Source of the DNA: an uncultured Bacteroidales bacterium
GTDB taxonomy: Bacteria > Bacteroidota > Bacteroidia > Bacteroidales > F082
Assembly: GCA_900317155.1 (NCBI GenBank)
Contig: ONFO01000009.1
Location: forward strand, 186,001-250,000
Reading direction: 5' to 3'
DNA: 64,000 bases
The translations under genes were made by a program, and so were the position numbers. The notes under the pieces are model-generated. The model ran no database searches. It had not been told where the DNA came from and worked only from the letters and a program-made list of their open reading frames with translations. Positions within the stretch are counted from its first letter, which is position 1. Each line of letters begins with the position of its first letter. Of the stretch, positions 1 to 64,000 are shown one piece after another.

Positions 1-383
1 GTGATGTAAATCAGGCTACCATAGTCGATGATACCAGGGCCTTCCCAAAGACTTTCGATGCCACCGTATGTTGTCTCACCAATGGCCAGCTGCCATTCGT
101 TCATGTTGCCGACCACATTATAGGTATGTGCCACCTGCGGGATTTGACCACGATACATGCCACCGTCCCAGTCATAGACGTCAAGCATGGCACCTGCCGG
201 CCAATCTTTGGCAGGATAATGATAAAGTTCGCCATACAGCACGTGACTGTCGGCGGCGTAAGAGATCATGCAGGAGCCATCGGTTGAGGCACCTTTGGTA
301 ATCAAGAAATTAGTGCAGGCATTGGCTTTCCCGAAAGAAAAAACGAGAACCAAAGCCACGATTGCTGAGAAAACTTTTTTCAT
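1..383 (-). CDS. C69-family dipeptidase, N-terminal part (runs off the left edge)
   Basis: About 127 codons are inside the window and the gene continues beyond base 1. The protein starts MKKVFSAIVALVLVF, a signal peptide. The mature protein would begin at Cys23 (CTNFLITKGASTDG), as expected for peptidase family C69 (PepD-like), whose nucleophile is the N-terminal Cys exposed by processing. The following SYAADSHVLYGELYHYPA segment is typical of the family. It probably cleaves dipeptides in the periplasm. A -7 element lies at 426-433 on the same strand, which supports this start. The family call is fairly safe. Substrate and completeness cannot be judged. Confidence 0.85.
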   Translation of the reverse strand, partial: MKKVFSAIVALVLVFSFGKANACTNFLITKGASTDGSCMISYAADSHVLYGELYHYPAKDWPAGAMLDVYDWDGGMYRGQIPQVAHTYNVVGNMNEWQLAIGETTYGGIESLWEGPGIIDYGSLIYI

Positions 384-425
384 ATTGTTGAGATTTTGTT
401 GATTGTTGCTTTGAAAAAATCGCCA

Positions 426-433
426 CAAAAATA
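426..433 (-). promoter_or_regulatory. Bacteroidetes -7 element for the C69 dipeptidase
   Basis: TATTTTTG on the minus strand matches TAnnTTTG exactly. It lies about 43 bp upstream of the dipeptidase ATG. Confidence 0.6.
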
Positions 434-566
434 GGAAATAATATGCAAATCCAAAAACAATTTGATAAACAACTCTATTACAGCATAATACCCGACAGCA
501 AACGACAACAAACGACTACTGTCGACTACAAACGTTTAATCAACGGCTTTGTTTTGGCGGACGATG

Positions 567-574
567 TTACTTTG
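567..574 (+). promoter_or_regulatory. Probable -7 element for the 161-aa protein
   Basis: TTACTTTG is one mismatch from TAnnTTTG and has TTTG/TTTTGG runs 15-20 bp upstream. It ends 26 bp before the ATG at 601. The 384-600 gap holds only this and the divergent promoter. Confidence 0.45.
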
Positions 575-600
575 CAGTACAAAACTATAAATCTACAACA

Positions 601-1086
601 ATGGAAACACCAAAGTATATTGAAGACATTCCGACAGAAAAGAAAAAGTCAAGAAATCGAAGGAAAATCATCAAAAGAGAATACATCAGTTTGATAGAGA
701 AACTCCAAAACACTCGTGGAAAAAAAGCAGTGTATAACGATTATCTTCAGACTGATGTCTATATCATAATGAGAGAAAGCGAGAAAAAAGCAAGTAACAG
801 CGCGGCTTTCAATTGGCAATCAACTTATGCTGTAATACATCTTGAAGATGTAATTAAAAAGGCCATTCCAATGGAAGGAAAACCGATTTTTACTTTACCA
901 AAGCCAACAGGAAAACAAAAGGAATTCGGTTATGTGAATATGGCTACCTTGTATTATGATTTTCAATCTACTGAATATGAATATCTTAATTTTACTGTAA
1001 AACTAGTATTAGGAATTAAAAGTGATGGAAGACATGTGCAATATAGCGTCAACAAGATAGAGTTGGCAGAAAAAAGCACTCTGTAA
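601..1086 (+). CDS. Hypothetical protein, 161 aa
   Basis: I do not recognise this protein. The N-terminal 35 residues are strongly basic (EKKKSRNRRKIIKRE). The rest looks like a compact alpha/beta domain ending in VLGIKSDGRHVQYSVNKIEL. There is no signal peptide or membrane segment, so it is probably cytosolic. Base composition is clearly more AT-rich than the helicase downstream, suggesting recent acquisition. A -7-like element at 567-574 precedes it, and a 10-bp inverted repeat overlaps its stop codon, so it is probably transcribed alone. The basic N terminus could suit nucleic-acid binding, but that is a guess. Confidence 0.6.
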   Translation: METPKYIEDIPTEKKKSRNRRKIIKREYISLIEKLQNTRGKKAVYNDYLQTDVYIIMRESEKKASNSAAFNWQSTYAVIHLEDVIKKAIPMEGKPIFTLPKPTGKQKEFGYVNMATLYYDFQSTEYEYLNFTVKLVLGIKSDGRHVQYSVNKIELAEKSTL

Positions 1087-1126
1087 TAAAGTCGTCATTG
1101 TATAAACAATCGCTTGTACAGAGTGC
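1076..1126 (+). terminator. Stem-loop over the stop codon of the 161-aa gene
   Basis: A perfect 10-bp inverted repeat (GCACTCTGTA at 1076-1085 and TACAGAGTGC at 1117-1126) has a 31-base loop and includes the stop codon. No T-run follows, so a classical intrinsic terminator is not proven. It could be an mRNA end or the scar of a small insertion. Confidence 0.35.
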
Positions 1127-1253
1127 CTTAAATCGGAGTTACTGATGGGCTTGCTGCCCAGCATTTCCCGTCCGATGGTTTTTATGACTGCAAAATTACA
1201 ACAAAAACTAATACACCACCATAAAAATGAAAAATAATTACTACTTTAGCACA

Positions 1254-3728
1254 ATGAACACGATTCAAAACATGGCACAGCAAACTTTTGTCAACCAGAA
1301 ACTTGACTTCGTTGAGGAACTGGTGCTCTACACCGACTCGCACATCTTTCTTACGGGAAAGGCAGGCACGGGCAAGACCACTTTCCTGAAAAATCTGCCG
1401 CTAAAGACCTACAAACGTATGGTCGTGGTCGCACCTACTGGTGTGGCGGCCATCAATGCGGGCGGGCAGACGATTCACTCTTTCTTTCAGCTGCCTTTTG
1501 GACCTTTACCACCCAATGCAAGCACCATAACAGCACAGCTACACCGTATGAAGAAGCAAAAGCTCAACCTCATGCGCAGCCTCGACCTGCTTATCATTGA
1601 TGAAATCAGTATGGTGCGTGCCGATGTTTTGGATGCTATCGATGCGGTGTTGCGCCGAGTGCGCCGCTCGCAAAAACCCTTCGGAGGCGTGCAACTGCTG
1701 ATGATTGGCGACGTGCACCAGTTGGCGCCTGTAGCCAAACCCGAAGAATGGGAAGTGTTGTCGCCGTATTACGATACGCCATATTTCTTTGGTAGCCAAG
1801 TGCTAAGAAAAACGCCCTATGTCTGCGTCGAGTTGGAGCACATCTACCGTCAACATGATGACGATTTTATCACATTATTAAACAAAGTGCGCAACAATCG
1901 CATGGATGCCGATTGCGTGCGACTGCTCAACACACGCTTTAAGCCTGACTTTAAGCCTAAGGACAATGAAGGCTACATCACCTTGACCACCCACAACTAC
2001 CAAGCCGACCAAATCAACGAATCAAAACTGGAGGCCATCAAGGAGAAACCGTTGAAATTCAAAGCGATAGTTCACGGCACTTTTCCAGAAAACACCTATC
2101 CTACTAAGGAAGAACTGGAACTGAAAGTCGGGGCGCAGGTGATGTTCGTGAAGAACGACCCCAACCCCGAAAAGGCTTTCTTCAATGGTAAAATCGGGCG
2201 GTTAGTGGACTACGACGAGGATGAAGGCACCCTCATTGTCGAAAGTGAAAGGGAGCACATCACTGTTCCAAGGCTGAAATGGCAGAATATGGAGTACACT
2301 ATCAACGCTGAGAATCAAGAGATTGAGGAAAACGAAATTGGCAGTTTCACCCAGATTCCATTGCGTTTGGCATGGGCCGTCACCATCCACAAGAGCCAAG
2401 GCCTTACCTTCGACAAGGTCATTGTTGATGCGGGGCAAGCCTTCGCTCATGGACAGGTATATGTCGCCCTCAGCCGCTGCACTTCGCTTGAAGGTCTTGT
2501 ACTGAAAACGCGCATCACTTCCAACGCTTTGGTCAACGACTATTCCGTGGACCAGTTTGTGGAGCATATTCCTGAAAAGGAACCCACACAAGAGAAAGTG
2601 GATGCATTGCGCCACGATTACGAGTTGGAGACCATGCTTGAGCTCATCAACTTTGATAGCATCTATAAAGACTTCGGCAAGTTAATGAAGATGATTTACG
2701 ACAACGACACCCTCTTTGAGCACTCGTTGATTCAAGACCTCTCGCAGCGGCGCAACAAGATTCACGAGGAATTGTGCTCTGTCGGCATCAAGTTTGAAAG
2801 CCAGATACGAAATCTTCATGATCAAGCGCCTTCGTGCAAGCAAAACCCAATCTTGCAGGAACGATTAGTGAAAGGTATAGCCTACTTTGATGAGCACTTA
2901 AAAGCCATCGCCAAGGGGCTGTTCGACTTGCCCTTCAAGACCGACAACCAAACTGTCAATGAGCAACTCACTGAGGCACTGAAGTCGCTCAAAGAAGGCA
3001 TCTATCTGAAAGGCTGTTGCTTGGAAGCCTGCAAAAACGGTTTCACGGTCAAGGAATACCAAAAAACCAAGTCGGTGAAGGCGATTGAAGCAGAAAAGAC
3101 TGGGAAGAAGAAGGTGGAAATCAAGGACGACACAATGGATAAGAGTCCCCTCTATGCGGCTTTGTCGGCATGGAGGCTTGAAAAATCCAAAGAATTAGGA
3201 GCACCTGCTTACATTGTTGCAGCCAACAAAACCTTAAAAGCCATTGCCCAAGCGCAGCCAGTCACCTTGGCTGAATTAAAGGATGTGAAAGGTATGGGAG
3301 TTATTAGTGTGAAACGATTCGGTGCCGAAATCCTCGACATCGTGCTAAAGTTTCTAGGACGAGACCCACAAAAGGCCGACATCGGTGATTTGGCTAAAGT
3401 TCCAACAAAGAAGACCAATGGAGCTACTTACTTTCAGACCAAAGACATGGCGGAACAAGGCATGAGCATCGAAGCCATAGCCAAAGCAAGAGGCCTGGCT
3501 GCATCAACCATTCTCAGTCATCTTACTTATTGGGTGGAACAAGGTAGCTTCCCCGCTTCGCAATTTGTTTCAAGTGAAAAGATGGCCGAGATCCGTGACT
3601 ACTTTGAGGCTACTGGAGACCCAAAAATCACCACAGCACGAGATGTTCTAGGCGATGACTATCAATTCGGGGAAATCCGTATGGTTTTGGCCGAAATGAA
3701 AAGGGAAGGATACTTCAAAGAAACATGA
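1254..3728 (+). CDS. Pif1/RecD2-type SF1 helicase with HRDC and C-terminal HTH
   Basis: ATP-dependent 5'-3' DNA helicase of the Pif1/RecD-like type. Counting from ATG 1227, Walker A GKAGTGKT is at about residues 44-51 and Walker B LLIIDEISMV at about 122-131. The late helicase motif TIHKSQGLTFDKVIVD and YVALSRCTSL follow. An HRDC-like domain (about 636-706) and a helix-turn-helix segment (about 735-770, MSIEAIAKARGLAASTILSHL) end the protein. ATGs at 1227, 1254 and 1272 are in frame. A TACTTTAG promoter-like sequence at 1242-1249 argues against 1227. I use 1254, and 1272 is equally possible. Two DUF488 genes and a SANT-tailed gene follow on the same strand. Related proteins occur in most Bacteroidales, so a genome-maintenance role is the default reading. 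Confidence 0.9.
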   Translation: MNTIQNMAQQTFVNQKLDFVEELVLYTDSHIFLTGKAGTGKTTFLKNLPLKTYKRMVVVAPTGVAAINAGGQTIHSFFQLPFGPLPPNASTITAQLHRMKKQKLNLMRSLDLLIIDEISMVRADVLDAIDAVLRRVRRSQKPFGGVQLLMIGDVHQLAPVAKPEEWEVLSPYYDTPYFFGSQVLRKTPYVCVELEHIYRQHDDDFITLLNKVRNNRMDADCVRLLNTRFKPDFKPKDNEGYITLTTHNYQADQINESKLEAIKEKPLKFKAIVHGTFPENTYPTKEELELKVGAQVMFVKNDPNPEKAFFNGKIGRLVDYDEDEGTLIVESEREHITVPRLKWQNMEYTINAENQEIEENEIGSFTQIPLRLAWAVTIHKSQGLTFDKVIVDAGQAFAHGQVYVALSRCTSLEGLVLKTRITSNALVNDYSVDQFVEHIPEKEPTQEKVDALRHDYELETMLELINFDSIYKDFGKLMKMIYDNDTLFEHSLIQDLSQRRNKIHEELCSVGIKFESQIRNLHDQAPSCKQNPILQERLVKGIAYFDEHLKAIAKGLFDLPFKTDNQTVNEQLTEALKSLKEGIYLKGCCLEACKNGFTVKEYQKTKSVKAIEAEKTGKKKVEIKDDTMDKSPLYAALSAWRLEKSKELGAPAYIVAANKTLKAIAQAQPVTLAELKDVKGMGVISVKRFGAEILDIVLKFLGRDPQKADIGDLAKVPTKKTNGATYFQTKDMAEQGMSIEAIAKARGLAASTILSHLTYWVEQGSFPASQFVSSEKMAEIRDYFEATGDPKITTARDVLGDDYQFGEIRMVLAEMKREGYFKET

Positions 3729-3749
3729 ATTTGATTCAATAATTATTAC

Positions 3750-3757
3750 TATTTTTG
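3750..3757 (+). promoter_or_regulatory. -7 element for the DUF488 genes
   Basis: TATTTTTG is an exact TAnnTTTG match, with TTTG at 3730-3733. Transcription would start near 3764, so the TTG at 3755 cannot be the start codon. TTG at 3779 or 3788 is more likely. Confidence 0.6.
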
Positions 3758-3778
3758 CAATCTATAATATTTAATGCA

Positions 3779-4411
3779 TTGAGTATTTTGAGATTATATA
3801 CCGTAGGCCATTCTAGCCAGTCATTAGAAGAGTTCCTTACGTTGTTGCAACGTCACGGCATCAACTGTGTAGTGGATGTTAGAAGTGTGCCAGCTAGCAA
3901 ATACGCGCCTCAGTTCAACGAGGAGAGTATAAAGGCTTTTCTTAAGTTGCACGGCATCCAATACCTGCCTTTTGGCAATGAGTTTGGCGCAAGGCGAACC
4001 GACTGCATTAATGATGAGGGACAGGTGGATTTTGAGGTGGCAGTTACGACTCCTTTGTTCCAACAAGGTGTAAAAAGATTAATGAAAGGTTTGGAAAGAG
4101 GTTTCTGCATCGCATTGATGTGCTCGGAGGCAGACCCTTTGGAATGTCACCGTTTCTCATTGGTTTCCAGGTATTTTCATAATCAAGGAATAGAAGTCTT
4201 TCATATTTTGAAAGACGCGAATTTGGCCTCTCAAGGTGAGGTGGAAAAAAGAATGGTGAACGATTTTCTCCATTCGCGGAAATACCATCTTGCTGAAGTT
4301 GACGAGTTGTTTGGCACCTATACCACTGAAGACCAGCTCAAGGATGCCTACAGATTGAAAAACAAGGAAATAGGTTATAAACCCGCATTGCAGTTGGAAG
4401 GAGATTATTGA
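3779..4411 (+). CDS. DUF488 domain protein (first copy)
   Basis: The core matches DUF488: LRLYTVGHSSQSLEEF at the N terminus, VVDVRSVPASKYAPQF, the GNEFGARR loop, and the C-terminal MCSEADPLECHRF, which holds the family's C..E..P..CHR residues. DUF488 has no firmly assigned reaction, and the conserved Cys/His/Arg suggest an enzyme or metal site. No ATG fits. The promoter at 3750-3757 leaves TTG 3779 or TTG 3788 as starts, and DUF488 proteins usually begin just before the YT(V/I)GH strand. The next gene, a shorter DUF488 paralogue, starts 1 bp after this stop, so the two are probably co-translated. Confidence 0.85.
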   Translation: MSILRLYTVGHSSQSLEEFLTLLQRHGINCVVDVRSVPASKYAPQFNEESIKAFLKLHGIQYLPFGNEFGARRTDCINDEGQVDFEVAVTTPLFQQGVKRLMKGLERGFCIALMCSEADPLECHRFSLVSRYFHNQGIEVFHILKDANLASQGEVEKRMVNDFLHSRKYHLAEVDELFGTYTTEDQLKDAYRLKNKEIGYKPALQLEGDY

Positions 4412-4412
4412 C

Positions 4413-4856
4413 ATGATTACATTTTACACTATAGGTTTTACCAAAAAAAGTGCCGAACAGTTTTTCAGTTTGCTACGCGATAACGGCGTGAAACAACTTG
4501 TTGACGTACGTATCAGCAACAGCAGCCAGTTGGCAGGTTTCGCCAAAGGCAAGGACTTGGAGTTTTTCACTCACGAGATTTGCCACATTCCATATAAGCA
4601 CATCGTCGATTTTGCTCCCACCAAAGAACTGCTTGACCAATGGCATAAGCAGGAAGTGACTTGGGAAGAATATGTGGAGATTTATACCACAATATTGAAA
4701 GACAGGGAAATTATAAAGAAATATGGTGCCAAGCCTTTTGATGGTGCTTGTTTTCTTTGTAGTGAAGACACTCCCGAGCAATGCCATCGGCGCTTGTTGG
4801 CAGAATATCTACAAAAACATAGTAAAGAGACAGTTCAGATTGTCCATTTAATTTGA
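4413..4856 (+). CDS. DUF488 domain protein (second, shorter copy)
   Basis: At 147 aa this is near the minimal DUF488 size. It begins MITFYTIGFTKKSAEQFF, has LVDVRISNSSQLAGFAKG in place of the usual DVRS.P.S segment, and ends with the conserved CFLCSEDTPEQCHRRLLAEYL. It starts one base after the upstream DUF488 stop, and the next gene follows after 4 bp, so the three form a tight operon. Two non-identical DUF488 proteins side by side suggest a hetero-complex or two steps on one substrate. That pairing is inference. Confidence 0.85.
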   Translation: MITFYTIGFTKKSAEQFFSLLRDNGVKQLVDVRISNSSQLAGFAKGKDLEFFTHEICHIPYKHIVDFAPTKELLDQWHKQEVTWEEYVEIYTTILKDREIIKKYGAKPFDGACFLCSEDTPEQCHRRLLAEYLQKHSKETVQIVHLI

Positions 4857-4860
4857 CGTC

Positions 4861-5877
4861 ATGGAAAAGTTTTTCATTTGTTTGGCAAATTCCTATAAGC
4901 ATGGAGGCAGATGCATCGCTGGCATTGAAGTTGTACCTCAATCTGACGGAAGTCTTGGCATTGTCCGCCATGATGATGGCCGACCGCGATGGATACGACC
5001 CGTTTCAATGTCTGCCAACGGTGAAATTCCCAACCATCTTGCCGAGAGTTTCAAGATTTTTTCTTTGGTCAAACTGACCGATGTGGAGCCGTGCCCCGAC
5101 AATGCGCATACAGAAGATGTACATTGTACACGGATGGAAATCTGTCCATTCGAGCTGTCGCCTACCAAGGACTTTTTGAATCAACTTATTGACACTCAAC
5201 ACCAAGCTGTATTTTATTTCAGAGGAAAATCTATCCCGACCACTATCATTGACCGACTTGATTACTCATTGATGCTGATTCATCCTGATAATGCTTGCGC
5301 CTATTGTGACGAGGGAAGGGAAAACTCAAAGTATCGGATGAAGTTTACCTACAATGGGTCGAACTACGATTTCCCCATAACCGACCCTGTTTTTCTGGAG
5401 CAGTTCAAGAAAAGCCCCAACAGCTATGCAGATTTGGATGGTGTTTATTTGGTGCTTTCGCTCGGAATAGCGTTTGAAGGGTTTCATTACAAACTTGTGG
5501 CTACTGTGTTGATTCCAAACGATTTGGATGTTGCAGAAAAACCTCAATCCATTGATGAGAGCAGTCTATCATATATGGAGCAGCAAAAACTGCTTTATGC
5601 CAATGCTTACGCCAAGTGGACGCCTAAGGAAGACGCAGAACTTCTAGAGTTATTACACAAAGGAATGTCAATTAAGGAATTGGTAAAGAAATTTGAACGA
5701 AACGAAGGAGCCATTCGTTCCCGCATTAAGAAACTGACCTTTGAGCAACTATACAACGAAAATGGATTCCAAAGCGATGAAAAAGAATTGGCCTACTTGA
5801 TAGAGCTAAAGCAGGAAATCGAAAGGAAAATACAGGCTCTTCGTGAAAAAATCAATTTGAAAAGCCAAATTCAATGA
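4861..5877 (+). CDS. DUF488-linked protein, possible dual-OB fold with SANT-like tail
   Basis: The N-terminal ~220 residues (start MEKFFICLANSYKHGGRCIAGIE) look like beta-rich, possibly tandem OB-type domains. The protein resembles what has been called dual-OB, but I cannot confirm that. Residues ~255-300 (AKWTPKEDAELLELLHKGMS, then RNEGAIRSRIKKL) form a Myb/SANT-like helix-turn-helix of the kind appended to Bacteroidetes helicases and DNA-binding proteins. A lysine-rich coiled tail ends the protein. It follows the DUF488 pair after 4 bp. The arrangement implies a DNA- or nucleotide-binding partner of the DUF488 proteins. Fold call is low confidence, SANT tail good. Confidence 0.7.
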   Translation: MEKFFICLANSYKHGGRCIAGIEVVPQSDGSLGIVRHDDGRPRWIRPVSMSANGEIPNHLAESFKIFSLVKLTDVEPCPDNAHTEDVHCTRMEICPFELSPTKDFLNQLIDTQHQAVFYFRGKSIPTTIIDRLDYSLMLIHPDNACAYCDEGRENSKYRMKFTYNGSNYDFPITDPVFLEQFKKSPNSYADLDGVYLVLSLGIAFEGFHYKLVATVLIPNDLDVAEKPQSIDESSLSYMEQQKLLYANAYAKWTPKEDAELLELLHKGMSIKELVKKFERNEGAIRSRIKKLTFEQLYNENGFQSDEKELAYLIELKQEIERKIQALREKINLKSQIQ

Positions 5878-5896
5878 TGTCTGGTTTTGTCCAGCA

Positions 5897-6100
5897 TTAC
5901 GGCTCCGGCAACTGGTTTTGCTGCGGCACGATGATGGCGCAGATGATGTAAGCCAACAGACCGGCGCCACCACAGAAAGTAAAGATGACCCACAACAGAC
6001 GAATCAATGTGGGGTCCACGTCAAAATATTCACCAAGTCCTCCACAAACACCGCAGAGTTTCTTGTCGGCCATCGAACGATACAGTTTCTTGTTGTTCAT
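5897..6100 (-). CDS. PspC domain membrane protein
   Basis: A 67-aa protein starting MNNKKLYRSMADKKLCGVCG, the classical PspC opening with the K.(L/I).GVCGGL motif. It continues as GLGEYFDVDPTLIRLLWV and ends in one hydrophobic segment (VIFTFCGGAGLLAYIICAII). PspC proteins sit in the inner membrane and are linked to envelope-stress responses in other bacteria. The longer reading frame from 6142 is rejected because the -7 element at 6128-6135 lies inside it. Short C-terminal tail, no extra domain. Confidence 0.9.
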   Translation of the reverse strand: MNNKKLYRSMADKKLCGVCGGLGEYFDVDPTLIRLLWVIFTFCGGAGLLAYIICAIIVPQQNQLPEP

Positions 6101-6127
6101 TTTACTTTTGTTTTTAGTTTCAGGGTG

Positions 6128-6135
6128 CAAAAATA
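6128..6135 (-). promoter_or_regulatory. -7 element for the PspC gene
   Basis: TATTTTTG on the minus strand, 28 bp upstream of the ATG at 6100. It fixes the PspC start. Confidence 0.6.
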
Positions 6136-6183
6136 CACACAAATTCCTTATCCCGAAAGGGGGTGAAGTCTCTTTTTTTGCGG

Positions 6184-6252
6184 AAAAAAGTTTGTAATCG
6201 TTTCTTGCAACATTTTGATTATCAGGATGAAGTTTTTAAAAAAGTTTGTAAT
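6184..6252. repeat. 15-bp direct repeat in a divergent promoter region
   Basis: AAAAAAGTTTGTAAT occurs at 6184-6198 and again at 6238-6252, 54 bp apart. It lies between the PspC gene and the TPR-HTH regulator. The position suggests paired binding sites, perhaps for the regulator itself, but this is inference. Confidence 0.4.
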
Positions 6253-6288
6253 GTCCCTATTGCGAATCAAAAACACCGTTTTTACTCC

Positions 6289-6296
6289 TACTTTTG
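6289..6296 (+). promoter_or_regulatory. -7 element for the TPR-HTH regulator
   Basis: TACTTTTG is an exact match to TAnnTTTG, 21 bp before the ATG at 6318. It overlaps the TTG at 6294, ruling that codon out as a start. Confidence 0.65.
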
Positions 6297-6317
6297 CATT
6301 GCAAAAACGAATGGAAG

Positions 6318-7901
6318 ATGAAGCAATCGAGAATAACAACTCGTATCAATGAGATCTTGCTTTTGCTGAGCATGCTTTGCCTTTTCGCATGCAACACGAA
6401 AAGCAAGACGGAACGGATGCAAGCCGTAGTAGCGGAGGTGCGTGCCAAATATAAGGTCTACGAGGACATCAGCCAAGACGACCAAATCTTTGAGGCCTAC
6501 GACTACTTCGTGCGCCAAAAAGACTACGGAAACGCTGCGCCCGCCGCACTCTATAGCGGCTGCGTGCGACAAGCCAAGAAGGAATATGAGTCAGCGATGA
6601 ACTGTTACAAGGAAGCCGACAAGTACGGTCGGATGGTCGGCGACTCGGTGAGTGCGGCCTTCGCGCAATATTATATAGGTGACCTGCTCAACAACAGCGG
6701 CCACGAGACCGAGGCCATCTCGAACTACAAGGCAGCTGCCGAACTGTGGGGCGATAGCCTCTCGCGCAAGGCCAAGTGCCTCAACGCCGTGGCGATGATG
6801 AATATCGTCATTGATGAATATGACAGTGCGTTTGTCTATCTCAAACAAGCCTTGAATTTGGCCCAAACCGCTGAGGATAAGGTTACCGAAGCCTCGATTT
6901 GGAACAACTATTCCGTTGCTTATCAACTGCTTGATGAATACGACAAGGCAAAAAGTTGTCTGCGAAAAGCTTTACCTCTGACCGACCAAAAACGCCGCCC
7001 AATCGCCTTGCTGAACCTCGCCAAAGTGTATTTGGCCTTGGACGAGCGCGACTCGTTGGAATACTACAAAACACGAATGCTCAGCGCAATAGAGGAAGTG
7101 GAATGTAGACCCGAGACGCAAGCCGCCGTTTATGGTTTCCTGATCAAGGACGCGCTTGCCGTAGGCGACTATGAAAAGGCCTATCAATTTGAGAAACAAC
7201 ATGAAAAGGTGGCTTTAGACATCCTTGGCGACCAAACCCAAAGCTCCGTCCTCGAAATCCAGAAAAAATACGATTTTGAGGCGCAGGCCAACCAACACAA
7301 TCGCCAAATGCTCTCGCGGCAAAGGCTTATCATCGTGCTCACCATCGTCTTGATTGCCGCCTTGGTTTTGGTCACCATATTGATTCTCAACGCTTTGAAA
7401 AAGAAGCGCATTGAGGCTGAAATCAATGCGAATTTGCTTGAACTGAAGAAACGCAACGCGCAACAACAACAAGAACAGACTGCGATGCAAGCACAATACA
7501 ATGAGCTACAGAAGCAGAACGCGCAGCAAAGTGAACTACAAGCAGAATTTGGCGACAAGCTGAAAGATGAATACTTGCAGAAATGCAACATCATCCGCTG
7601 TTTCGAAGTATTATCGCGTGATAGAAGTAATCCGATAGCTTTCAAGGACTTGGAGAAATCGCTTTTTGAGGGTGAAGACCATTGGGCTGGTTTTGAGGCT
7701 GCTTTCGAAGGGGTGCATCCAGGATTCATCGCTTTTGTGCATAAACAATATCCCGACTTGACTGATTTAGAGTTCCGCTATTGCTTGCTCTCGCACTTCA
7801 AACTTTCGCGCCAAGAGTATGCCGATGTGCTCGGTTGCAGTGTCTATAATGTCGATAAGGTGAGGGCAAGCCTCAACAACAAAATGAAAGAAAATGAATA
7901 A
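6318..7901 (+). CDS. TPR sensor lipoprotein with central TM and C-terminal HTH
   Basis: About 527 aa from ATG 6318. The N terminus has a lipoprotein-like signal ending LCLFAC. Roughly residues 40-290 are helical repeats of TPR type (for example YYIGDLLNNSGHETEAISNY). A single membrane segment lies at about 336-357 (LIIVLTIVLIAALVLVTIL), followed by a Gln-rich coiled coil. A C-terminal domain at about 478-525 (LTDLEFRYCLLSHFKLSRQE, then ADVLGCSVYNVDKVRASL) resembles the LuxR/HTH ends of Bacteroidales TPR regulators. This is the architecture of one-component envelope-to-DNA signalling proteins. Its stop overlaps the next gene's start by 8 bp, so it probably regulates the lipoprotein/barrel cluster that follows. 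Confidence 0.8.
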   Translation: MKQSRITTRINEILLLLSMLCLFACNTKSKTERMQAVVAEVRAKYKVYEDISQDDQIFEAYDYFVRQKDYGNAAPAALYSGCVRQAKKEYESAMNCYKEADKYGRMVGDSVSAAFAQYYIGDLLNNSGHETEAISNYKAAAELWGDSLSRKAKCLNAVAMMNIVIDEYDSAFVYLKQALNLAQTAEDKVTEASIWNNYSVAYQLLDEYDKAKSCLRKALPLTDQKRRPIALLNLAKVYLALDERDSLEYYKTRMLSAIEEVECRPETQAAVYGFLIKDALAVGDYEKAYQFEKQHEKVALDILGDQTQSSVLEIQKKYDFEAQANQHNRQMLSRQRLIIVLTIVLIAALVLVTILILNALKKKRIEAEINANLLELKKRNAQQQQEQTAMQAQYNELQKQNAQQSELQAEFGDKLKDEYLQKCNIIRCFEVLSRDRSNPIAFKDLEKSLFEGEDHWAGFEAAFEGVHPGFIAFVHKQYPDLTDLEFRYCLLSHFKLSRQEYADVLGCSVYNVDKVRASLNNKMKENE

Positions 7902-8337
7902 GACCATGAAATACAGACCTTTATTTTTATCCATTCTCACAATTGTCGTTTTGATGTTTGCTTCGTGTGAAAAAGTCAGACCCACAATGGCTTATGTCTC
8001 CGGTGACGACAAAGACAAAATCGATCTGAAAGGAACCTTGATGAAACCCGACATGCGTTATCCCAACATCTATGCGGAATTGGTGGGGAAGACTGTCTAT
8101 GTCTACTTCAACGAGGCTGTCGAGCCATGCCTGATCACCCTTTCCGCCAAAAACGACGATGTGCTGTTTGCCAGAAACGTGCAGAAACAGTACCCGTCCA
8201 CGATACGCATCTTCATGGAGAACGAACCCACAGGCGAATATCTGCTCTACATCACCAACGGGACGGATGAAGCCTCTGCATGGTTTCATTATGAAAGCGA
8301 TAACGATAATAATAACCTAAAAATCAATAAACAATGA
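7894..8337 (+). CDS. DUF3244-like lipoprotein (copy 1)
   Basis: 147 aa with an SPII signal (lipobox VLMFASC). The mature part, with DKDKIDLKGTL, DMRYPNIYAE and GKTVYVYFNEA, then a GEYLLYITNGTDEA strand near the end, is a small beta-sandwich resembling the Bacteroidetes DUF3244 family. The start overlaps the upstream regulator by 8 bp; a second ATG at 7906 would remove the overlap. The protein at 9514-9921 is a clear paralogue, sharing DKDKID, KG, DMRYPNI, GKTVYVYF and SNGTDEA/TNGTDEA. Exported and lipid-anchored; function unknown. Confidence 0.75.
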   Translation: MNKTMKYRPLFLSILTIVVLMFASCEKVRPTMAYVSGDDKDKIDLKGTLMKPDMRYPNIYAELVGKTVYVYFNEAVEPCLITLSAKNDDVLFARNVQKQYPSTIRIFMENEPTGEYLLYITNGTDEASAWFHYESDNDNNNLKINKQ

Positions 8338-8945
8338 AAAAACGAATGGCTCTGTTAAGCCTGCTCTTCGCCATGGTGTTGCCTGCTTTCGCGCAATTTG
8401 ACCTGACAATAGACAACCGACACGAAATCAGCCTCGGGTATGGTTTTCATGCCGTCAGCGGCGACGATTTCAATCTCGACTACCCATTCTATCGAGAAGT
8501 GGACAATATCGGGGCGTTTCACGCATCCTATACGCACCTTTTCGACTCCATCGTAGGCGTGGGCATCACCTACTGCTACGACCCGAGAATCATCAACTAT
8601 TACGACTATCCAGTAAACGGATCTGATGATAGGTTTACCATCTGCAACTTGGACGAATCGAGCCATGCCATCATGGCACACGCCAAGTTCAACTGCTATC
8701 GCTACAAATTCTTGCTGCTTTATGGCAAATTCGATGCTGGAATCTGCTTTTGGGACTATCGCCTGAAGGAATTCCATCCCGAAAACTACGAAATACAACT
8801 TCCCGACCAGCACTGTTGCTTTGCTTGGAACGCGGCTTTTGGCCTTGAAATCGGAATCAGGAATTTCGCTTTGTTCGTGCAACACGGCATCGGCATGGAA
8901 GGCACCACAAGCCTTGGAATCATTTACAAATTCAAAAACAAATAA
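8334..8945 (+). CDS. Outer-membrane beta-barrel protein
   Basis: 203 aa. Sec signal (MKKRMALLSLLFAMVLPAFAQ) cleaved after AFA. The rest alternates aromatic/hydrophobic strands with polar turns (HEISLGYGFHAV, VGVGITYCYDPRI, FALFVQHGIGMEGTTSLGII) and ends in YKFKNK, typical of a small eight-strand-type barrel. ATG overlaps the previous stop by 4 bp, giving translational coupling with the DUF3244-like lipoprotein. It is probably a surface partner of that lipoprotein. The specific role is unknown. Confidence 0.7.
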   Translation: MKKRMALLSLLFAMVLPAFAQFDLTIDNRHEISLGYGFHAVSGDDFNLDYPFYREVDNIGAFHASYTHLFDSIVGVGITYCYDPRIINYYDYPVNGSDDRFTICNLDESSHAIMAHAKFNCYRYKFLLLYGKFDAGICFWDYRLKEFHPENYEIQLPDQHCCFAWNAAFGLEIGIRNFALFVQHGIGMEGTTSLGIIYKFKNK

Positions 8946-8947
8946 CC

Positions 8948-9502
8948 ATGAAAAAGTTTGTAATAATCGGCATAATACTTTTGTTGGCAAGTTCATGCGT
9001 GAAACATCCCAACATTATTCTCAAAATCTCTGAAGAAGAAGCGGCTGCTATCCCCTACGAGATGGGACAAACCGTGAAATTCCTCAACCAAGACGGCGAC
9101 ACGCTGACTTTTCAGGTCCTTCGCGACCAAACCTATCCATACAACGGTGAACAATACTATAACGCCATCTTTGGCGGTGACGTTTACCATCCTTCTTGCT
9201 ACTATTGTTACGCCCGAACAGTAGTCCTGAATCGTGAGGAGGGCGGAAAACTTGGTTTCACGATACTTCCCAAAAAGGAATTCTATTTCTATTATCTCAT
9301 CAATGGCTCCAACTTTGAGTTGAATTGCCACCTTTCGCCCAACAGTTCATACCAAATCAACAGTACCAATTACGAACAGGTTCACCACGAAATCCTATGC
9401 AGCCAAGACTCCGATGAAACACTTTACGACTGGTACTATAGCGAGGAGCTGGGCCTGCTCTATTTCAAAAAAGGTAATTTCTCACTGACAAGAATACCAT
9501 AA
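8948..9502 (+). CDS. Lipoprotein, unknown function
   Basis: 184 aa, SPII signal with lipobox LASSC. The body is rich in Tyr and Cys (VYHPSCYYCYARTVV) and looks beta-structured, with no catalytic motif I recognise. It starts 2 bp after the barrel gene, so it belongs to the same operon. Three Cys in PSCYYCY plus two others may form disulfides in the periplasm. Function unknown. Confidence 0.65.
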   Translation: MKKFVIIGIILLLASSCVKHPNIILKISEEEAAAIPYEMGQTVKFLNQDGDTLTFQVLRDQTYPYNGEQYYNAIFGGDVYHPSCYYCYARTVVLNREEGGKLGFTILPKKEFYFYYLINGSNFELNCHLSPNSSYQINSTNYEQVHHEILCSQDSDETLYDWYYSEELGLLYFKKGNFSLTRIP

Positions 9503-9513
9503 ATCACAAAAAA

Positions 9514-9921
9514 ATGAAAACCAAATACTTATCATTAATCGCCATCTTATTTGTTGCTTTAATTACGGCTTCTTGCCGCAAGGAACCCAATACTAACGAC
9601 CTCATAGACGACAAAGACAAAATCGACATCAAAGGCTCGCTTTCCAATGGTGATATGCGCTATCCGAATATCGAGGCATGCTATTGGGGGAAGACCGTTT
9701 ATGTGTACTTCCACGAGTATATGGGTGAGTGCATCGTCAGCATCAGCAACAGACAGGACCATGTCGTCTTTTGCGACACCATTACTTCAGGTTACAACAA
9801 AGAAACGCGATTCTATATGGGCGACCAACCCTTGAGTCGCTACCATCTTGTCATCAGCAACGGCACCGACGAGGCCGAAGGATGGTTCAACAACTTCCAT
9901 ATCGTGGCGCACAAGCCTTAA
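9514..9921 (+). CDS. DUF3244-like lipoprotein (copy 2)
   Basis: 135 aa with lipobox ITASC. Paralogue of the protein at 7894-8337: DDKDKIDIKGSLSNGDMRYP, GKTVYVYFHEYMG, YHLVISNGTDEAEGWF. The duplication of a lipoprotein/barrel pair (7894+8334 and 9514+9977) with single lipoproteins after each gives the cluster an ABC-ABC pattern. Exported and lipid-anchored. Function unknown. Confidence 0.7.
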   Translation: MKTKYLSLIAILFVALITASCRKEPNTNDLIDDKDKIDIKGSLSNGDMRYPNIEACYWGKTVYVYFHEYMGECIVSISNRQDHVVFCDTITSGYNKETRFYMGDQPLSRYHLVISNGTDEAEGWFNNFHIVAHKP

Positions 9922-9925
9922 TAGA

Positions 9926-9970
9926 GGATTTAAAATTCAAAGATTCAAAGTTCAAAGATTTAAAATTCAA
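9926..9970. repeat. Short TTCAAAGATT repeat tract
   Basis: ATTTAAAATTCAAAGATT and AAGATTTAAAATTCAA flank further TTCAAAG copies, so a ~10-bp unit recurs about four times between two genes of the cluster. Such tracts can be slippage-prone or mark the edge of a duplication. Here it sits near the second copy of the lipoprotein/barrel pair. Confidence 0.5.
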
Positions 9971-9976
9971 TTAATT

Positions 9977-10558
9977 ATGAAAAGAAACATCTTTTTGTTT
10001 GGATTGCTACTTGCATTAGGTGGCCTCCACGCCCAAGAAAAGGGCCAATTCGTGCTTCAAGCCGAAGCCAATGCCGGCATTTTGTTCTGTTATCCCTATC
10101 AAGGTACTTTTAATTCAATTGACCTTGAAGGAACCGTAGGTCCTGTTTTGCGCTATCAAGTGGGAGACCGTTTGGAAGTCGGCATAGGGGCCAATTATTG
10201 CGTACACCACGCGTTTCAATACCTTCCAATCTTTGCCGATGCCAAATACAGCTTCGGCATAGAAAAGTCAAGACCTTATGCTGAACTGCGTGCCGGATAT
10301 GCCTTTCCCTTGAAATACGCCAAGCCTGAAAACGGAGACCCTAATTGGTATTCAGTGGAAGGGTTCTTCTCCCAACTCATCCTTGGCTATTCCATTGGCC
10401 ACTCCGATATTGGCATTGGTGGGCAACTCGGCAACATGAAAGCGTATAGTACCGAATGGCCGGACATTCTTCCCGGGGGTTGCTTAACCTTAACCAACAA
10501 CCAACTGAAGCCTGCGGTGTTTCTGCATTATGCGTATAGTTTTCATTTCAGGAAGTAG
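9977..10558 (+). CDS. Outer-membrane beta-barrel protein (second)
   Basis: About 193 aa from ATG 9977 (MKRNIFLFGLLLALGGLHAQ, signal peptide). The longer frame upstream is the shadow of the previous gene plus the repeat tract and is not used. Amphipathic strands such as VLRYQVGDRLEVGIGANY and LILGYSIGHSDIGIGGQLG, and the final FLHYAYSFHFRK with a C-terminal aromatic strand, indicate an outer-membrane barrel. It is the partner of the DUF3244-like lipoprotein at 9514. Ligand unknown. Confidence 0.7.
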   Translation: MKRNIFLFGLLLALGGLHAQEKGQFVLQAEANAGILFCYPYQGTFNSIDLEGTVGPVLRYQVGDRLEVGIGANYCVHHAFQYLPIFADAKYSFGIEKSRPYAELRAGYAFPLKYAKPENGDPNWYSVEGFFSQLILGYSIGHSDIGIGGQLGNMKAYSTEWPDILPGGCLTLTNNQLKPAVFLHYAYSFHFRK

Positions 10559-10579
10559 GTTATTTAAATTCAAATTGTC

Positions 10580-11068
10580 ATGAAAAGATTTGTTGTTTTA
10601 GCGATGCTGCTTGTCGTCGTCTCGATGAGTTCGTGCATCAAATGGAAATGTTGCATCAATGGTGACTTTGTACAAGTCTATAAAACCAAAGGCGACTATA
10701 CCAATAATGCTTACGTCCTTTATAACAAAGACAAAGACTACATTTACGGCTACTATGACGACGTCGACACCACGCTATTTCCCATGCCGCTGTATGGAGG
10801 CTATTATCTTCATCACGAAATGTCGCCCGATGCCGCGTTTCTTTCCATCAGTCCAAAGGAATACAATGAAAACGTAATGAATTATTCGATTGATACTTTG
10901 AAGCAAATGATTATTGATGACGATCCTTTCATTGAGTTTTTTAGTGCCACCGACAACTACAATCTTTATGACTACAATGGCAGCAATCCGATGGGCATCG
11001 ATACGGCCTACATCAACCAACTAATCAAGGAAGGCGATTTGAAAAAGGAATTCAAGAAGGTGAAGTGA
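10580..11068 (+). CDS. Lipoprotein, unknown function
   Basis: 162 aa with lipobox SMSSC. Tyr/Asp-rich (for example KDYIYGYYDDVDTTLF) and ends in a lysine-rich tail. It occupies the same relative position as the 8948-9502 lipoprotein in the duplicated cluster but has little obvious similarity to it. No recognised domain. Last gene of the run; the next gene has its own promoter. Confidence 0.6.
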   Translation: MKRFVVLAMLLVVVSMSSCIKWKCCINGDFVQVYKTKGDYTNNAYVLYNKDKDYIYGYYDDVDTTLFPMPLYGGYYLHHEMSPDAAFLSISPKEYNENVMNYSIDTLKQMIIDDDPFIEFFSATDNYNLYDYNGSNPMGIDTAYINQLIKEGDLKKEFKKVK

Positions 11069-11131
11069 AGCCTCCGTCGGTCGGATTTGCAAATCCATCG
11101 GAATTTAAGATTGTTCTTCCGAAAATTTTTG

Positions 11132-11139
11132 TACTTTTG
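11132..11139 (+). promoter_or_regulatory. -7 element for the first YD-repeat protein
   Basis: TACTTTTG, exact TAnnTTTG, about 45 bp upstream of the ATG at 11185. Confidence 0.6.
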
Positions 11140-11184
11140 CCCCGACAAACAATGTCAACAATCAATCATTAAAACACCAACGTT

Positions 11185-12555
11185 ATGAAAAAAGCATTAC
11201 TATTCGCAGTGGCCCTGTGTTGCATGTTATCGGCCTCCGCACAACAATTCACGAGTGATCCAAAAACTCAAAAGTCATGGCGGGATAAAATTAAAACGAT
11301 AGAACAACTGAATCGTGACAAGAACAATTTCACCGAGAAGTTGGACAGCATCACTGCCGAGGAAACAAGGATATTGTTTGATTATGACAGCCATTTCAAC
11401 TGCACTCAAATGTATAGTTATTATTATTCCGGAAACAGCTGGCAGTTAGATATGGGCTATGACTATACCTATGATGAACAAGACCGGGTCACCTCTATGG
11501 TAACCTACTCCTACAACGAGTCACCTTCAAAGGAAGAATACGCCTACAATGAGCAAAACTTGATTGAGGAACAGCTTTACTATGATTGGTGGAGCGATAC
11601 TTGGCATCTCACCGGAAAAGAAGTTATCGAGTACGACGATTTCGGCAATATTCTTTCATCTCAGGGATTTAGCTATGAAAATGACATTTGGACAGCATTC
11701 GAAAAGACAATCTATGAGTACGAAAACGGGCTCCTCGTATTGGAAACTTCCTACCTTCTTCAAGTGGAAATGGAACCTTACCATCAGATTGAATACAATT
11801 ATAATTCCTTAGGCCTTTGCTCGGAAAGAATCGAAAGCCATTGGTTCGGCGAATGGGATCCATGGGAAAAGGTTGAGTATTATTATAACGGACAAGCCCT
11901 TTGCTCAGAGGAAATTGCATTTGGTAGGGCTGATGACGAATGGGTGAGTATCCGCAGATACACCTACGAATATGACAATAGAGGAAACTGTGTCCTTAGG
12001 ACGTTTTACAATCATTACGATAATTCACCTGACTGGATTAACTCGGATAAGGACGAATACTTTTATGATGACAATGACAATTGCGTCACTCATAATTCCT
12101 ATTACTATGACGACATTTCTGAAGAATGGGAGTTGGATTATTGGGACAATTTAACTTACGATCTTACTTCGGATGCGAACGCTATCGCGGGGCTACAGTT
12201 AATTTGGGAAGAATTAAAAGAAGAATTTTTAATAGAGACCATCCATAACAAGCTCGAACAAATTGTTATGTATGGAGATTATACCGTTGATTTTCACTAT
12301 TCCTCAACCATTGGTTTGAACGAATCTGTCGGGTCAAAACTGGCTTTATGGCCTAACCCAACGACTGGATCACTAAGCCTTAACGGTGACAGTCTCCAGC
12401 AAGTGGAAATCTTCAGCATGGACGGCAGGCAGGTGATGCACCTTGAAAACAGCGTTGAAACCATCAATGTAAGCGCCTTGGCCAAAGGTTGCTATCTGCT
12501 GAAAGCCACTTTCGTTGACGGCAGCAAGGCTATGCAGATATTTGTGAAGGAATGA
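11185..12555 (+). CDS. T9SS-exported YD/RHS-like repeat protein (copy 1)
   Basis: 456 aa. Signal peptide MKKALLFAVALCCMLSASAQ. The middle (about 60-330) consists of imperfect ~20-residue repeats of Y(T/E)Y(D/E)..(G/N/D)-type, such as YDYTYDEQDRVTSMVTY and EYDDFGNILSSQGFSYENDI, resembling YD/RHS-like repeats and likely forming an extended beta structure. The last ~75 residues are a type A T9SS sorting domain (LALWPNPTTGSLSL, VEIFSMDGRQVMHL, CYLLKATFVDGSKAMQIFVK). The protein is therefore predicted to cross the outer membrane by T9SS and stay on the surface. It is followed by a paralogue at 12716. Confidence 0.8.
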   Translation: MKKALLFAVALCCMLSASAQQFTSDPKTQKSWRDKIKTIEQLNRDKNNFTEKLDSITAEETRILFDYDSHFNCTQMYSYYYSGNSWQLDMGYDYTYDEQDRVTSMVTYSYNESPSKEEYAYNEQNLIEEQLYYDWWSDTWHLTGKEVIEYDDFGNILSSQGFSYENDIWTAFEKTIYEYENGLLVLETSYLLQVEMEPYHQIEYNYNSLGLCSERIESHWFGEWDPWEKVEYYYNGQALCSEEIAFGRADDEWVSIRRYTYEYDNRGNCVLRTFYNHYDNSPDWINSDKDEYFYDDNDNCVTHNSYYYDDISEEWELDYWDNLTYDLTSDANAIAGLQLIWEELKEEFLIETIHNKLEQIVMYGDYTVDFHYSSTIGLNESVGSKLALWPNPTTGSLSLNGDSLQQVEIFSMDGRQVMHLENSVETINVSALAKGCYLLKATFVDGSKAMQIFVKE

Positions 12556-12669
12556 TTTTCTAACACAACAAGTGTAGAACTTTGGGAATTACGAAGTCGG
12601 GAGAGTGAAACACGGCTTTCCATGACATTTTTTCTGAAGTATTAATCTGTTTTTATGATGAAAAAACAA

Positions 12670-12677
12670 TACTTTTG
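12670..12677 (+). promoter_or_regulatory. -7 element for the second YD-repeat protein
   Basis: TACTTTTG, exact TAnnTTTG, 39 bp upstream of the ATG at 12716. The paralogues thus have separate promoters. Confidence 0.6.
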
Positions 12678-12715
12678 CATCGACAAACCTAATTATTAAT
12701 TTAAATACTATTGTT

Positions 12716-13912
12716 ATGAAAAAAGTATTACTATTCGCAGTGGCATTGTGCTTTATGATTTCGGCACAGGCACAAATCAAAACGAATGAATCAACTGAAA
12801 ATCAGTTGAAATCAAAAGTCAAAAGGGTGGAACAGCTCAATCGTGGCACTGAGGCTTATACCCAAAAACTCGACAGCATGGTCATGGAGTCGACGATGAC
12901 GACAGTCTACTTCCAGTATGATGAGCGGTACAATATTTCGAAAGTGGAAATGTCTTTGTTGATGGGTGCGTTTACGACAACCATCGATTTTTTCTATGAC
13001 GACCAAAACCGTTGCATCAGGAGAATCGAAACTAGCTATGATGGGAGCATCGAAAAAGATGAATTTAGTTACAACAACCAAGGCTGGGTTTCGGAAGAAG
13101 TCAATTATGATAATGAGAATGGCGTTTGGGAAGAAGATACCAAAACCACTTATCAGTATGACAACGATGGTAATATTTTGGTTGCCACAGATTTGGATTA
13201 TGAAGATGGCGTTTGGGTAAACGAAGAGAAAGTGGAATTCACCTATCAGGGTGGCAAAGTGGTTAAAAGCTTGGAATTCGTTTGGACTGTTAATCTTTGG
13301 ATTGAAACCCACCTGACAGAATACATGTATGACAATCATGGTGACCTTGTTGAAGAGCTTTATTACAGTAAAAATGGCGAAGGCTGGACCGATGATGACA
13401 AGATTGTTTACTCCTACGACGAGAATCATAATTGCGTGAAGATGGTCGAATATGATTTTTCGTGGGATAATCAAGATTGGGAGATCGACAATGAGACCGT
13501 AATCACCTATGATTTAACCGTGCCCAGCAGTGCCATCGCTGGCCTTAGCTACCTTGAAGGAGACAATGTAAGCATTAACAACAAGGTGATGGCTTTTGAA
13601 GAAACCGACTATGACGATGGCATAGCTCAACAGACCCTCAAGACTGTTATGTACTATTCAGCTGCCAGCAGCCTTGGCGAATTCAATGAAAACCAACTCG
13701 CCATTTGGCCCAATCCCGTTTCGGAAACCTTGAACCTCAACGCCGAAGACTTGCAGCAAGTGGAAATCTTCAGCATGGACGGCAAACAGGTGATGCGCCT
13801 TGGAAACGGCTCTGAATCAATCAATGTGAATGCTTTGGCCAAGGGTTGCTATCTGCTGAAAGCCACCTTTACTGACGGCAGCCAAGCTATGCAGAAGTTT
13901 GTGAAGGAATAA
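12716..13912 (+). CDS. T9SS-exported YD/RHS-like repeat protein (copy 2)
   Basis: 398 aa tandem paralogue of 11185-12555. Near-identical signal (MKKVLLFAVALCFMISAQAQ), the same internal Y-rich repeats (NYDNENGVWEEDTKTTYQYD, VEFTYQGGKVVKSLEFVW) but fewer of them, and a closely matching sorting domain (LAIWPNPVSETLNL, VEIFSMDGKQVMRL, CYLLKATFTDGSQAMQKFVK). The middle differs far more than the ends, so the repeat region evolves quickly while export signals are conserved. That pattern suits a surface-exposed protein under diversifying selection, but the role is unknown. An intrinsic terminator follows. Confidence 0.8.
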   Translation: MKKVLLFAVALCFMISAQAQIKTNESTENQLKSKVKRVEQLNRGTEAYTQKLDSMVMESTMTTVYFQYDERYNISKVEMSLLMGAFTTTIDFFYDDQNRCIRRIETSYDGSIEKDEFSYNNQGWVSEEVNYDNENGVWEEDTKTTYQYDNDGNILVATDLDYEDGVWVNEEKVEFTYQGGKVVKSLEFVWTVNLWIETHLTEYMYDNHGDLVEELYYSKNGEGWTDDDKIVYSYDENHNCVKMVEYDFSWDNQDWEIDNETVITYDLTVPSSAIAGLSYLEGDNVSINNKVMAFEETDYDDGIAQQTLKTVMYYSAASSLGEFNENQLAIWPNPVSETLNLNAEDLQQVEIFSMDGKQVMRLGNGSESINVNALAKGCYLLKATFTDGSQAMQKFVKE

Positions 13913-13947
13913 TATTTCACGCAGAAATCGCAGAACTATAAGAATTG

Positions 13948-13985
13948 AAAAAGTCGGAAGAGCGGAATGCTTTTCCGACTTTTTT
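13948..13985 (+). terminator. Intrinsic terminator after the YD-repeat genes
   Basis: Perfect 12-bp stem AAAAAGTCGGAA / TTCCGACTTTTT (13948-13959 and 13973-13984) with a 13-base loop, ending in a T-run. Confidence 0.8.
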
Positions 13986-14049
13986 TGTTTGTCCATCTGG
14001 ACTGCTTCCACCACGCTTCACTCGTTGCAGGCTCTACCTCGCAGTGACA

Positions 14050-14098
14050 CAAAGCCCTGAAAGGGCGACCCGAATATACCCCGATATGGAATGTCGGG
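14050..14098 (-). repeat. 49-bp intergenic repeat, copy A
   Basis: CAAAGCCCTGAAAGGGCGAC and, 29 bases on, AATGTCGGG. It matches the reverse complement of 19621-19669 at 43 of 49 positions by hand count. GCCCTGAAAGGGC inside it is a near-palindrome. Both copies lie between genes. Confidence 0.7.
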
Positions 14099-14114
14099 CC
14101 TGTAATTCTATCGA

Positions 14115-15131
14115 TTAATCTTTTTCAAAAACCTCAATATACTCTTTCCCTTCTGGCGTGATAGGCAAATCCTCTTCAGAAACGGCCGTAAAGACATAAA
14201 CCAACTCCTTCTCGGTCTTGGATTCCCTGATATATTGTCTCTTTAGCTTCGGGTTCGCTCCCGATAGTCCCAGTGTCTCCACCATCTTCCGCTTGAGAGT
14301 TTTCTCAGGCGTGTCGCCAAACGCCACATGCCACCAATAACGCCTTGTGGTCTCTCCTTCGCCATTCATGACATGCAGATGCGCGACAGGATGAAGCATT
14401 TTGTTTCCTTTATGCAGCTCCACATACATGGCCCGTCCCACAATGTTGCCTCGCTCGTTGACGATGGGCAAAAATTCCGTGTTATTCACCTCAGGCTCAA
14501 ACTGGCGCGGTCCTTCTGCTTTGGCTGGAGAGTCGAGGGTTTTGTTCTCTACAATCGGCTGTGCCTGTGCCGTCGGCTCGGGTTGCTCTTCGATGATTCT
14601 TCGGGGGCGTTTTTCTGTTGTTGTCGAGGTTCTAACAGGCTTGTCATGCACCATCTGGGTAAGCGCCATCGGCTCAAACGACATCTCTTCGACCACTATC
14701 TTTTCCGAGCCTTTCATCTCAATGACATCACCCGCCTTCTTTCCTATCAACATCTTGGCTACGGGTGAGATGAATGAAATGAGGCCTTTATTTACGTCGG
14801 CTTCATCCACGCCAACAATCCGAACCACATGACCGTTGTAGCGCACCCACGCTCCAAAGCTCACCGTGTCCTTGTTGGACTTGGAAAGGTCGACCTCTAC
14901 GGCGCTGTTGATACGGTCAACGAGTAACTTCATCGTAGCGTCAATGTAATTGACCATGATGTAGTTGTCGCCCGCCTTGACACGTTCGGACTGAAGGGCT
15001 TTCAGCTCCTCTTTGAGTGCTTCAAGCCCTTCTTTTGTGACATAGTTGGGCACGCCTTCGGGCAAGTATGCCCGCATCGGCACCCTCGGAATCTCTTCTT
15101 GATCGCCTTCTTTTATGAAGCCTCTGCTCAT
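14115..15131 (-). CDS. Gre-type elongation factor fused to a degenerate Nudix-like domain
   Basis: 338 aa. Residues ~30-165 resemble GreA/GreB: YVTKEGLEALKEELKALQSE, a coiled coil, then a C-terminal FKBP-like Gre domain with VSFGAWVRYNGHVVRIVGVDEA and SPVAKMLIGKKAGDVIEM. The acidic tip (D-x-x-E-N-x-E-Y in GreA) is not visible; the loop reads NYIMVNYIDAT. A Pro/Glu/Thr-rich linker (~190-245) leads to a C-terminal domain with a Nudix-box-like stretch, GDTPEKTLKRKMVETLGL. It lacks the REXXEE glutamates (RKMVET here), so hydrolysis is unlikely. The ATG overlaps the stop of the S46 peptidase (ATGA), so translation is coupled. Probably a secondary-channel RNA polymerase binder with a ligand-sensing tail (inference). 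Confidence 0.7.
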   Translation of the reverse strand: MSRGFIKEGDQEEIPRVPMRAYLPEGVPNYVTKEGLEALKEELKALQSERVKAGDNYIMVNYIDATMKLLVDRINSAVEVDLSKSNKDTVSFGAWVRYNGHVVRIVGVDEADVNKGLISFISPVAKMLIGKKAGDVIEMKGSEKIVVEEMSFEPMALTQMVHDKPVRTSTTTEKRPRRIIEEQPEPTAQAQPIVENKTLDSPAKAEGPRQFEPEVNNTEFLPIVNERGNIVGRAMYVELHKGNKMLHPVAHLHVMNGEGETTRRYWWHVAFGDTPEKTLKRKMVETLGLSGANPKLKRQYIRESKTEKELVYVFTAVSEEDLPITPEGKEYIEVFEKD

Positions 15132-17207
15132 TTAATCACCAGCTCATCAATAATGTTCTGGCACTTGCCCACTTTCTCGATGCACCACAACAGGTAGCGA
15201 GCGTCCATGCAGATGGTGCGCTGCACCTTGTTCTCGAAGCTGAGGTCGCCGCTCATGGCTTCCCAGTTGCCGTCGAAGGCCAAACCGATAAGGTTGCCCT
15301 CGTCGTCGATGACGGGACTTCCCGAGTTGCCACCCGTGATGTCGTTGGTGGTGATGAAGTTGACGACCAGCTCACCGTTTTCGTTGGCATAACGGCCATA
15401 GTCCTTCTTGGCCACGAGGTCGCGCACATCCTGCGGAATGTCGAACTCCCAGTTACCAGGCACGTACTTGGCCATCACGCCGTCCATGGTGGTGTAGTAG
15501 TTGTAGTTGACGGCATCGGCGGCCTTGTAAGGTTCCACAGTGCCGTAGGTCAGGCGCATGGTGAAGTTGGCATCGGGATAGAAGTTGCGGTCGCTCTGCA
15601 TCTCCATCAGACCCTTCATGTAAAGGCGCTCGCCTTGGTTGCCGAGGTTCTGGGCCTCTTCATAGCGGGCATACAAGGTTTGGTAGGACTCAATGATGTT
15701 CGTCGCGAGGGCGAAAATCGGGTCTTTGTCCAAGGCTTTAGGCTTCTGTATCCACTTCTCGAGACGAGCCTTGTCGGTGAAAACGGATTTAGCGAAGGCT
15801 TTGGCCACATATTCAGTAAAGTCACCATTGTTTTCCAAACCGATGCGCAGAATCTCGCTCGGCATCAGGTTGGCTGGGATATTTTTGTAGAAGAGGTTGA
15901 GTAAAGCGGCAGTCACATCCTGATCAAGGGGCATGCTATAGTCCTTGAAGAAGGTCTCCACGGCAGGCTGCATCTTCTCGGCAGCAGCTTTGATGTCGGC
16001 TTTGTCTGCCTTGTCCTCAAACATCTGGTTGATGCGCATAAACCTGCGGCTGAAAGCGATGGCCTCGCCACCATTCCAACCCGCCTCGCGGTGGTAGACA
16101 AACGACTTCTCAATCTCATCGAGAATGTCCCACTTCGCCTTGATGCCCGTGAAGATGTCGCCATATTCGGCCTTGCGTTTCGGGTCGGCGTTGACCCAGT
16201 TCATGAAGTCTTCTTCTTGGGCGAGGCGGCGCTCAAACACATGGTTGCGTTTGAGCTGCTTCACCTGACCAATGTAGTATTTCCAGTAGTTCGACACGCT
16301 GGCCTGCTTGGAGGCGTACATGATGAACACCTCTTGGTCGGCGTCCATGTGCTTGCGGTAGTTTTCGAGTTTGGTGGTACGGCAGTCGATGATGGCAGGG
16401 CCTTCCTTTTCGATGACGTTCTTCACCGTGTAGGAAGTGGAATATCGGTCGGTCGAACCAGGATAGCCGAGGATCATGGCATAGTCGCCGGGCTTCACGC
16501 CACCAAGATTAATGGGCAGGTACCACTTGCTCTTCATCGGGATGTTGTCGGCGCTATATTCCGCAGGGCTGCCATCAGGGGCGGTATAGACACGGAAGAT
16601 GTTGAAGTCGCCCTTGTGGCGCGGCCAGGTCCAGTTGTCGGTGTCGGCGCCAAACTTGCCGATGCCCCAAGGCGGGCAGCACACGAGGCGCACGTCCTTG
16701 TACTCATCGTACTCGAAGAGGATGTATTGGTTGCCGCTATAGAAAGGCACAATCTCGACGCGCGCGTTCGGCCTCGGTAGTCTGTGCCGTGACACCTTTC
16801 AGCACGGCTTCGGTCACGTCTTCCACCTTATTTAAGAAAAGGACGGACAGGCCAGCGTTGGGCAGCTCTTCACTCTTGCTCTTGGCCCAGAAGCCGTCGG
16901 TGAGGTAGTCGTGCTCGATGGACGAGTGCTTCTGCACGTAACTCAATCCACAGTGGTGGTTGGTGAGCAGCAGGCCTTCGGGAGAGATGATCTCGCCCGT
17001 GCAGCCGCCACCAAATTGCACGATGGCGTCCTTGATGCTGGGTTGGTTGAAGCTGAAGATCTGCTCGGCCGTGAGTTTGCAGCCCATGGCTTGCATCTCG
17101 GCGAGGTTTTGTCCGTTGAGGGCGTAAGGCAGCCACATGCCTTCGTCGGCGCGGGCGACCATCAGGGTCAGCATTAATACTGTGATTAATGAGAATAGTT
17201 TTTTCAT
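15128..17207 (-). pseudogene. S46 dipeptidyl-peptidase (DPP7/DPP11 family), broken by frameshift
   Basis: Two frames together make almost one S46 peptidase. The 5' part (17207 to about 16750) has the signal peptide, ADEGMWLPYAL and the catalytic His in LLTNHHCGLSYVQ. The 3' part (about 16770 to 15128) has FGADTDNWTWPRHKGDFNIF and the catalytic Ser in TGGNSGSPVIDDEG. The frames join at a CGCGCG run, and against the known DPP11 sequence about 25 residues before VEI.PFY are missing, so a deletion plus frameshift has occurred. The S1-specificity position reads AFDGNWE, Gly as in DPP7 (hydrophobic P1), not Arg as in DPP11. Either a true pseudogene or a misassembled repeat. The Gre gene overlaps its stop. 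Confidence 0.85.
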
Positions 17208-17222
17208 TTTGATATAAGATTT

Positions 17223-17321
17223 TTAATTATTCGATTCAGCAGAATCATCCTTTACTAAATTACCAATGTAATCTATAAAAGACTTTGCTTGTGTAGTAAG
17301 GTCATCTGTCAACCAATCCAC
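17223..17321 (-). pseudogene. C-terminal remnant of a HEPN toxin-like gene
   Basis: An open stretch of 32 codons directly after the nucleotidyltransferase stop encodes VDWLTDDLTTQAKSFIDYIG, then NLVKDDSAESNN and a stop. This resembles the last helix of HEPN proteins that pair with MNT nucleotidyltransferases (pattern F.DW....V..L...A..FI..I). The ~90 residues that should precede it, including the Rx4-6H motif, are absent. It appears to be a deleted toxin tail. Moderate confidence because the match is short. Confidence 0.45.
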
Positions 17322-17636
17322 TCATAGCCTTACTCCTTCTTTCATTACATTAAGATAAAACGGCGTTATCATCGGACGGTTTTCCCATTGTTTCTTAAGC
17401 ATCACAATTGGGCTGATGGCCACTCCTGTTTGAAGTTCCAATTCATAGAGCGGCATAGTCACGGCATCTTCTTGAGCCAAAGTAAGTTTGTCACCATCAA
17501 CAAGGATGAGGAGGTCTATATCACTATCAGGCCTAGCCTCACCACGTGCCTCACTGCCATACAAAATGACTTCAGCCGTGGGAAACAATCGCCGCATGAT
17601 CATTTGTATTTGTGCCACTATGTCTTTTCTACTCAT
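17322..17636 (-). CDS. MNT-type nucleotidyltransferase (antitoxin-like)
   Basis: 104 aa from ATG 17636 (MSRKDIVAQIQ). It has the minimal nucleotidyltransferase signature VILYGSEARGEARPDSDIDL (GS.ARG...SDIDL) with the two metal-binding Asp and a third acidic strand later (LELQTGVAISPIVM). Such proteins normally pair with HEPN RNases, and MNT can neutralise HEPN by adding nucleotides (family knowledge). Here the HEPN partner survives only as a tail immediately downstream. It may be an orphan antitoxin. The longer start at 17660 adds only eight residues. Confidence 0.85.
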   Translation of the reverse strand: MSRKDIVAQIQMIMRRLFPTAEVILYGSEARGEARPDSDIDLLILVDGDKLTLAQEDAVTMPLYELELQTGVAISPIVMLKKQWENRPMITPFYLNVMKEGVRL

Positions 17637-17710
17637 AATGTTTACTATTTCTGACTGCAATATTACAAAGAAAATCCTAATCCTATACGATATGCTTCAG
17701 TAAAAGCAAC

Positions 17711-17743
17711 AAAAAACCCCTCCTGATGGGGAAAAAGGAGGGG
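17711..17743 (-). terminator. Intrinsic terminator, minus strand
   Basis: Stem CCCCTCC / GGAGGGG (17737-17743 and 17717-17723) followed on the minus strand by six T. It ends the small transcript and probably the rpmF operon. Confidence 0.65.
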
Positions 17744-17809
17744 AAAAACAATATAAAGATTATGAAAAAAATCCGACTTTATTTTTTCTCAATGCTCTCG
17801 CATCGAAAA
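17711..17809 (-). ncRNA. Possible ~100-nt small RNA or leader between promoter and terminator
   Basis: On the minus strand a TATCTTTG promoter (17816-17823) is followed after about 65 bases by an intrinsic terminator (17711-17743), with no plausible gene between; only a 4-codon ATG frame exists. The sequence just after the promoter can pair (GCATC...GATGC). It could be a small RNA or an attenuator in front of the MNT gene. On the plus strand a 20-codon frame (17762-17824, MKKIRLYFFSMLSHRKLMQR) has a Bacteroidales-like A-rich start, so a plus-strand leader peptide is the alternative. Confidence 0.35.
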
Positions 17810-17815
17810 CTGATG

Positions 17816-17823
17816 CAAAGATA
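17816..17823 (-). promoter_or_regulatory. -7 element of the possible small RNA
   Basis: TATCTTTG on the minus strand, exact TAnnTTTG, downstream of rpmF. The rest of the 17824-17948 stretch is AT-rich and shows nothing else. Confidence 0.5.
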
Positions 17824-17948
17824 AGCATTATTTTTATTCACGGCACACTTTTGGACATTTTTTTGGAAAAATTTCCAATTTTTTATCCCATCAAGGGTAC
17901 AAAACGCCCTTTCCCGTCCACGTTGGAGCCGTGATCACGCGCCAGCAA

Positions 17949-18134
17949 TCACTGCTTGGCGGCCATGACCAGCTGACCTCTGTAGTACAGGTCGCCGTCC
18001 ACGTAGTAAGCACGGTGCATCACGTGCATGGTGCCAGTGGTAGGATCGATGGTCACGTTCGGGGTTTCAGCCTTGTAATGTGTTCTTCTCTTAGCGCCTC
18101 TGGTATGAGACTGTCTTCTTTTAGGATGTGCCAT
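17949..18134 (-). CDS. rpmF: 50S ribosomal protein L32
   Basis: 61 aa beginning MAHPKRRQSHTRGAKRRTHY, the standard L32 N terminus (MA.PKR..S.....RR), with length typical of the family. It is a component of the large ribosomal subunit. It follows the DUF177 gene (18170-18697) on the same strand after 35 bp, the classic yceD-rpmF order, and shares its promoter at 18717-18724. Confidence 0.97.
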   Translation of the reverse strand: MAHPKRRQSHTRGAKRRTHYKAETPNVTIDPTTGTMHVMHRAYYVDGDLYYRGQLVMAAKQ

Positions 18135-18169
18135 TTCTTTGTTATTTTAACTAGTTAATTACCAATTGT

Positions 18170-18697
18170 TTATTTATCGTTCAATTTAATGTCTTTCAAA
18201 GCGGCCCAACGCGGGTCGATGGTGTCGCTCTCTTCCTCTTCGGCGGGTGCTTCCTCGCGGTTGAGCATTTCTATCACGGCGGGGTTGCACTGGCCTTCGG
18301 GATGCACGCGGTGCATCGGGATGGCGAGGATGATGTACTCGTACACCAATGGGCGGATGTCGTATTCGTTCAAATCGGGCAAAACGACAGCCACGTCATC
18401 CGACTCTTCGGCATTCTCCGTTCCCAACTTGAGGAAGAAGTCCTGCTGGCTCTCGATAGGCTGGTCGAACTCGTCGGCGCAGCGGTCGCAAGGCACGCGC
18501 ACGCTACCGTTGAGGTCGAAGTGCAGCGTCAGCATGGTCTCCTGACGGTCGATGTCGACCTTGACAGACACCTTTCCTTGCTGAACCTCGGAGTAATCCA
18601 TCCCTGCGAAGAAATCGTTATTGATCTCATACTCAAAGGTATGGCTCCCAAGGGCAAGGCCGCTAACCGGAATCAGGAATTCGTTCTTCTTTTCCAT
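18170..18697 (-). CDS. DUF177 (YceD) family protein
   Basis: 175 aa from ATG 18697 (MEKKNEFLIPVSGLALGSHT). The family hallmark is present: RVPCDRCADEFDQPIESQQD with the CxRC pair, followed by acidic stretches and DIRPLVYEYIILAIPMHRVH, then EGQCNP. YceD/DUF177 is required for 23S rRNA maturation in some bacteria and plants and is usually co-transcribed with rpmF, as here. The upstream-extended frame is excluded because the -7 element at 18717-18724 lies within it. Confidence 0.9.
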   Translation of the reverse strand: MEKKNEFLIPVSGLALGSHTFEYEINNDFFAGMDYSEVQQGKVSVKVDIDRQETMLTLHFDLNGSVRVPCDRCADEFDQPIESQQDFFLKLGTENAEESDDVAVVLPDLNEYDIRPLVYEYIILAIPMHRVHPEGQCNPAVIEMLNREEAPAEEEESDTIDPRWAALKDIKLNDK

Positions 18698-18716
18698 TCT
18701 GCCTAAAATCGGGCTG

Positions 18717-18724
18717 CAAAAGTA
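18717..18724 (-). promoter_or_regulatory. -7 element for the DUF177-rpmF operon
   Basis: TACTTTTG on the minus strand, 20 bp before the ATG at 18697. It settles the start. Confidence 0.65.
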
Positions 18725-18776
18725 CGGAATTAATTTGAAAGTGGAACATTTGAAGTGGATTTTTCGCAAAATTCAG

Positions 18777-18784
18777 TATTTTTG
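18777..18784 (+). promoter_or_regulatory. -7 element for the DUF4298 gene
   Basis: TATTTTTG, exact match, 21 bp before the ATG at 18805. It is divergent from the DUF177 promoter. Confidence 0.6.
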
Positions 18785-18804
18785 CCTCACTAAAACCGCT
18801 GATT

Positions 18805-19089
18805 ATGACACGCATCGAACGCATCACAAACATGGAATCCCTCTTCGACAATAGCGAGGAGGTCGTCAAACGACTGGAAGCCGCCCTCGAGGACTTCGCC
18901 AAGCTGGAACTCGACATCGCCAAGTTGGAGGCCTATTACAACTCGCCGCAGTGGCGCAAGGACTTCGAAGCCGACGAGGCCGGTAAACTCCCACAAGACC
19001 TCAAGCGCGGCGTATTGAGCGAGGACGGCATCTATGACTTGCTGTCTGATTATCAATGCTTGAAGGATCAGATTAGAACTATAGAATAG
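18805..19089 (+). CDS. DUF4298 domain protein
   Basis: 94 aa, helical. Family features are the opening TRIERITNMESLFDNSEEVV, the central LEAYYNSPQWRKDFEADEAG and the end LKRGVLSEDGIYDLLSDY. It is a small cytosolic protein of unknown function. It is followed after 10 bp by a membrane methyltransferase gene on the same strand and is probably co-transcribed with it. Confidence 0.8.
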   Translation: MTRIERITNMESLFDNSEEVVKRLEAALEDFAKLELDIAKLEAYYNSPQWRKDFEADEAGKLPQDLKRGVLSEDGIYDLLSDYQCLKDQIRTIE

Positions 19090-19099
19090 CATTAATTAA

Positions 19100-19606
19100 A
19101 TGCACAAATTCAGAGAACTTGTCGGTTACGCCCTCGGTGGCATGATGTTCGTGCTACTCATCCCGACCCTGATGTGGTTGGCCTCAGGGCGGCCTGATCT
19201 TTTTGCCGCCCCCGTTTGGAGAATGGTACTGGCCATTGTACTTGCCGTGCTCGGGCTGTCGCTGAGCGTGTGGAGTATCGTCTACATGCGGCGCAAAGGC
19301 GACGGCAACCCCATGGATGCCTTTGGTCACGAGGTGGCACCCCGCACGAAGCACCTGATGACGGAAGGTCCCTACCAACTGAGCCGCAACCCCATGCTGA
19401 CGGGGAGCTTCGTCTATTACGCTGGAGTCTGCGTCTGGCTTTGGACTTGGCAGGCGTTGGCGGTATTTGTGGCATTCATCGTCATCATGCTCCTCCAAGT
19501 GCGCAGCGAGGAGAAGCGGCTTCGCAAGGACTTCGGTGAGGAGTATGAGGCGTATTGCCGCAGGACGGGGCGGTTTTGGCCTTTCCCAATAGGAGCACGT
19601 CATTAA
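19100..19606 (+). CDS. Isoprenylcysteine carboxyl methyltransferase-like membrane protein
   Basis: 168 aa with four to five membrane segments. The C-terminal half has the ICMT/PEMT signature: LMTEGPYQLSRNPMLTGSFV (G.Y...RNPM..G) and EEKRLRKDFGEEYEAYCRRT (E...L...F...Y..Y). These enzymes use SAM to methylate lipid or lipid-like acceptors in the inner membrane. The substrate in Bacteroidetes is unknown. A second, longer family member lies at 26485-27156. Confidence 0.8.
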   Translation: MHKFRELVGYALGGMMFVLLIPTLMWLASGRPDLFAAPVWRMVLAIVLAVLGLSLSVWSIVYMRRKGDGNPMDAFGHEVAPRTKHLMTEGPYQLSRNPMLTGSFVYYAGVCVWLWTWQALAVFVAFIVIMLLQVRSEEKRLRKDFGEEYEAYCRRTGRFWPFPIGARH

Positions 19607-19620
19607 TCGTAATATAAAAA

Positions 19621-19669
19621 CCCGACATTGCGTATCGGGGTGTGATAGGGTCGCCCTTTCAGGGCTTTG
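19621..19669 (+). repeat. 49-bp intergenic repeat, copy B
   Basis: Inverted relative to 14050-14098, matching 43/49 by hand. It contains CCCGACATT, CGGGGTG and GTCGCCCTTTCAGGGCTTTG. It starts 14 bp after the methyltransferase stop. The rest of 19670-19791 shows nothing recognisable. Confidence 0.7.
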
Positions 19670-19791
19670 CAACATGGCAGGGAACCGGCAGCAATGTCAT
19701 TCCAGCGAAGGATTGTTTGCGGCATGGAAATCAACGATTCGATGTAGTCAATCTATGGCTGCAGATAAATGCATTCAACTCTATTTCAAAG

Positions 19792-20229
19792 CTACAGCGC
19801 CCCAATAATAAAGTTCCAAACGAGGAAACGGAGGAACTTGCCGACGAGGAGCAAGAGCATGGTTCCCACGGGCTTGGTTTTGAAAAAGCCGAGGGCGAGG
19901 GTGAAAACGTCGCCGATGAAAGGCACCCAGGCGAGCAGGGCGAGCCAGATGCCGTAGCGGTCGACTTTCTTTTTTTGACGCTCCATAGCCTCCGGGCTCA
20001 CCTTGAACCACCGCTCAATCCATTCCCAACGTCCGATGCGCCCGATCCAATAGGTGGTGACGCTTCCGAGCCAGTTGCCCAAGGTGCCGACGACGAGGCA
20101 GCCGACAGGGTTGTGCGTGGCCATGAGCACAGCCACATACAGCGCGTCGGAGCTGAACGGCACGATGGTGGCCGCCAGGAAGGTGCCCAAAAACAGGCCC
20201 AAGAGACCGAGACTTTCAAGCCAGGACAT
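19792..20229 (-). CDS. YqaA-like DedA/VTT family membrane protein
   Basis: 145 aa, four hydrophobic segments. MSWLESLGLLGLFLGTFLAA, then IVPFSSDALYVAVL, VVGTLGNWLGSVTTYWIGRI and RYGIWLALLAWVPFIGDVFT. The glycine/proline-rich reentrant motif, N.LG....Y..GR and W.P..GD are features of the YqaA branch of the DedA/SNARE-associated (VTT) family, implicated in membrane lipid translocation or small-molecule export. The promoter TACCTTTG at 20246-20253 fixes the start. Confidence 0.85.
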   Translation of the reverse strand: MSWLESLGLLGLFLGTFLAATIVPFSSDALYVAVLMATHNPVGCLVVGTLGNWLGSVTTYWIGRIGRWEWIERWFKVSPEAMERQKKKVDRYGIWLALLAWVPFIGDVFTLALGFFKTKPVGTMLLLLVGKFLRFLVWNFIIGAL

Positions 20230-20245
20230 CTGTGGATAATTTTTG

Positions 20246-20253
20246 CAAAGGTA
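20246..20253 (-). promoter_or_regulatory. -7 element for the YqaA-like gene
   Basis: TACCTTTG on the minus strand, 17 bp upstream of the ATG. Confidence 0.6.
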
Positions 20254-20302
20254 GGGGTTTTTTGTTTCTTTTCCATTTGTCTAAAAATGTGACAGATGAA
20301 CT

Positions 20303-20319
20303 GGTCACAAATTGTGACC
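20303..20319. promoter_or_regulatory. 17-bp dyad, possible operator
   Basis: GGTCACAA-A-TTGTGACC is a perfect 8-bp inverted repeat around one base, about 50 bp upstream of the YqaA-like -7 element. Further TGTGA/TTGTGA half-sites flank it, so a dimeric regulator site is plausible. Confidence 0.45.
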
Positions 20320-20383
20320 GGTTGTGAAACTTGAAGCATTTCGTACCCTTCCCCAGGTGACATCAGCCCTGCCCCTTGCCGTC

Positions 20384-20404
20384 ATAGCGGGCTTGACCCG
20401 CTAT
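20384..20404. repeat. Intergenic hairpin repeat
   Basis: ATAGCGGG-CTTGA-CCCGCTAT, a perfect 8-bp stem. The GCGGGCTTGACCCGC core resembles widely dispersed intergenic repeat hairpins. It marks the left edge of the AT-rich defence patch. Confidence 0.45.
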
Positions 20405-20452
20405 CTCCTAAACGAAAAGGGGATTCAGTTAGTTCCATTTTGAACATACTGC

Positions 20453-20563
20453 ATCGACGACACGGTATATCATATCGGCGCCTCGCTGAAGGACTTGGGC
20501 AAGAAATGGTTCGCTTTTAGTCGGATGGAGATTGGGACGGAGGCGTTGTGGAGGAAAATGTGA
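20453..20563 (+). pseudogene. C-terminal remnant of an ORF6N/KilA-N-type phage-related gene
   Basis: An open stretch of 36 codons without a start reads IDDTVYHIGASLKDLGKKWF then AFSRMEIGTEALWRKM and stop. I recognise YHIGASLKDLGKKWFAFS as the characteristic C-terminal end of ORF6N-domain proteins of Bacteroidales. The N-terminal domain is absent and an in-frame stop lies just upstream. It suggests an older gene was truncated when the restriction genes arrived. Confidence 0.5.
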
Positions 20564-20659
20564 TGGATCAATCCCTTAAGGACTTTTTAGACAAAAAGGC
20601 GTCAGAAATGCTATCTTTAGACCGTTGTGCTAAAGGTAGCATTTTCCTTAATTTGCTGC

Positions 20660-20872
20660 ATGAAAACGGAAGAAAATTTGGCTTTTGGCAAGCGTGTGGC
20701 ACAATTGCGCAAAGAGGCAGGTCTCTCACAAGAGCAGTTTGCCTATGAATGTGAAGTTGATAGAACATATATTGGAACTATTGAACGTGGGGAAAAAAGC
20801 CCTACGTTAAACACCATTGCGAAGATTGCTAAGGCATTTAAAATCAGTAAGAGCGAATTGTTTAACTATTAA
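20660..20872 (+). CDS. XRE-family HTH regulator (controller-like)
   Basis: 70 aa, almost entirely one Cro/CI-type helix-turn-helix: FGKRVAQLRKEAGLSQEQFA, YECEVDRTYIGTIERGEKSP, TLNTIAKIAKAFKISKSELF. The start MKTEENLAFG (ATG 20660) is preferred over TTG 20627 because a TTAATTTG -7-like element lies at 20648-20655. Size and sequence style match C proteins of restriction-modification systems, and the McrB-like gene starts 12 bp after its stop. It probably times expression of the restriction genes. Confidence 0.85.
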   Translation: MKTEENLAFGKRVAQLRKEAGLSQEQFAYECEVDRTYIGTIERGEKSPTLNTIAKIAKAFKISKSELFNY

Positions 20873-20884
20873 ATACAGAGTATT

Positions 20885-22498
20885 ATGGAAAGAATTGAAT
20901 TTGCAAAAAATGTATTGAAATTTGCAAAAGAAGCCGGCTTTAAATTGAAATCCAAAAAGAAAATAGGAGACGAGGATTTTGAAAAAGCTGCAAAAAAACC
21001 AAATGGTGATTATTGGCATTCTTCTGTCACAAAAAAACAAGATGAAAAGGAATATAACAAAAAGTCTTTTCTTGCATTTATTCTTGATGAAGATGAAGAA
21101 AGTGATGATAGCAGATATAATGACTTCTCTTTAGTGTTTTTTCCGCAGATTTTAGATGGGGCAGTGATAAAATGCTTAATTTGTTTGGGAGTTGGGACAA
21201 ATGGGTTTTCTAAAGACTCTGAAATTGCATCTTTGCCATATCCAAGAAGATTTTTCTTAAGAATGCAAAAATGTGGAGCCAAACTACATTTTAAACAGAA
21301 CTTTGAAAACATAGAATATACTATACCCGAATTAATTGATAGATTAGACGATTACGGACAAATTGAAAAATACGGAAACTATTTACAGATTTGTGAGTTC
21401 GAAGAGGATTTTGAGACTGAAGAAAACTTCGCCACAATAAATGGAATTCGCCTTCCAAAATCAATAATGCGGTGGATCATTTATTACGCACATTTTAGAG
21501 AATGGATAAATGAAGAAGATCAGGATTGGATTCAAAGCCGGTTGAAGAAAGAAGAAAATCTGCAAAACTGGATAAAGAAAATCTATGGTAAAAAAATGAC
21601 TCTAAAAGAAGAAAAAAATGATGATGAAATTGAAAGCATTTATGATATCTTAAAAACCGACAAATACGTTATCCTACAAGGCGCTCCAGGCGTAGGAAAA
21701 ACATATACAACCAGCAAACTCTCTCAACATTTTAAGCAAACCGTATTTGAACAGTTTCATGCAGAAACGACCTATTCGGATTTTATTTATGGGATCGTGC
21801 CGGATACCGAAGCCGATGAACTCAAATATAAAAAAAAGGAAGGTGTTTTATATAAAGCTATTGATGAAGCACTTAAAGCCCTTGGAAAAGAATGGGATTA
21901 TTTGAAAAAACCGATAGAAGATGATTGTTTTTGTGAAGACACAGCTGTTTTGCTTATCATAGACGAAATAAATCGTGCAAATTTGTCGAATGTATTAGGC
22001 CCTGTCTTTTATCTATTTGAAAGAAGTTCGCAAAACAAAACAAATTTGATTCAAATAGGAAACAAGAAGATTTGTCGACTACCAGAAAACTTATATGTTG
22101 TTGGAACAATGAATACAGCTGACAGAAGCTTAGCGGTAGTAGATTTTGCTCTTCGCCGTAGATTCACGTGGATAACCTTAACACCCAAAAATCTTTCTGG
22201 TGTAGTTTTAGACCCTCCATATGATTACTTTAATGAAAGGGAATTCGAATGGTTTAAAGAGACGTTTGAAAAATATGCAACTGATGCAGAATTAAATCTT
22301 CAACCAGGACAAGAGTATTTTTTAACTAAAAAGCCGCAAGATAATTGTCCCCAGCAAGAGCATCCTATGTATTATATGATGAAATTCAAATTGATGCCAC
22401 TTATAAAGGAATATTTGAATGAAGGATTTTTGCAAAGAGCAAAAGACGCTTTTTCCATATACTTCTTTAATGAATGGAATCTGAATTTGTATGAATAA
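20885..22498 (+). CDS. McrB-like AAA+ GTPase of a Type IV restriction system
   Basis: 537 aa. The N-terminal ~220 residues are an unassigned, Lys/Glu-rich domain, presumably for modified-DNA recognition. The AAA+ domain has Walker A LQGAPGVGKTYTT at about 264-276, Walker B VLLIIDEINRANLS at about 356-369, and the McrB hallmark VVGTMNTADRSLAVVDFALR (MNTxD) at about 405-424. McrB-type motors use GTP to translocate DNA and drive the nuclease McrC. Base composition is much more AT-rich than the neighbourhood. The next gene overlaps by 8 bp. Confidence 0.9.
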   Translation: MERIEFAKNVLKFAKEAGFKLKSKKKIGDEDFEKAAKKPNGDYWHSSVTKKQDEKEYNKKSFLAFILDEDEESDDSRYNDFSLVFFPQILDGAVIKCLICLGVGTNGFSKDSEIASLPYPRRFFLRMQKCGAKLHFKQNFENIEYTIPELIDRLDDYGQIEKYGNYLQICEFEEDFETEENFATINGIRLPKSIMRWIIYYAHFREWINEEDQDWIQSRLKKEENLQNWIKKIYGKKMTLKEEKNDDEIESIYDILKTDKYVILQGAPGVGKTYTTSKLSQHFKQTVFEQFHAETTYSDFIYGIVPDTEADELKYKKKEGVLYKAIDEALKALGKEWDYLKKPIEDDCFCEDTAVLLIIDEINRANLSNVLGPVFYLFERSSQNKTNLIQIGNKKICRLPENLYVVGTMNTADRSLAVVDFALRRRFTWITLTPKNLSGVVLDPPYDYFNEREFEWFKETFEKYATDAELNLQPGQEYFLTKKPQDNCPQQEHPMYYMMKFKLMPLIKEYLNEGFLQRAKDAFSIYFFNEWNLNLYE

Positions 22499-23834
22499 AA
22501 AGAAAAAACCTTCAAAGGATTTATTAAGCGACAGAGGACGGAATCTGTTAATCGAAGCTCTTTGTGATAATAAAATAAGCAAAGCAGATCTTCAAAACGC
22601 ATGGAATTCTAAGGATTTCAGTGCTGAAGACATGTTGTATTTCACATCTACAAACAAGAAGTATCTTGATTTTCTAGACATATCGTATAGACAAGAGGGG
22701 ATGAGCCTATATCTCCATCCTGACAAATATGTTGGCTGTGTACCATTTGTTTCTCCTATAACAGGAATAAAGACAGGTAATTTGCTTGTAAGGGGAAGAT
22801 TTGGAGAAGATATTTCAGAACTTCTTTCTGTAGTAGGTGAGGGGGTTGATATAGAATATGAACCGCAATATTTATTAAAACAAGAAAGCACCATTAAGCC
22901 TCCTCTATATTTTATTTGTCAACAATATATAGACAAGTATATTGAGGCTAAAAAGATTCATTGGCAAAAGTTTAGTAATGTTGAAAAGATTCAGTCTTTT
23001 CCTACTTCATCAACCAAATGGGATAAATATGCTGAAAAAAGTGCCGACATTCGTAATGTGCTCAGATATCCAAATCAAGTTAATCTTTTGTCTGATAATC
23101 ATTCCGAATGGAGGATGTTGACATATATTTTAGATCTGTGTATCCAAGAATTGTTATCAGTACGCACTCCTGTTAGATCTCGAACACCTTTTGTGGATAA
23201 AATAAATCAATTATCGCATTCTTATTCCAAAAGTGATTTGAAATATACAAATGAAATAAAAACACATATGGCAGATCCTCTTGTCATTAAAGATTTGAAA
23301 GACCTTGGCAAAAAAATTTTAAATGCGTCTTCGGGCGTTTCTTGTGCTTGGAGGCTAGATCAATCTTTATTCTTCGAAAGATATGTACAATACCTACTAG
23401 GAAAAGTTGCCCGTTCTCGAGGGATAAAGATATTAAACAATGCCCACTTTGGCATTAGAGGAGAGATACCATCTTTTGGACTCAAGTATATTGAACCCGA
23501 TGTGATTTTGGAAAAGAATGATATACAGTATATCATCGATGCAAAATACAAAATGTACATGTATGCTTTTAATACAAAGTCTGATATATTGTACGATGAC
23601 TTTAGAAACGATTTACATCAAATATTGTCCTATGCTGCATTTGGGAAGAGTATAGGTAAAAATGTCATTATTGCAGTTCCTTATGATAGTAAAAAGGATC
23701 CTGTGAAAAAGATATTTCGGATAGAGAATTACCATAATGGTTGTTTATGTGATTGTTATCTTGTTGGTATACCTTTGTCTAAAGTTAAAATGCGTGAAAC
23801 AGAGACACTGTTGTCCAGCATTTTGAACTTTTAA
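22491..23834 (+). CDS. McrC-like PD-(D/E)XK restriction endonuclease
   Basis: 447 aa, overlapping the McrB-like gene by 8 bp. The C-terminal nuclease core has LKYIEPDVILEKNDIQYIID followed by AKYKMYMY, giving the D...(D/E)xK arrangement (EPD, then DAK). Upstream FFERYVQYLLGK and downstream DLHQILSYAAFGKS fit McrC-type proteins. It would cut DNA carrying modified bases when driven by the McrB partner. No DNA methyltransferase is adjacent, which supports Type IV, not Type II. The N-terminal ~250 residues have no domain I can name. Confidence 0.85.
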   Translation: MNKKKKPSKDLLSDRGRNLLIEALCDNKISKADLQNAWNSKDFSAEDMLYFTSTNKKYLDFLDISYRQEGMSLYLHPDKYVGCVPFVSPITGIKTGNLLVRGRFGEDISELLSVVGEGVDIEYEPQYLLKQESTIKPPLYFICQQYIDKYIEAKKIHWQKFSNVEKIQSFPTSSTKWDKYAEKSADIRNVLRYPNQVNLLSDNHSEWRMLTYILDLCIQELLSVRTPVRSRTPFVDKINQLSHSYSKSDLKYTNEIKTHMADPLVIKDLKDLGKKILNASSGVSCAWRLDQSLFFERYVQYLLGKVARSRGIKILNNAHFGIRGEIPSFGLKYIEPDVILEKNDIQYIIDAKYKMYMYAFNTKSDILYDDFRNDLHQILSYAAFGKSIGKNVIIAVPYDSKKDPVKKIFRIENYHNGCLCDCYLVGIPLSKVKMRETETLLSSILNF

Positions 23835-23931
23835 AAAAATGACAAGCAAAAGCTTGCCAAATAAACCGGGCGTCATCGCCGCACTGATTATCCTGAACAA
23901 GAATAATTGACAGAGATTGGCGGTTTTTTTG

Positions 23932-23939
23932 TATTTTTG
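23932..23939 (+). promoter_or_regulatory. -7 element for the DinD/RhuM gene
   Basis: TATTTTTG, exact match, 16 bp upstream of ATG 23956. The 23835-23931 gap shows nothing else clear. Confidence 0.6.
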
Positions 23940-23955
23940 TGGGAAATATTCAGCT

Positions 23956-25332
23956 ATGCAAGACAACACTGAACTCTTCCAACCTCAAGAACTTCAATCG
24001 CCTTTTGAAACCATCAAGGAAACCGACAGCGAAGGCCGTGAATGGTGGAACTCCCGAAAACTGGCGCGGCTGCTCGGCTACCAGAAATACTGGAACTTCG
24101 AGCGACTTATTAATAAGGTCACGCCTTTTCTGCAAAAGGAGAAAGGGTTGGACTTGAAGGAGCATATCGTGGAGATTGAAGAGATGGCGCAACTTCATAA
24201 CAGCGGTTATCGCAAGGTGACATCCGTATTGCTGTCCCGAACCGCTTGTCTTGCTATCGTGATGAATGCCGACCAGAAAAAACCGTTGGTAAAGGCCGCA
24301 AAAGACTATTTCACGGATAAGATGACTTCGACTGACTTGGCCACCAGCATAGAAGGTAATGTACTGATGTACAAATCCTCAACAGGTAAAGTCAATGTTA
24401 CCGTCGTGTTCAATAATGAGACTTTTTGGCTTTCACAAAAACGGATGGCTGAATTGTTTAACGTAGCCATTTCGACTATTAATTATCACCTGTCTGAAAT
24501 CGAAAAAAGTGGAGAAGTGCAATTGTCCGAGTCAATTCGAAAAATTCGAATTCCTTCGGACAATTGCGACGACCAAGGTGTTTTGATGTACAATTTGGAT
24601 GCCATTATCGCCGTTGGCTACCGCGTAAACAGCTACGAAGCCACGCAGTTCCGCCGTTGGTCTACCGAAGTATTGAAGCAATACATCATCAAAGGCTTTG
24701 TGATGGATGACGAGCGATTGAAGGGAAAAGATGTTTTTGGTGCAGACTATTTCGAGGAACTATTAGAACGCATCCGAGAAATCCGAACTTCCGAACGACG
24801 TTACTATCAGAAAATCACCGACATTTATGCCGAATGTAGCAGCGATTATGATGCACAAGCCGAAATAACACGGCAGTTCTACAAGACTGTCCAAAACATG
24901 ATGCACTATGCCGTGACGCATCAAACCGCCGCCGAAATCATCTACGACCGCGCCGATGCCGAGAAACCCTATATGGGACTGATGACTTGGAAAAACGCTC
25001 CCGATGGCCGAATCATCAAAAGCGATGTCACCGTTGCCAAGAACTATTTATCAGAAAACGAAGTCACCCGACTGAATCTGATTTCCACAGCTTTCCTTGA
25101 TTTGGCAGAAGATCGTGCCCAACGTCATATCCTCATGAAGATGACCGACTGGAAAAATGTACTGGAAGGCTACTTGAAAATCAGTGATTACGAAATACTT
25201 GAGAATGCTGGTGGCGTCTCGCATGAAGAAGCCGAAGCAAAAGCACTTGGGGAATACGAAAAATACCGCAAGATCCAAGACCAGACTTTCTTATCCGATT
25301 TTGATAAGTTTCTTGAAAGTCTAAAGCAATGA
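23956..25332 (+). CDS. DinD-like (BRO-N) domain fused to RhuM-family protein
   Basis: 458 aa. Residues ~15-120 (WWNSRKLARLLGYQKYWNFE, VTSVLLSRTACLAIVMNAD, KPLVKAAKDYF) match the N-terminal domain of DNA-damage-inducible DinD/BRO-N proteins. From about residue 140 the protein is RhuM: VVFNNETFWLSQKRMAELFN, ISTINYHLSEIEKSGE, YNLDAIIAVGYRVNSYEATQ, FRRWSTEVLKQYIIKGFVMD. RhuM proteins, named from a Salmonella pathogenicity island, are common in defence islands but have no proven activity. RhuM alone is about 330 aa, so this is an N-terminally extended version. The start follows the -7 element at 23932. Composition is closer to the host than the Mcr genes. Confidence 0.85.
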   Translation: MQDNTELFQPQELQSPFETIKETDSEGREWWNSRKLARLLGYQKYWNFERLINKVTPFLQKEKGLDLKEHIVEIEEMAQLHNSGYRKVTSVLLSRTACLAIVMNADQKKPLVKAAKDYFTDKMTSTDLATSIEGNVLMYKSSTGKVNVTVVFNNETFWLSQKRMAELFNVAISTINYHLSEIEKSGEVQLSESIRKIRIPSDNCDDQGVLMYNLDAIIAVGYRVNSYEATQFRRWSTEVLKQYIIKGFVMDDERLKGKDVFGADYFEELLERIREIRTSERRYYQKITDIYAECSSDYDAQAEITRQFYKTVQNMMHYAVTHQTAAEIIYDRADAEKPYMGLMTWKNAPDGRIIKSDVTVAKNYLSENEVTRLNLISTAFLDLAEDRAQRHILMKMTDWKNVLEGYLKISDYEILENAGGVSHEEAEAKALGEYEKYRKIQDQTFLSDFDKFLESLKQ

Positions 25333-25350
25333 CCATTAGAGCTTAGATCA

Positions 25351-26193
25351 TCACCTCCCAAACACCCCTCTAAAAAACTCCACCGTCTCACCAACCACCT
25401 GCTTGCGACGGCGCGTGATGGTATGGTTTTCGCCTTCCACCACTTTTAGGGTGGCATGAGAGCCGTATGCCTCTAAGTATCGCTCGCTGCACCACATCGG
25501 CACGATGCCGTCGCGGTCGCCATGGAGGAGGAGCACGGGGCCCTGGTAGGCCGCAGCCGTGCCATAGATGTCGAGCAGCTGCGTGGTGATGAGGTATTCG
25601 CGCCCCAACTTATACAAGCCCCAACAGCGAATGTATTCCGGCGGGTTCTTGGGGTCGAAGGTCGCATTGAAGAACTTGCCGCCCTGACAAGCCTCCTTGA
25701 TAACCGAGCCTGGGGCAATCAGCACTACACCCGACGGGACCGTACTTTCGCTGGCCAGTCGTCCAGCCGCCATCGAGGCAACGACACCGCCTTGCGAGTG
25801 ACCCAACAAGCCCACGCCATTCACATACGGTAGACTTTGCACATAATCCCAGACGGCCTTTGCTTCAGCCAATTTCTTTTCGATGGTCATGTACTGCTTG
25901 CGGCCTTCGCTCTTTCCATGTCCACCGAAGTCGAATCGGATGGAGGCGATGCCAGCTTCGGCAAGACCTCTTGCGAGCTGAGGCATGGGGCCATAGTCCT
26001 TGCTGGAGAAGATGCCGTGCATCAATATCACCATCGGACATTGGTCTTTTGTAGTGTCGAACCCTTCGGGCAAAGTGACCTTATAGGCAATCTCGCCTTG
26101 AGGACCGCGGATGGAGGCTTTTTGCGCTTGACAACCCGATAGAAACACCAGGCCAAGCACCGTCAGAAGTAGATAATTAACGAATTGTCTCAT
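25351..26193 (-). CDS. Alpha/beta-hydrolase lipoprotein (esterase-like)
   Basis: 280 aa with an SPII signal (lipobox FLSGC). The alpha/beta-hydrolase signature is complete: MVILMHGIFSSKDYGPM (oxyanion HG), nucleophile elbow GLLGHSQGGVVAS, the acid in LLHGDRDGIVP, and the catalytic His in VEGENHTITRR. It resembles the feruloyl/acyl-esterase-like hydrolases that Bacteroidetes anchor in the envelope. Substrate unknown. Convergent with the RhuM gene 18 bp away. Confidence 0.85.
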   Translation of the reverse strand: MRQFVNYLLLTVLGLVFLSGCQAQKASIRGPQGEIAYKVTLPEGFDTTKDQCPMVILMHGIFSSKDYGPMPQLARGLAEAGIASIRFDFGGHGKSEGRKQYMTIEKKLAEAKAVWDYVQSLPYVNGVGLLGHSQGGVVASMAAGRLASESTVPSGVVLIAPGSVIKEACQGGKFFNATFDPKNPPEYIRCWGLYKLGREYLITTQLLDIYGTAAAYQGPVLLLHGDRDGIVPMWCSERYLEAYGSHATLKVVEGENHTITRRRKQVVGETVEFFRGVFGR

Positions 26194-26258
26194 AAACAGA
26201 TAACGCTGATTGTTGCGGTTTATTATATATAGCTGTGCGTATTAATCCACCTTATTGA

Positions 26259-26380
26259 GATTCCCTAAGGGAATGGAGTTGGGGTGTGGTCTTATTAACG
26301 GCGGCATAAGCAAGTCACCCCTTTGTATGCCCCACAAGCCGCCGCGTATAGAATGAACAATCGCCATTCCCTTGGGAATC
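26259..26380. repeat. 122-bp MITE-like element with palindromic ends
   Basis: GATTCCCTAAGGGAATGG at 26259-26276 and CCATTCCCTTGGGAATC at 26364-26380 are inverted repeats differing by one base. Each end is also nearly self-palindromic. The 87-bp interior has no coding frame. It sits between divergent genes, as miniature mobile elements often do, but the target duplication is not clear. The rest of 26194-26455 shows nothing else. Confidence 0.45.
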
Positions 26381-26455
26381 TAACCAATATCTTTTCAGAT
26401 ATACATGGTTTTGAACAGTAACTTATAACACACGTTTTGATGAATAGATATTTTG

Positions 26456-26463
26456 TACCTTTG
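26456..26463 (+). promoter_or_regulatory. -7 element for the isoprenylcysteine methyltransferase-like gene
   Basis: TACCTTTG with TTTG at 26436-26439, 21 bp before ATG 26485. Confidence 0.6.
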
Positions 26464-26484
26464 CATGTTCAATACAATTCAATA

Positions 26485-27156
26485 ATGAAATCAAATTTAT
26501 TTTTTCAAGCGCTGACGAAATTTCTCCTCGGTGTCATCATTTTGGGTCTACTCATCTTCTTGCCCGCAGGCTCGCTCCATTATTGGCAGGGCTGGCTGCT
26601 GATGGGCATACTGTTCGTCCCGATGTTCATCGCTGGACTTGTTATGATGGTCAAAAACCCAGAACTGCTGCAAAAACGACTGAATGCCAAGGAACAAGAG
26701 AAGGAACAAAAGACCGTAGTGGCACTGAGTGGCTTACTATTCATCGCCGCCTTCGTTGTTGCTGGTTTAAATTGGCGTTTCCAATGGTGTGTGCTGCCCA
26801 ATTGGGCTGTTTGGATAGCCGCGGCGATCTTCTTGATATGCTATCTTCTGTATGCTGAGGTGCTGCGCGAAAACACCTATCTCTCGCGTACCATCGAGGT
26901 TCAGGAGCACCAGAAAGTGATTGATACTGGGCTTTATGGCATCGTCCGTCACCCGATGTACATGGCCACCACGCTCCTCTTCCTGATGATGCCTTTGGTG
27001 CTAGCTTCGCCGATTTCGTTCGCCATCATGCTGCTGTATATCCCTTTGATAGCCAAACGCATCCGGAATGAGGAAGCAGTTTTGGAACAAGGCTTGGAAG
27101 GCTACAGCGAATACAAACAACGGGTGAAATATAAGGTTTTGCCTTTTATCTGGTGA
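26485..27156 (+). CDS. Isoprenylcysteine carboxyl methyltransferase family membrane protein
   Basis: 223 aa, five or more membrane segments. It starts MKSNLFFQALTKFLLGVIIL. The family motif is VIDTGLYGIVRHPMYMATTL (G.Y...RHPMY), and RNEEAVLEQGLEGYSEYKQR (E...L...L.GY..Y) is the SAM-side motif. It probably methylates a lipid or prenyl acceptor in the inner membrane, with substrate unknown. The earlier start at 26437 is excluded by the -7 element at 26456-26463. Confidence 0.85.
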   Translation: MKSNLFFQALTKFLLGVIILGLLIFLPAGSLHYWQGWLLMGILFVPMFIAGLVMMVKNPELLQKRLNAKEQEKEQKTVVALSGLLFIAAFVVAGLNWRFQWCVLPNWAVWIAAAIFLICYLLYAEVLRENTYLSRTIEVQEHQKVIDTGLYGIVRHPMYMATTLLFLMMPLVLASPISFAIMLLYIPLIAKRIRNEEAVLEQGLEGYSEYKQRVKYKVLPFIW

Positions 27157-27238
27157 TAACCTACACACAATACCAACACGTGATGTCACAAAAAAGACGT
27201 ATTTTTACCATCTACAAATCCACTTCAATCCACCCACA

Positions 27239-28522
27239 ATGAAAATACTTCATACTGCCGACCTGCACTTAGGCCAGATCCTCTACCAAAACTACGAGCG
27301 TGCCGACGAGCACCAACATTTCTTCCAACAACTGGAGCAGTGGTGCAAGGAGGAACAACCCGATGCTCTGCTCGTGAGCGGCGACGTGTTCGACATCCAA
27401 CAACCCTCTAACACCGTTAAGGAGCTATTCAACACCTACTTCGTCCACTTGCAAAAGCAACTGCCCGACATGCACATCGTCATCACTGCTGGTAATCACG
27501 ATTCGGCTTCACGCATCCATGCCGACCGTGCCGTATGGACCTTTTCCAACACTCACTTGGTGGGTCTGGCCCCTTCGATGGATGTCCCTGATGGCTGGCA
27601 GGACGACTACATCATCGAACTCCCCAACGGCTTCATTATCGCCATGCCCTACATGATTGGAGACCGTTCAAGACAACTGCAATCGATTCTCAATCAAGTA
27701 AACGAACGCAACTCCGATGGTAAACCCGTCATCATGATGGGTCACCTCGCCGTGACAGGCATGGACCCCACAGGCCATGACTTCGAGATTGGCAAAATCA
27801 AGACGCAAGATGCCAACAGCCTCGGCGTTGGCTACGACTACCTTGCGCTCGGTCACATCCACAAGCCCCAAACCATCGGACACCCCGAAGATTGCATGAC
27901 CTTTGATACTGTCACTTATCCCGCTCCCATTATCCGCTACTCGGGCAGTGCGCTCCACGTCAGCTGCGACGAAGCTTACCCTCATACCGTCAGCGTGGTC
28001 GAAATCGACAAGCATGGAGGCCAAGTAAACCTGCGCCAGTTGCGCATTGATGAATTACGCCATTTCTATACCCTTCCTGAAGCTGCAAATGCTGCCTTTG
28101 CCGATGAGGCTGAAACCCTACAAGGCATAGAAGAATGTTGCAAAAAAGACGAATCCTGCTACATTCGCCTTAAGATAAAACACAGCGCAGTACTGTCATC
28201 AAACTTCAACCAAAAGGTATACGACATACTGAACAGCCACGGCAACAAGGTGCGCTACAACCCGCGAATCATCTGGATGGGACAACCTGGATCGGAACAA
28301 AATGAAGAAAATAAACCCACCTTCGAGTTGGTCGAACTCCAACAAATGACCGACCCCGTAGTATTCATCGAAAAGACCAAAGACCAATATCCCCGCCTTG
28401 ACCTAACCACCCTCCGCGATGTCTTTAAAGAGATTGAAATTGAGGTCTCCCACATCAAAGAAGAAGCTGCGAAAAAGAGAAAGATGAAGAACGTCAACCA
28501 AGACGAAGACAGCAACAACTAA
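27239..28522 (+). CDS. sbcD: SbcD, nuclease subunit of the SbcCD (Mre11-like) complex
   Basis: 427 aa. Metallophosphoesterase motifs appear in order: ILHTADLHLGQ (DxH), LLVSGDVFDIQQPSN (GDxxD), ITAGNHDSASR (GNHD), VIMMGHLAVTG (GH) and LALGHIHKPQ (GHxH). This is the Mn-dependent nuclease that with SbcC opens hairpins and processes blocked DNA ends. The start ATG 27239 gives the standard MKILHTADLHLG. sbcC follows after 14 bp. The C-terminal lysine-rich tail is somewhat extended. Confidence 0.95.
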   Translation: MKILHTADLHLGQILYQNYERADEHQHFFQQLEQWCKEEQPDALLVSGDVFDIQQPSNTVKELFNTYFVHLQKQLPDMHIVITAGNHDSASRIHADRAVWTFSNTHLVGLAPSMDVPDGWQDDYIIELPNGFIIAMPYMIGDRSRQLQSILNQVNERNSDGKPVIMMGHLAVTGMDPTGHDFEIGKIKTQDANSLGVGYDYLALGHIHKPQTIGHPEDCMTFDTVTYPAPIIRYSGSALHVSCDEAYPHTVSVVEIDKHGGQVNLRQLRIDELRHFYTLPEAANAAFADEAETLQGIEECCKKDESCYIRLKIKHSAVLSSNFNQKVYDILNSHGNKVRYNPRIIWMGQPGSEQNEENKPTFELVELQQMTDPVVFIEKTKDQYPRLDLTTLRDVFKEIEIEVSHIKEEAAKKRKMKNVNQDEDSNN

Positions 28523-28536
28523 AAAGCCATAAAGTT

Positions 28537-31500
28537 ATGAAAATCAAAGAGCTGCATATAAGGAATATCGCCTCTATCGAGAAAGCCGACATCAATTTTG
28601 AAAAAGACCTGAACGAGGCTTTCACCAACACTCCTGCCCCTATCTTTCTCATCACAGGCAACACTGGTGCCGGAAAATCCATCATCCTCGACGCCATCGC
28701 GATGTCCCTCTACAAGACCACCCCTCGCCTTAGCAACGTAAACAACACGTTAAACAACTCGTTTGTCAATTCAACAGGCGAAATCATTTCGGTAAAAAGC
28801 ATCGAGCAATATACCCGCATGGGAATATCACCCAAAGATGATTGTTATAGTGAATTATTGTTTGAAGGTAACGACGGCAAGACTTACAAGGCCCGACTCA
28901 CGCTTGGTATGAGCAACATGAAAGGCCAAAGCAAAGAGGCAGAAAAGCGTTTCAAATACAACAAACCCAAGTGGAGCCTTGACGTAGGAGGCATCAGTTA
29001 TACAGCCGTTAACGACATCAAACAGAAGATTCAAGACTCCGTTGGCCTTACCTTTGCACAGTTTAGCCGTATGGCCATGTTGGCTCAAGGTCAGTTTGCC
29101 GCCTTCCTGACTGGCGACAAAATAGAACGCGAGACGATTCTCGAAAAGCTGACCAACACACAACATTTTTCATTTTACGGCACCGCCATCGAAAACTTGT
29201 TCAAGAAAGCCAAAGGAATCAAAATAAGTGCCCAGCAAACTTATGACCTGGAAAAAGAACACACCCTGCCCGAAAATGAAGTGATTGAGCTGAAAAAAGT
29301 GCAGCAAGAAACCATGCAACACAAGGCTGAACTCGAGAAAAGCATCAACGGCATTGGCAAGCAGATTGAGCAACTCAACATTATCGAAGGCGGTCATAAG
29401 AACATCAAGGATGCCAACGACGCACTGACAGAACTCGAAACCATCGTGAACGGCGAGGAATACAAAAGCAAGAAGGCACTTAAGGAAGACTGGGAGGCCA
29501 CTGTTACCGAGCGTCAGCGCCTCGACGACCTTCACAAAGCCAACGACAAGTTGAAAGGATTGCAGGAAAATGTAATTATGCTGCAAAGCACATACGAAAC
29601 TCTTGCTGCCGACCTCGTTGAAAAAGAAAGACAACGCTCTCTGCTCAACGCTGAAATCGAAAAGGACAACCAATGGCTCGAAGCCCGCAAAGCGCAGGAT
29701 GAACTCTACAGCAACGCCAAGGCATTTCTCTTGCAGTTGGACCAATACAAAAGTCAAGTCGACGATATCAAGAAACTGACTGATAAGAAACACGCTGCCG
29801 AAGGAAAAGTCGAAACGCTAAAAAGCACGCTTAGTACGGCCAACGAACAACTCACAAAAGCCAAGCAAGCCGTTGACGACAAACAGAAGGTGATTGATGA
29901 CAAAACCAAGGAACGCGAAACGCTGAAGCCCAGCGAAATCACCACTCAGCTCGATACACTTGGTAAAGAAAAAGCGAAACTTGAGCAACTGCAAACCGAT
30001 ATTGATCAATATAACAAGAAGATACGAAGCTACAACGACCTCCTCGCCGAAATCGCTGACGATAAAAAGAGACTTGAAACGCTACACGAGACTTTGACTC
30101 AGAAAGAGGAAGCATTGAAAACTGCTGAAGAAACCTATGAGCAAGCCAATGCACGCTTTGTCACCATGGGTAGCAGCATTGAGGAAACGATGGTTGCCTT
30201 GCGTCAACGCCTTGTCAAAGAACACGCTGAAACCTGTCCCCTCTGTGGTCAGGGCATCACGCATGAACTGCTGTCAACGGATGATTTTCAAAACATGATC
30301 ACGCCGCTTGAAGAAGAGAAAAACCGTTGCAAAAAAGCGATGGACGATGCCAAACATGATCGCGATGATGCTAAGGACAAGTATAACAAACTCAAAGGTA
30401 GTATCGATACCAAAAACAAACAAGCAACAGATCAGCACGAGGAAAACAAGAAAGAACGTCAGCGCATTGTAGGTGTTGCCTTAACCTTCTTCCTCGACCC
30501 CAAAGAACGACTTCCTCTGCAAATTGCTGAACGACTGGAAAAGAACGAGAAAGAGACCCTGGCTTTGACCCAATCTGCCAATAAAGCTGAAGCACTACAA
30601 AAGGAAATCAACGGATTGTTAGGGGAGAAGAAACCTTTGGAAACAGCCCAAAGCAATGCCGACAAAGCCAAACAAAAAGCAGAAAAGGATTTTGAGGCTA
30701 ATGAAAAAGAGATTAAAGACTGTAGCGAAAAGATAGAAGAAGCTGAAGGCAAGAAGTCGACCTTGACCACCCAGCTGTCGACAGTGCTACAACCCGTTTA
30801 TCCAGATTGGGCAAAAGACACAGAAGGCACCAAGACCCAACTGAAAGCAGCGGCAAAAGAATACACTGATAAAAAGTTACTGCGCGACACCCATGTTACC
30901 CAGGCAAAAACAGACAAAATAGTGCTCGAAAGCATCTGCGGTGTCAAGAAAAATATTCTCGACAAGATTCCAGGTTGGGATAAAACATTCGATGCCGCCC
31001 CCCATAGTTCCAATGACATCACCAAAGAATGGAACAATCTGTTGGCAAGTGTCAGCGACTATATCTCCAACAAAAACACCCAAGAAAAGACCATCAACGA
31101 CTGCACAATAGAACTTGAGGCTTATTACCTCCAAAGTGGGAAGGATGAAGCCTATCTGAAATCCATTGGCGCACGCAAAGATGAGTTAGAAGAAGCAAAG
31201 GCTTTTGTCAAAAAGACGGAAGATGACATCACCAGCCAGCAAACCACCATCAAAAATGCGCAAAAGTCGATTCAGGATGCTCTTGTCGTGCTGAAGGTCG
31301 AGAAAGAAGAAGACCTGATTGACAAGAACACCCTTGAATCCAAGAAGCAAGAACAGACCGATGAAATGAATGCCTTGATGGAGCGTTTGGGTAGTATCAA
31401 AGGAAAGTTAGAGCAAAACGACGAAAACAAAGGAAAACTTGCCGAAGCAAAACAGCACCTGGATGAAGCCGAGCAGACCTTTCAAAAGTGGGAAGTGCTC

Positions 31501-31989
31501 AATTCCTATTTTGGCGGGACACGTTTCCGCACGCTGGTGCAGACCTATGTGCTCCGTCCCTTGCTGAACAATGCCAACATCTATTTGCAACAAATCACCG
31601 ACCGCTACAATCTCACCTGTAGCGAAGACAATGAGCAACTCTCCATCCTCGTTTTCGATAACTACAGTAAGCAGATGCGTAGCTCCACGCTTTTATCGGG
31701 CGGTGAACGTTTCATGATTTCACTAGCCCTTTCGCTGGCCCTCTCATCCCTCAACCGTCCCGACCTGAATGTCGACATCCTATTTATTGATGAAGGCTTC
31801 GGCACCCTTGACGAGACCAGCATCGAGTCGGTCATGTCGACCTTGGAGAAATTGCAGGACATTGCTGGAATGAAAGACCGCCGTGTGGGTATCATCTCGC
31901 ACCGTAAAGAGTTAGACCGCATCCCCGTACAGATTCAAGTGAAAAAGAAAGGCGAAGGACGTAGCGAGGTTTCCATAATAAAATCGTAG
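28537..31989 (+). CDS. sbcC: SbcC, Rad50-like ATPase of the SbcCD complex
   Basis: 1150 aa. Walker A ITGNTGAGKSIILDAI is at about residues 39-54. Long coiled coils flank a zinc hook, CPLCGQ, at about 567-572. The C-terminal ABC half has the signature LLSGGERFMISLALSLAL (about 1050-1070) and Walker B DILFIDEGFGTLD (about 1080-1092), then the IISHRKEL H-loop. It works with SbcD in double-strand-break and palindrome processing. Notably, two perfect palindromes of 28 and 30 bp survive in this window despite this system; they are short enough to escape it. Confidence 0.96.
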   Translation: MKIKELHIRNIASIEKADINFEKDLNEAFTNTPAPIFLITGNTGAGKSIILDAIAMSLYKTTPRLSNVNNTLNNSFVNSTGEIISVKSIEQYTRMGISPKDDCYSELLFEGNDGKTYKARLTLGMSNMKGQSKEAEKRFKYNKPKWSLDVGGISYTAVNDIKQKIQDSVGLTFAQFSRMAMLAQGQFAAFLTGDKIERETILEKLTNTQHFSFYGTAIENLFKKAKGIKISAQQTYDLEKEHTLPENEVIELKKVQQETMQHKAELEKSINGIGKQIEQLNIIEGGHKNIKDANDALTELETIVNGEEYKSKKALKEDWEATVTERQRLDDLHKANDKLKGLQENVIMLQSTYETLAADLVEKERQRSLLNAEIEKDNQWLEARKAQDELYSNAKAFLLQLDQYKSQVDDIKKLTDKKHAAEGKVETLKSTLSTANEQLTKAKQAVDDKQKVIDDKTKERETLKPSEITTQLDTLGKEKAKLEQLQTDIDQYNKKIRSYNDLLAEIADDKKRLETLHETLTQKEEALKTAEETYEQANARFVTMGSSIEETMVALRQRLVKEHAETCPLCGQGITHELLSTDDFQNMITPLEEEKNRCKKAMDDAKHDRDDAKDKYNKLKGSIDTKNKQATDQHEENKKERQRIVGVALTFFLDPKERLPLQIAERLEKNEKETLALTQSANKAEALQKEINGLLGEKKPLETAQSNADKAKQKAEKDFEANEKEIKDCSEKIEEAEGKKSTLTTQLSTVLQPVYPDWAKDTEGTKTQLKAAAKEYTDKKLLRDTHVTQAKTDKIVLESICGVKKNILDKIPGWDKTFDAAPHSSNDITKEWNNLLASVSDYISNKNTQEKTINDCTIELEAYYLQSGKDEAYLKSIGARKDELEEAKAFVKKTEDDITSQQTTIKNAQKSIQDALVVLKVEKEEDLIDKNTLESKKQEQTDEMNALMERLGSIKGKLEQNDENKGKLAEAKQHLDEAEQTFQKWEVLNSYFGGTRFRTLVQTYVLRPLLNNANIYLQQITDRYNLTCSEDNEQLSILVFDNYSKQMRSSTLLSGGERFMISLALSLALSSLNRPDLNVDILFIDEGFGTLDETSIESVMSTLEKLQDIAGMKDRRVGIISHRKELDRIPVQIQVKKKGEGRSEVSIIKS

Positions 31990-32014
31990 TTTTGCGACCT
32001 CAATACATTGCTTC

Positions 32015-32665
32015 ATGAACCCCAAACTTGTTCTCTTCGACCTTGACGGAACACTGCTTAACACCATCGCCGACCTCAGCGAGGCCGTCAATCATGCCTT
32101 GAAACTGCGTGACCTGCCGCAACACTCGTTAGAGGAAATAACCAAGATGGTCGGTCACGGTGTGCGCAACCTCATCATGCAGGCACTGCCTGCCGAGCTG
32201 CGTGATGACACGGCCACCGTGGATGCTGTCTTGGCCGATTTCACGGACTATTATTTCGCCCATATCGACGTGTACACCCAACCCTACCCAGGCATACCTG
32301 AACTCATCGCGACACTGCACAGCCATGGTGTCCTGCTGGCCATCGCCTCCAACAAGTTCCAAGCGGGAACGGAATATCTCATCAAGGAGTTCTTCCTGGG
32401 TATTCCCTTCGTCGCCGTATTAGGCAACCGTCCTGGTTTCCCACTCAAGCCCGACCCCGAGATTGTCGGCGAAGTGCTGCGCAAGGCAGGTGTCAACAGA
32501 GAAGAAGCTGTCATGGTCGGCGATTCTCCTACCGACATGAGGACCGCCGCCAATGGCGGCATCAGGGGCGTTGCCGTCGGCTGGGGCTACCGTGATATGA
32601 GAGAAATTGAAGGCATAACTGTTGTTGAGACGGCTAAAGAACTGCAAAAACTGCTCTTGCCATGA
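32015..32665 (+). CDS. gph: HAD phosphatase, phosphoglycolate phosphatase-like
   Basis: 216 aa HAD-superfamily protein. Motif I is LVLFDLDGTLLNT (nucleophile and acid/base Asp), motif II AIASNKF, motif III the Lys in PLKPDPEIV, and motif IV VMVGDSPTDMRTAANGG. The cap sequence (SEAVNHALKLRDLPQHSLEE, then MVGHGVRNL) matches the Gph branch that removes 2-phosphoglycolate formed during DNA repair. The ATG of the vsr gene overlaps its stop by 4 bp, so the two are coupled. Confidence 0.88.
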   Translation: MNPKLVLFDLDGTLLNTIADLSEAVNHALKLRDLPQHSLEEITKMVGHGVRNLIMQALPAELRDDTATVDAVLADFTDYYFAHIDVYTQPYPGIPELIATLHSHGVLLAIASNKFQAGTEYLIKEFFLGIPFVAVLGNRPGFPLKPDPEIVGEVLRKAGVNREEAVMVGDSPTDMRTAANGGIRGVAVGWGYRDMREIEGITVVETAKELQKLLLP

Positions 32666-33213
32666 CCGACAAAATGACTCCCGCGCAGCGGCACTACTGC
32701 ATGTCGCGCATTCACGGCAAAGGCACCAAACCCGAGCTGAAGGTCAGGCAATGGCTGTGGCGACATGGCTACCGTTATCGCCTCAACGTGAAGAGCGTGC
32801 CGGGTAAGCCTGATATCGTCATGCGGCGGTATCGGACGGCGATTTTTGTCAACGGGTGCTTTTGGCATGGTCACCATGTAGAGACGCGATTAATCGCGTC
32901 TCTACCGGAAATCGCCAATTCATCGTGCTGCAAGATTCCGCAGACAAATCGCGAGTTTTGGGTGAACAAGATCAAAAGGAACCAGGAGCGCGACCAGCAG
33001 AACTATCAAGTGCTGCGCGACAACGGATGGCAAGTCATCGTGGTGTGGGAATGTCAGCTTACGCCCAAGTGCATCGAGGAGACGATGCTCCGAGTGGAAC
33101 TGTTGCTTAATGAGCATTTCTTGTCTTTACACCAGCCGAAAGTGATTACATACGATGTCCCAGAGGCTCCTATTTCTATTGCAGCGGAAGAAGAGAATTA
33201 CGGAAAGAGGTGA
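32662..33213 (+). CDS. vsr: Very-short-patch repair endonuclease (Vsr) with in-frame palindrome insertion
   Basis: 183 aa. Family features are PAQRHYCMSRIHGKGTKPEL, LRLNVKSVPGKPDIV-like core (YRLNVKSVPGKPDIVMRRYR), IFVNGCFWHGHH with the catalytic Asp/His region, TNREFWVNKIKRN and VIVVWECQL. Vsr nicks T:G mismatches next to Dcm sites; no dcm-type gene is in the window. Between HGHH and KIPQTN there is a loop ~13-18 residues longer than usual, and its DNA is a perfect 28-bp palindrome (32878-32905) plus flank, translating VETRLIASLP. The frame is kept. Its effect on activity is unknown, but the insertion adjoins the active site. Confidence 0.85.
   Translation: MTDKMTPAQRHYCMSRIHGKGTKPELKVRQWLWRHGYRYRLNVKSVPGKPDIVMRRYRTAIFVNGCFWHGHHVETRLIASLPEIANSSCCKIPQTNREFWVNKIKRNQERDQQNYQVLRDNGWQVIVVWECQLTPKCIEETMLRVELLLNEHFLSLHQPKVITYDVPEAPISIAAEEENYGKR
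32878..32905. repeat. Perfect 28-bp palindrome inside vsr
   Basis: GTAGAGACGCGATT followed by its exact reverse complement. It shares GTAGAGACG...CGTCTCTAC with the 30-bp palindrome at 45045-45074, so both belong to one dispersed palindrome family. Here the element lies in a coding region without breaking the frame. Confidence 0.85.
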
Positions 33214-33230
33214 AAATCCAGATATCTTTC

Positions 33231-33238
33231 TATCTTTG
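33231..33238 (+). promoter_or_regulatory. -7 element for the OmpA-like gene
   Basis: TATCTTTG, exact match, 31 bp before ATG 33269. Confidence 0.6.
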
Positions 33239-33268
33239 CAGTCCTAAACCAATTAAAACGCATTAAAA

Positions 33269-34372
33269 ATGAAGAAGATTATTACCACAATAGCGATGCT
33301 TTTGTGTGCCGGAATGGCAGCAATGGCTCAAGAAACCACTTATGCCAAGAGTGACTTCGTACCTGGTGACGAGATTATATTCGACGACAACTTTGAAGGG
33401 GAGAAGCTTGGCGAGTTCCCGCTGAGGTGGGATTTGCTGGATGGCTATGCGGAGATGGCACAGCAGCAGGGACGCAACGTGATTGCCTTCACCGACAACG
33501 GACTGGGACAGGTGATGCCGCTGATGAAACAAAAATGGGATTGGTTACCGGAGGTGTTCACGGTGGAATTCGACCTCTACGTGGCTCCGATGAATATGGG
33601 AGACGAGGAGGAAACATCACTCGAGATGAACATTTATTTCGGCGACCGCGGCGACGACAGCTACTATAATGCGTCGAGCTATGTGCGTTTCTGGTACAGG
33701 GAAGATGGCTCGTGCAACCTGACGTGGAGCTTGCTGAAACCGGATGGGGACAACCAATCGAATGGAGAAAAGATGCTGGGATTGAACTCAGGCAATAGCG
33801 ACTACCTGGAAAAGGACAACCCAGTGGTTGCCGGAGAGTGGAACCACTTCGCTTTCTCGTTCAACCAGCGGGCTTTCAAAGGTTATGTGAACGGCGTACG
33901 CATGATCAACGTGCCGGCTATGAAGGCTCCTGGCTACCTCTTCTTCTCCAGCGGCGCGTTCTATCGCTACACAGGGTTGAGCAATGTGCGCATTGCCCAA
34001 GGTGCCGTGCTGCTCTACGACCGCCTCACCACCGACGGCAAGATTGTGACCTACGCCATCACCTTCGAGACGGGCAAGGCCGACTTGAAACCGGAATCTG
34101 TCATCGAAATCAACCGTGTGGCTAAATTGATGCAAGAGCATCCCGAGCTTGAGTTTGAGGTGCAAGGCCATTGCGACAACACTGGCACTGATGCCGTGAA
34201 CGATCCGCTGAGTCAACAAAGGGCTGAGGCCATCGTAAATGCCCTCGTGAAGCAAGGTATCGCACAATCACGCCTCACGCCTGTGGGCAAGGGTTCACAT
34301 TTCCCCATTGCTTCTAACGATTCAGCAGAAGGTCGCGCCAAGAACCGTCGTGTGGAGTTCGTGAAGAAATAA
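33269..34372 (+). CDS. OmpA-family protein with N-terminal LamG-like domain
   Basis: 367 aa. Signal peptide MKKIITTIAMLLCAGMAAMA. Residues ~30-240 look like a concanavalin/LamG-type beta sandwich (IIFDDNFEGEKLGEFPLRWD, EWNHFAFSFNQRAFKGYVNG). The C-terminal ~110 residues are an OmpA/MotB peptidoglycan-binding domain: ITFETGKADLKPESVIEINR, VQGHCDNTGTDAVNDPLSQQ, RAEAIVNALVKQGIAQSRLT, AKNRRVEF. It probably links the outer membrane or its surface to peptidoglycan, with the sandwich binding glycan or protein. This combination is common in Bacteroidales. Confidence 0.85.
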   Translation: MKKIITTIAMLLCAGMAAMAQETTYAKSDFVPGDEIIFDDNFEGEKLGEFPLRWDLLDGYAEMAQQQGRNVIAFTDNGLGQVMPLMKQKWDWLPEVFTVEFDLYVAPMNMGDEEETSLEMNIYFGDRGDDSYYNASSYVRFWYREDGSCNLTWSLLKPDGDNQSNGEKMLGLNSGNSDYLEKDNPVVAGEWNHFAFSFNQRAFKGYVNGVRMINVPAMKAPGYLFFSSGAFYRYTGLSNVRIAQGAVLLYDRLTTDGKIVTYAITFETGKADLKPESVIEINRVAKLMQEHPELEFEVQGHCDNTGTDAVNDPLSQQRAEAIVNALVKQGIAQSRLTPVGKGSHFPIASNDSAEGRAKNRRVEFVKK

Positions 34373-34375
34373 GCC

Positions 34376-35223
34376 TCAGATCAACATTCTTGTCTTTTTC
34401 TTGTATTCAGCATAGCCTGGCTTGTTTTGGAGCTGGCGTTGTTCCATCATGGGTATGCTGATGAATAGGAAGAGTGCCGTCATAGCTACTGGGGCCAGAA
34501 TCAGGCAATCCAAGCCGTACACTGAGGCATACATCGTCCAAACGCCCCACCACATCGAGATTTCGCCGAGATAGTTGGGGTGACGGCCGTGTTTCCAAAA
34601 GCCCACATCGCAATACTGACCTGGGTGTTCTTCGCGGAAACGATGTATCTGGGTGTCGGCAACCAGCTGCAAAGTGGCTGCTGAAATGCAAATTGCAAAG
34701 CCGAGCCAAGTCAACATGTTGGCCGCTTCCGTCGACTCAAACAAACCGAATCCAGGAAGCATGGCGGCAAACACCAAGACTGTCGGCATCATGTTCAGGC
34801 CGAAGAAATTGATGATTTGGAAAATGAAGGGCGACTGCGTTTCGCGGTAACGAGTGTAGCGCCAATCCTCATGGTCAAGGCCCTTGAAGGTATAGGCCCA
34901 ATTGCCCGTCAAACGATGCCCCAATACCATACGGCGATGAGCAGCAGAACGACTGGCAAGGTGAATGCCGACTTATAAAATGCCCAAACGGAGAACATCA
35001 CGGGTGGGGCCACGCTCCAATAGGGGTCGTAAACCGACACATTTTTGTAGAAAAGGCCAAATCCCCACACGACGACCTTAGCCACCACATCGGCAAAAAA
35101 CAAGGCCACCAACTCGTGCAGCCCCTTATTTAGAGTGATGAAAACAAAATAACCTAATAAAATGGCTATCAGATATATAATTCCGATGATAACGATACTA
35201 ACTGTTTTGGTTTGATTCTTCAT
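34376..35223 (-). pseudogene. DUF1295 (steroid 5-alpha-reductase-like) membrane protein, frameshifted
   Basis: Two overlapping frames make one DUF1295 protein of about 280 aa. The 5' part (35223 to about 34920) has SVYDPYWSVAPPVMFSVW and ends VWYWGIV. The 3' part (to 34376) resumes HRLTGNWAYTFKGLDHEDWR and has DVGFWKHGRHPNYLGEISMW. The family's WGIRLTGNWA is restored by adding one C at about 34910-34918, so a single base is missing. The enzyme would be an inner-membrane reductase/methyltransferase-fold protein. One-base loss with everything else intact suggests a recent mutation or a sequencing error. Confidence 0.8.
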
Positions 35224-35230
35224 GTTCCAA

Positions 35231-37459
35231 TTATTTCAAAATGAACTCCAACGTGCCACCTGCCATAATCTGCTGATGGGTGAGTTTATAATCCTTAATC
35301 GGCTTCCCGTTCAGCTTCACACTCTTGACATGGATACGTTTTGCAGTCTTGTTAGGCGCTGAAATCACAAAGTCTTTCCCATTCTCAAGATGCAGGGTGG
35401 CCTTAGTGAACAATGGAGTGCCAATGACATACTCGGCACTACCAGCATGGAAAGGATAGAAGCCAAGACTTGAGAAGATGTACCAAGCCGACATTTGGCC
35501 GCAGTCGTCGTTGCCGGCATAACCGCAAGGTGTGGCACGGTAGAACTCGCTCCTCACTTGCTCCACCAATTCCTGTGTACGTTCAGGCTTTCCAGCGAAG
35601 TTGTAAAGATACACCGTGTGATGACTGGGCTCGTTGCCGTGTGCATACTGACCGATGAAACCGCTCGCATTGCCGTTGACTTCTCCGCTGGTGGCAGTGA
35701 GGCTGAAGTTCTCGTCGAGTTTCTTTATGAAGCCTTTTGTACCACCAAAAAGGTCTATCAAACCTTGCGGGTCTTGCGGCACAAACCACATATACTGCCA
35801 AGCATTACCTTCCACGAAGCAAGGCTGCTCGTACGACAAGGGATCGAAGCCTTCCATCCAATTGCCTTTTTCGTCTTTAGGACGGAAGAAGCCCGTTTCA
35901 GGATCGAAGAGGTTTTTGTAGAACATGCTGCGACGATAGAAACGCTCGTAGTCATCCATTTTCCCGAGTTTCTTTGCCACCAAAGCCACGCAAGCATCGT
36001 CAAAAGCTTGCTCCATGGTGATGCTGACGCTCTCGTCCTGAAGAGTCTGCGGCAGATAACCGTATTGTTCCCAAATCTCAAACGGTGAATTGAAGTGGCT
36101 CCGTGTGCTACTCTCGACCATGGCTTGATAAGCCGCTTCCACATCAATGCCAGGAATTTCGGCCATGATAGCATCGGCAAGCACGGGAATGGCGTGGTTG
36201 CCAATCATGCAGTAGTTGTCCTGTCCCCACAAATCCCAAATGGGCAGGTAGCCGTATGTTTGGTGGTGCAGCACCATATCGCGGACAAACTGCGCGGCTA
36301 CATCGGGAGCGATGAGCGTATAAAGCGGATGGGCTGCGCGGAAAGTGTCCCAAAGGCTGAAAGTGCTGTGATACACTTGTCCCTTCGGCATCTGCCTGAT
36401 TTCAAAGTTGGTAGTCATATAGCGGCCATCCACGTCGCTCATCGTGTTGGGCTGCATCAAAACGTGGTAAAGACCTGTATAGAAGATGGTCTTCTGCTCG
36501 TCGGTGCCTTCGATGTCGATGCGGCTGAGCTCTCGCTGCCAAATGTCATGGGCAGCTTTGACATAACCGTCAAAATCCCAACTTTGGGCTTCGGCCAGCA
36601 TGTTTTTCCTTGCGCCTTCGCTATCCACGGGCGAAATGGCAACTTTCACCATCAATTCATTACCTTCTTTGGGGTCAAAACTCAAGGCAGCGCGGAGGGT
36701 GCGACCGTTGACGACATCACTATTCCCGACGTTCAGGCCGCCGTTCATCAGCAAATGCTGGTTGAACGGCCTTGAGAACTCGGCGCGGAAATACACCTTA
36801 CGCAATTTAGCCCACCCGCAGACGACGCGATAGCCTTCAATAGTGTGGTCGTCAACGAGACGGATTTGCGCCTGGATGATGTCGTAATAACGGCGGCCTG
36901 AGTAATAGGCATCTCCACGATAAGTCATTCTGTCGAGATCGAGGACGACACTCTGCGGCTGGCCCTCGGGGAAAGTATAGCGATGGATGCCCGTGCGCGT
37001 GGTGGCCGAGAGCTCCACATTCACGCCACTCTCTTGCAACAGCACCTGATAATACCCGGGTCTTGCCGATTCCTTATCATGACTATAGTGCTGGCCAAAG
37101 TCAGCGGCCTTCAACTGCTCAGGCGTCACTGCGCTGCACAAAGGCATCAGACTCACATCGATGAGGTCGGTGCAGCCTGTACCGCTGAGGTGAGTATGGG
37201 TGAAGCCATAGATGATGTCTTTGTTATAGTCGTAACCCGAGCAAGGGTCCCAAGTGACCATCAGCTCGGTCTCAGGACTCAGTTGCACCATGCCCTGCGG
37301 CATTGTGGCACCGGGGAAGGTACTACCGCTGAGCGCGCCCGTCTCGTCAGTCTGCGTGCCGATGAAAGGATTGACATATTGGGTGTAGTCGTTGGCGGTT
37401 TGGGCGCAGAGAAAAAATGGCAGCAACAAGATGGCCACCAAAGCAGAAATGCGTTTCAT
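35231..37459 (-). CDS. GH92 family alpha-mannosidase
   Basis: About 742 aa from ATG 37459 (MKRISALVAILLLPFFLCAQ, signal peptide). GH92 features run through the protein: YVNPFIGTQTD, STFPGATMPQGMVQLSPET, YGFTHTHLSGTGCTDLID, PIWDLWGQDNYCMIGNHAIP, and near the end GYAGNDDCGQMSAWYIFSSL with family acidic catalytic residues. GH92 enzymes are Ca-dependent exo-alpha-mannosidases of periplasm or surface, used by gut Bacteroidetes on N-glycans or mannan. Orphan here, with no SusCD pair nearby. The longer frame to 37522 is excluded by the -7 element at 37480-37487. Confidence 0.93.
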   Translation of the reverse strand: MKRISALVAILLLPFFLCAQTANDYTQYVNPFIGTQTDETGALSGSTFPGATMPQGMVQLSPETELMVTWDPCSGYDYNKDIIYGFTHTHLSGTGCTDLIDVSLMPLCSAVTPEQLKAADFGQHYSHDKESARPGYYQVLLQESGVNVELSATTRTGIHRYTFPEGQPQSVVLDLDRMTYRGDAYYSGRRYYDIIQAQIRLVDDHTIEGYRVVCGWAKLRKVYFRAEFSRPFNQHLLMNGGLNVGNSDVVNGRTLRAALSFDPKEGNELMVKVAISPVDSEGARKNMLAEAQSWDFDGYVKAAHDIWQRELSRIDIEGTDEQKTIFYTGLYHVLMQPNTMSDVDGRYMTTNFEIRQMPKGQVYHSTFSLWDTFRAAHPLYTLIAPDVAAQFVRDMVLHHQTYGYLPIWDLWGQDNYCMIGNHAIPVLADAIMAEIPGIDVEAAYQAMVESSTRSHFNSPFEIWEQYGYLPQTLQDESVSITMEQAFDDACVALVAKKLGKMDDYERFYRRSMFYKNLFDPETGFFRPKDEKGNWMEGFDPLSYEQPCFVEGNAWQYMWFVPQDPQGLIDLFGGTKGFIKKLDENFSLTATSGEVNGNASGFIGQYAHGNEPSHHTVYLYNFAGKPERTQELVEQVRSEFYRATPCGYAGNDDCGQMSAWYIFSSLGFYPFHAGSAEYVIGTPLFTKATLHLENGKDFVISAPNKTAKRIHVKSVKLNGKPIKDYKLTHQQIMAGGTLEFILK

Positions 37460-37479
37460 CTTTTTGTAGATTTTATGGG

Positions 37480-37487
37480 CAAAAGTA
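37480..37487 (-). promoter_or_regulatory. -7 element for the GH92 gene
   Basis: TACTTTTG on the minus strand, 21 bp before ATG 37459. Confidence 0.6.
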
Positions 37488-37539
37488 GCATATCGTACCA
37501 CAAAATACAACACTTTTTTCACTCAAACAAAACATTTCC

Positions 37540-37547
37540 TATCTTTG
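37540..37547 (+). promoter_or_regulatory. -7 element for the acyl-CoA ligase
   Basis: TATCTTTG, exact match, 28 bp before ATG 37575. Divergent from the GH92 promoter. Confidence 0.6.
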
Positions 37548-37574
37548 CACCTTCAAAACTTCAATCATCAGACT

Positions 37575-39236
37575 ATGAAAGCAACAAAACCTTTAGCACC
37601 CACTAAACATTTCTTTGAATACTTCAACGAGAACCTTCCCAAGAACTGGGACGAACCCGCTTTGACCGATTACGATGACGTCACAAGCTATACCTATGGC
37701 GAGATGGGCACCAAGATGATGCAGGTGCAGGCCATGCTCGAAGTGGCAGGGCTGAAGGCAGGCGACAAAATCGCCATCTGCTCAAAGAACTGCGCCAACT
37801 GGGCCATCGCCTTCCTGGCCATCGCCGCCAACCGTGGCGTGGTGGTGTCTATCATGGATGCCTTCGTCGAAAGCGACATTGAGAATCTCGTCACCCACTC
37901 CGACGCCAAGGCTATCTTCGTTGGTCCCGCCGTTTGGAAACGCCTCCACCCCGAGAAGATGCCCAACATTCAAATCGCCATCGGAACGGAACAGTTCCGC
38001 GTTCTTTATACCAAAGACGAGCAACTGAATACGGTGAAAGAGGATGCTGAAAAGCTGTTCAACGAGAGATACCCCAATGGCTTCACCAAGGCGGATGTCA
38101 ATCTGCCCACCGACAACCTCGACGAGCTGATGATTATCAACTACACCTCGGGCACTACGAGCGCCCCGAAAGGTGTCATGCTTTCATATCGTGCCATCTC
38201 CGCTAACGTGCAATATAGCCAAGAGACCATCCCCAACCATGCCGGCTGGACCGAGGTGTGCATGTTGCCGCTTTCGCACATGTTCGGCATGACGATTGAG
38301 TTTCTCTACCAAATTGCGGGTGGCTGCCATGTCTACTTCCTGAGCAAGACTCCATCGCCAACTGTCCTGCTGAAGGCCTACAAAGAGACAAAGCCATATA
38401 TGATCCTCACCGTGCCGTTGGTGCTCGAGAAAATCTTCAAGGCGAAGATCTTCCCAGCCTTGAACAAACCCATGGTGAAGTTCCTGTGGCACACGCCTTT
38501 GCTCTGCAAGATTGTGGAGAAGACCATCTACAAGCAGCTGATGGAAGCCTTTGGTGGCAATCTCATCTGGCTCATCACCGGTGGTGCTGCCATCAACGCG
38601 GAGGTGGAGAAGGTGTTCCGCCGCATCAAGTTCCCCTTCGTGGTGGGCTATGGCATGACCGAGGCCGGACCACTCATCTGCTACGAGCATTGGTACAATG
38701 AAGTGATAGGCTGCTGCGGTTCTTGCGTCACCCGTAACGAGCTGAAGATCGATTCTCCCGACCCGGAGAATGTGGTGGGCGAGATTCTGTTCCGCGGCGA
38801 ACACGTGATGATGGGTTATTACAAGAACGAAGAGGCTACCCGCGCCGCCATCGACGAAGAAGGCTGGCTCCATACCGGCGACCTTGGCACCTTAAATAAG
38901 AAGGGCTTGCTGTTTATCAAGGGTCGTTCCAAGGCCATGATTCTCAGCTCCAATGGTCAGAACATCTATCCCGAAGAAATCGAAGACAAGGTGAACAACC
39001 TGCCTGGCGTGGTCGAGTCGCTCGTGGTGGGCCGTCAAGGCAAGATTGTCGCTCTGGTCTATCCTGATGAGAAATACGACTTACAGAACAAGAGTATGGA
39101 GGAGCTGATGAACGAGAACCTCGCCACATTGAACGCCATGCTGCCCACATACTCAAAGGTGTCTTCCATCGTCCTCGTTGACAAGGAGTTTGAGAAGACA
39201 CCCAAGCGTAGTATCAGAAGATTCCTGTATTCGTAA
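37575..39236 (+). CDS. AMP-forming long-chain acyl-CoA ligase family
   Basis: 553 aa from ATG 37575 (MKATKPLAPTKHFFEYFNEN). AMP-binding signature IINYTSGTTSAPKGVML is at about residues 186-202; further motifs are VVGYGMTEAGPL and GWLHTGDLGTLNKKGLLFIK, then GRSKAMILSSNGQNIYPEEI. The C-terminal catalytic Lys region reads EKTPKRSIRRF. It would activate fatty acids with ATP and CoA (or another acceptor) in the cytosol. Complete, of standard length. The exact substrate cannot be told. Confidence 0.9.
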   Translation: MKATKPLAPTKHFFEYFNENLPKNWDEPALTDYDDVTSYTYGEMGTKMMQVQAMLEVAGLKAGDKIAICSKNCANWAIAFLAIAANRGVVVSIMDAFVESDIENLVTHSDAKAIFVGPAVWKRLHPEKMPNIQIAIGTEQFRVLYTKDEQLNTVKEDAEKLFNERYPNGFTKADVNLPTDNLDELMIINYTSGTTSAPKGVMLSYRAISANVQYSQETIPNHAGWTEVCMLPLSHMFGMTIEFLYQIAGGCHVYFLSKTPSPTVLLKAYKETKPYMILTVPLVLEKIFKAKIFPALNKPMVKFLWHTPLLCKIVEKTIYKQLMEAFGGNLIWLITGGAAINAEVEKVFRRIKFPFVVGYGMTEAGPLICYEHWYNEVIGCCGSCVTRNELKIDSPDPENVVGEILFRGEHVMMGYYKNEEATRAAIDEEGWLHTGDLGTLNKKGLLFIKGRSKAMILSSNGQNIYPEEIEDKVNNLPGVVESLVVGRQGKIVALVYPDEKYDLQNKSMEELMNENLATLNAMLPTYSKVSSIVLVDKEFEKTPKRSIRRFLYS

Positions 39237-39240
39237 AGCT

Positions 39241-40752
39241 TTATTCCTTCACCAATTTGATGGTGCGTGTACCTGTTTCGCTCGAGATGCGTGCCACATA
39301 AACACCTTTGGCAAAAGCGCTAAGGTCTATCTCAGCATGGCCTTCGACAACCGAAGTTGTCAGTAATTGTTTGCCCATCATGTCAAAAACCGCGACTTCG
39401 CCCTCAGTGACATTGGCTGCCATTGTGACTATGCCGTTTGTGGGATTGGGGCTGACCGTGGCAACCAAGGTCGGCTGTTCTTTGACGCCGACACTCGGGT
39501 CGTTGCCCACCCACACGTCGTCGACATACACACCATCGGCTTCGTGCGATTTGCCCTTGAAAGCGATGAGATAGGCATCCGAAGCCTCGGGCAAGGGAAG
39601 GGTGATGGTCTCCCATTCTTCGCAGGCGTATGTATATTCGCCAAGGAGATGCCAATAATCGTTTATCGAAGTAGCATACCAAACCGACAGTTCGTCAACG
39701 AATTGTCCCAGCGACCGTTGCTTATGATTGAAAGTAAGGACAGGTTGGGTGACGGCTGTGATGTCTAAGGGGGCGGAGACGAGCATGGCCTCGTCGCCCA
39801 GCCAAATGAAGAAGGCTGTGTTGTTGAGGATCAGATAGCCAGGGTCAACCACCCAACAATCGTTGCCTGAAAGGATTTCACTCCGCCAACACACGAATTC
39901 CTCCGAGGCTTCAAAGTCGTCGAAATAGGGTCGGTCGTTGGTGACGGTAATCACGTCGCACAAAGTGGTGAATGTCAAAGGATAGGACCATTCCGATTCC
40001 AACCCTTCGCCGCAGTTGGCTTTGACGCGAACTGTGTATTCGGTGTTGGGATCCAGATACTCCATCAGATAGGGTTGTGAAGTTACGGTGGCTTGATGTC
40101 CATTCACATCCACCGTCCAGCTTTCCTCATTACCTGCTGCCGACCATCCAAGCATTGCTGTGAAAGCCGTAACCTCAGTGACCTGTAGATTCATGGGACG
40201 AGCACAGCCCCCAGCAGCGGCAATCTCAATATCGTCGATGAAGATATAATATCCACCATTGCAATGCCCAAGAAACGAAATCTGGAAAGTGGACGACAGG
40301 TCTTCAAGGGTGAACAATTCATCGTAGGTATTCGACCAGTCGCTAAGGCTATAGCTGCCCAGTTGATGCCAGTTGTCGGTCGGCGAGGTGCGGTAACTCA
40401 CTGTGAGTTCGTCATAAGGAGGATAAAGCGCCATCATCGCATAGCCGAAGCTGAAAGTGGCACTGCTGCTACCTGTCATGTCGAAGGTGGGCGAAACCAG
40501 ACGTGCTTCGTCGCCAGCTGAAGCATTTTGGAAGGCCACCACATTGGTGTTGGTGCCGCCCATCACCGCCCAAGTGGCGGAACCCGTCGTCTCTACCGTC
40601 CAACATTCCATTTGCCCTGATTCAAAATTCTCAATATAAGATTGTCCCGGACCGATAGGGATTACGCATTGCGCATTTGCAACAGTGGTGCCAAAGAAGA
40701 AAGCCATTACGATGGCAGATAAAGCTTTAGTAAAGTAGTGTGTGTGTGTCAT
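39241..40752 (-). CDS. T9SS-exported surface protein with two choice-of-anchor-J-like domains
   Basis: 503 aa. Signal peptide ending TTVANAQ. Two beta-sandwich domains of the choice-of-anchor J type (YIENFESGQMECWTVETTGS and PYFDDFEASEEFVCWRSEIL, each followed by DEARLVSP / DEAMLVSAP and a FIDDIEI / YVDDVWV end) enclose a fibronectin-III-like domain (PMNLQVTEVTAFTAMLGW to LTFTTLC). The C-terminal ~75 residues are a T9SS type A sorting domain (ATVSPNPTNGIVTM, VAVFDMMGKQLLTT, GVYVARISSETGTRTIKLVK). It is probably a secreted adhesin or glycan-binding protein. Its own promoter is at 40787-40794. Confidence 0.85.
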   Translation of the reverse strand: MTHTHYFTKALSAIVMAFFFGTTVANAQCVIPIGPGQSYIENFESGQMECWTVETTGSATWAVMGGTNTNVVAFQNASAGDEARLVSPTFDMTGSSSATFSFGYAMMALYPPYDELTVSYRTSPTDNWHQLGSYSLSDWSNTYDELFTLEDLSSTFQISFLGHCNGGYYIFIDDIEIAAAGGCARPMNLQVTEVTAFTAMLGWSAAGNEESWTVDVNGHQATVTSQPYLMEYLDPNTEYTVRVKANCGEGLESEWSYPLTFTTLCDVITVTNDRPYFDDFEASEEFVCWRSEILSGNDCWVVDPGYLILNNTAFFIWLGDEAMLVSAPLDITAVTQPVLTFNHKQRSLGQFVDELSVWYATSINDYWHLLGEYTYACEEWETITLPLPEASDAYLIAFKGKSHEADGVYVDDVWVGNDPSVGVKEQPTLVATVSPNPTNGIVTMAANVTEGEVAVFDMMGKQLLTTSVVEGHAEIDLSAFAKGVYVARISSETGTRTIKLVKE

Positions 40753-40786
40753 AGTGTTTATAATTGATAATGAATAATTTGCGGCG

Positions 40787-40794
40787 CAAAGATA
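40787..40794 (-). promoter_or_regulatory. -7 element for the T9SS surface protein
   Basis: TATCTTTG on the minus strand, 35 bp before the ATG. Confidence 0.6.
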
Positions 40795-40885
40795 TGTATT
40801 TATGTTGAAGTGTTGACTGTTTAATTGTTGAATTGAGCTATTAGCTTTCAGCTATCATCACTGTAATGACCAAGCTGAAAGCTTA

Positions 40886-41647
40886 TTATCTTCTCCCAAA
40901 GTAATATTGTCCCTTTCCCACCGTGGCTTTGCCGTATTGGATGGCGTTTACTGGGCAATGGTGGTAGCAGCCCATGCACATCGTGCAGAGGCCGTGCCAT
41001 TTCGGGCGACCTTCTTCGAGGGTGATATTCTTTAAAGGACAAGCATCCACGCACTTGCCGCAATGGATGCAGGCTTCAGTGACATGATATTTGCTGTCAT
41101 CGGTAGCCGAGCGGTTAAAACCTGGATTCACCAAATAAGTCTTGAGCCATGCCAAGCTACCCACAACCATTTCTGAAAAATGCTCCTTGTTGATGAGCCG
41201 CGTAATATTTCGCTTCAGAAGGTCGTTTGCTCTGTCAATCTTTAGTTTGGCATTTTCCGGTGTATCGAGTTTGAAACCCGGCATACCGATGTAAGTTTCA
41301 GGCATTTGCACACTGAAACACGCCGACAAATGCCAGCCTTTTTCCTCAATGGCCTTGCGGAAAACCTTCTCTGTGAGGCCACAATTGTCGCCGCAGGTGC
41401 AGACGAAATAGAGGTAATCCGGCTTGGCTTTGAGTTGCATTTTCTTCACAAAGTCAAGCACCAACTTGGGCGGTGCCCAAGAATAGATGGGAAACACGAA
41501 GCCGAGCCTTTCGCCTTCGGCCAAAGTGTAGTCATAACGGCCTTCGCGAGCTGCCTCTGGGATAAAAGTCAATGTGTCGTTGAGTCCTGTGGCGATAGTT
41601 TCCGCCACATGTTTGCTGTTGCCACAGCCGCTGAAGTAGAATATCAT
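40886..41647 (-). CDS. EFR1-family flavodoxin-ferredoxin protein
   Basis: 253 aa. The N-terminal ~150 residues are flavodoxin-like: MIFYFSGCGNSKHVAETIAT (FMN phosphate loop), GFVFPIYSWAPPKLV, YFVCTCGDNCGLTEKVF. The C terminus binds two 4Fe-4S clusters: CIHCGKCVDACPLK and CTMCMGCYHHCPVNAI. EFR1 proteins are common electron-transfer proteins in anaerobes. It is divergent from the MATE gene with separate -7 elements, so the two may respond to the same conditions. Confidence 0.92.
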   Translation of the reverse strand: MIFYFSGCGNSKHVAETIATGLNDTLTFIPEAAREGRYDYTLAEGERLGFVFPIYSWAPPKLVLDFVKKMQLKAKPDYLYFVCTCGDNCGLTEKVFRKAIEEKGWHLSACFSVQMPETYIGMPGFKLDTPENAKLKIDRANDLLKRNITRLINKEHFSEMVVGSLAWLKTYLVNPGFNRSATDDSKYHVTEACIHCGKCVDACPLKNITLEEGRPKWHGLCTMCMGCYHHCPVNAIQYGKATVGKGQYYFGRR

Positions 41648-41667
41648 AAGCGTGCGTTTTATTGCTG

Positions 41668-41675
41668 CAAATGTA
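41668..41675 (-). promoter_or_regulatory. -7 element for the EFR1 gene
   Basis: TACATTTG on the minus strand, 21 bp before the ATG at 41647. Confidence 0.55.
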
Positions 41676-41707
41676 GAGAAAACTCTGAAATAAAAGCAAG
41701 TTTATTG

Positions 41708-41715
41708 TACTTTTG
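41708..41715 (+). promoter_or_regulatory. -7 element for the MATE gene
   Basis: TACTTTTG, exact match, 24 bp before ATG 41739. Confidence 0.6.
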
Positions 41716-41738
41716 CATCCGCAAAAACAAAAACTCAA

Positions 41739-43052
41739 ATGCCCCAAAACTCGCTCAACCGTTCGATACTGAAGCTCGCCATCCCCAACATCATCAGCAA
41801 TATCACCGTGCCATTGTTGGGCTTCGTCGACATGATGCTGATGGGGCACCAGGACAGCCTCGCCTACATCGGGGCCATCGGCTTGGGCGGCACCATCTTC
41901 AGCGTGATGTATTCCATCTTCAGCTTCATGCGGGCGGGCACGACGGGATTCACGGCACAAGCCTACGGTGCCAACGACCGCGCCGAAATTGCCTATTCGC
42001 TCTATCGCTCACTTTGCATTGCACTGATTGCCACAGTTTTGGTTTTGTCACTTCAAAATGCCGTGGAATGGCTAAGCATGAAGTTGCTCAACGGCAGCGA
42101 AGAAGTGCTGGCCTACACTGCCACCTATTTCCACGTGCGCATCTGGGCGGCACCGGCGGTACTTTGTCTCTATGCCTTCAACGGCTGGTACATCGGAATG
42201 CAAAACACCACCATTCCCATGACTATCGCCATCCTGACTAATGTGGTGAACATCGTCTTGAGCGTTATCTTCGTCAACGCCATGCGCATGGGCGTCACAG
42301 GCGTGGCCTTGGGCACCGTCATCGCACAATACTGCGGGCTGATTACGGCCATCATTTTCCTATTTACCAAGTTCCGCCATCACCTCATCCCCATCCGTCG
42401 GGTTATCCTATTGCAAGCCGACAAACTGAAGCGTTTCTTCAAGGTCAACGCCGACTTCATGATTCGCAGCATACTTTTGGTGCTGAGCATCGCCTATTTC
42501 AACAACCAATCGGCCAAACTCGGCGATGACATGCTGGCTGTCAACATGATTTTGATGCAGTTCTTCTACATCTTCTCTTACTTCACCGACGGCTTCGCTT
42601 ACGCGGGCGAGGCATTGGTGGGGCGATTCACAGGGGCGCATGATGCAAAACAACTTCGACAAACAGTAAAACTGCTGTTTATTTGGGGGTTCCTGATTGC
42701 CCTACCTTTCACGGTGCTCTTTGCCCTTTTCCCTGACTGGTTCATCGGCCTCGTCAGCGACCAGCCCGACATCATCCCGATGGCTAAACCTTATCACATC
42801 TACTTGGCTGCCATCCCACTTATCACCTTTGCCGCTTTCCTCTGGGACGGCATCTATATCGGTGCAACGGCGGCACGTGCCATACGCAACACTATGCTCA
42901 TCTCAGCCATTGGCGTGTTTTTGCCATCCACCTTATTATTAATGCCGCATTTTGGCAACCATGGTTTGTGGATTGCTTTTCTGCTATTTATGATTGCCCG
43001 AGGGCTAAGCATGACATTAATGGCACGGAAAGCTGTTCTGTCACTAAAATAG
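41739..43052 (+). CDS. MATE-family multidrug efflux transporter
   Basis: 437 aa with about 12 membrane segments. MATE features: ILKLAIPNIISNITVPLLGF, VDMMLMGHQDSLAYIGAIGL near the N terminus, FMRAGTTGFTAQAYGANDRA, and in the second half the repeat-like SYFTDGFAYAGEALVGRFTG. These transporters export drugs or metabolites in exchange for Na+ or H+. It resembles the DinF branch. Complete, single-gene transcription unit. Confidence 0.93.
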   Translation: MPQNSLNRSILKLAIPNIISNITVPLLGFVDMMLMGHQDSLAYIGAIGLGGTIFSVMYSIFSFMRAGTTGFTAQAYGANDRAEIAYSLYRSLCIALIATVLVLSLQNAVEWLSMKLLNGSEEVLAYTATYFHVRIWAAPAVLCLYAFNGWYIGMQNTTIPMTIAILTNVVNIVLSVIFVNAMRMGVTGVALGTVIAQYCGLITAIIFLFTKFRHHLIPIRRVILLQADKLKRFFKVNADFMIRSILLVLSIAYFNNQSAKLGDDMLAVNMILMQFFYIFSYFTDGFAYAGEALVGRFTGAHDAKQLRQTVKLLFIWGFLIALPFTVLFALFPDWFIGLVSDQPDIIPMAKPYHIYLAAIPLITFAAFLWDGIYIGATAARAIRNTMLISAIGVFLPSTLLLMPHFGNHGLWIAFLLFMIARGLSMTLMARKAVLSLK

Positions 43053-43071
43053 TTGACTGTTTTAAAAACAC

Positions 43072-43110
43072 ATTGCTATATTATTTTTTAAAAAATATTG
43101 CTATATTATT
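43072..43110. repeat. Tandem 14-bp direct repeat upstream of the YiiX-like gene
   Basis: ATTGCTATATTATT at 43072-43085 and 43097-43110, start-to-start 25 bp (about 2.4 helical turns), ending 10 bp before the -7 element at 43120. The arrangement suggests a regulator site. No homologous site is evident elsewhere in the window. Confidence 0.5.
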
Positions 43111-43119
43111 CAAAATTTG

Positions 43120-43127
43120 TATATTTG
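43120..43127 (+). promoter_or_regulatory. -7 element for the YiiX-like/DUF4878 genes
   Basis: TATATTTG, exact TAnnTTTG, about 73 bp before ATG 43201. Confidence 0.6.
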
Positions 43128-43200
43128 CACCGTCAGCCTTGACTCGCTCCATCATGCTGAAAAACAAGGTTTGCCAACGAAAGATGTTAATCAATAAAAG

Positions 43201-43842
43201 ATGAATACTGCTAAAACGACAGGTTTCTTATTGATTGTGGCATTGTCCACTGCAATGATGTCGTGCTCAAACAATACCTTCAAGTCTAGTAATCAAGTGA
43301 TGTACGACACCACGGAACTGCGTAATGGTGACTTGTTGTTCCGCAACGGCATCGGGTATGAAAGCCGTGTGGTAACCAGCTTGAGTGATGGCAAATTCTC
43401 ACACATAGGGATAGCCTATCACCATGGAAGACAATGGAATGTGATTCATGCTGTGCCAGGCGAGAATGAAAAAGGCGAACCAGAATACCTAAAATGCGAA
43501 CCCATCTCGGATTTTTACAGCTATTCACGGGCAAAACTTGGAGGATTAGCTCGTGTAAGTTGCTCTGACTCAATAGCTAATATCATTTCCGAACGGGCAC
43601 TTCAAATCGTAAACCGCAAGGTCCTTTTCGATAACAATTATGACATCAAAGACACAACCGAACTTTATTGTACGGAACTTGTACGCCTCGTCTTTCTCTC
43701 ACAACACATCGACCTTTGTGAGGATCGATGGCACAAGATTCCTATCATCAATACAAAAGCACACGTAATATTTCCGGAAGACATCTGGAATAGCCCTTTA
43801 ATCATTAAGAAAAGCATTTTTGACATAAAACAAATTTTTTAA
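43201..43842 (+). CDS. YiiX/YebB-like NlpC/P60-superfamily cysteine hydrolase, lipoprotein
   Basis: 213 aa with lipobox TAMMSC. The permuted papain-like signature of the YiiX group is present: LRNGDLLFRNGIG at the start of the domain, the catalytic His in DGKFSHIGIAYHHG, and the catalytic Cys in ELYCTELVRLVF. Such proteins are envelope amidases, acyltransferases or peptidases. Substrate unknown. A tandem operator-like repeat precedes its promoter. The DUF4878 lipoprotein gene follows after 27 bp. Confidence 0.85.
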   Translation: MNTAKTTGFLLIVALSTAMMSCSNNTFKSSNQVMYDTTELRNGDLLFRNGIGYESRVVTSLSDGKFSHIGIAYHHGRQWNVIHAVPGENEKGEPEYLKCEPISDFYSYSRAKLGGLARVSCSDSIANIISERALQIVNRKVLFDNNYDIKDTTELYCTELVRLVFLSQHIDLCEDRWHKIPIINTKAHVIFPEDIWNSPLIIKKSIFDIKQIF

Positions 43843-43869
43843 CTCATTATTAATTAAAAACTTACAATC

Positions 43870-44262
43870 ATGAAAAAAGTACTTTTAGGATTCGCAGTAA
43901 TCATGTTAGCCGTAATTACAGTTAGTTGCTCAAAGTCGAACTCTCCAAAAGATGTCGCTACCTCATTTATTCAAGCAATGAAAAACAAAAACTATGAAAA
44001 AGCTGCCGATTGCTTCTACTACGAAGGCACCAAAGACGAAATCAAAGCCGACAAAGCTCAAGTGCTTGCCTTTATGGAAAAAGCTGGACAATCCATCGAA
44101 AAAGATGGTGGGATTAAATCCTACAAAATCAATTCTGTAGAAGAAGACGGTGACACCGCCATCGTGAAAGGCGAAATCACCTACGGCAATGGAGATGTCA
44201 AAGAAGATGAAATCGAGACCAAAAAGGTCGATGGAAAATGGTATATCGACTTGAGTAAATAA
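43870..44262 (+). CDS. DUF4878 lipoprotein
   Basis: 130 aa with lipobox TVSCSKS. The fold resembles NTF2-like DUF4878: SPKDVATSFIQAMKNKNYEK, AADCFYYEGTKDE, then strands ending DGKWYIDLSK. These are small envelope proteins without a proven function. It shares a transcription unit with the YiiX-like gene and is followed by a terminator. Confidence 0.85.
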   Translation: MKKVLLGFAVIMLAVITVSCSKSNSPKDVATSFIQAMKNKNYEKAADCFYYEGTKDEIKADKAQVLAFMEKAGQSIEKDGGIKSYKINSVEEDGDTAIVKGEITYGNGDVKEDEIETKKVDGKWYIDLSK

Positions 44263-44310
44263 ATGGTCTATTGGCTGCACTCACAATTCAAATTTGTACA
44301 TTAATTGCAG

Positions 44311-44351
44311 AAAATCCAGCTCGATTGTTACATTTCAAGCTGGATTTTTTT
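44311..44351 (+). terminator. Intrinsic terminator after the DUF4878 gene
   Basis: Perfect 11-bp stem AAAATCCAGCT / AGCTGGATTTT (44311-44321 and 44338-44348) with a T-run. The next promoter (a TTCCTTTG-like element) follows directly. Confidence 0.8.
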
Positions 44352-44375
44352 GTTCCTTTGCCAAAAATTTCACCC

Positions 44376-45041
44376 ATGGAAGAAATCCTTACATTCCTCG
44401 ACGACATACTCCATAACAACAATCGCCTCTGGTTCCAAGAGCACAAGAAACAATACCAAACGGCGCAGGCCAATTTCAACGCATTGGCCGAGCAAATCAT
44501 CGCCGGCGTACAGAAATTTGACGACAACTGCAAGGACCTGACCTTGAAGGACTGCACCTATCGCTTCTACCGCGACACGCGCTTCTCACCCGATAAGAGA
44601 CCATACAAGACCCATTTCGGCGTATTCGTCTGTCCCGAAGGCAAAAAGTCGATGCTAAGCGGCTACTACTTCCATCTGGAGGCCAAGGAGTCGGAATACC
44701 TCGGCCATAACATGCTCTGCACGGGGATGTATATGCCCGACACGACCATGCTGAAGACCATCCGCGACGAGATCCTCTTCAACGGCGAGCCTTTAGTTGA
44801 TGCCATCGCCAAAGCCAAAGGTTTCGACCTCGACACCAGCCACGCCATGAAGCGTGTGCCCAACGGCTATCCCAAAGACCATCCCCAAGCCGAACTCTTC
44901 AAGCAGCGTGACTGGCTCTTAGTGCAAGACCTCCCCGAGAAACGCCTCTCCGACCCGCATCTCGTCGACTGGGTGCTGAGCGAATTCGAGAAGACCAAGG
45001 ACTTCTGTCAGTGGCTGAATCGAACAGTGAGAGGGGAATGA
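44376..45041 (+). CDS. DUF2461 domain protein
   Basis: 221 aa from ATG 44376 (MEEILTFLDDILHNNNRLWF). Family features: LTFLDDILHNNNRLWFQEHK, YRFYRDTRFSPDKRPYKTHF, and GYYFHLEAKESEYLGHNMLC. DUF2461 is a conserved cytosolic family without a proven role. The longer frame from 44271 includes the terminator and is rejected. The palindrome at 45045-45074 starts just after the stop and may serve as its terminator. Confidence 0.9.
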   Translation: MEEILTFLDDILHNNNRLWFQEHKKQYQTAQANFNALAEQIIAGVQKFDDNCKDLTLKDCTYRFYRDTRFSPDKRPYKTHFGVFVCPEGKKSMLSGYYFHLEAKESEYLGHNMLCTGMYMPDTTMLKTIRDEILFNGEPLVDAIAKAKGFDLDTSHAMKRVPNGYPKDHPQAELFKQRDWLLVQDLPEKRLSDPHLVDWVLSEFEKTKDFCQWLNRTVRGE

Positions 45042-45044
45042 CAG

Positions 45045-45074
45045 TGTAGAGACGGTGTGCACACCGTCTCTACA
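45045..45074. repeat. Perfect 30-bp palindrome, left edge of the sigma-factor island
   Basis: TGTAGAGACGGTGTG followed by its exact reverse complement, then a run of A. Same family as the palindrome inside vsr (32878-32905). It begins 3 bp after the DUF2461 stop and may double as a terminator. Confidence 0.85.
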
Positions 45075-45164
45075 AAAAACAAAAAAATATTTCCGATTTT
45101 TAACATTTCGGCACGATTTTTGCATAAAATCGCCCCGCAATATAAGATTATGAACTCCTGAAAA

Positions 45165-45224
45165 ATGTCAGTTTTGAGCATTGGTTGGATTTCGTTGCCC
45201 TTATCTTGGCCTCGTTTGAAATAA
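45165..45224 (+). other. Possible leader ORF before the sigma factor, 19 codons
   Basis: ATG at 45165 encodes MSVLSIGWISLPLSWPRLK and a stop, 42 bp before the sigma-factor ATG. A GATTTTTG sequence, one mismatch from TAnnTTTG, lies at 45113-45120, so this frame would be in the 5' leader. Two Trp and many Leu codons could make translation sensitive to supply, but chance is not excluded. Confidence 0.25.
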
Positions 45225-45266
45225 GTAATTCACTAATATACAATAATTTAAAAACAAAACAAGCCT

Positions 45267-45935
45267 ATGAAAGACACTTACACCCAGCAGCAACTCCCAA
45301 CGAACAACAACACCAACCTCAAACTCAACGCCTACCAGTCACATCTGGTGGAGACACACTTTAGCCTTGTCAGTGGGATGGCGCAATCAATCCTAAACCT
45401 CCAAACGGGTTTCCACGGCCTGACAGAAAGCGACTTGTCGGATGCTGGCTACGAAGCCTTAGTTTTGGCGGCATGCCACTATGACAGCACCCGTAACGCG
45501 TCTTTCAAAACCTATGCCAGCAAGTGCATTTGGCATGCTATGGTGGCAGAAATCAACCGCTGGCATCCTTCTTTTGTAATTATGGTACAAGAGGTTGTGA
45601 ATGGAAGGCCAAAACTCGTTAAGACAGAAGTAAGCCTTTTCACTTGCCTCGACGACACGAACACCTTTACCCACACCCCTATGTGCTGCAACTGGGAAGC
45701 CGAGCAGGCTTGGCAGCTTGAGACACTGAACGAAGCCATTGCCACCCTCAAACCCGAAGAGCAGTTCTTGATTCGCTGCTATTTTGGCTTCGACAACAAG
45801 GCAATGAAACTTGAAGAGATTGCCAATAAGCTCAATGTCAGCCCACAAGCTGTTCACAAACGTATCAAGAATGCCATCGCCAAGCTGCGCACCTTCATCG
45901 AAGGTGCCAGCTCACCTTACCGCATGTGCGCTTGA
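45267..45935 (+). CDS. Sigma-70-family RNA polymerase sigma factor, small
   Basis: 222 aa. Region 2 is LTESDLSDAGYEALVLAACH then YDSTRNASFKTYASKCIWHA (compare DL.Q.G..GL..A...FD...F.TYA in primary/alternative sigmas). A ~45-residue variable linker with several Cys follows. Region 4 is LKPEEQFLIRCYFGFDNKAM and LEEIANKLNVSPQAVHKRIK, then NAIAKLRTF, the -35-binding HTH. No region 1.1 or region 3 is seen. It would redirect RNA polymerase. Four downstream units carry a shared TTGAAA-N17-TATA element that differs from the host's TAnnTTTG, so this factor is the natural candidate to read it. No anti-sigma gene is adjacent. Confidence 0.85.
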   Translation: MKDTYTQQQLPTNNNTNLKLNAYQSHLVETHFSLVSGMAQSILNLQTGFHGLTESDLSDAGYEALVLAACHYDSTRNASFKTYASKCIWHAMVAEINRWHPSFVIMVQEVVNGRPKLVKTEVSLFTCLDDTNTFTHTPMCCNWEAEQAWQLETLNEAIATLKPEEQFLIRCYFGFDNKAMKLEEIANKLNVSPQAVHKRIKNAIAKLRTFIEGASSPYRMCA

Positions 45936-45957
45936 CAAAAGTTTTTTCATGCCCTTG

Positions 45958-45990
45958 GTTGAAAAGCAGCATTCGGGGCACTATAAATAG
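45958..45990 (+). promoter_or_regulatory. Island promoter element 1 (before the AAA ATPase)
   Basis: GGTTGAAAA at 45958-45966, 15 bases, CTATAAATA at 45982-45990. Read as TTGAAA-N17-TATAAA. It lies 23 bp after the sigma-factor stop and 46 bp before the ATPase ATG. Confidence 0.7.
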
Positions 45991-46035
45991 AATGACAGAC
46001 GAAACAATATAAAGAACCTTTAACGCACCAGACTT

Positions 46036-47784
46036 ATGAAGAAAATGCAAGACCCCTTTGACTATGATGAACCTGTATTCACTCCAACCTACGCACAAAC
46101 CACCCCCGTCAACAAAACGACGTTGAAAAACATGACCCTCCTCGACAAGCTTGAGCAACTCATTCAGCTGGCACAAGGCAGCAGGCTCGAAGACAAGTTC
46201 TTCAAACGCCATAAGTCCCTTATCGAGTCGGTGGCTGCCGACTTGGAACTGACGCCTGAAGAGGCGGTGATGCTCTGTCCCTTCATCTCCGACTCTGAAT
46301 CGGCAGTGAGCAACCGAGAAATAATTGACTATTTCGGCTGCTCTCCCATCACCATCATGAGGAAGACACAAGACCTCAAGTCGCTCATGCGCCGGCGCTA
46401 CATCAGGCGACGTGGCACGTTTCACGGCAACAGTCCCGCCTACCAGCTGAGCGAGAAAGCTAAGAAAGCCTTCTGCAACAATGAGGCCCTGCCCGTCGTC
46501 AACACGGCCAACTTAAGCCCCGAGGAGTTTATGAAACACTTCGCCAGATTGCTGCGCGAAGCCGGCCGCAACAGCCAAATCGACGAGGAGGAGCTGCTCT
46601 ACGAAACCATGGAACTACTCAAGGACAACCCTCAGCTTAATATCGCCCGCACCATTAGTAGCCTAAGGGTGTATGACTACGACAAGCTGTATCTGCTCTA
46701 CTTCTGTAAGCGCCTCGTTGTCGACCACCAAGTGAGTGTCCCCCTTGACCAACTGGATTTTCTTGTTGACGACATCAACGACGAGTTCGACTTGATGATG
46801 AATAACGGGCGCCACCCCTTCATCAGGGAAGGACTGATTTCCATCAGCGGACAAGACAACTTCATGGCACGCAATCTATTTCAGCTCACCGACAAGGCGC
46901 GTAACCTCTTCCTCAGCGAGTACGACATCCCCGATAATATCGAGGAAGTCGATGAGGACGACCACAGCAACATGCTCAGCTGCACCGACATCAAACCCAA
47001 GGTTATGTTCTACTGTAAAGAGGACCAAGGTCAAATCGACACCTTACAGCACTTGCTCGAGGACGAACAGCTGCAAGCCATCCGCGAACGTTTGGAGAAA
47101 GCCAACATGCGTAAGGGCTTCAACTGCCTTTTCTATGGCACCCCTGGCACCGGTAAGACTGAGACAGCCTTACAACTGGCCCGCATGACGGGCCGCGACA
47201 TTATGCAGGTCGACATCTCGTCGATTCGCGATAAGTGGTACGGAGAGACGGAGAAGATAGTTAAAGGCATCTTCGAAAGCTATGCCCAAAAGGTGAAGAA
47301 GTCGAAGCGCATCCCCATCCTGCTCATCAACGAGGCTGATGCCGTGCTCTCGGTGCGTACGAGCGTGGGTGGCAACAACCCCACTCTCGAGAAGACGGAG
47401 AACGCGATTCAGAACATCCTCTTGGAGGCTATGGAGAACATCGATGGCATTATGGTTGCCACCACCAACCTCACTTGCAACCTCGATAGCGCCTTCGACA
47501 GACGTTTTTTGTATAAGGTGGAATTCCACCAGCCCAGCGTGGAAGCCAAGACCCACATCTGGCAAAGCTTCATCCCCGATTTAGCCGAGGCTGATGCCAA
47601 CGTGTTGGCCCACTCCTACGACTTCAGCGGGGGTCAGATTGAGAACATAGCGCGCAAAGTCATGGTTGACCACCTGCTCTTTGGTGGCACCCCTGACCTC
47701 AACCACATCGAAGAGCTCTGCTCGAAAGAACAGATTGCCGGACGCAACACGAATAGCCATAGGCCGATAGGATTCCGTAGTTAG
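46036..47784 (+). CDS. AAA ATPase with N-terminal winged-helix region
   Basis: 582 aa. Residues ~90-150 look like a winged helix (IIDYFGCSPITIMRKTQDLK, RRYIRRRGTFHGNSPAYQLS). The C-terminal AAA domain has Walker A FYGTPGTGKTETALQLA (about 366-382), a Walker B variant ILLINEADAVLSV (about 425-437) with Asn where Asp is usual, a sensor ATTNLTCNLD and an Arg finger-like FDRRFLYKVEF. The classical fold (GTPGTGKT...NEADA) resembles unfoldase/remodelling ATPases. It has promoter element 1, and the caspase-like gene follows after 22 bp, so the two probably act together, e.g. ATPase sensing or remodelling coupled to a protease. Confidence 0.8.
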   Translation: MKKMQDPFDYDEPVFTPTYAQTTPVNKTTLKNMTLLDKLEQLIQLAQGSRLEDKFFKRHKSLIESVAADLELTPEEAVMLCPFISDSESAVSNREIIDYFGCSPITIMRKTQDLKSLMRRRYIRRRGTFHGNSPAYQLSEKAKKAFCNNEALPVVNTANLSPEEFMKHFARLLREAGRNSQIDEEELLYETMELLKDNPQLNIARTISSLRVYDYDKLYLLYFCKRLVVDHQVSVPLDQLDFLVDDINDEFDLMMNNGRHPFIREGLISISGQDNFMARNLFQLTDKARNLFLSEYDIPDNIEEVDEDDHSNMLSCTDIKPKVMFYCKEDQGQIDTLQHLLEDEQLQAIRERLEKANMRKGFNCLFYGTPGTGKTETALQLARMTGRDIMQVDISSIRDKWYGETEKIVKGIFESYAQKVKKSKRIPILLINEADAVLSVRTSVGGNNPTLEKTENAIQNILLEAMENIDGIMVATTNLTCNLDSAFDRRFLYKVEFHQPSVEAKTHIWQSFIPDLAEADANVLAHSYDFSGGQIENIARKVMVDHLLFGGTPDLNHIEELCSKEQIAGRNTNSHRPIGFRS

Positions 47785-47806
47785 TAACAATAAACATATA
47801 AAGATT

Positions 47807-48337
47807 ATGATAGTGATTCACGTTGACACGATGGAAGACACTGCTCGTTTGAAGAAAACCTACGAGAGTCTTGAGAACGTAACCTTATTGTACAACCCTA
47901 CCAAGGAGGAGGTCGTCGCGCAGCTTAAGCGCGACGACGACCCCCTGGTGATGTGCCTCGGGCATGGGACCACAAGCGGGCTGTTCGGTACCAGTTGGCT
48001 GAATTATGTAGTTGACCGTAGTATTGTCAGCCTCCTGAAAGACAGAAAGGTGATCGGCATCTGGTGCTTTGCCAACAGCTTTGCCGAGCGTTACGGCTTG
48101 CAGGGCTATTTCACCTCCATGTTCGTTTCCAACATCAATGAAGCTGAAGGCTTTGGCTTCCCCGACAACAGCAACGAGGACATTCTCAACGAAGTCAACA
48201 TTTTTTGCGAGACCATCAACACCTACCTGAAAGGAGGCCTTCCGATGGACGAATGGGTGCCGCGCCTGCAAGCCGGTTGCCACAAGGAGAAGGACTTTGT
48301 GAAGTATAACTATGAGGGGATGAGATACTATGGGTAA
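47807..48337 (+). CDS. Putative caspase-like (clan CD/CHAT-like) protein, 176 aa
   Basis: I do not recognise a named family. The order beta strand (MIVIHVD), helix, strand LVMCLGHGTTSGLFG with H53-G54, helix, strand KVIGIWCFANSFAE with C87, then YGLQGYFTSMFVSN fits the His-Gly / Cys dyad of caspase-hemoglobinase (clan CD) peptidases, with a dyad spacing of 34 residues. No signal peptide is present, so it is probably cytosolic. At 176 aa it is a bare catalytic domain. It follows the AAA ATPase by 22 bp with an A-rich start (TATAAAGATTATG). A suicide or regulatory protease controlled by the ATPase is the inference; catalysis is unproven. Confidence 0.55.
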   Translation: MIVIHVDTMEDTARLKKTYESLENVTLLYNPTKEEVVAQLKRDDDPLVMCLGHGTTSGLFGTSWLNYVVDRSIVSLLKDRKVIGIWCFANSFAERYGLQGYFTSMFVSNINEAEGFGFPDNSNEDILNEVNIFCETINTYLKGGLPMDEWVPRLQAGCHKEKDFVKYNYEGMRYYG

Positions 48338-48386
48338 CGTGACAAGGAGGAGGAAAACTATGGTAAAGTTTTTATATTGTTCTCTT

Positions 48387-48419
48387 GGTTGAAAAAACCG
48401 TATCATAGTTCTATAGTAA
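48387..48419 (+). promoter_or_regulatory. Island promoter element 2
   Basis: GGTTGAAAA at 48387-48395, 15 bases, CTATAGTAA at 48411-48419 (TTGAAA-N17-TATAGT). It stands 64 bp before ATG 48484. Confidence 0.65.
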
Positions 48420-48483
48420 TTATGTGGCAGGGCGCCACAGGGGTGTCTTCACCCTCCATTATCATCAAAAAAACAATAATACT

Positions 48484-48897
48484 ATGGAGATCCAGCAAGT
48501 CAACCAAACGGAATTCGCCGAAATGCTCAAGTCGGCCGGCAACGAAACCCACCAAACCGCCTTCGAAAACGACGTGTGGTACGAACAAGTCACCGTTGGG
48601 GAGGTGACCTACCGTCACAAACTGCTTTCGCTCAAGAAACTGAGCGCGGAGTTGCTCACCAGGAAAGCTTTCGAGGCCAAGCCCTGCACCGAACCCATCC
48701 GTCTGCGCGCCCAAGGCAACGGCCCTGTCGTGGCGATTGTCTTCAACAGCAAGTCGACGGTGTTCTACCACCTTATGGTCGGCTCAAAAAGGGAAATGGC
48801 CCAAGCCAAACGTCTGGTAATCTACTTCGCCAAAAGCCTCCTTCCAAAGACCGCCAAGCAGCTGCAGGAAGCCCCATCGGCTTCCTGCGCGGCATGA
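48484..48897 (+). CDS. Hypothetical protein, 137 aa
   Basis: From ATG 48484 (MEIQQVNQTEFAEMLKSAGN). Not recognised. The middle RLRAQGNGPVVAIVFNSKST, then VFYHLMVGSKREMAQAKRLV suggests an alpha/beta cytosolic domain ending in a Lys-rich helix, and the tail is low-complexity (EAPSASCAA). The frame starting at 48424 overlaps the promoter element and is not used. First gene of the unit with promoter element 2; a membrane peptide and a lipoprotein follow on the same strand. Confidence 0.6.
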   Translation: MEIQQVNQTEFAEMLKSAGNETHQTAFENDVWYEQVTVGEVTYRHKLLSLKKLSAELLTRKAFEAKPCTEPIRLRAQGNGPVVAIVFNSKSTVFYHLMVGSKREMAQAKRLVIYFAKSLLPKTAKQLQEAPSASCAA

Positions 48898-48930
48898 AGG
48901 CCCTAATCATAAACCTAAATCCACAATAGT

Positions 48931-49185
48931 ATGACTAGCATTATCACTTGGTATATCCTTGGTATACTCATCTCGGCTATTGGCATCTTCTCATACGAAT
49001 ATTTCTATCTGTATGACAGAGAAATCGAGTACATCTCAACAAAAGAGATCATAGAAGATGTTTTGTTGTCATTTCTTTCGTGGCTAATGGTGGTTGGGCT
49101 CATTATTAGTGTATGCCTTGACATCTATATGGGATGGCCATCGAAAGGATACGATCTGAACATAAAGAAAAAGAAAATCAATTAA
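48931..49185 (+). CDS. Small two-TM membrane protein
   Basis: 84 aa with two hydrophobic segments (IITWYILGILISAIGIFSYE and LLSFLSWLMVVGLIISVCLD) joined by an acidic loop with IEYISTKEIIEDV, and a Lys-rich tail (NIKKKKIN). Topology probably puts both ends in the cytoplasm. No family recognised. Base composition is more AT-rich than its neighbours. In a defence-type operon such a protein could be a membrane effector or an immunity anchor, which is speculative. Confidence 0.55.
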   Translation: MTSIITWYILGILISAIGIFSYEYFYLYDREIEYISTKEIIEDVLLSFLSWLMVVGLIISVCLDIYMGWPSKGYDLNIKKKKIN

Positions 49186-49197
49186 GTTTAAGATATT

Positions 49198-49656
49198 ATG
49201 AAAAAGTCATTATTGCTTTTTGTATGGCTTGTTTTTGTGACCGGCTGTCAGCCTAAAACCATGGAATATGTTCATTACCACAACGAGCGCTTCGGTTTTG
49301 AGCTGGACTATCCCTCCTTCATGACGATGGATCCACCTCCTGAGAACGGCGATGGCATCTCTTGTCGCGGCAAAGGGTTGGAATTGACAGCTTATGGAGG
49401 CCTGGACATGACCTGGATGGATTTAGACGACACGGGCTTGACCACCCGTGACCTTTATCCACAAGGCGAGGTGTTTTATGTGCAACACGATATTGACGCA
49501 TTTGGGACGGTCCATTACACAAAAACAGCTCATTTCCCCAAGACAGACAATGGTGACATCATCCTCACGTTACATCTATCTTACCCACAAGGGCAAGTCG
49601 ACTCAGCGACAATCAATCATATTTTGAACAGTTTTGTTTTGCTTTCATGGCATTAA
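49198..49656 (+). CDS. Lipoprotein, 152 aa
   Basis: SPII signal with lipobox VTGC (MKKSLLLFVWLVFVTGC). The mature part begins with YVHYHNERFGFELDYPSFMT and ends ATINHILNSFVLLSW, the pattern of small domains that begin FGFELDYP in envelope lipoproteins (PsbP-like folds share it). It follows the two-TM gene by 12 bp and is probably co-transcribed. Function unknown; the presence of an envelope protein in the island implies part of the response acts at the cell surface. Confidence 0.6.
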   Translation: MKKSLLLFVWLVFVTGCQPKTMEYVHYHNERFGFELDYPSFMTMDPPPENGDGISCRGKGLELTAYGGLDMTWMDLDDTGLTTRDLYPQGEVFYVQHDIDAFGTVHYTKTAHFPKTDNGDIILTLHLSYPQGQVDSATINHILNSFVLLSWH

Positions 49657-49711
49657 TTAGTAATTTTGCAGCAAGAATTTTGTCTAAAACAATGCAATAA
49701 AAACAAAACAG

Positions 49712-49744
49712 GGTTGAAAAACCACCCCTCTGCTACTATATATC
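49712..49744 (+). promoter_or_regulatory. Island promoter element 3 (before the PARG gene)
   Basis: GGTTGAAAA at 49712-49720, 15 bases, CTATATATC at 49736-49744 (TTGAAA-N17-TATATA), 29 bp before ATG 49774. GGTTGAAAAACC could also fold as a small hairpin. Confidence 0.7.
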
Positions 49745-49773
49745 CTTGAACAACAATAAAACCATCATTATTT

Positions 49774-50755
49774 ATGCCTAGATTCAACTATGACCCCCAG
49801 GTCACCCTCATTAAGAGACACAACGCAGATGTGTTCCGCGAAACCACCAGCATCATCAAAGCTGGTTATTACATCACCCCTTCGGGCAAACGCATCGACC
49901 TCGATATGCAACCGATGATCGACGGAGGCCGTTGCTATCATAAGGATTTAGGTCCTGTTGATGCTCCAAAGCTGGGAAACGGTAGTCTTGTCAGGGTCGA
50001 AAAAGGCGACTGCCTCAAGGTGGCCGAGCAATTGGTCAAAGAGGGCTACAACCCAGCCCTGCTCAACTTCGCCAGTGCTGGACACCCCGGTGGTGGTGTG
50101 GAAACAGGAGCCCGCGCCCAGGAGGAGACCATCTGCCGGCGCAGCACGCTGACGCGCTCCATCTTCAGCTTTGATGGCAAGTATGCCGCTCGTTACGGTT
50201 ACGAGCACCAACTACCCCATCTCCCGCTCACTCGACTTCAGTGCGATTTATTCACCTCAAGTCACGGTTTTCCGCGAAGCGGGTCCCGACTATACGCTGA
50301 TGGAGGAGCCTTTCCAAATCGGCGTCATCACCAATGCCGCACTCAACATGAACGGCAGGTTCCCCATCCGTCTCACTCCCGACGGACACATCCCTGAAGA
50401 GGGCAAAGCCATCACGCTCAACAAGATCCGCACCATCTTCCGCATAGGCCTGATCAAAGGCCACGACAGCCTGGTGCTGGGTGCCTTTGGCTGCGGTGCC
50501 TTCAAGACCCCACCGCGCGAGATGGCTGAACTCTTCAAGCTGGTGATGGAAGAAGACGAGTTCAAAGACCGTTACCGCCTCATCACCTTCGCCATCCTCA
50601 GCGACCACAACGACCGCAGCGGCAACCTCGCCGCTTTCGAGGAAGTGTTCAAATACAAAAACGACATCGATGAAGAACGGAAACGCAAGGCTTTCATGAA
50701 CGCCTTGTCCAATATGTACTTACTTGAAGACCATGCAACTACACGAAATGATTAG
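49774..50755 (+). pseudogene. Microbial-type PARG (TIGR02452-like), frameshifted
   Basis: Two frames join to one protein of about 326 aa. The 5' frame (49774 to about 50205) has the PARG signature LNFASAGHPGGGVETGARAQ followed by EETICRRS, i.e. GGG-x(7)-QEE. The 3' frame (about 50205 to 50755) continues TNYPISRSLDFSAIYSPQVT, VFREAG, FQIGVITNAALN and SLVLGAFGCGAFKTPPREMA (the macrodomain GA.GCG.F motif). One extra base near 50195-50215 breaks the frame. PARGs hydrolyse poly- or mono-ADP-ribose from targets. The NADAR gene overlaps its end by 23 bp. All active-site motifs are intact, so sequencing error or a very recent mutation is likely. Confidence 0.85.
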
Positions 50756-51317
50756 GGACAACTATCCCGAGTATTACAGCATCGAACGGTATACTGCCGC
50801 CGAGACAATTTGTATTCGTGGGACAAAAGACGAATGGGGTATCTTTGGCAATTTTTATAAGACCCTCATCGTCGTCAATGGCATCACCTTCGACTGCACG
50901 GAACGCCTCTTCCACATCATGAAACTGAGACCCGAAGCTACCGATGGTTTCAAAGAGATGATGGAAGTCAAAGCTGGCATGGGAATTAAGATGCATGTTA
51001 AACACCTCTACAAGACCCATCCCGAGTGGTTTCACAACCATTGGCCACGCATGGTGGTCGACGCTATGAAATACTGCTTGACGCTCAAATATGAGCAGAG
51101 CGAAGCCTTCCGCAACGAACTAGAGCGAAGCAAGGGCAAGTATATTGTGGAAGATGAAACCTCAAGAAAGAAAGGCAAAGATGCCGACACCTGGGGTACC
51201 ATACTCAAAGGCGACGAATACGTAGGCCCCAACCTGTTAGGGCGGCTGCTCATGGAGCTCCGCGACAACGGACATTTTGAATTCAAGAACAAACCAACAC
51301 TCAGCTTCACATTATGA
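50733..51317 (+). CDS. NADAR-family ADP-ribose glycohydrolase
   Basis: 194 aa from ATG 50733; TTG 50724 and ATG 50748 are alternatives. NADAR features: TKDEWGIFGNFYKTLIVVNG, FDCTERLFHIMKLRPEATDG, KMHVKHLYKTHPEWF, and the C-terminal GDEYVGPNLLGRLLMELRD. Family knowledge: NADAR enzymes remove ADP-ribose from guanine bases and counter DarT1-like toxins, or act on free riboflavin/NAD derivatives. Here it sits between PARG and a PfkB kinase, with an ART-like gene two genes downstream. The start overlaps PARG by 23 bp and the stop overlaps the kinase (ATGA), so translation is coupled. Confidence 0.88.
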   Translation: MQLHEMIRDNYPEYYSIERYTAAETICIRGTKDEWGIFGNFYKTLIVVNGITFDCTERLFHIMKLRPEATDGFKEMMEVKAGMGIKMHVKHLYKTHPEWFHNHWPRMVVDAMKYCLTLKYEQSEAFRNELERSKGKYIVEDETSRKKGKDADTWGTILKGDEYVGPNLLGRLLMELRDNGHFEFKNKPTLSFTL

Positions 51318-52243
51318 CCAAAAAACGCATTCTCGGCACTGGCAACTTTGCCTTAGACATCATATACCAACGGGAGTACCCCGAAGGATATGACACCGCC
51401 AAAAAACGTAATCCTTTTGTTGACAAGAAGATTATTGAAGAGGTGGGGAACACTTGCGGTAATGTGATGTGCATGTTGCCTTATCTGGGTGTGGAGACCT
51501 ATCCCATCGGCCATTTCGACGAGTCGGAACAAGGCATGAAGATCGCCGCCGACCTAAAACGCTACGGTGCCAACACTCGCTTTGTCAAAAACAGCAAGGA
51601 TGGTGGCACCACCTTGATGACATGCATCCACAAACTTGACGCCAATAGACAACACACCATGAGCCACCGTGCCACCGCCCCAAACAGCCGCTTCCCGAAA
51701 AGAAAGCAGCTGCGTAAAGATGAGGTACAAGGCTTTGTCGATGCACTCGATTTCAAGCCCGATGCCTATTTCTTCGATGTATCCGACGCTGGTCCTCGCG
51801 AGTTGGCCAAAGTCTTGAAGGAGCAAGGCGTGCTAGTCTATTATGAGCCAGAAGGCAACAAAGAAATGAACAAGTTCCTTAAATGTGTTGAAGTCAGCGA
51901 TGTCATTAAGTTCTCAGGCACCAAAATCCTTGACACCTCGTTTGTGGCCAACTATCCCGATAAACTCTTTATACGAACCATGGGAGAGGAAGGCATGGAA
52001 TTCAACCTGCGAGGCCAAGGCTGGCAGAAGATTGCCCCTGTTCCTAACAACAATGTGGTTGATTGGGAAGGCGCCGGCGACTGGACCTCGTCGGTTTTCC
52101 TCGCCGAGCTATGCAAACTAAATAAACTCAACATCGCCCAACTCACCTCAGAGGAGGTACGCAAGGTGCTGGAAACCGCTGCCGCAACCGCCTCGCGCAG
52201 CGTGAGCTATATGGGCAGCAAAGGAATGATACATAGTAAATAG
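51314..52243 (+). CDS. PfkB-family sugar/nucleoside kinase
   Basis: 309 aa, ribokinase fold. Substrate-side features: ILGTGNFALDIIYQREYPEG and GNTCGNVMCMLPYLGVETYP, GHFDESEQGMKIAADLKRYG. The ATP side has the anion-hole/catalytic motif VDWEGAGDWTSSVFLAEL (DxxGAGD, catalytic Asp). It overlaps the NADAR gene by 4 bp. In this context it may phosphorylate ribose or another sugar released by the glycohydrolases, completing salvage. That role is inferred from location only; true substrates of PfkB proteins vary widely. Confidence 0.85.
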   Translation: MTKKRILGTGNFALDIIYQREYPEGYDTAKKRNPFVDKKIIEEVGNTCGNVMCMLPYLGVETYPIGHFDESEQGMKIAADLKRYGANTRFVKNSKDGGTTLMTCIHKLDANRQHTMSHRATAPNSRFPKRKQLRKDEVQGFVDALDFKPDAYFFDVSDAGPRELAKVLKEQGVLVYYEPEGNKEMNKFLKCVEVSDVIKFSGTKILDTSFVANYPDKLFIRTMGEEGMEFNLRGQGWQKIAPVPNNNVVDWEGAGDWTSSVFLAELCKLNKLNIAQLTSEEVRKVLETAAATASRSVSYMGSKGMIHSK

Positions 52244-52258
52244 TAAAAAACAAATAAA

Positions 52259-52855
52259 ATGATGACGTTCTATCATGGCACATCAGTGCTTTTCAAACAT
52301 TTCGACAATGACCATACCCTTGAAGGCGATGGCAAAATCAAACATGGTGCTGGCATCTACCTCACTACTGGTTACAAAAGGGCCGCTCATTATTCAGGTA
52401 AAAAGCCTGGAGCTACAGATTACTATGTTTACACTGTTGAAATACCCGATCTAACTTCTGATAATTGTATTGAATTCAAAGAAGCGGTTAACCCGTTAAT
52501 CATTGAACGAGCCGAAAAGGAACTGAAAGAATCTATACCTCATGAAGTTACAATGGATGGAAAACTGTTTCGAAAACATATTGCCATGAAACTTGCCGGC
52601 AAGAAGAAAAACGAAAAACTGACAGTTGACGACGAAATCGCTGCTGCTGATTTTCTGGTCAAGATAGGTGTGTTATACAACAAAGTGCCCTATATATGGA
52701 AAAAGCCCTTTATTCACTATGATGTTATCGTTATGAAAGCCGACGTCATGCGTATTGCTAAATTAGTGAAGGTAACTCTGGCCTTCGACAAGAAGACAAA
52801 GAATCTTGAACTCGTCGAAGGCTCAGAGATAGAAATCCCGTTAGATAGTTTTTGA
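52259..52855 (+). CDS. Putative ADP-ribosyltransferase-fold (ART) protein
   Basis: 198 aa. The N terminus TFYHGTSVLFKHFDNDHTLE and the next segment HGAGIYLTTGYKRAAHYSGK carry the first two ART active-site features: His in YHGT, and Tyr in the G.GIY(L/V)T strand followed by an AxxYA-type helix. YYVYTVEIPDLTSDN fits the next strand, as in phage/polyvalent ART and DUF3990-like proteins. The third catalytic residue (Glu/Gln) is not certain. Codon and base use are slightly AT-richer than the genes before it. With NADAR and PARG in the same unit it is the likely writer. Starts at 52259 or 52262. Confidence 0.55.
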   Translation: MMTFYHGTSVLFKHFDNDHTLEGDGKIKHGAGIYLTTGYKRAAHYSGKKPGATDYYVYTVEIPDLTSDNCIEFKEAVNPLIIERAEKELKESIPHEVTMDGKLFRKHIAMKLAGKKKNEKLTVDDEIAAADFLVKIGVLYNKVPYIWKKPFIHYDVIVMKADVMRIAKLVKVTLAFDKKTKNLELVEGSEIEIPLDSF

Positions 52856-52859
52856 AACT

Positions 52860-53063
52860 ATGAGTTTATCATACATCACCGGCGAAGAAGTCGCCAAAAT
52901 GGCAGGTTGCTGGGATATGTACATGACCTCGCAACAGAAAGACATCCTGAACGAACTCACCCCCGAGCACATCCATTTCGACTGGCCGAACTATACCTAT
53001 GCCCAACCCGCAGTGGGTTATCCACGGAGCGAGGTGTTCCTATACAAAAAAGATGCGGTATAA
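52860..53063 (+). CDS. Small hypothetical protein, 67 aa
   Basis: Starts 4 bp after the ART-like stop (MSLSYITGEEVAKMAGCWDM). Not recognised. The N-terminal YITGEEVAKMAG is helix-like, then ELTPEHIHFDWPNYTYAQPA. It has no signal or membrane segment. As the last gene of the ADP-ribose unit it might be an antitoxin or adaptor for the ART-like protein; position is the only evidence. Promoter element 4 begins at the base after its stop. Confidence 0.55.
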   Translation: MSLSYITGEEVAKMAGCWDMYMTSQQKDILNELTPEHIHFDWPNYTYAQPAVGYPRSEVFLYKKDAV

Positions 53064-53096
53064 GGTTGAAAAACCGCCTCCATGGCACTATATAGT
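53064..53096 (+). promoter_or_regulatory. Island promoter element 4 (before the aspartic protease)
   Basis: GGTTGAAAA at 53064-53072, 15 bases, CTATATAGT at 53088-53096 (TTGAAA-N17-TATATA). Distance to its gene start, 53 bp from CTATA, is nearly the same as element 1 (54 bp). Confidence 0.7.
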
Positions 53097-53140
53097 ATTG
53101 TTACACTTCAATTCATTCACCTGCTAAAACCATAAAGATT

Positions 53141-53830
53141 ATGAAAAAGACATTCACTATCAACAACTTCGACAAGCACCTCATCATTGAAGACAATGGC
53201 AAGACTTATCTGATTGACACCGGTTCACCCTGCAGCATTTTCGAAGGTGACGCCCTGGAGTTCCTCGGCCAAACCTGCCATAAGAACAACATGATGGCAT
53301 TGGCGGCCCAGGTCATGCCCACCGACATCTCCAATCTGCTCGGCATGCATGTCGACGCCCTTATCGGCAACGATATCCTCAAGCATTTTGCCCTCTGCTT
53401 CGACTATGGCCAAGGCGAGATTACTTTCAGCGATGAAGGTCTCACGCTTCCCGATGCCGTGGCCATCCCCATCGACACCAGCTTCGGCGTGCCCAAGGCG
53501 AAGATGAGCCTGCTGGGCGACGAAGGCCTTTTCTTCCTCGACACCGGAGCCAAAATCAGCTATGTGAATTCGGCGACCACCAGCGGGCTGACACCCGACG
53601 AGACCGACACCGATTTCTATCCTGGCGTGGGCGACTTCGAGACCCCCGTCTTCAATCTGGACACCACCATCGCCGACAAGTCTTTCCGTGTGCGCTTTGG
53701 CAACTTGCCCAAGTTGCTGGAGTTCTCCCTGATAGGCCTCTCTGGCACCAAGGGCGTGATAGGCTACGACTTCTTCAACAACTTCAAAGTGCTGATTGAC
53801 TACAGCGCCAACCAACTGTATCTGGCATAA
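53141..53830 (+). CDS. Cytosolic retropepsin-like aspartic protease with two DTG motifs
   Basis: 229 aa. Lobe 1 has YLIDTGSPCSIFEGD (about 27-41) and GMHVDALIGNDILKHF; lobe 2 has FFLDTGAKISYVNSA (about 129-143) and IGLSGTKGVIGYDFFNNF. Each half thus shows the D(T/S)G strand and the hydrophobic-hydrophobic-Gly element of aspartic proteases, so one chain can form the dimeric retropepsin-type active site. No signal peptide, so cytosolic. It carries its own island promoter. Bacterial homologues are often periplasmic and single-DTG; this tandem cytosolic form is unusual. Substrate unknown. Confidence 0.8.
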   Translation: MKKTFTINNFDKHLIIEDNGKTYLIDTGSPCSIFEGDALEFLGQTCHKNNMMALAAQVMPTDISNLLGMHVDALIGNDILKHFALCFDYGQGEITFSDEGLTLPDAVAIPIDTSFGVPKAKMSLLGDEGLFFLDTGAKISYVNSATTSGLTPDETDTDFYPGVGDFETPVFNLDTTIADKSFRVRFGNLPKLLEFSLIGLSGTKGVIGYDFFNNFKVLIDYSANQLYLA

Positions 53831-53852
53831 GAAGGTTAAACACACTAGCCTC

Positions 53853-54365
53853 ATGACGCAACAAGACCAAACCAAAATGACACCGTATTTGTTCAGGAGC
53901 GAAGATTTCAACGGATCAGGCATCCGAGAACCAAAGGAGGTCATACTCTTAGAAACTTGTAATCTTGGCAATACCGACATTTGGACCTATTGCCTCAACC
54001 ATTATTCATTGAGTGCCCAAACAAAACAATATATAACTTGGCTGCAGGAAGCATTTGAAGGGGAAAACAAACAAGAAAATCCTGAATATTACTACTGTAT
54101 TATAGATTTCATTTACACTGCCATAGATTGTTTGTTAGACGATTTGAAGAAACAGTTTGGCAAAGAACTGGTGTATTGTGTATGGCTTACGGACTATCAA
54201 AGTGTAGAAAAACTCTATGGTAGACCAACAACGATGTGCAAAGAGTCTGATATCATATTGTCGGATCTTGGAAAGGAGGGGGCTCTTTATGCTTATTTTG
54301 AAGAGCCTATGGAAATCAGGATTAGTGGTAGAGCGCTTAAAGAAGGGCAACTTATGGCGGCCTAA
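53853..54365 (+). CDS. Hypothetical protein, 170 aa
   Basis: ATG 53853 (MTQQDQTKMTPYLFRSEDFN) follows the protease stop by 22 bp. Not recognised. It has VILLETCNLGNTDIWTYCLN, YYYCIIDFIYTAIDCLLDDL and LVYCVWLTDYQSVEKLYGRP, Cys- and Tyr-rich, with a C-terminal FEEPMEIRISGRALKEG. No signal or TM. More AT-rich than the protease. Possibly the protease's substrate or inhibitor, based on adjacency only. Last gene of the island. Confidence 0.6.
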   Translation: MTQQDQTKMTPYLFRSEDFNGSGIREPKEVILLETCNLGNTDIWTYCLNHYSLSAQTKQYITWLQEAFEGENKQENPEYYYCIIDFIYTAIDCLLDDLKKQFGKELVYCVWLTDYQSVEKLYGRPTTMCKESDIILSDLGKEGALYAYFEEPMEIRISGRALKEGQLMAA

Positions 54366-54420
54366 CGAGCGAGGCTCAAATATTTGTCAACCGACCACAC
54401 CAAATAGATAGAGCGTATGA

Positions 54421-54573
54421 AAAAGCAATCCGTTGGCGGCCATCGACTTGTATATCAAAGTCAGCGCATTCGTTGCCGATCTATGCGAAAACCACCACGG
54501 CAACAACCCATTCTCACCGAAGAACTATAGCGGCATCAAAAAGCAGTACCCCAAGGGGGGCTTGAAATGGTGA
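54421..54573 (+). pseudogene. Gene remnant at the right edge of the island
   Basis: An open stretch of ~50 codons without a start, bounded upstream by a TGA, reads AIDLYIKVSAFVADLCENHH then GNNPFSPKNYSGIKKQYPKG and stop after GLKW. It is protein-like but unrecognised and probably the tail of a decayed gene. The rest of 54366-54581 shows nothing else. Confidence 0.35.
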
Positions 54574-54581
54574 AAAATCTG

Positions 54582-54589
54582 TATATTTG
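54582..54589 (+). promoter_or_regulatory. -7 element for the AddB-like gene
   Basis: TATATTTG, exact TAnnTTTG, 82 bp before ATG 54672. The island's own TTGAAA element is not present here, marking the return to host-type promoters. Confidence 0.6.
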
Positions 54590-54671
54590 CACGATTAAAA
54601 GGGGTCAAAACACCATGAATGCCTTTGTTAATTCAACATACAAATATCAATACAAACCATAAAAAGTGACC

Positions 54672-57347
54672 ATGAAACTAAACTTCAATCCGTATTATGA
54701 TTCCAAGGTCTTTGTAAAGACCCATGGATGTGCTTTGGGCGAGAAAGTGGTGGGGCCGCAAGGGTTGCTCAACGAGTTGGAACTCCGCGCAGGACTTACC
54801 GGCAGATATCTCGATAACTTCCAAAGGGCCATCTTCTACGCAAGAGGCATGAAAAAGGCTATCGAAAAGAACTCCTCCCTATTCTTTGCCAAGTCATTTG
54901 AAAAGGACAAACTAGGTACTGCAGTAAATGTAATGGCTTGGCGCGATGCCTTGACCAAAGCAGGTTGGAACAAAACCATCACAGGCAGCAGCCGACTCGA
55001 TGATTTGGCTTCGGTTGAAGCCTACTTTGAAGAAAAAGGCGAAGCCGACCGTTGGCGCATCGTTTTGGACTACGCCAAATCCACACCCCTGCTGAAAGAC
55101 ACAGATTGCATCGAGGTAACATGCGGCAAGGACCTTCTGGAGCCACTTTATAAACAGCTTTTCGACCACATGGCTTCCCAAGGATGTGACGTGAAATATA
55201 TCCCATCGCAAATCAACAGCAATTTGATTGAAAAGACGAGTGCCTATCTGTTCAAAAACAACCTGGAAATGGCCGAATGGCTGGCACAACAATCGCTGGG
55301 CGAGAATGACGTTGTGGTGTGCGACGACACCTCCATCCTCCACCTGGATCTGGCCATGGAGAACAAACCTCAAGTGGGGGCCGAAAGCCAGGCCATCGGC
55401 GCCATCATGCAAATATTCACGTTGGGACTCGGTTTGTTCAACAAGCCACTTGACATCAACAATTTGTTGGCGTATTTGCAACTGCCCTCAACTCCCTTGA
55501 GTTCTATATGCGTGAAGCGGCAGCATGACGATGATAAAACAGACTATTACATTTCGTTGCGTCGCGTATTGCTTGAACACCTTATTGAAGACAATGGCAT
55601 TAGCGAAGAATGGGACAAGCTTATTGATGAGGCTGTGTATGACCATGACGGAAAAGATATAAAAGAGTCGGACAAGCGAACCGACGCACTATTATTTGTC
55701 AATCAATGGAAACGGGTTAGTGGGAATGGCGACAATTGCGTGGTTAAGAAGGCCGAGGTAAGCAAGTATCTCAAAGCAATGAGAACATGGGCCAAAACCA
55801 ATCTGTTTGACGAAAACAAGGCCATGCAATTTAACGCCATAGTTAACAATTGCGAAACCATGTTGATGATTTTGGAAGACGAAGACGACACCATCAAGAC
55901 CCACGATTTGATGCTATGGGCCTCTCAAATCAGCCGACCCATCGAGTTGACCACACTATCGGCTCGCCAAGGATCCATCAATGTGACCAATGCGGTAATG
56001 GATATCTATTCCACGCCCGATTCACTCTATTGGGCTTGCACCACTCCCGAATATCATTTTCATTTCGACCTTGATTTCCTAACCCCAAAGGAAATCAGCA
56101 TCCTCGAAGACAACGGAATTGAAGTAGTTGAAAGGGAAAACCTGCTGAAAAACAAGCGCGAGATTATGCTGGGTATCTTGTCAAATGTGCAAAAGCATAT
56201 TTATATGCTCGAATGCAACATAATAGGAGGCGTTTTACCCGTTGAAGACCCGGTGGCTACCGAATTGAGGCACAAAGGTAATCTTAGTATGCAGTCCAAG
56301 TCACCTGACGGAAAAGACCTGGAACAAAGATCCACGGAAACCGCTTCCACCAAACAAGGCGAATACCAGTTAAAACCTTCAGTCTTTGAATTGCTCGACA
56401 CACCCAAGGATGACGGAGGGTTGAAACGCGAAGAGGAAAGCTATAGCAGTCTCGAAGAACTCATACAGCGACCTTTCGACTATGTCATGGATTACATACT
56501 CCATCTGCGCGAATACGGCAAGGCCGCCATGGCCGACATGGATACCGTGAAAGGCAATGTGGCCCATGCATATGTCGAAAAACTGACAGAAGCAGGGCAA
56601 CACGATGTGGCCTCTATGAGCCAAATCCATCAAGCCCAGTATAACGACATGATTAACCACTTGGCCGAAACCAACGGTTCCATCCTGCTCCTTGAAGAGA
56701 ACAACTTGGATTTCAAACGTTTCAAATCTTTGTTGCAGAAGAGCATAGATGTTTTGCTCAACATCATTGAACAAAACAACCTGAGCATTGTTGGTGCTGA
56801 AAAAGAATACAAGGTCGTTGTTCCCGTCATCGGAAAGTTGACCGCCAAAATCGACTTTGTGCTAAAAGACAGCGACGACAACATAGTCATCATCGATTTC
56901 AAATGGAACGAGAGCACCACCTACAAGAAGAAACTAGAGCAAAACGACGCCTTGCAATTGGCGGTCTATAAGGCTGTAGTCGAACAATTTATGAAAGATA
57001 CTGGCGACAACCATACGGTTAGTTTCATGGGTTACTATGTGCTACCTCGACACACCCTTTTCACCCTTTACGACACCCTAAAGCATCAAAACTGCATAGA
57101 AGTGGTTGTTCCAGAAAACAGCAATGACTTGATACAACTGGCAGCCAATTCCTATACCTACAGGATGAGCCAATTAAAGGATGATCTTATTGAAGAAGGC
57201 GAGAGTTTGGCACTTGCCGACTTGCAATACGTGAAAGACACCATAGATAAAAAGCTCTATCCTTTGAAGAGCGACTATTACGAAAAAGATTTGAAAGCCA
57301 ATAGTTATGGCAACAAAAACATCGTTTTGAAAGGAGGACTTGTCTAA
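54672..57347 (+). CDS. AddB-like PD-(D/E)XK nuclease/helicase-fold subunit
   Basis: 891 aa from ATG 54672. The N-terminal ~600 residues look like an inactivated helicase scaffold (start MKLNFNPYYDSKVFVKTHGC; no Walker A), with a cassette around GVLPVEDPVATELRHKGN. The C terminus (about 690-800) is a RecB-like nuclease: AHAYVEKL, LTAKIDFVLKDSDDNIVIID then FKWNE (D...DxK) and LQLAVYKAVVEQF (Q...Y). It pairs with the AddA-like gene, whose ATG overlaps the stop (TAATG). AddAB complexes resect double-strand ends. Sequence seems divergent from housekeeping AddB, so a defence role is possible. Confidence 0.75.
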   Translation: MKLNFNPYYDSKVFVKTHGCALGEKVVGPQGLLNELELRAGLTGRYLDNFQRAIFYARGMKKAIEKNSSLFFAKSFEKDKLGTAVNVMAWRDALTKAGWNKTITGSSRLDDLASVEAYFEEKGEADRWRIVLDYAKSTPLLKDTDCIEVTCGKDLLEPLYKQLFDHMASQGCDVKYIPSQINSNLIEKTSAYLFKNNLEMAEWLAQQSLGENDVVVCDDTSILHLDLAMENKPQVGAESQAIGAIMQIFTLGLGLFNKPLDINNLLAYLQLPSTPLSSICVKRQHDDDKTDYYISLRRVLLEHLIEDNGISEEWDKLIDEAVYDHDGKDIKESDKRTDALLFVNQWKRVSGNGDNCVVKKAEVSKYLKAMRTWAKTNLFDENKAMQFNAIVNNCETMLMILEDEDDTIKTHDLMLWASQISRPIELTTLSARQGSINVTNAVMDIYSTPDSLYWACTTPEYHFHFDLDFLTPKEISILEDNGIEVVERENLLKNKREIMLGILSNVQKHIYMLECNIIGGVLPVEDPVATELRHKGNLSMQSKSPDGKDLEQRSTETASTKQGEYQLKPSVFELLDTPKDDGGLKREEESYSSLEELIQRPFDYVMDYILHLREYGKAAMADMDTVKGNVAHAYVEKLTEAGQHDVASMSQIHQAQYNDMINHLAETNGSILLLEENNLDFKRFKSLLQKSIDVLLNIIEQNNLSIVGAEKEYKVVVPVIGKLTAKIDFVLKDSDDNIVIIDFKWNESTTYKKKLEQNDALQLAVYKAVVEQFMKDTGDNHTVSFMGYYVLPRHTLFTLYDTLKHQNCIEVVVPENSNDLIQLAANSYTYRMSQLKDDLIEEGESLALADLQYVKDTIDKKLYPLKSDYYEKDLKANSYGNKNIVLKGGLV

Positions 57348-60300
57348 TGAAAAACATCACCTATATCAATGCCGGAGCCGGCTCGGGCAAAACCTACCGC
57401 CTTACTGAGGAAATGGTCAACAAGGTGAAAGAGGGTCATTGTACCCCGTCGCAAATTATCGCTTCGACTTTCACCAATGATGCCGCAGCCGACTTGAAGA
57501 AAAACGCCCGCGAAAAGTTTCTGAAGAATGACTTGTTCACCGAGGCGGCAGAGCTCGATTCTGCTGCTATTGGAACCGTACACTCCATCGGATTGCAATA
57601 TATCAAAAAATACTGGTACAAATTAGGCTTGAGTGCTTCGGTTGAAACCATTACTGACGAAGCCAAAAAGAGTTATCTTAACCGCACGCTGACCAAGGTT
57701 GTTTCCGATGACGACATTACCTCTTTCCGTGAGTATGCCGAAACCTTTGACATTAAGCAAAGTCAGTCAAGCAAATATAACTATGAGTTTTGGAAGTCGT
57801 TGGTGCAGGAATTAGTGGGAAAAGCAGATGCTTTTGGCATTGACGACTTATCGGTTTCTGAAAACAAATCACTTGAATTGGCTCAACTGCTGTTAAGGGC
57901 TAACGGATGCTTCTCCTTTATGAACGAACGTTCAAAAAGCGATAATGAGTTACGCAATATGTATTATGACTGCATTCGCCGCATTTTCCGTATCGCAAGT
58001 GATTGGCGTGTACTCTTCAATCGGTTCAAGGATGAGCACGGCTTGATTGAGTTCAACGACATGGAGAGTAAATTCATTCAACTATTGAAAGACGCGGAAG
58101 TACAGGCTGAAATATCGCAGACCATCAAATATGTCTTTGTGGACGAGTTCCAAGACTCCAACCCAAAGCAAATCCAGATTTTTGACTTGTTGTCGGATTT
58201 GGTGGAACGCAGTTATTGGGTGGGCGACCCCAAGCAGGCCATCTATGGCTTCAGGGGTTGCGACACGGTGCTGGTACAAGCTTTGACCGACAAAATCATT
58301 CAAGATACGGAAAAAGGTATCAATGGCATGAGCTACGAAACTTTGAAAGAATCGCACCGTTCAGTAATACCTTTGGTGGACACCACTTCCGCGGTGTTCA
58401 AGAAAGTGTTTAACAACTTGCCTGCTGACATGGTTGGACTTACCGCATACAGGAAAGAAACATTACTCGACAACACCCCAGCGCTCTGGCATTGGGAGCA
58501 GGAAAAAACACTAGAACCTGGAAAAACAAGAGCTACGGCAAACAAAGAGAAACTCTTCAATTCCATAGCCCGTCAGATTCGAGAAATCGTGGATGGCAAG
58601 GGTGAAATCAAATATGTCTTCGACAAGGATAGTGGTAAAACTCGACCAGTACAATGCTCGGATATTGCCGTATTGGCCAGAAGCAACAATGATGTCGGAG
58701 AAATCACCAAAGCCCTAAATGACAAAGACATCCCAGTGGTTTGTGAAAACACGATGGATTGCAACAACAAGGAATTAAGGCTTGTGCGTTTGCTTCTCAA
58801 TTACATGATTGACGAATCACCACTCCTTAAGACTGAGATTGCACACCTTCTCTTTGGCGTAAAGACCTCAACAGTTATTGAGGATAAAGAGGATGTTTTG
58901 AATTTGGCTGACTTTGAAAAATTGAATGCCCTGAAAGACCAGCTAAAGACGCTTCCTGTGGCTGACATCGTGAAAGCAATAATCGTAGAATTGGATCTCA
59001 TCAACCAATGCAAAAAATGGGGTTTGGCTTCACAACGTGAACGCACCTTACAGGCTCTTATTGAAGACGCACAAGCTTTTGACGACAATGCCGAAACGAT
59101 GGGCGAAGCCTCCTCTATTGAACACTATCTCATACACTTGGATCAAGAAGGCATCGTTGTTAAAGAAGGCTTTTTCCAAGAGGGTGTACATGTGCTGACC
59201 TATCACAAGTCGAAAGGCCTACAATGGAATATCGTCATCCTCTGCTCTTTGGATGACGACTCATTGAACGAAAAAAAGCTTAAAAAACGCTTTGCCATCG
59301 GAGTCAACTACATCAGGGTAAGCGAACCCGATGCCAACCAACTCTATTCGGATTATTATCTTACTTGTCTCCCAGCGTTTTTGAAATCAGCTCAGTCCAA
59401 TTTGACTGAAGACATGATGACGGAAATTGACACACTAGCAACTTATCACAAATATGTTGATAGGCTTTATTATGAATCGCAACGCCTTCTCTACGTTGGA
59501 GTTACCCGTGCACGCGACTATCTCATTACCACTTCTCTTGACAAAAAGAACCCAATGCCTTGGCTGACCTATTCTGGTATTACGCCTCATATAGATGGCA
59601 CGGGTGATTATCAAGCTATTTGGGGAGAAGGGGATGGCATAACGGAGTCACGATTCGTAAAGGTGGACGATGATGGTAGTTATCAGCCACAACCCGAGCC
59701 GGAAACCTACTTCTGCCGAAAGGAACAAACGACGACAAAAGAGTGGGATGAAAAATACCTGTCGCCAAGTAAGATGAAAGACCCTGCGTTGACCGAAAAG
59801 GTGCAGCCTCGTGTCTTGTATCCCGTTAAAGACGAGATTCCCCATCCCATCCGGGTTGGCAATGGCGATGAGTACGACATTATGGGCACCTGCATTCACA
59901 ACATTTTCGCCATCTACGATCCCCAAGCCGAAGCAGCTGAAATGCGAAACAAAGCCCAAAACATAATCAACGCTTTTGGCATGAACAAGATGTTACCTGA
60001 TGTTGAAGGCATACTCCTGTCCATCTCCAGCCTCTACCAGTATTTGGAAAAGCTATACGGGAAACCCGTCAGGGTGGAGCACGAAGTCCCGTTCCGCCGC
60101 GAGACAAACGGCCAAGTGGTGTCGGGCGAAATGGACTTGCTCTGGTACACCTCGCCTACCGAATGTGTATTGATTGACTTCAAGAACTATCCTGGCATCA
60201 TGGCCAATGCTTTGAACAAGACAGACAAGGAATATGTTGGACAGTATGCAGGTCAACTCAAAGCCTACGAGGAGGCCTTGTTTGATGCAGGGTTGACCGT

Positions 60301-60358
60301 CAAAGCAAAGTTGATTTATTATTCCGTGTTAGGCTACTTGGTGGAGTTGGAGGGATAG
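57347..60358 (+). CDS. AddA-like UvrD-family helicase-nuclease
   Basis: 1003 aa. SF1A motifs: Walker A YINAGAGSGKTYRLTEEM (residues ~5-22), Walker B YVFVDEFQDSNPKQIQIFDL, motif III WVGDPKQAIYGFRGCDTV, then VLTYHKSKGLQWNIVILCSL and LLYVGVTRARDYLITTS. A C-terminal RecB-like nuclease reads QVVSGEMDLLWYTSPTECVL, IDFKNYPG (D...DxK). It is the motor/nuclease partner of the upstream AddB-like protein, translationally coupled through TAATG. ATP-driven unwinding with end resection is the expected activity. An intrinsic terminator follows. Confidence 0.88.
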   Translation: MKNITYINAGAGSGKTYRLTEEMVNKVKEGHCTPSQIIASTFTNDAAADLKKNAREKFLKNDLFTEAAELDSAAIGTVHSIGLQYIKKYWYKLGLSASVETITDEAKKSYLNRTLTKVVSDDDITSFREYAETFDIKQSQSSKYNYEFWKSLVQELVGKADAFGIDDLSVSENKSLELAQLLLRANGCFSFMNERSKSDNELRNMYYDCIRRIFRIASDWRVLFNRFKDEHGLIEFNDMESKFIQLLKDAEVQAEISQTIKYVFVDEFQDSNPKQIQIFDLLSDLVERSYWVGDPKQAIYGFRGCDTVLVQALTDKIIQDTEKGINGMSYETLKESHRSVIPLVDTTSAVFKKVFNNLPADMVGLTAYRKETLLDNTPALWHWEQEKTLEPGKTRATANKEKLFNSIARQIREIVDGKGEIKYVFDKDSGKTRPVQCSDIAVLARSNNDVGEITKALNDKDIPVVCENTMDCNNKELRLVRLLLNYMIDESPLLKTEIAHLLFGVKTSTVIEDKEDVLNLADFEKLNALKDQLKTLPVADIVKAIIVELDLINQCKKWGLASQRERTLQALIEDAQAFDDNAETMGEASSIEHYLIHLDQEGIVVKEGFFQEGVHVLTYHKSKGLQWNIVILCSLDDDSLNEKKLKKRFAIGVNYIRVSEPDANQLYSDYYLTCLPAFLKSAQSNLTEDMMTEIDTLATYHKYVDRLYYESQRLLYVGVTRARDYLITTSLDKKNPMPWLTYSGITPHIDGTGDYQAIWGEGDGITESRFVKVDDDGSYQPQPEPETYFCRKEQTTTKEWDEKYLSPSKMKDPALTEKVQPRVLYPVKDEIPHPIRVGNGDEYDIMGTCIHNIFAIYDPQAEAAEMRNKAQNIINAFGMNKMLPDVEGILLSISSLYQYLEKLYGKPVRVEHEVPFRRETNGQVVSGEMDLLWYTSPTECVLIDFKNYPGIMANALNKTDKEYVGQYAGQLKAYEEALFDAGLTVKAKLIYYSVLGYLVELEG

Positions 60359-60385
60359 TAGAACACAATCTTATTCCTGATGTCT

Positions 60386-60413
60386 AAAAAGCCAGCCTTA
60401 GCTGGCTTTTTTT
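60386..60413 (+). terminator. Intrinsic terminator after the AddA-like gene
   Basis: Perfect 10-bp stem AAAAGCCAGC / GCTGGCTTTT with a CTTA loop, then T-run (60386-60413). The gap 60414-60562 is AT-rich without features. Confidence 0.85.
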
Positions 60414-60562
60414 GAGCTAAATAAATGAAAAAATCCAAACAAATAATTTGACGAAATTTGAAAAAATCCAAGGAAATTGTACCGCTTGTGTTCTGCTTGA
60501 AAAAAGTAGGATTAAATGACAAAAACAGAATAGAGCTTTGCTTTTTAATTCTGTTTTTTAAT

Positions 60563-60570
60563 TATTTTTG
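60563..60570 (+). promoter_or_regulatory. -7 element for the PLD-helicase gene
   Basis: TATTTTTG, exact match, 21 bp before ATG 60592. Confidence 0.6.
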
Positions 60571-60591
60571 CGGTGTAATAATTCCACATGT

Positions 60592-63500
60592 ATGAATAAC
60601 ACCCTATTAGACAACAGCACAGATTTTCGCATGGTGAGATACATTAAGGATTTGCTAAACAATCCACAATGTACAGAGCTTAAAATCGCCACAGGATACT
60701 GGGATTTGCCTGGCACAAAACTTATCTTTGACGAGCTAAAGTCTTTCTTTGAGAGAGGCGGCCGTTTCGACTTGCTTATTGGCCAGGAACCCATGTTACG
60801 CTCCTATATGATGACGGAAGCTGCGGTAAGCGAGAAGTTCCCGGATTTCTATATCCAAAGAGACATTGAGCACCTACACGACAACTATAAAGACGTCGCA
60901 CAACTCCTGATTGACCACATGGATGCAGAGGACGAGGAAAACGCTCCTTTAAGAGTTCATGTTTACGGGCAAGGAGAAGAAAAAAAGTTTCTTCACGCCA
61001 AATGCTATATCTTTCTCGGCCGTGGCTTTGCCCACGGTATTATCGGCAGTTCCAACTTCACCCAGAAAGGGCTTGAAGAAAATGCTGAGCTAAATTATCT
61101 CGAAACCGAAAACAGTGTTGTTATAGCCCCAGATTCCATTTATAGTAACAGCAAGTCGCATTTGACGTGGTTTAAAGAGAAATGGGATGAAAGCGAGCCT
61201 TGGACAGGGGAGTTTATTAAGATTTTGACAGGTCCTAATAATACGCCCAATCAACCCGATGCAGACATCGCACCAATCACCCCATACGAAGTCTATGTAA
61301 GACTTTTGCAAGACTGTTTCGGAACAGACGATGACATGGACGTAACCTTGCTTGACTATTTGGACGGAACACCATACACCCGCCAACCTTACCAACTGGA
61401 CGCAGTTAAGCAATGCTATTCAATCATGTTAAAGATGGGAGGATTTCTTTTGGCTGATGTCGTAGGCCTTGGAAAGACCGTTGTTGGCGCCTTGGTCATC
61501 CGTTATTATCTTGAACATATTAAAAAGACCGACGGAGCCTATAATGATGTCTTGATTGTGGTTCCACCTGCTATCAAGGGGTATTGGGAGGACACTATTC
61601 GTGATTTGGACGCCAACAAGTCTTTCAAGATGGCTGAGCACATCGACTTCATCACCACTGGCAGTATGGTTTCTTTTGTCGACGACATTGAAGACGACAG
61701 CATTCCTCTTGAACTTAAGCCAAAGGATTACGGCCTGATTATTATCGACGAAAGTCACCGCTTCCGTAACAAAGGTACTCAGATGTATGAGTCTTTAAAC
61801 GACCTTATACTAAACATCAGAAGCAATACGGGCGAGAGCCCCTATATTGGACTGGTTTCGGCCACGCCTCAAAACAACCGTCCTGAAGAGTTGCAGAACC
61901 AAATCAACTTCTTTGTTCCCACTCCGAAGAACTCGCAATTCACCCGTATCCCAGGCCGAAACTTTGAAGCCTATTTTGCCGATGTAAAAAACAAGTTTCG
62001 TGAAATCGTTGATCCAATACAAGATAGAGCAAAACTTATTGCTCTCTCCAATGACATCCGCGATAAAATCCTTAACGACATCATCGTAAGACGTACCCGA
62101 ACCGATATTGTGACCAATTACCCCAATTCGATTGAATTTCCGACCACCGTAGGCCCAAATGTCCTCAAATATGAGATGTCGCCCACATTGGCCCAGCTAT
62201 TTGACGACTCCGTTGACGAAATCACGACCGGCATAGGGTATCATCGTTACAGCGCCATTGCACGACTGAAATCAACGGCACATAAGAAACGCTACGAAGG
62301 CAAAAACATGGATGTGCAAACCACTTCAAAGCGGCTGGCTAAAATCATGAAACTTTTGTTAATCAAGCGTTTGGAAAGCAGTTTCGATGCCTTTAAGGAA
62401 TCGCTTGAAAACTTAGGGCGTTACACTCAAAATATGATTGACATGTGGAATGATGACACCATTTTCATCTGCCCGCAGTTGGATGTCAATGCCATCATGG
62501 CCAAGTTCCCCAACCGTCAAGATGCATACAAGGAGCTTCGCAACAAGATTTCAGCTTTGCCAAAACACAAAAACAATAAAGGGCAAAATGCCGAATATCA
62601 ATGTAAGGATTTCGATGCCAGTTATATCAATGATTTAAATGCTGACAAGAACTTAATCGATGTTTTATTGACTCGTTGGCAAGCCAATACCGACGACCCA
62701 AAATTGGATAAGTTCCAAGCGCAATTGCCCACATTGATGGCAAGCGATGTAGCTCGTTTAAATGATTTCTTGAACCAACTGAGTGTCTATGCCAAAGAGC
62801 ACCCTGAAGAAAAAGCGAACATTGATGAAATGGTAGAGAATTTGAAAGGTCTCAGTAGCAAGCTGACCGAAGAAAAGACCAAACTGGTCATTTTCTCAGA
62901 AGCCATTCCAACGGTGGAAAAAATCTATAATGTCGCTCAGTCGTTAGGTTACAGGGCACTTAAAATCACCGCCGAGAACCGTGAAAAAGACAAAGACATC
63001 ATTGCAGAGAACTTTGACGCCAATTACAAAGGCGTGAAGAAAGACAATTATGATATCATCATCACCACCGAGGTGTTGGCCGAAGGTGTGAACTTGCATA
63101 GGGCCAATGCCATACTCAATTACGATGCACCTTGGAATGCAGCACGACTCATTCAACGCATTGGTCGCGTCAACCGAATAGGCTCCAAGTCGAAGGCTGT
63201 CTTCGTTTATAACTTCTTCCCATCAGCAAAAGGCAACGATGTAATTAGCCTAGTCGAGAATGCCTATCGCAAATTGCAAGCATTCCACACCCAGTTTGGA
63301 GAAGACGACCGTGTATTCAACCCCTGCGAGGTTTTGTCGCCAGCCGCTTTCAACACCATCGTATCCGGACCAGCCAGCTGGCAGGTGAAGTTCATGAAGG
63401 AACTGAAAGACTATAAGGAAAACAGCCCCGAGAGATTCACCGAAATCATGGCCTTTGAGGCACCGATACGCATTGCCATTAGTCTTTCCGACATGGCATC

Positions 63501-64000
63501 GGATGCGGCACAGGACGCCATAGCCAAAGAAACGCTTTGTGTCGTTAAAAACAGTACTTCTTCAAACAACTTCTACGTCAAGGTTGATGCTGCGGACCAA
63601 AACGCCGAAAGCATTTCAATGCAGCAAGTCCTTGAGCATTGTCAGTGCAAAATTGACGCCGTTGCGTGTCCTTTGCCGCCGTTGGATGCCGACGAGAAAA
63701 AAGCAATGGATGCCTACGCCATTTTGCAGCAACAGAGAATTAAGATTTTGCGACAGAATAAGAATATCACAGAAGCCCAGCGCATCTTGGCCACTGTGTG
63801 GGCTTCTGATTCACGCTTTGATGCGGCCAGACCCGATTTGAAGGTTGCTCGCCAACTGGTTGACGCTGGCGACCTCAGCACAGCCAAGTCCATCATTGCC
63901 ATCAACAACGACATCGAAAGCAAACAAACCACCGCCATTCCATATACTGCAAAAGAAATAGCGGACATCATCAATCAAAAAATGAAAAACCTTGCCGCCA
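60592..64000 (+). CDS. PLD-domain SNF2-type helicase (runs off the right edge)
   Basis: At least 1136 codons, open to the window end. Residues ~1-190 are a phospholipase-D-like nuclease (KIATGYWDLPGTKLIFDELK, FLHAKCYIFLGRG with HxK, IIGSSNFTQKGLEEN). From ~265 an SF2 helicase: TRQPYQLDAVKQCYS (Q-type motif), LADVVGLGKTVVGALVIRYY (Walker A), GLIIIDESHRFRNKGT (DESH), LVSATPQNNRPEEL, and the C-terminal lobe ITTEVLAEGVNLHRANAILN, RLIQRIGRVNRIGS. PLD-helicases of this kind occur in prokaryotic defence loci. Starts ATG 60592 after the -7 element at 60563. What follows it is outside the window. Confidence 0.85.
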   Translation, partial: MNNTLLDNSTDFRMVRYIKDLLNNPQCTELKIATGYWDLPGTKLIFDELKSFFERGGRFDLLIGQEPMLRSYMMTEAAVSEKFPDFYIQRDIEHLHDNYKDVAQLLIDHMDAEDEENAPLRVHVYGQGEEKKFLHAKCYIFLGRGFAHGIIGSSNFTQKGLEENAELNYLETENSVVIAPDSIYSNSKSHLTWFKEKWDESEPWTGEFIKILTGPNNTPNQPDADIAPITPYEVYVRLLQDCFGTDDDMDVTLLDYLDGTPYTRQPYQLDAVKQCYSIMLKMGGFLLADVVGLGKTVVGALVIRYYLEHIKKTDGAYNDVLIVVPPAIKGYWEDTIRDLDANKSFKMAEHIDFITTGSMVSFVDDIEDDSIPLELKPKDYGLIIIDESHRFRNKGTQMYESLNDLILNIRSNTGESPYIGLVSATPQNNRPEELQNQINFFVPTPKNSQFTRIPGRNFEAYFADVKNKFREIVDPIQDRAKLIALSNDIRDKILNDIIVRRTRTDIVTNYPNSIEFPTTVGPNVLKYEMSPTLAQLFDDSVDEITTGIGYHRYSAIARLKSTAHKKRYEGKNMDVQTTSKRLAKIMKLLLIKRLESSFDAFKESLENLGRYTQNMIDMWNDDTIFICPQLDVNAIMAKFPNRQDAYKELRNKISALPKHKNNKGQNAEYQCKDFDASYINDLNADKNLIDVLLTRWQANTDDPKLDKFQAQLPTLMASDVARLNDFLNQLSVYAKEHPEEKANIDEMVENLKGLSSKLTEEKTKLVIFSEAIPTVEKIYNVAQSLGYRALKITAENREKDKDIIAENFDANYKGVKKDNYDIIITTEVLAEGVNLHRANAILNYDAPWNAARLIQRIGRVNRIGSKSKAVFVYNFFPSAKGNDVISLVENAYRKLQAFHTQFGEDDRVFNPCEVLSPAAFNTIVSGPASWQVKFMKELKDYKENSPERFTEIMAFEAPIRIAISLSDMASDAAQDAIAKETLCVVKNSTSSNNFYVKVDAADQNAESISMQQVLEHCQCKIDAVACPLPPLDADEKKAMDAYAILQQQRIKILRQNKNITEAQRILATVWASDSRFDAARPDLKVARQLVDAGDLSTAKSIIAINNDIESKQTTAIPYTAKEIADIINQKMKNLAA

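Follow-up and report, generated by a model that had tools for sequence, protein, structure and literature searches.

A small sigma-70-family factor and its associated promoter motif at modular repair and ADP-ribose-handling units in a Bacteroidales genus

Introduction

Defence and repair cassettes are commonly described one system at a time. The locus studied here raises the question of whether a single sigma factor could switch on several such units together. It lies in the window, the whole stretch of 64,000 nucleotides that was analysed, from the 3.8-Mb genome of an uncultured gut-type Bacteroidales bacterium, and it came to attention through an earlier note that saw identical promoter-like elements behind a sigma-70-family gene. 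In our reading, many exchangeable units that bring a shared promoter with them appear to be coordinated by a single small sigma factor of patchy distribution.

Four units behind a sigma factor gene share an exact motif

The sigma gene (45267..45935; this and all features below lie on the forward strand) encodes a 222-aa protein with regions 2 and 4 joined by a short linker and a C-terminus ending in YRMCA, as judged from Pfam, NCBIfam and alignments A1 and A2. The protein matched Pfam Sigma70_r4 (1e-8, above cut-off), Sigma70_r2 (0.0008, below cut-off) and the NCBIfam sigma70-ECF superfamily (1.7e-17, above cut-off), while the sigma profile A2 matched SigA (2.4e-25) and FliA (1.7e-24) in the PDB. 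Because regions 2 and 4 are recognisable, it can be classed by sequence as an alternative sigma-70-family factor. Most aligned sigma proteins are ~180-245 aa long, with no clear region 3. Among the neighbours scanned with Pfam and NCBIfam, a scan that was not exhaustive, none was recognised as an anti-sigma gene, and no exact motif lies upstream of the window's sigma gene.

Behind this gene stand four co-oriented units, each headed as the earlier note had described by an exact copy of GGTTGAAAA-N15-CTATA: P1 (45957..45985), P2 (48387..48415), P3 (49712..49740) and P4 (53064..53092). Three of the site positions given there were right; the first site starts at 45957, not 45958. The sites end 50, 68, 33 and 48 bases 5' of the ATGs at 46036, 48484, 49774 and 53141, respectively. 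Base composition predicts ~0.0008 exact matches across the window and 0.05 across the genome. Allowing up to 3 mismatches brings no enrichment (the window has 8 matches against a shuffle mean of 7.18, and 46 of 100 shuffles reach 8), so that the signal is carried only by the exact form.

P1, which precedes the AAA gene in relatives too, leads a 582-aa AAA+ ATPase (46036..47784; Pfam AAA 2.3e-21) with a C-terminal half like that of anti-phage IetA (NCBIfam IteA 6.3e-23, 81.5 bits against a cut-off of 510; PADLOC IetA 1.1e-23). By inspection its N-terminal part is HTH-like. The following 176-aa protein (47807..48337) has LGHG and IWC motifs and is caspase/CHAT-like by inspection only, a label that found no support in Pfam, the PDB, NCBIfam or PADLOC; H53 and C87 are invariant in an alignment of 8 rows, which are 77-95% identical to the window copy.

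Downstream of P2, a 5' leader (48423..48455) is predicted to form two tandem hairpins (z -3.35). Among relatives, L048 gave z -2.94, L069 two hairpins of different sequence (z -1.50) and the stretch examined in L118 a single hairpin (z -0.32); Rfam returned no matches over 44900-54600 at E<=0.1. The unit then encodes a 137-aa protein of cluster c2 (48484..48897), which ends in -SCAA, has motif-led relatives and gave no Pfam match, an 84-aa c10 protein that is membrane-like by inspection (48931..49185) and a predicted 152-aa lipoprotein, c7 (49198..49656; Pfam LPAM_1 0.00017).

P3 heads the ADP-ribose-handling unit. Its first gene encodes a microbial-type PARG of the TIGR02452 type (49774..50755), split over two frames in the assembly as two overlapping ORFs; the 330-aa homologue in L048 matched PARG_cat_microb (1.4e-32) and TIGR02452 (1e-45). 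It is followed by a NADAR-domain protein, likely an ADP-ribosylhydrolase (50724..51317; Pfam NADAR 8.6e-13), a PfkB-family sugar kinase (51314..52243; Pfam PfkB 1.2e-13) and an ADP-ribosyltransferase-like protein (52259..52855; Pfam ART-PolyVal 5.9e-6, below cut-off). Finally, P4 precedes a gene assigned weakly as aspartyl-protease-like (53141..53830; Pfam Asp_protease_2 0.0094, below cut-off).

The proposal that the rest of the window uses the host-type element TAnnTTTG fits the counts: 20 of its 53 occurrences fall in the 200 bases ahead of an ORF on the same strand, compared with 2 to 7 such occurrences for each of six control words. The host promoter consensus is described in PMC7366714. 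TAnnTTTG occurs neither inside any of the four sites nor within 60 bases after them, which sets them apart from host primary-sigma promoters. The description of the sites as host-unlike needs one correction, at unit 3, where a host-type -7 element, TAATTTTG (49661..49668), stands upstream of P3, the sole window site with TAnnTTTG between 120 bases before and 60 after. This element recurs at equal offset in L048 (= L119) and L123, and unit 3 may therefore have a host-type promoter as well.

Searching the whole genome recovered six exact sites, four of them in the window, and none for the reversed pattern; with up to 1 mismatch there were nine against one for the reversed control. The two remaining exact sites, one at a distance of 21 kb and one on a different contig, contradict the earlier note's view of a self-contained island.

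The motif accompanies the sigma gene across the genus

The sigma factor was found in 15 of 99 genomes of the genus (E<=1e-8). All 15 hold exact motif sites other than the one at htrA (47 sites), as the proposed pairing predicted, compared with 9 of the 84 sigma-negative genomes (10 sites; Fisher 6e-12, with phylogeny and the linkage of sigma and units ignored). In 24 genomes outside the genus the motif was as frequent as its reversed control (6 and 6). Some loci are the same or appear so: L048 and G066 are one contig as judged by length, and L046/G112 and L047/G114 have matching coordinates and sites. Units vary between species, most carry their own promoter copy, and motif-led units adjoin diverged sigma genes in many species.

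The pairing was also examined at a second AAA gene unlinked to sigma, where a site within 2 mismatch units was present in 6 of 9 sigma-positive orthologues and in 2 of the 10 sigma-negative orthologues scored. This small test omitted G020 and four paralogue loci, where the script found no Walker motif, and L211; five other paralogues were scored, none with a site.

Several observations run against a strict pairing. G030, sigma-negative and 85% complete, has motif-led units, and sigma-negative G021 has an exact site upstream of an SbcD-like gene. A site before an M42-peptidase-like gene on an apparent mobile element occurs in three sigma-positive genomes and also in sigma-negative G018, so that some of the 47 sites may be incidental. 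Diverged sigma proteins have 50% identity in the recognition helix although the motif is unchanged, and a second sigma class has a different recognition helix. In favour of the pairing, G086, counted as sigma-negative, encodes a diverged sigma ending in MCA and has motif-led units on another contig.

Outside this set, a single-protein search of plasmids, phages and viral contigs found no sigma relatives. One relative was found among 392 other sampled genomes of the order, some of the same genus (E<=1e-22; in the rows listed, each genome had 7 candidates scored). Its locus looked mobile by eye, and 3.6 kb of it held no motif with up to 1 mismatch.

The main counter-evidence comes from htrA and from host-type elements near some of the sites. 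The htrA promoter holds both exact cores in 14 of the 84 sigma-negative genomes, five of them 92-99% complete. In those genomes another factor probably reads the htrA motif, and the idea that the island sigma is its sole reader is not supported. (The state of htrA was itself tried as an indicator of sigma and rejected as too weak, being exact at 10/12 versus 14/25 detectable sites.) Could a conserved host sigma that reads the htrA promoter also transcribe the island units, leaving the island sigma a bystander or a factor with other targets? A second RpoD-like sigma is encoded downstream of htrA in the window's own genome, and 96 of 99 genomes have RpoD-like relatives, a figure that does not separate out the htrA-linked one. 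TAnnTTTG, moreover, falls between 120 bases before and 60 after 17 of 66 sites, many of them orthologous, where ~5% is expected, and inside the spacer at 8 of the 66; the count is 20 of 71 with L119, a repeat of L048 that was omitted from the 66 sites and from the sequence logo and kept in the family tally of the spacing analysis. We nevertheless consider this explanation improbable. In sigma-negative genomes the exact motif is nearly confined to htrA, with 10 other sites in 84 genomes, several of them inside or across ORFs, and a host sigma would not account for the way non-htrA sites follow a sigma gene of patchy distribution. By inspection, the recognition helix of the RpoD-like factor downstream of htrA is of an ordinary primary type.

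The sites have the architecture of promoters

Spacing was analysed in 239 kb of sequence centred on sigma genes, made up of 15 regions of which some are closely related. The two halves are 15 bases apart in 25 of 27 exact pairs, with one pair at 14 and one at 16 and none at 8-13 or 17-23, and 27 of the 33 copies of GGTTGAAAA in these regions belong to exact pairs. One hundred shuffled consensus words gave zero exact matches; once up to 1 mismatch was allowed, their mean was 0.14, compared with 32 for the real motif. When 55 distinct sites were collapsed to 34, an AT-rich tract appeared upstream, A and C followed the -35 core and a weak ATAG lay downstream of the -10; none of these columns had been used for selection. 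The sites precede many unrelated genes, usually 25-80 bases before the start and oriented with the gene, and lie 240-260 bases before the sigma genes of L120 and L130. Apart from htrA, the associated genes thus share a distinct promoter, as expected for an alternative sigma factor.

The same sites might instead be operators of a DNA-binding regulator, such as the AAA protein with its HTH-like part, given that GGTTGAAAAACC is partly palindromic at several sites and that the htrA spacer contains an operator-like palindrome, CATTAATG. We regard this as very unlikely: two non-symmetric blocks, always 14-16 bases apart and downstream of an AT-rich tract, placed at promoter distance in the direction of the gene, point to promoters; the second half of the palindrome GGTT..AACC is not conserved (10 of 34 sites have C in column 10); and L046, which has no AAA gene, keeps two sites. 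An RNA hairpin at GGTTGAAAAACC was also considered and rejected because the pairing is not conserved across sites and the -10 lies downstream of the element. That the shared sites are leftovers from duplication of one leader sequence, devoid of regulatory meaning, is hardly credible, for although exchange relates the units to one another and orthologous copies occur among the sites, the cores and spacing are fixed across 34 distinct spacer groups.

A conserved C-terminus suggests regulated turnover

The C-terminal residue is alanine in 19 of 19 aligned sigma rows; 18 end in -CA and one in -AA. Proteins as low as 21% identical retain -CA, whereas a terminal CA occurs in 0 of 433 non-sigma ORFs at these loci, and across nine rows the mean identity of the last three residues is 0.77, compared with 0.19 for the ten preceding. 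This conservation suggests that ClpXP may control turnover of the sigma factor. According to PMC7142297, ClpXP degrades the orphan factor sigma-AntA through a C-terminal Ala-Ala. We also considered tig-clpPX as a general target that would give feedback. The motif was present in 1 of 25 genomes parsed (30 were given; G093 was unparsed and four with split matches were excluded), so ClpXP feedback is not general; the remaining genomes have, by eye, a tRNA-Leu-like sequence before tig.

Discussion

From the promoter architecture, the sigma-motif association, the modular units and the conserved C-terminus, all read from sequence, we think it likely that the sigma factor reads GGTTGAAAA-N15-CTATA and thereby switches on a regulon of modular build that serves repair, ADP-ribose removal and proteolysis, perhaps also defence, with the level of the sigma factor probably set by proteolysis. 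Direct reading by sigma, a degron, a stress trigger and a combined role in repair and defence are parts that we infer. The 222-aa protein would bind core RNA polymerase and start transcription from a -35 of GGTTGAAAA and a -10 of CTATA, co-activating the AAA+ ATPase and its 176-aa partner, the c2/c10/c7 unit, the ADP-ribose-handling unit and the protease-like gene. Distant members of the regulon may include the second AAA gene and a WG-repeat-like protein, and species would swap cassettes such as SbcCD-like, RmuC, 2H phosphoesterase, PARG and ADP-ribosylglycohydrolase genes. Proteolysis through -CA would probably set the sigma level, and stress would relieve degradation.

Because the same sigma-promoter pairing occurs with different units in related species, it has the look of a switch that can spread and that acts on repair and probably also defence genes. 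A more tentative extension, which we hold to be possible rather than probable, is that a spreading sigma factor has used promoter tagging to assemble a switchable regulon for immunity and repair, in which any cassette bringing GGTTGAAAA-N15-CTATA would enter the regulon, in cis or in trans. ClpXP would hold the sigma factor through -CA until stress freed it, and separate defence and repair functions, ADP-ribose removal included, would then fire together. If the proposed switch is real, this Bacteroidales genus gains a promoter class separate from TAnnTTTG, the motif becomes a route to further regulon members and the switch can be tested directly.

In the open-licence literature searched, nothing matched a defence-linked sigma factor of this type in Bacteroidetes or a pair of AAA and caspase-like proteins. 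Among known sigma factors, the FliA/WhiG-type group 3 was the first named subfamily in the NCBIfam matches and among the best PDB profile matches. The window sigma scores far below the family cut-offs (54.9 bits versus 201, and 49.5 versus 189.6), and most of its relatives are ~180-245 aa with no clear region 3. The FliA promoter, moreover, differs from the promoter here. The first unit resembles the anti-phage system IetAS in that an AAA+ ATPase whose C-terminal half is IetA-like stands next to a putative protease; its 81.5 bits fall far short of the IteA cut-off of 510, and the partner has no PADLOC match. IetS is a subtilase-type protease. The third unit shares a NADAR domain (8.6e-13) with DarT-NADAR toxin-antitoxin systems, but the neighbouring ART matches ART-PolyVal only below cut-off and PADLOC returned nothing. 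Like sigma-AntA, an orphan ECF factor of Streptomyces, the sigma factor has no recognised adjacent anti-sigma and ends in a short Ala motif that its orthologues retain; in contrast to sigma-AntA, the motif is -CA in every row except one, which has -AA, and the gene adjoins stress cassettes, not antimycin genes. Similarly, the ADP-ribosylation-reversing modules described in PMC11833690 combine NADAR and microbial PARG with an ART-like gene, whereas the unit described here also includes a sugar kinase and stands behind a sigma-type promoter.

Motif sites in the window and in its own genome

Four identical promoter-like sites reported in an earlier note were recovered as exact matches to the motif GGTTGAAAA-N15-CTATA (both the -35 and -10 cores without mismatch), on the forward strand at positions 45957, 48387, 49712 and 53064. 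Each lies ahead of the first gene of a unit in the island that begins with a sigma-70-family gene (45267..45935, +). Six exact sites and no match to the reversed pattern were found in the whole assembly: the fifth lies on the same contig, 21 kb beyond, ahead of a gene for a WG-repeat-like protein (Pfam score just below cut-off), and the sixth is on contig C44, ahead of a second AAA gene whose product is 35% identical to the island AAA protein. When up to three mismatches were allowed, the window showed no enrichment (8 matches against a shuffle mean of 7.18). The element TAnnTTTG, which PMC7366714 describes as a host-type -7 element, was concentrated 5' of genes in the window, in line with the proposal that it is used there.

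The observation of the sites was thus confirmed, and its interpretation as a sigma-read, self-contained regulon is supported in part, with self-containment given up because the fifth and sixth sites place the regulon past the island. Judging from sequence, we think it probable that the alternative sigma factor encoded in the island controls a regulon that is modular, tagged by its promoter and not confined to the island.

Island genes and their surroundings

The sigma factor (222 aa) contains regions 2 and 4. The units encode an AAA+ ATPase with an IetA-like C-terminal half (score far below the family cut-off); a 176-aa protein, caspase-like by eye with invariant H53 and C87, that had no match in profile or PDB searches; a unit of the unnamed protein clusters c2, c10 and c7; a PARG, NADAR, PfkB and ART-like unit; and an aspartyl-protease-like protein (weak match). 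The PARG-type gene (49774-50755) is split between two frames in the assembly used; intact counterparts are single 330-aa ORFs at loci L048 and L123. The unit 2 leader (48423-48455) is predicted to form two tandem hairpins (z -3.35), as is that of a distant relative, with other sequence (L069, z -1.50).

In PMC11833690, NADAR is described as reversing guanosine ADP-ribosylation of RNA, and PARG as reversing 2'-OH RNA ADP-ribosylation; the cassettes fit nucleic-acid repair together with ADP-ribose mark removal. Downstream of the island (54666-63999) are PD-(D/E)XK nuclease, UvrD-like and SNF2/PLD helicase genes, the UvrD-like and SNF2-type genes having PADLOC matches. Given these neighbours, the island sits in defence-like surroundings, its own defence role being putative. 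Relatives of the SNF2 gene likewise lie downstream at L046, L047 and L120. Elsewhere in the window, a two-gene unit (20885-23834) is McrBC-type restriction-like by inspection; its first gene matches PADLOC REase_II (2.7e-12) and its second had no PADLOC match.

Association of the sigma factor with the motif

A single scan of genome contigs returned three close relatives (92, 82 and 80%) and one distant match (26%). At E<=1e-8, the sigma factor is encoded by 15 of 99 genus genomes (hereafter sigma-positive), with a patchy distribution and several different flanking gene sets. Exact motifs numbered 58 in the sigma-positive genomes (15/15) and 24 in 21 of the 84 others, with 11 and 14 of these, respectively, belonging to htrA, a gene whose promoter has the motif cores. 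The remaining sites numbered 47 in 15/15 genomes versus 10 in 9/84 (Fisher 6e-12, uncorrected for phylogeny and partly reflecting island linkage); sigma gene and motif occur together across the genus, which supports this part of the earlier reading. The reversed control gave 4 matches across the 99 genomes, and in 24 genomes outside the genus there was no excess (motif 6, control 6). In a small paired test, the second AAA gene carried an intact or near-intact site in 6/9 sigma-positive versus 2/10 sigma-negative orthologues, the direction expected if the sigma factor reads the motif. The association is strong, but the htrA promoter is a genuine difficulty for the reading.

In 15 sigma-centred regions, the cores were separated by 15 bases 25 times and by 14 and 16 once each, with no other spacing within 8-23; these pairs account for 27 of 33 GGTTGAAAA occurrences, and 100 shuffled consensus words gave zero exact matches there. 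After similar spacers were merged, columns outside the selected cores were assessed at 34 sites, revealing upstream AT-richness at a distance of 10-16 bases, A immediately 3' of the -35 core (27/34), C two positions further (24/34) and a weak ATAG beyond the -10 core. The promoter stands ahead of numerous genes with no relation to one another (AAA, c2, PARG, RmuC, 2H phosphoesterase and others), among them a member of unnamed cluster c8 that heads an SbcD/SbcC-like pair, and at L120 and L130 it lies 240-260 bases 5' of sigma genes.

Which factor reads the motif

The main alternative is that a conserved host sigma, reader of the htrA promoter, transcribes the island units instead. Both cores are present in that promoter around palindromic CATTAATG. 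With up to three mismatches it was detected in 37 of 99 genus genomes (12/15 sigma-positive, 25/84 sigma-negative), with exact cores in 10 of the 12 and 14 of the 25; a factor other than the island sigma probably serves it in those sigma-negative genomes. Moreover, TAnnTTTG occurs near 17 of 66 sites, inside the spacer at 8 of these, so some motif-led units may also be read by the primary sigma; this count shifts slight weight from the island sigma to the host factor. Set against the non-htrA sites in every sigma-positive genome, we regard the host-sigma explanation as improbable, and favour reading by the island sigma. In the window's own genome (L045 7051-8582), htrA is followed downstream by a second sigma gene of RpoD-like type.

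The ten leftover sites in sigma-negative genomes are varied. Those of G061, G065, G070, G087 and G116 lie inside or span ORFs; G030 has motif-led units; the site in G021 precedes an SbcD-like gene; and that in G018 precedes an M42-peptidase-like gene, an arrangement common to sigma-positive G029, G112 and G114. G086 has one site ahead of tig and another ahead of units containing c2-like, PARG-like and AAA genes (labels partly by eye). Because it encodes, on a different contig, a diverged 276-aa sigma ending MCA, it is better classed as sigma-positive, although it was kept as sigma-negative in all association counts. The idea of tig-clpPX as a general feedback target, prompted by the G086 site, was rejected, the motif being missing in the other 24 genomes parsed.

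Proteins of a second sigma class, with a distinct recognition helix (L116 5852-6487; L117 13605-14225; L118 3278-3913; L126 7577-8158), lie near the one-mismatch forms AGTTGAAAA and GGTTGAATA. The four genomes concerned also encode the first class, represented in G111 by two partial matches. In G066, a sigma-54 DNA-binding domain protein (L119 1931-2800; Pfam 3.4e-25) adjoins island units.

The sigma C-terminus

Each of the 19 sigma sequences compared ends in A, and 18 end in CA, although the most divergent shares just 21% identity with the window protein. Across nine representatives, mean identity was 0.77 for the last three residues versus 0.19 for the preceding ten. Among 433 non-sigma control ORFs from the same loci (>=100 aa), 0 end in CA and 30 in A; complete c2 proteins end in -AA or -VA. 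PMC7142297 describes an orphan Streptomyces sigma that ClpXP degrades via C-terminal Ala-Ala. On the strength of this precedent and the conserved terminus, the likeliest reading of the -CA is as a putative ClpXP-type degron, with the difference that the Streptomyces factor carries Ala-Ala whereas all but one of the sequences described here end in CA.
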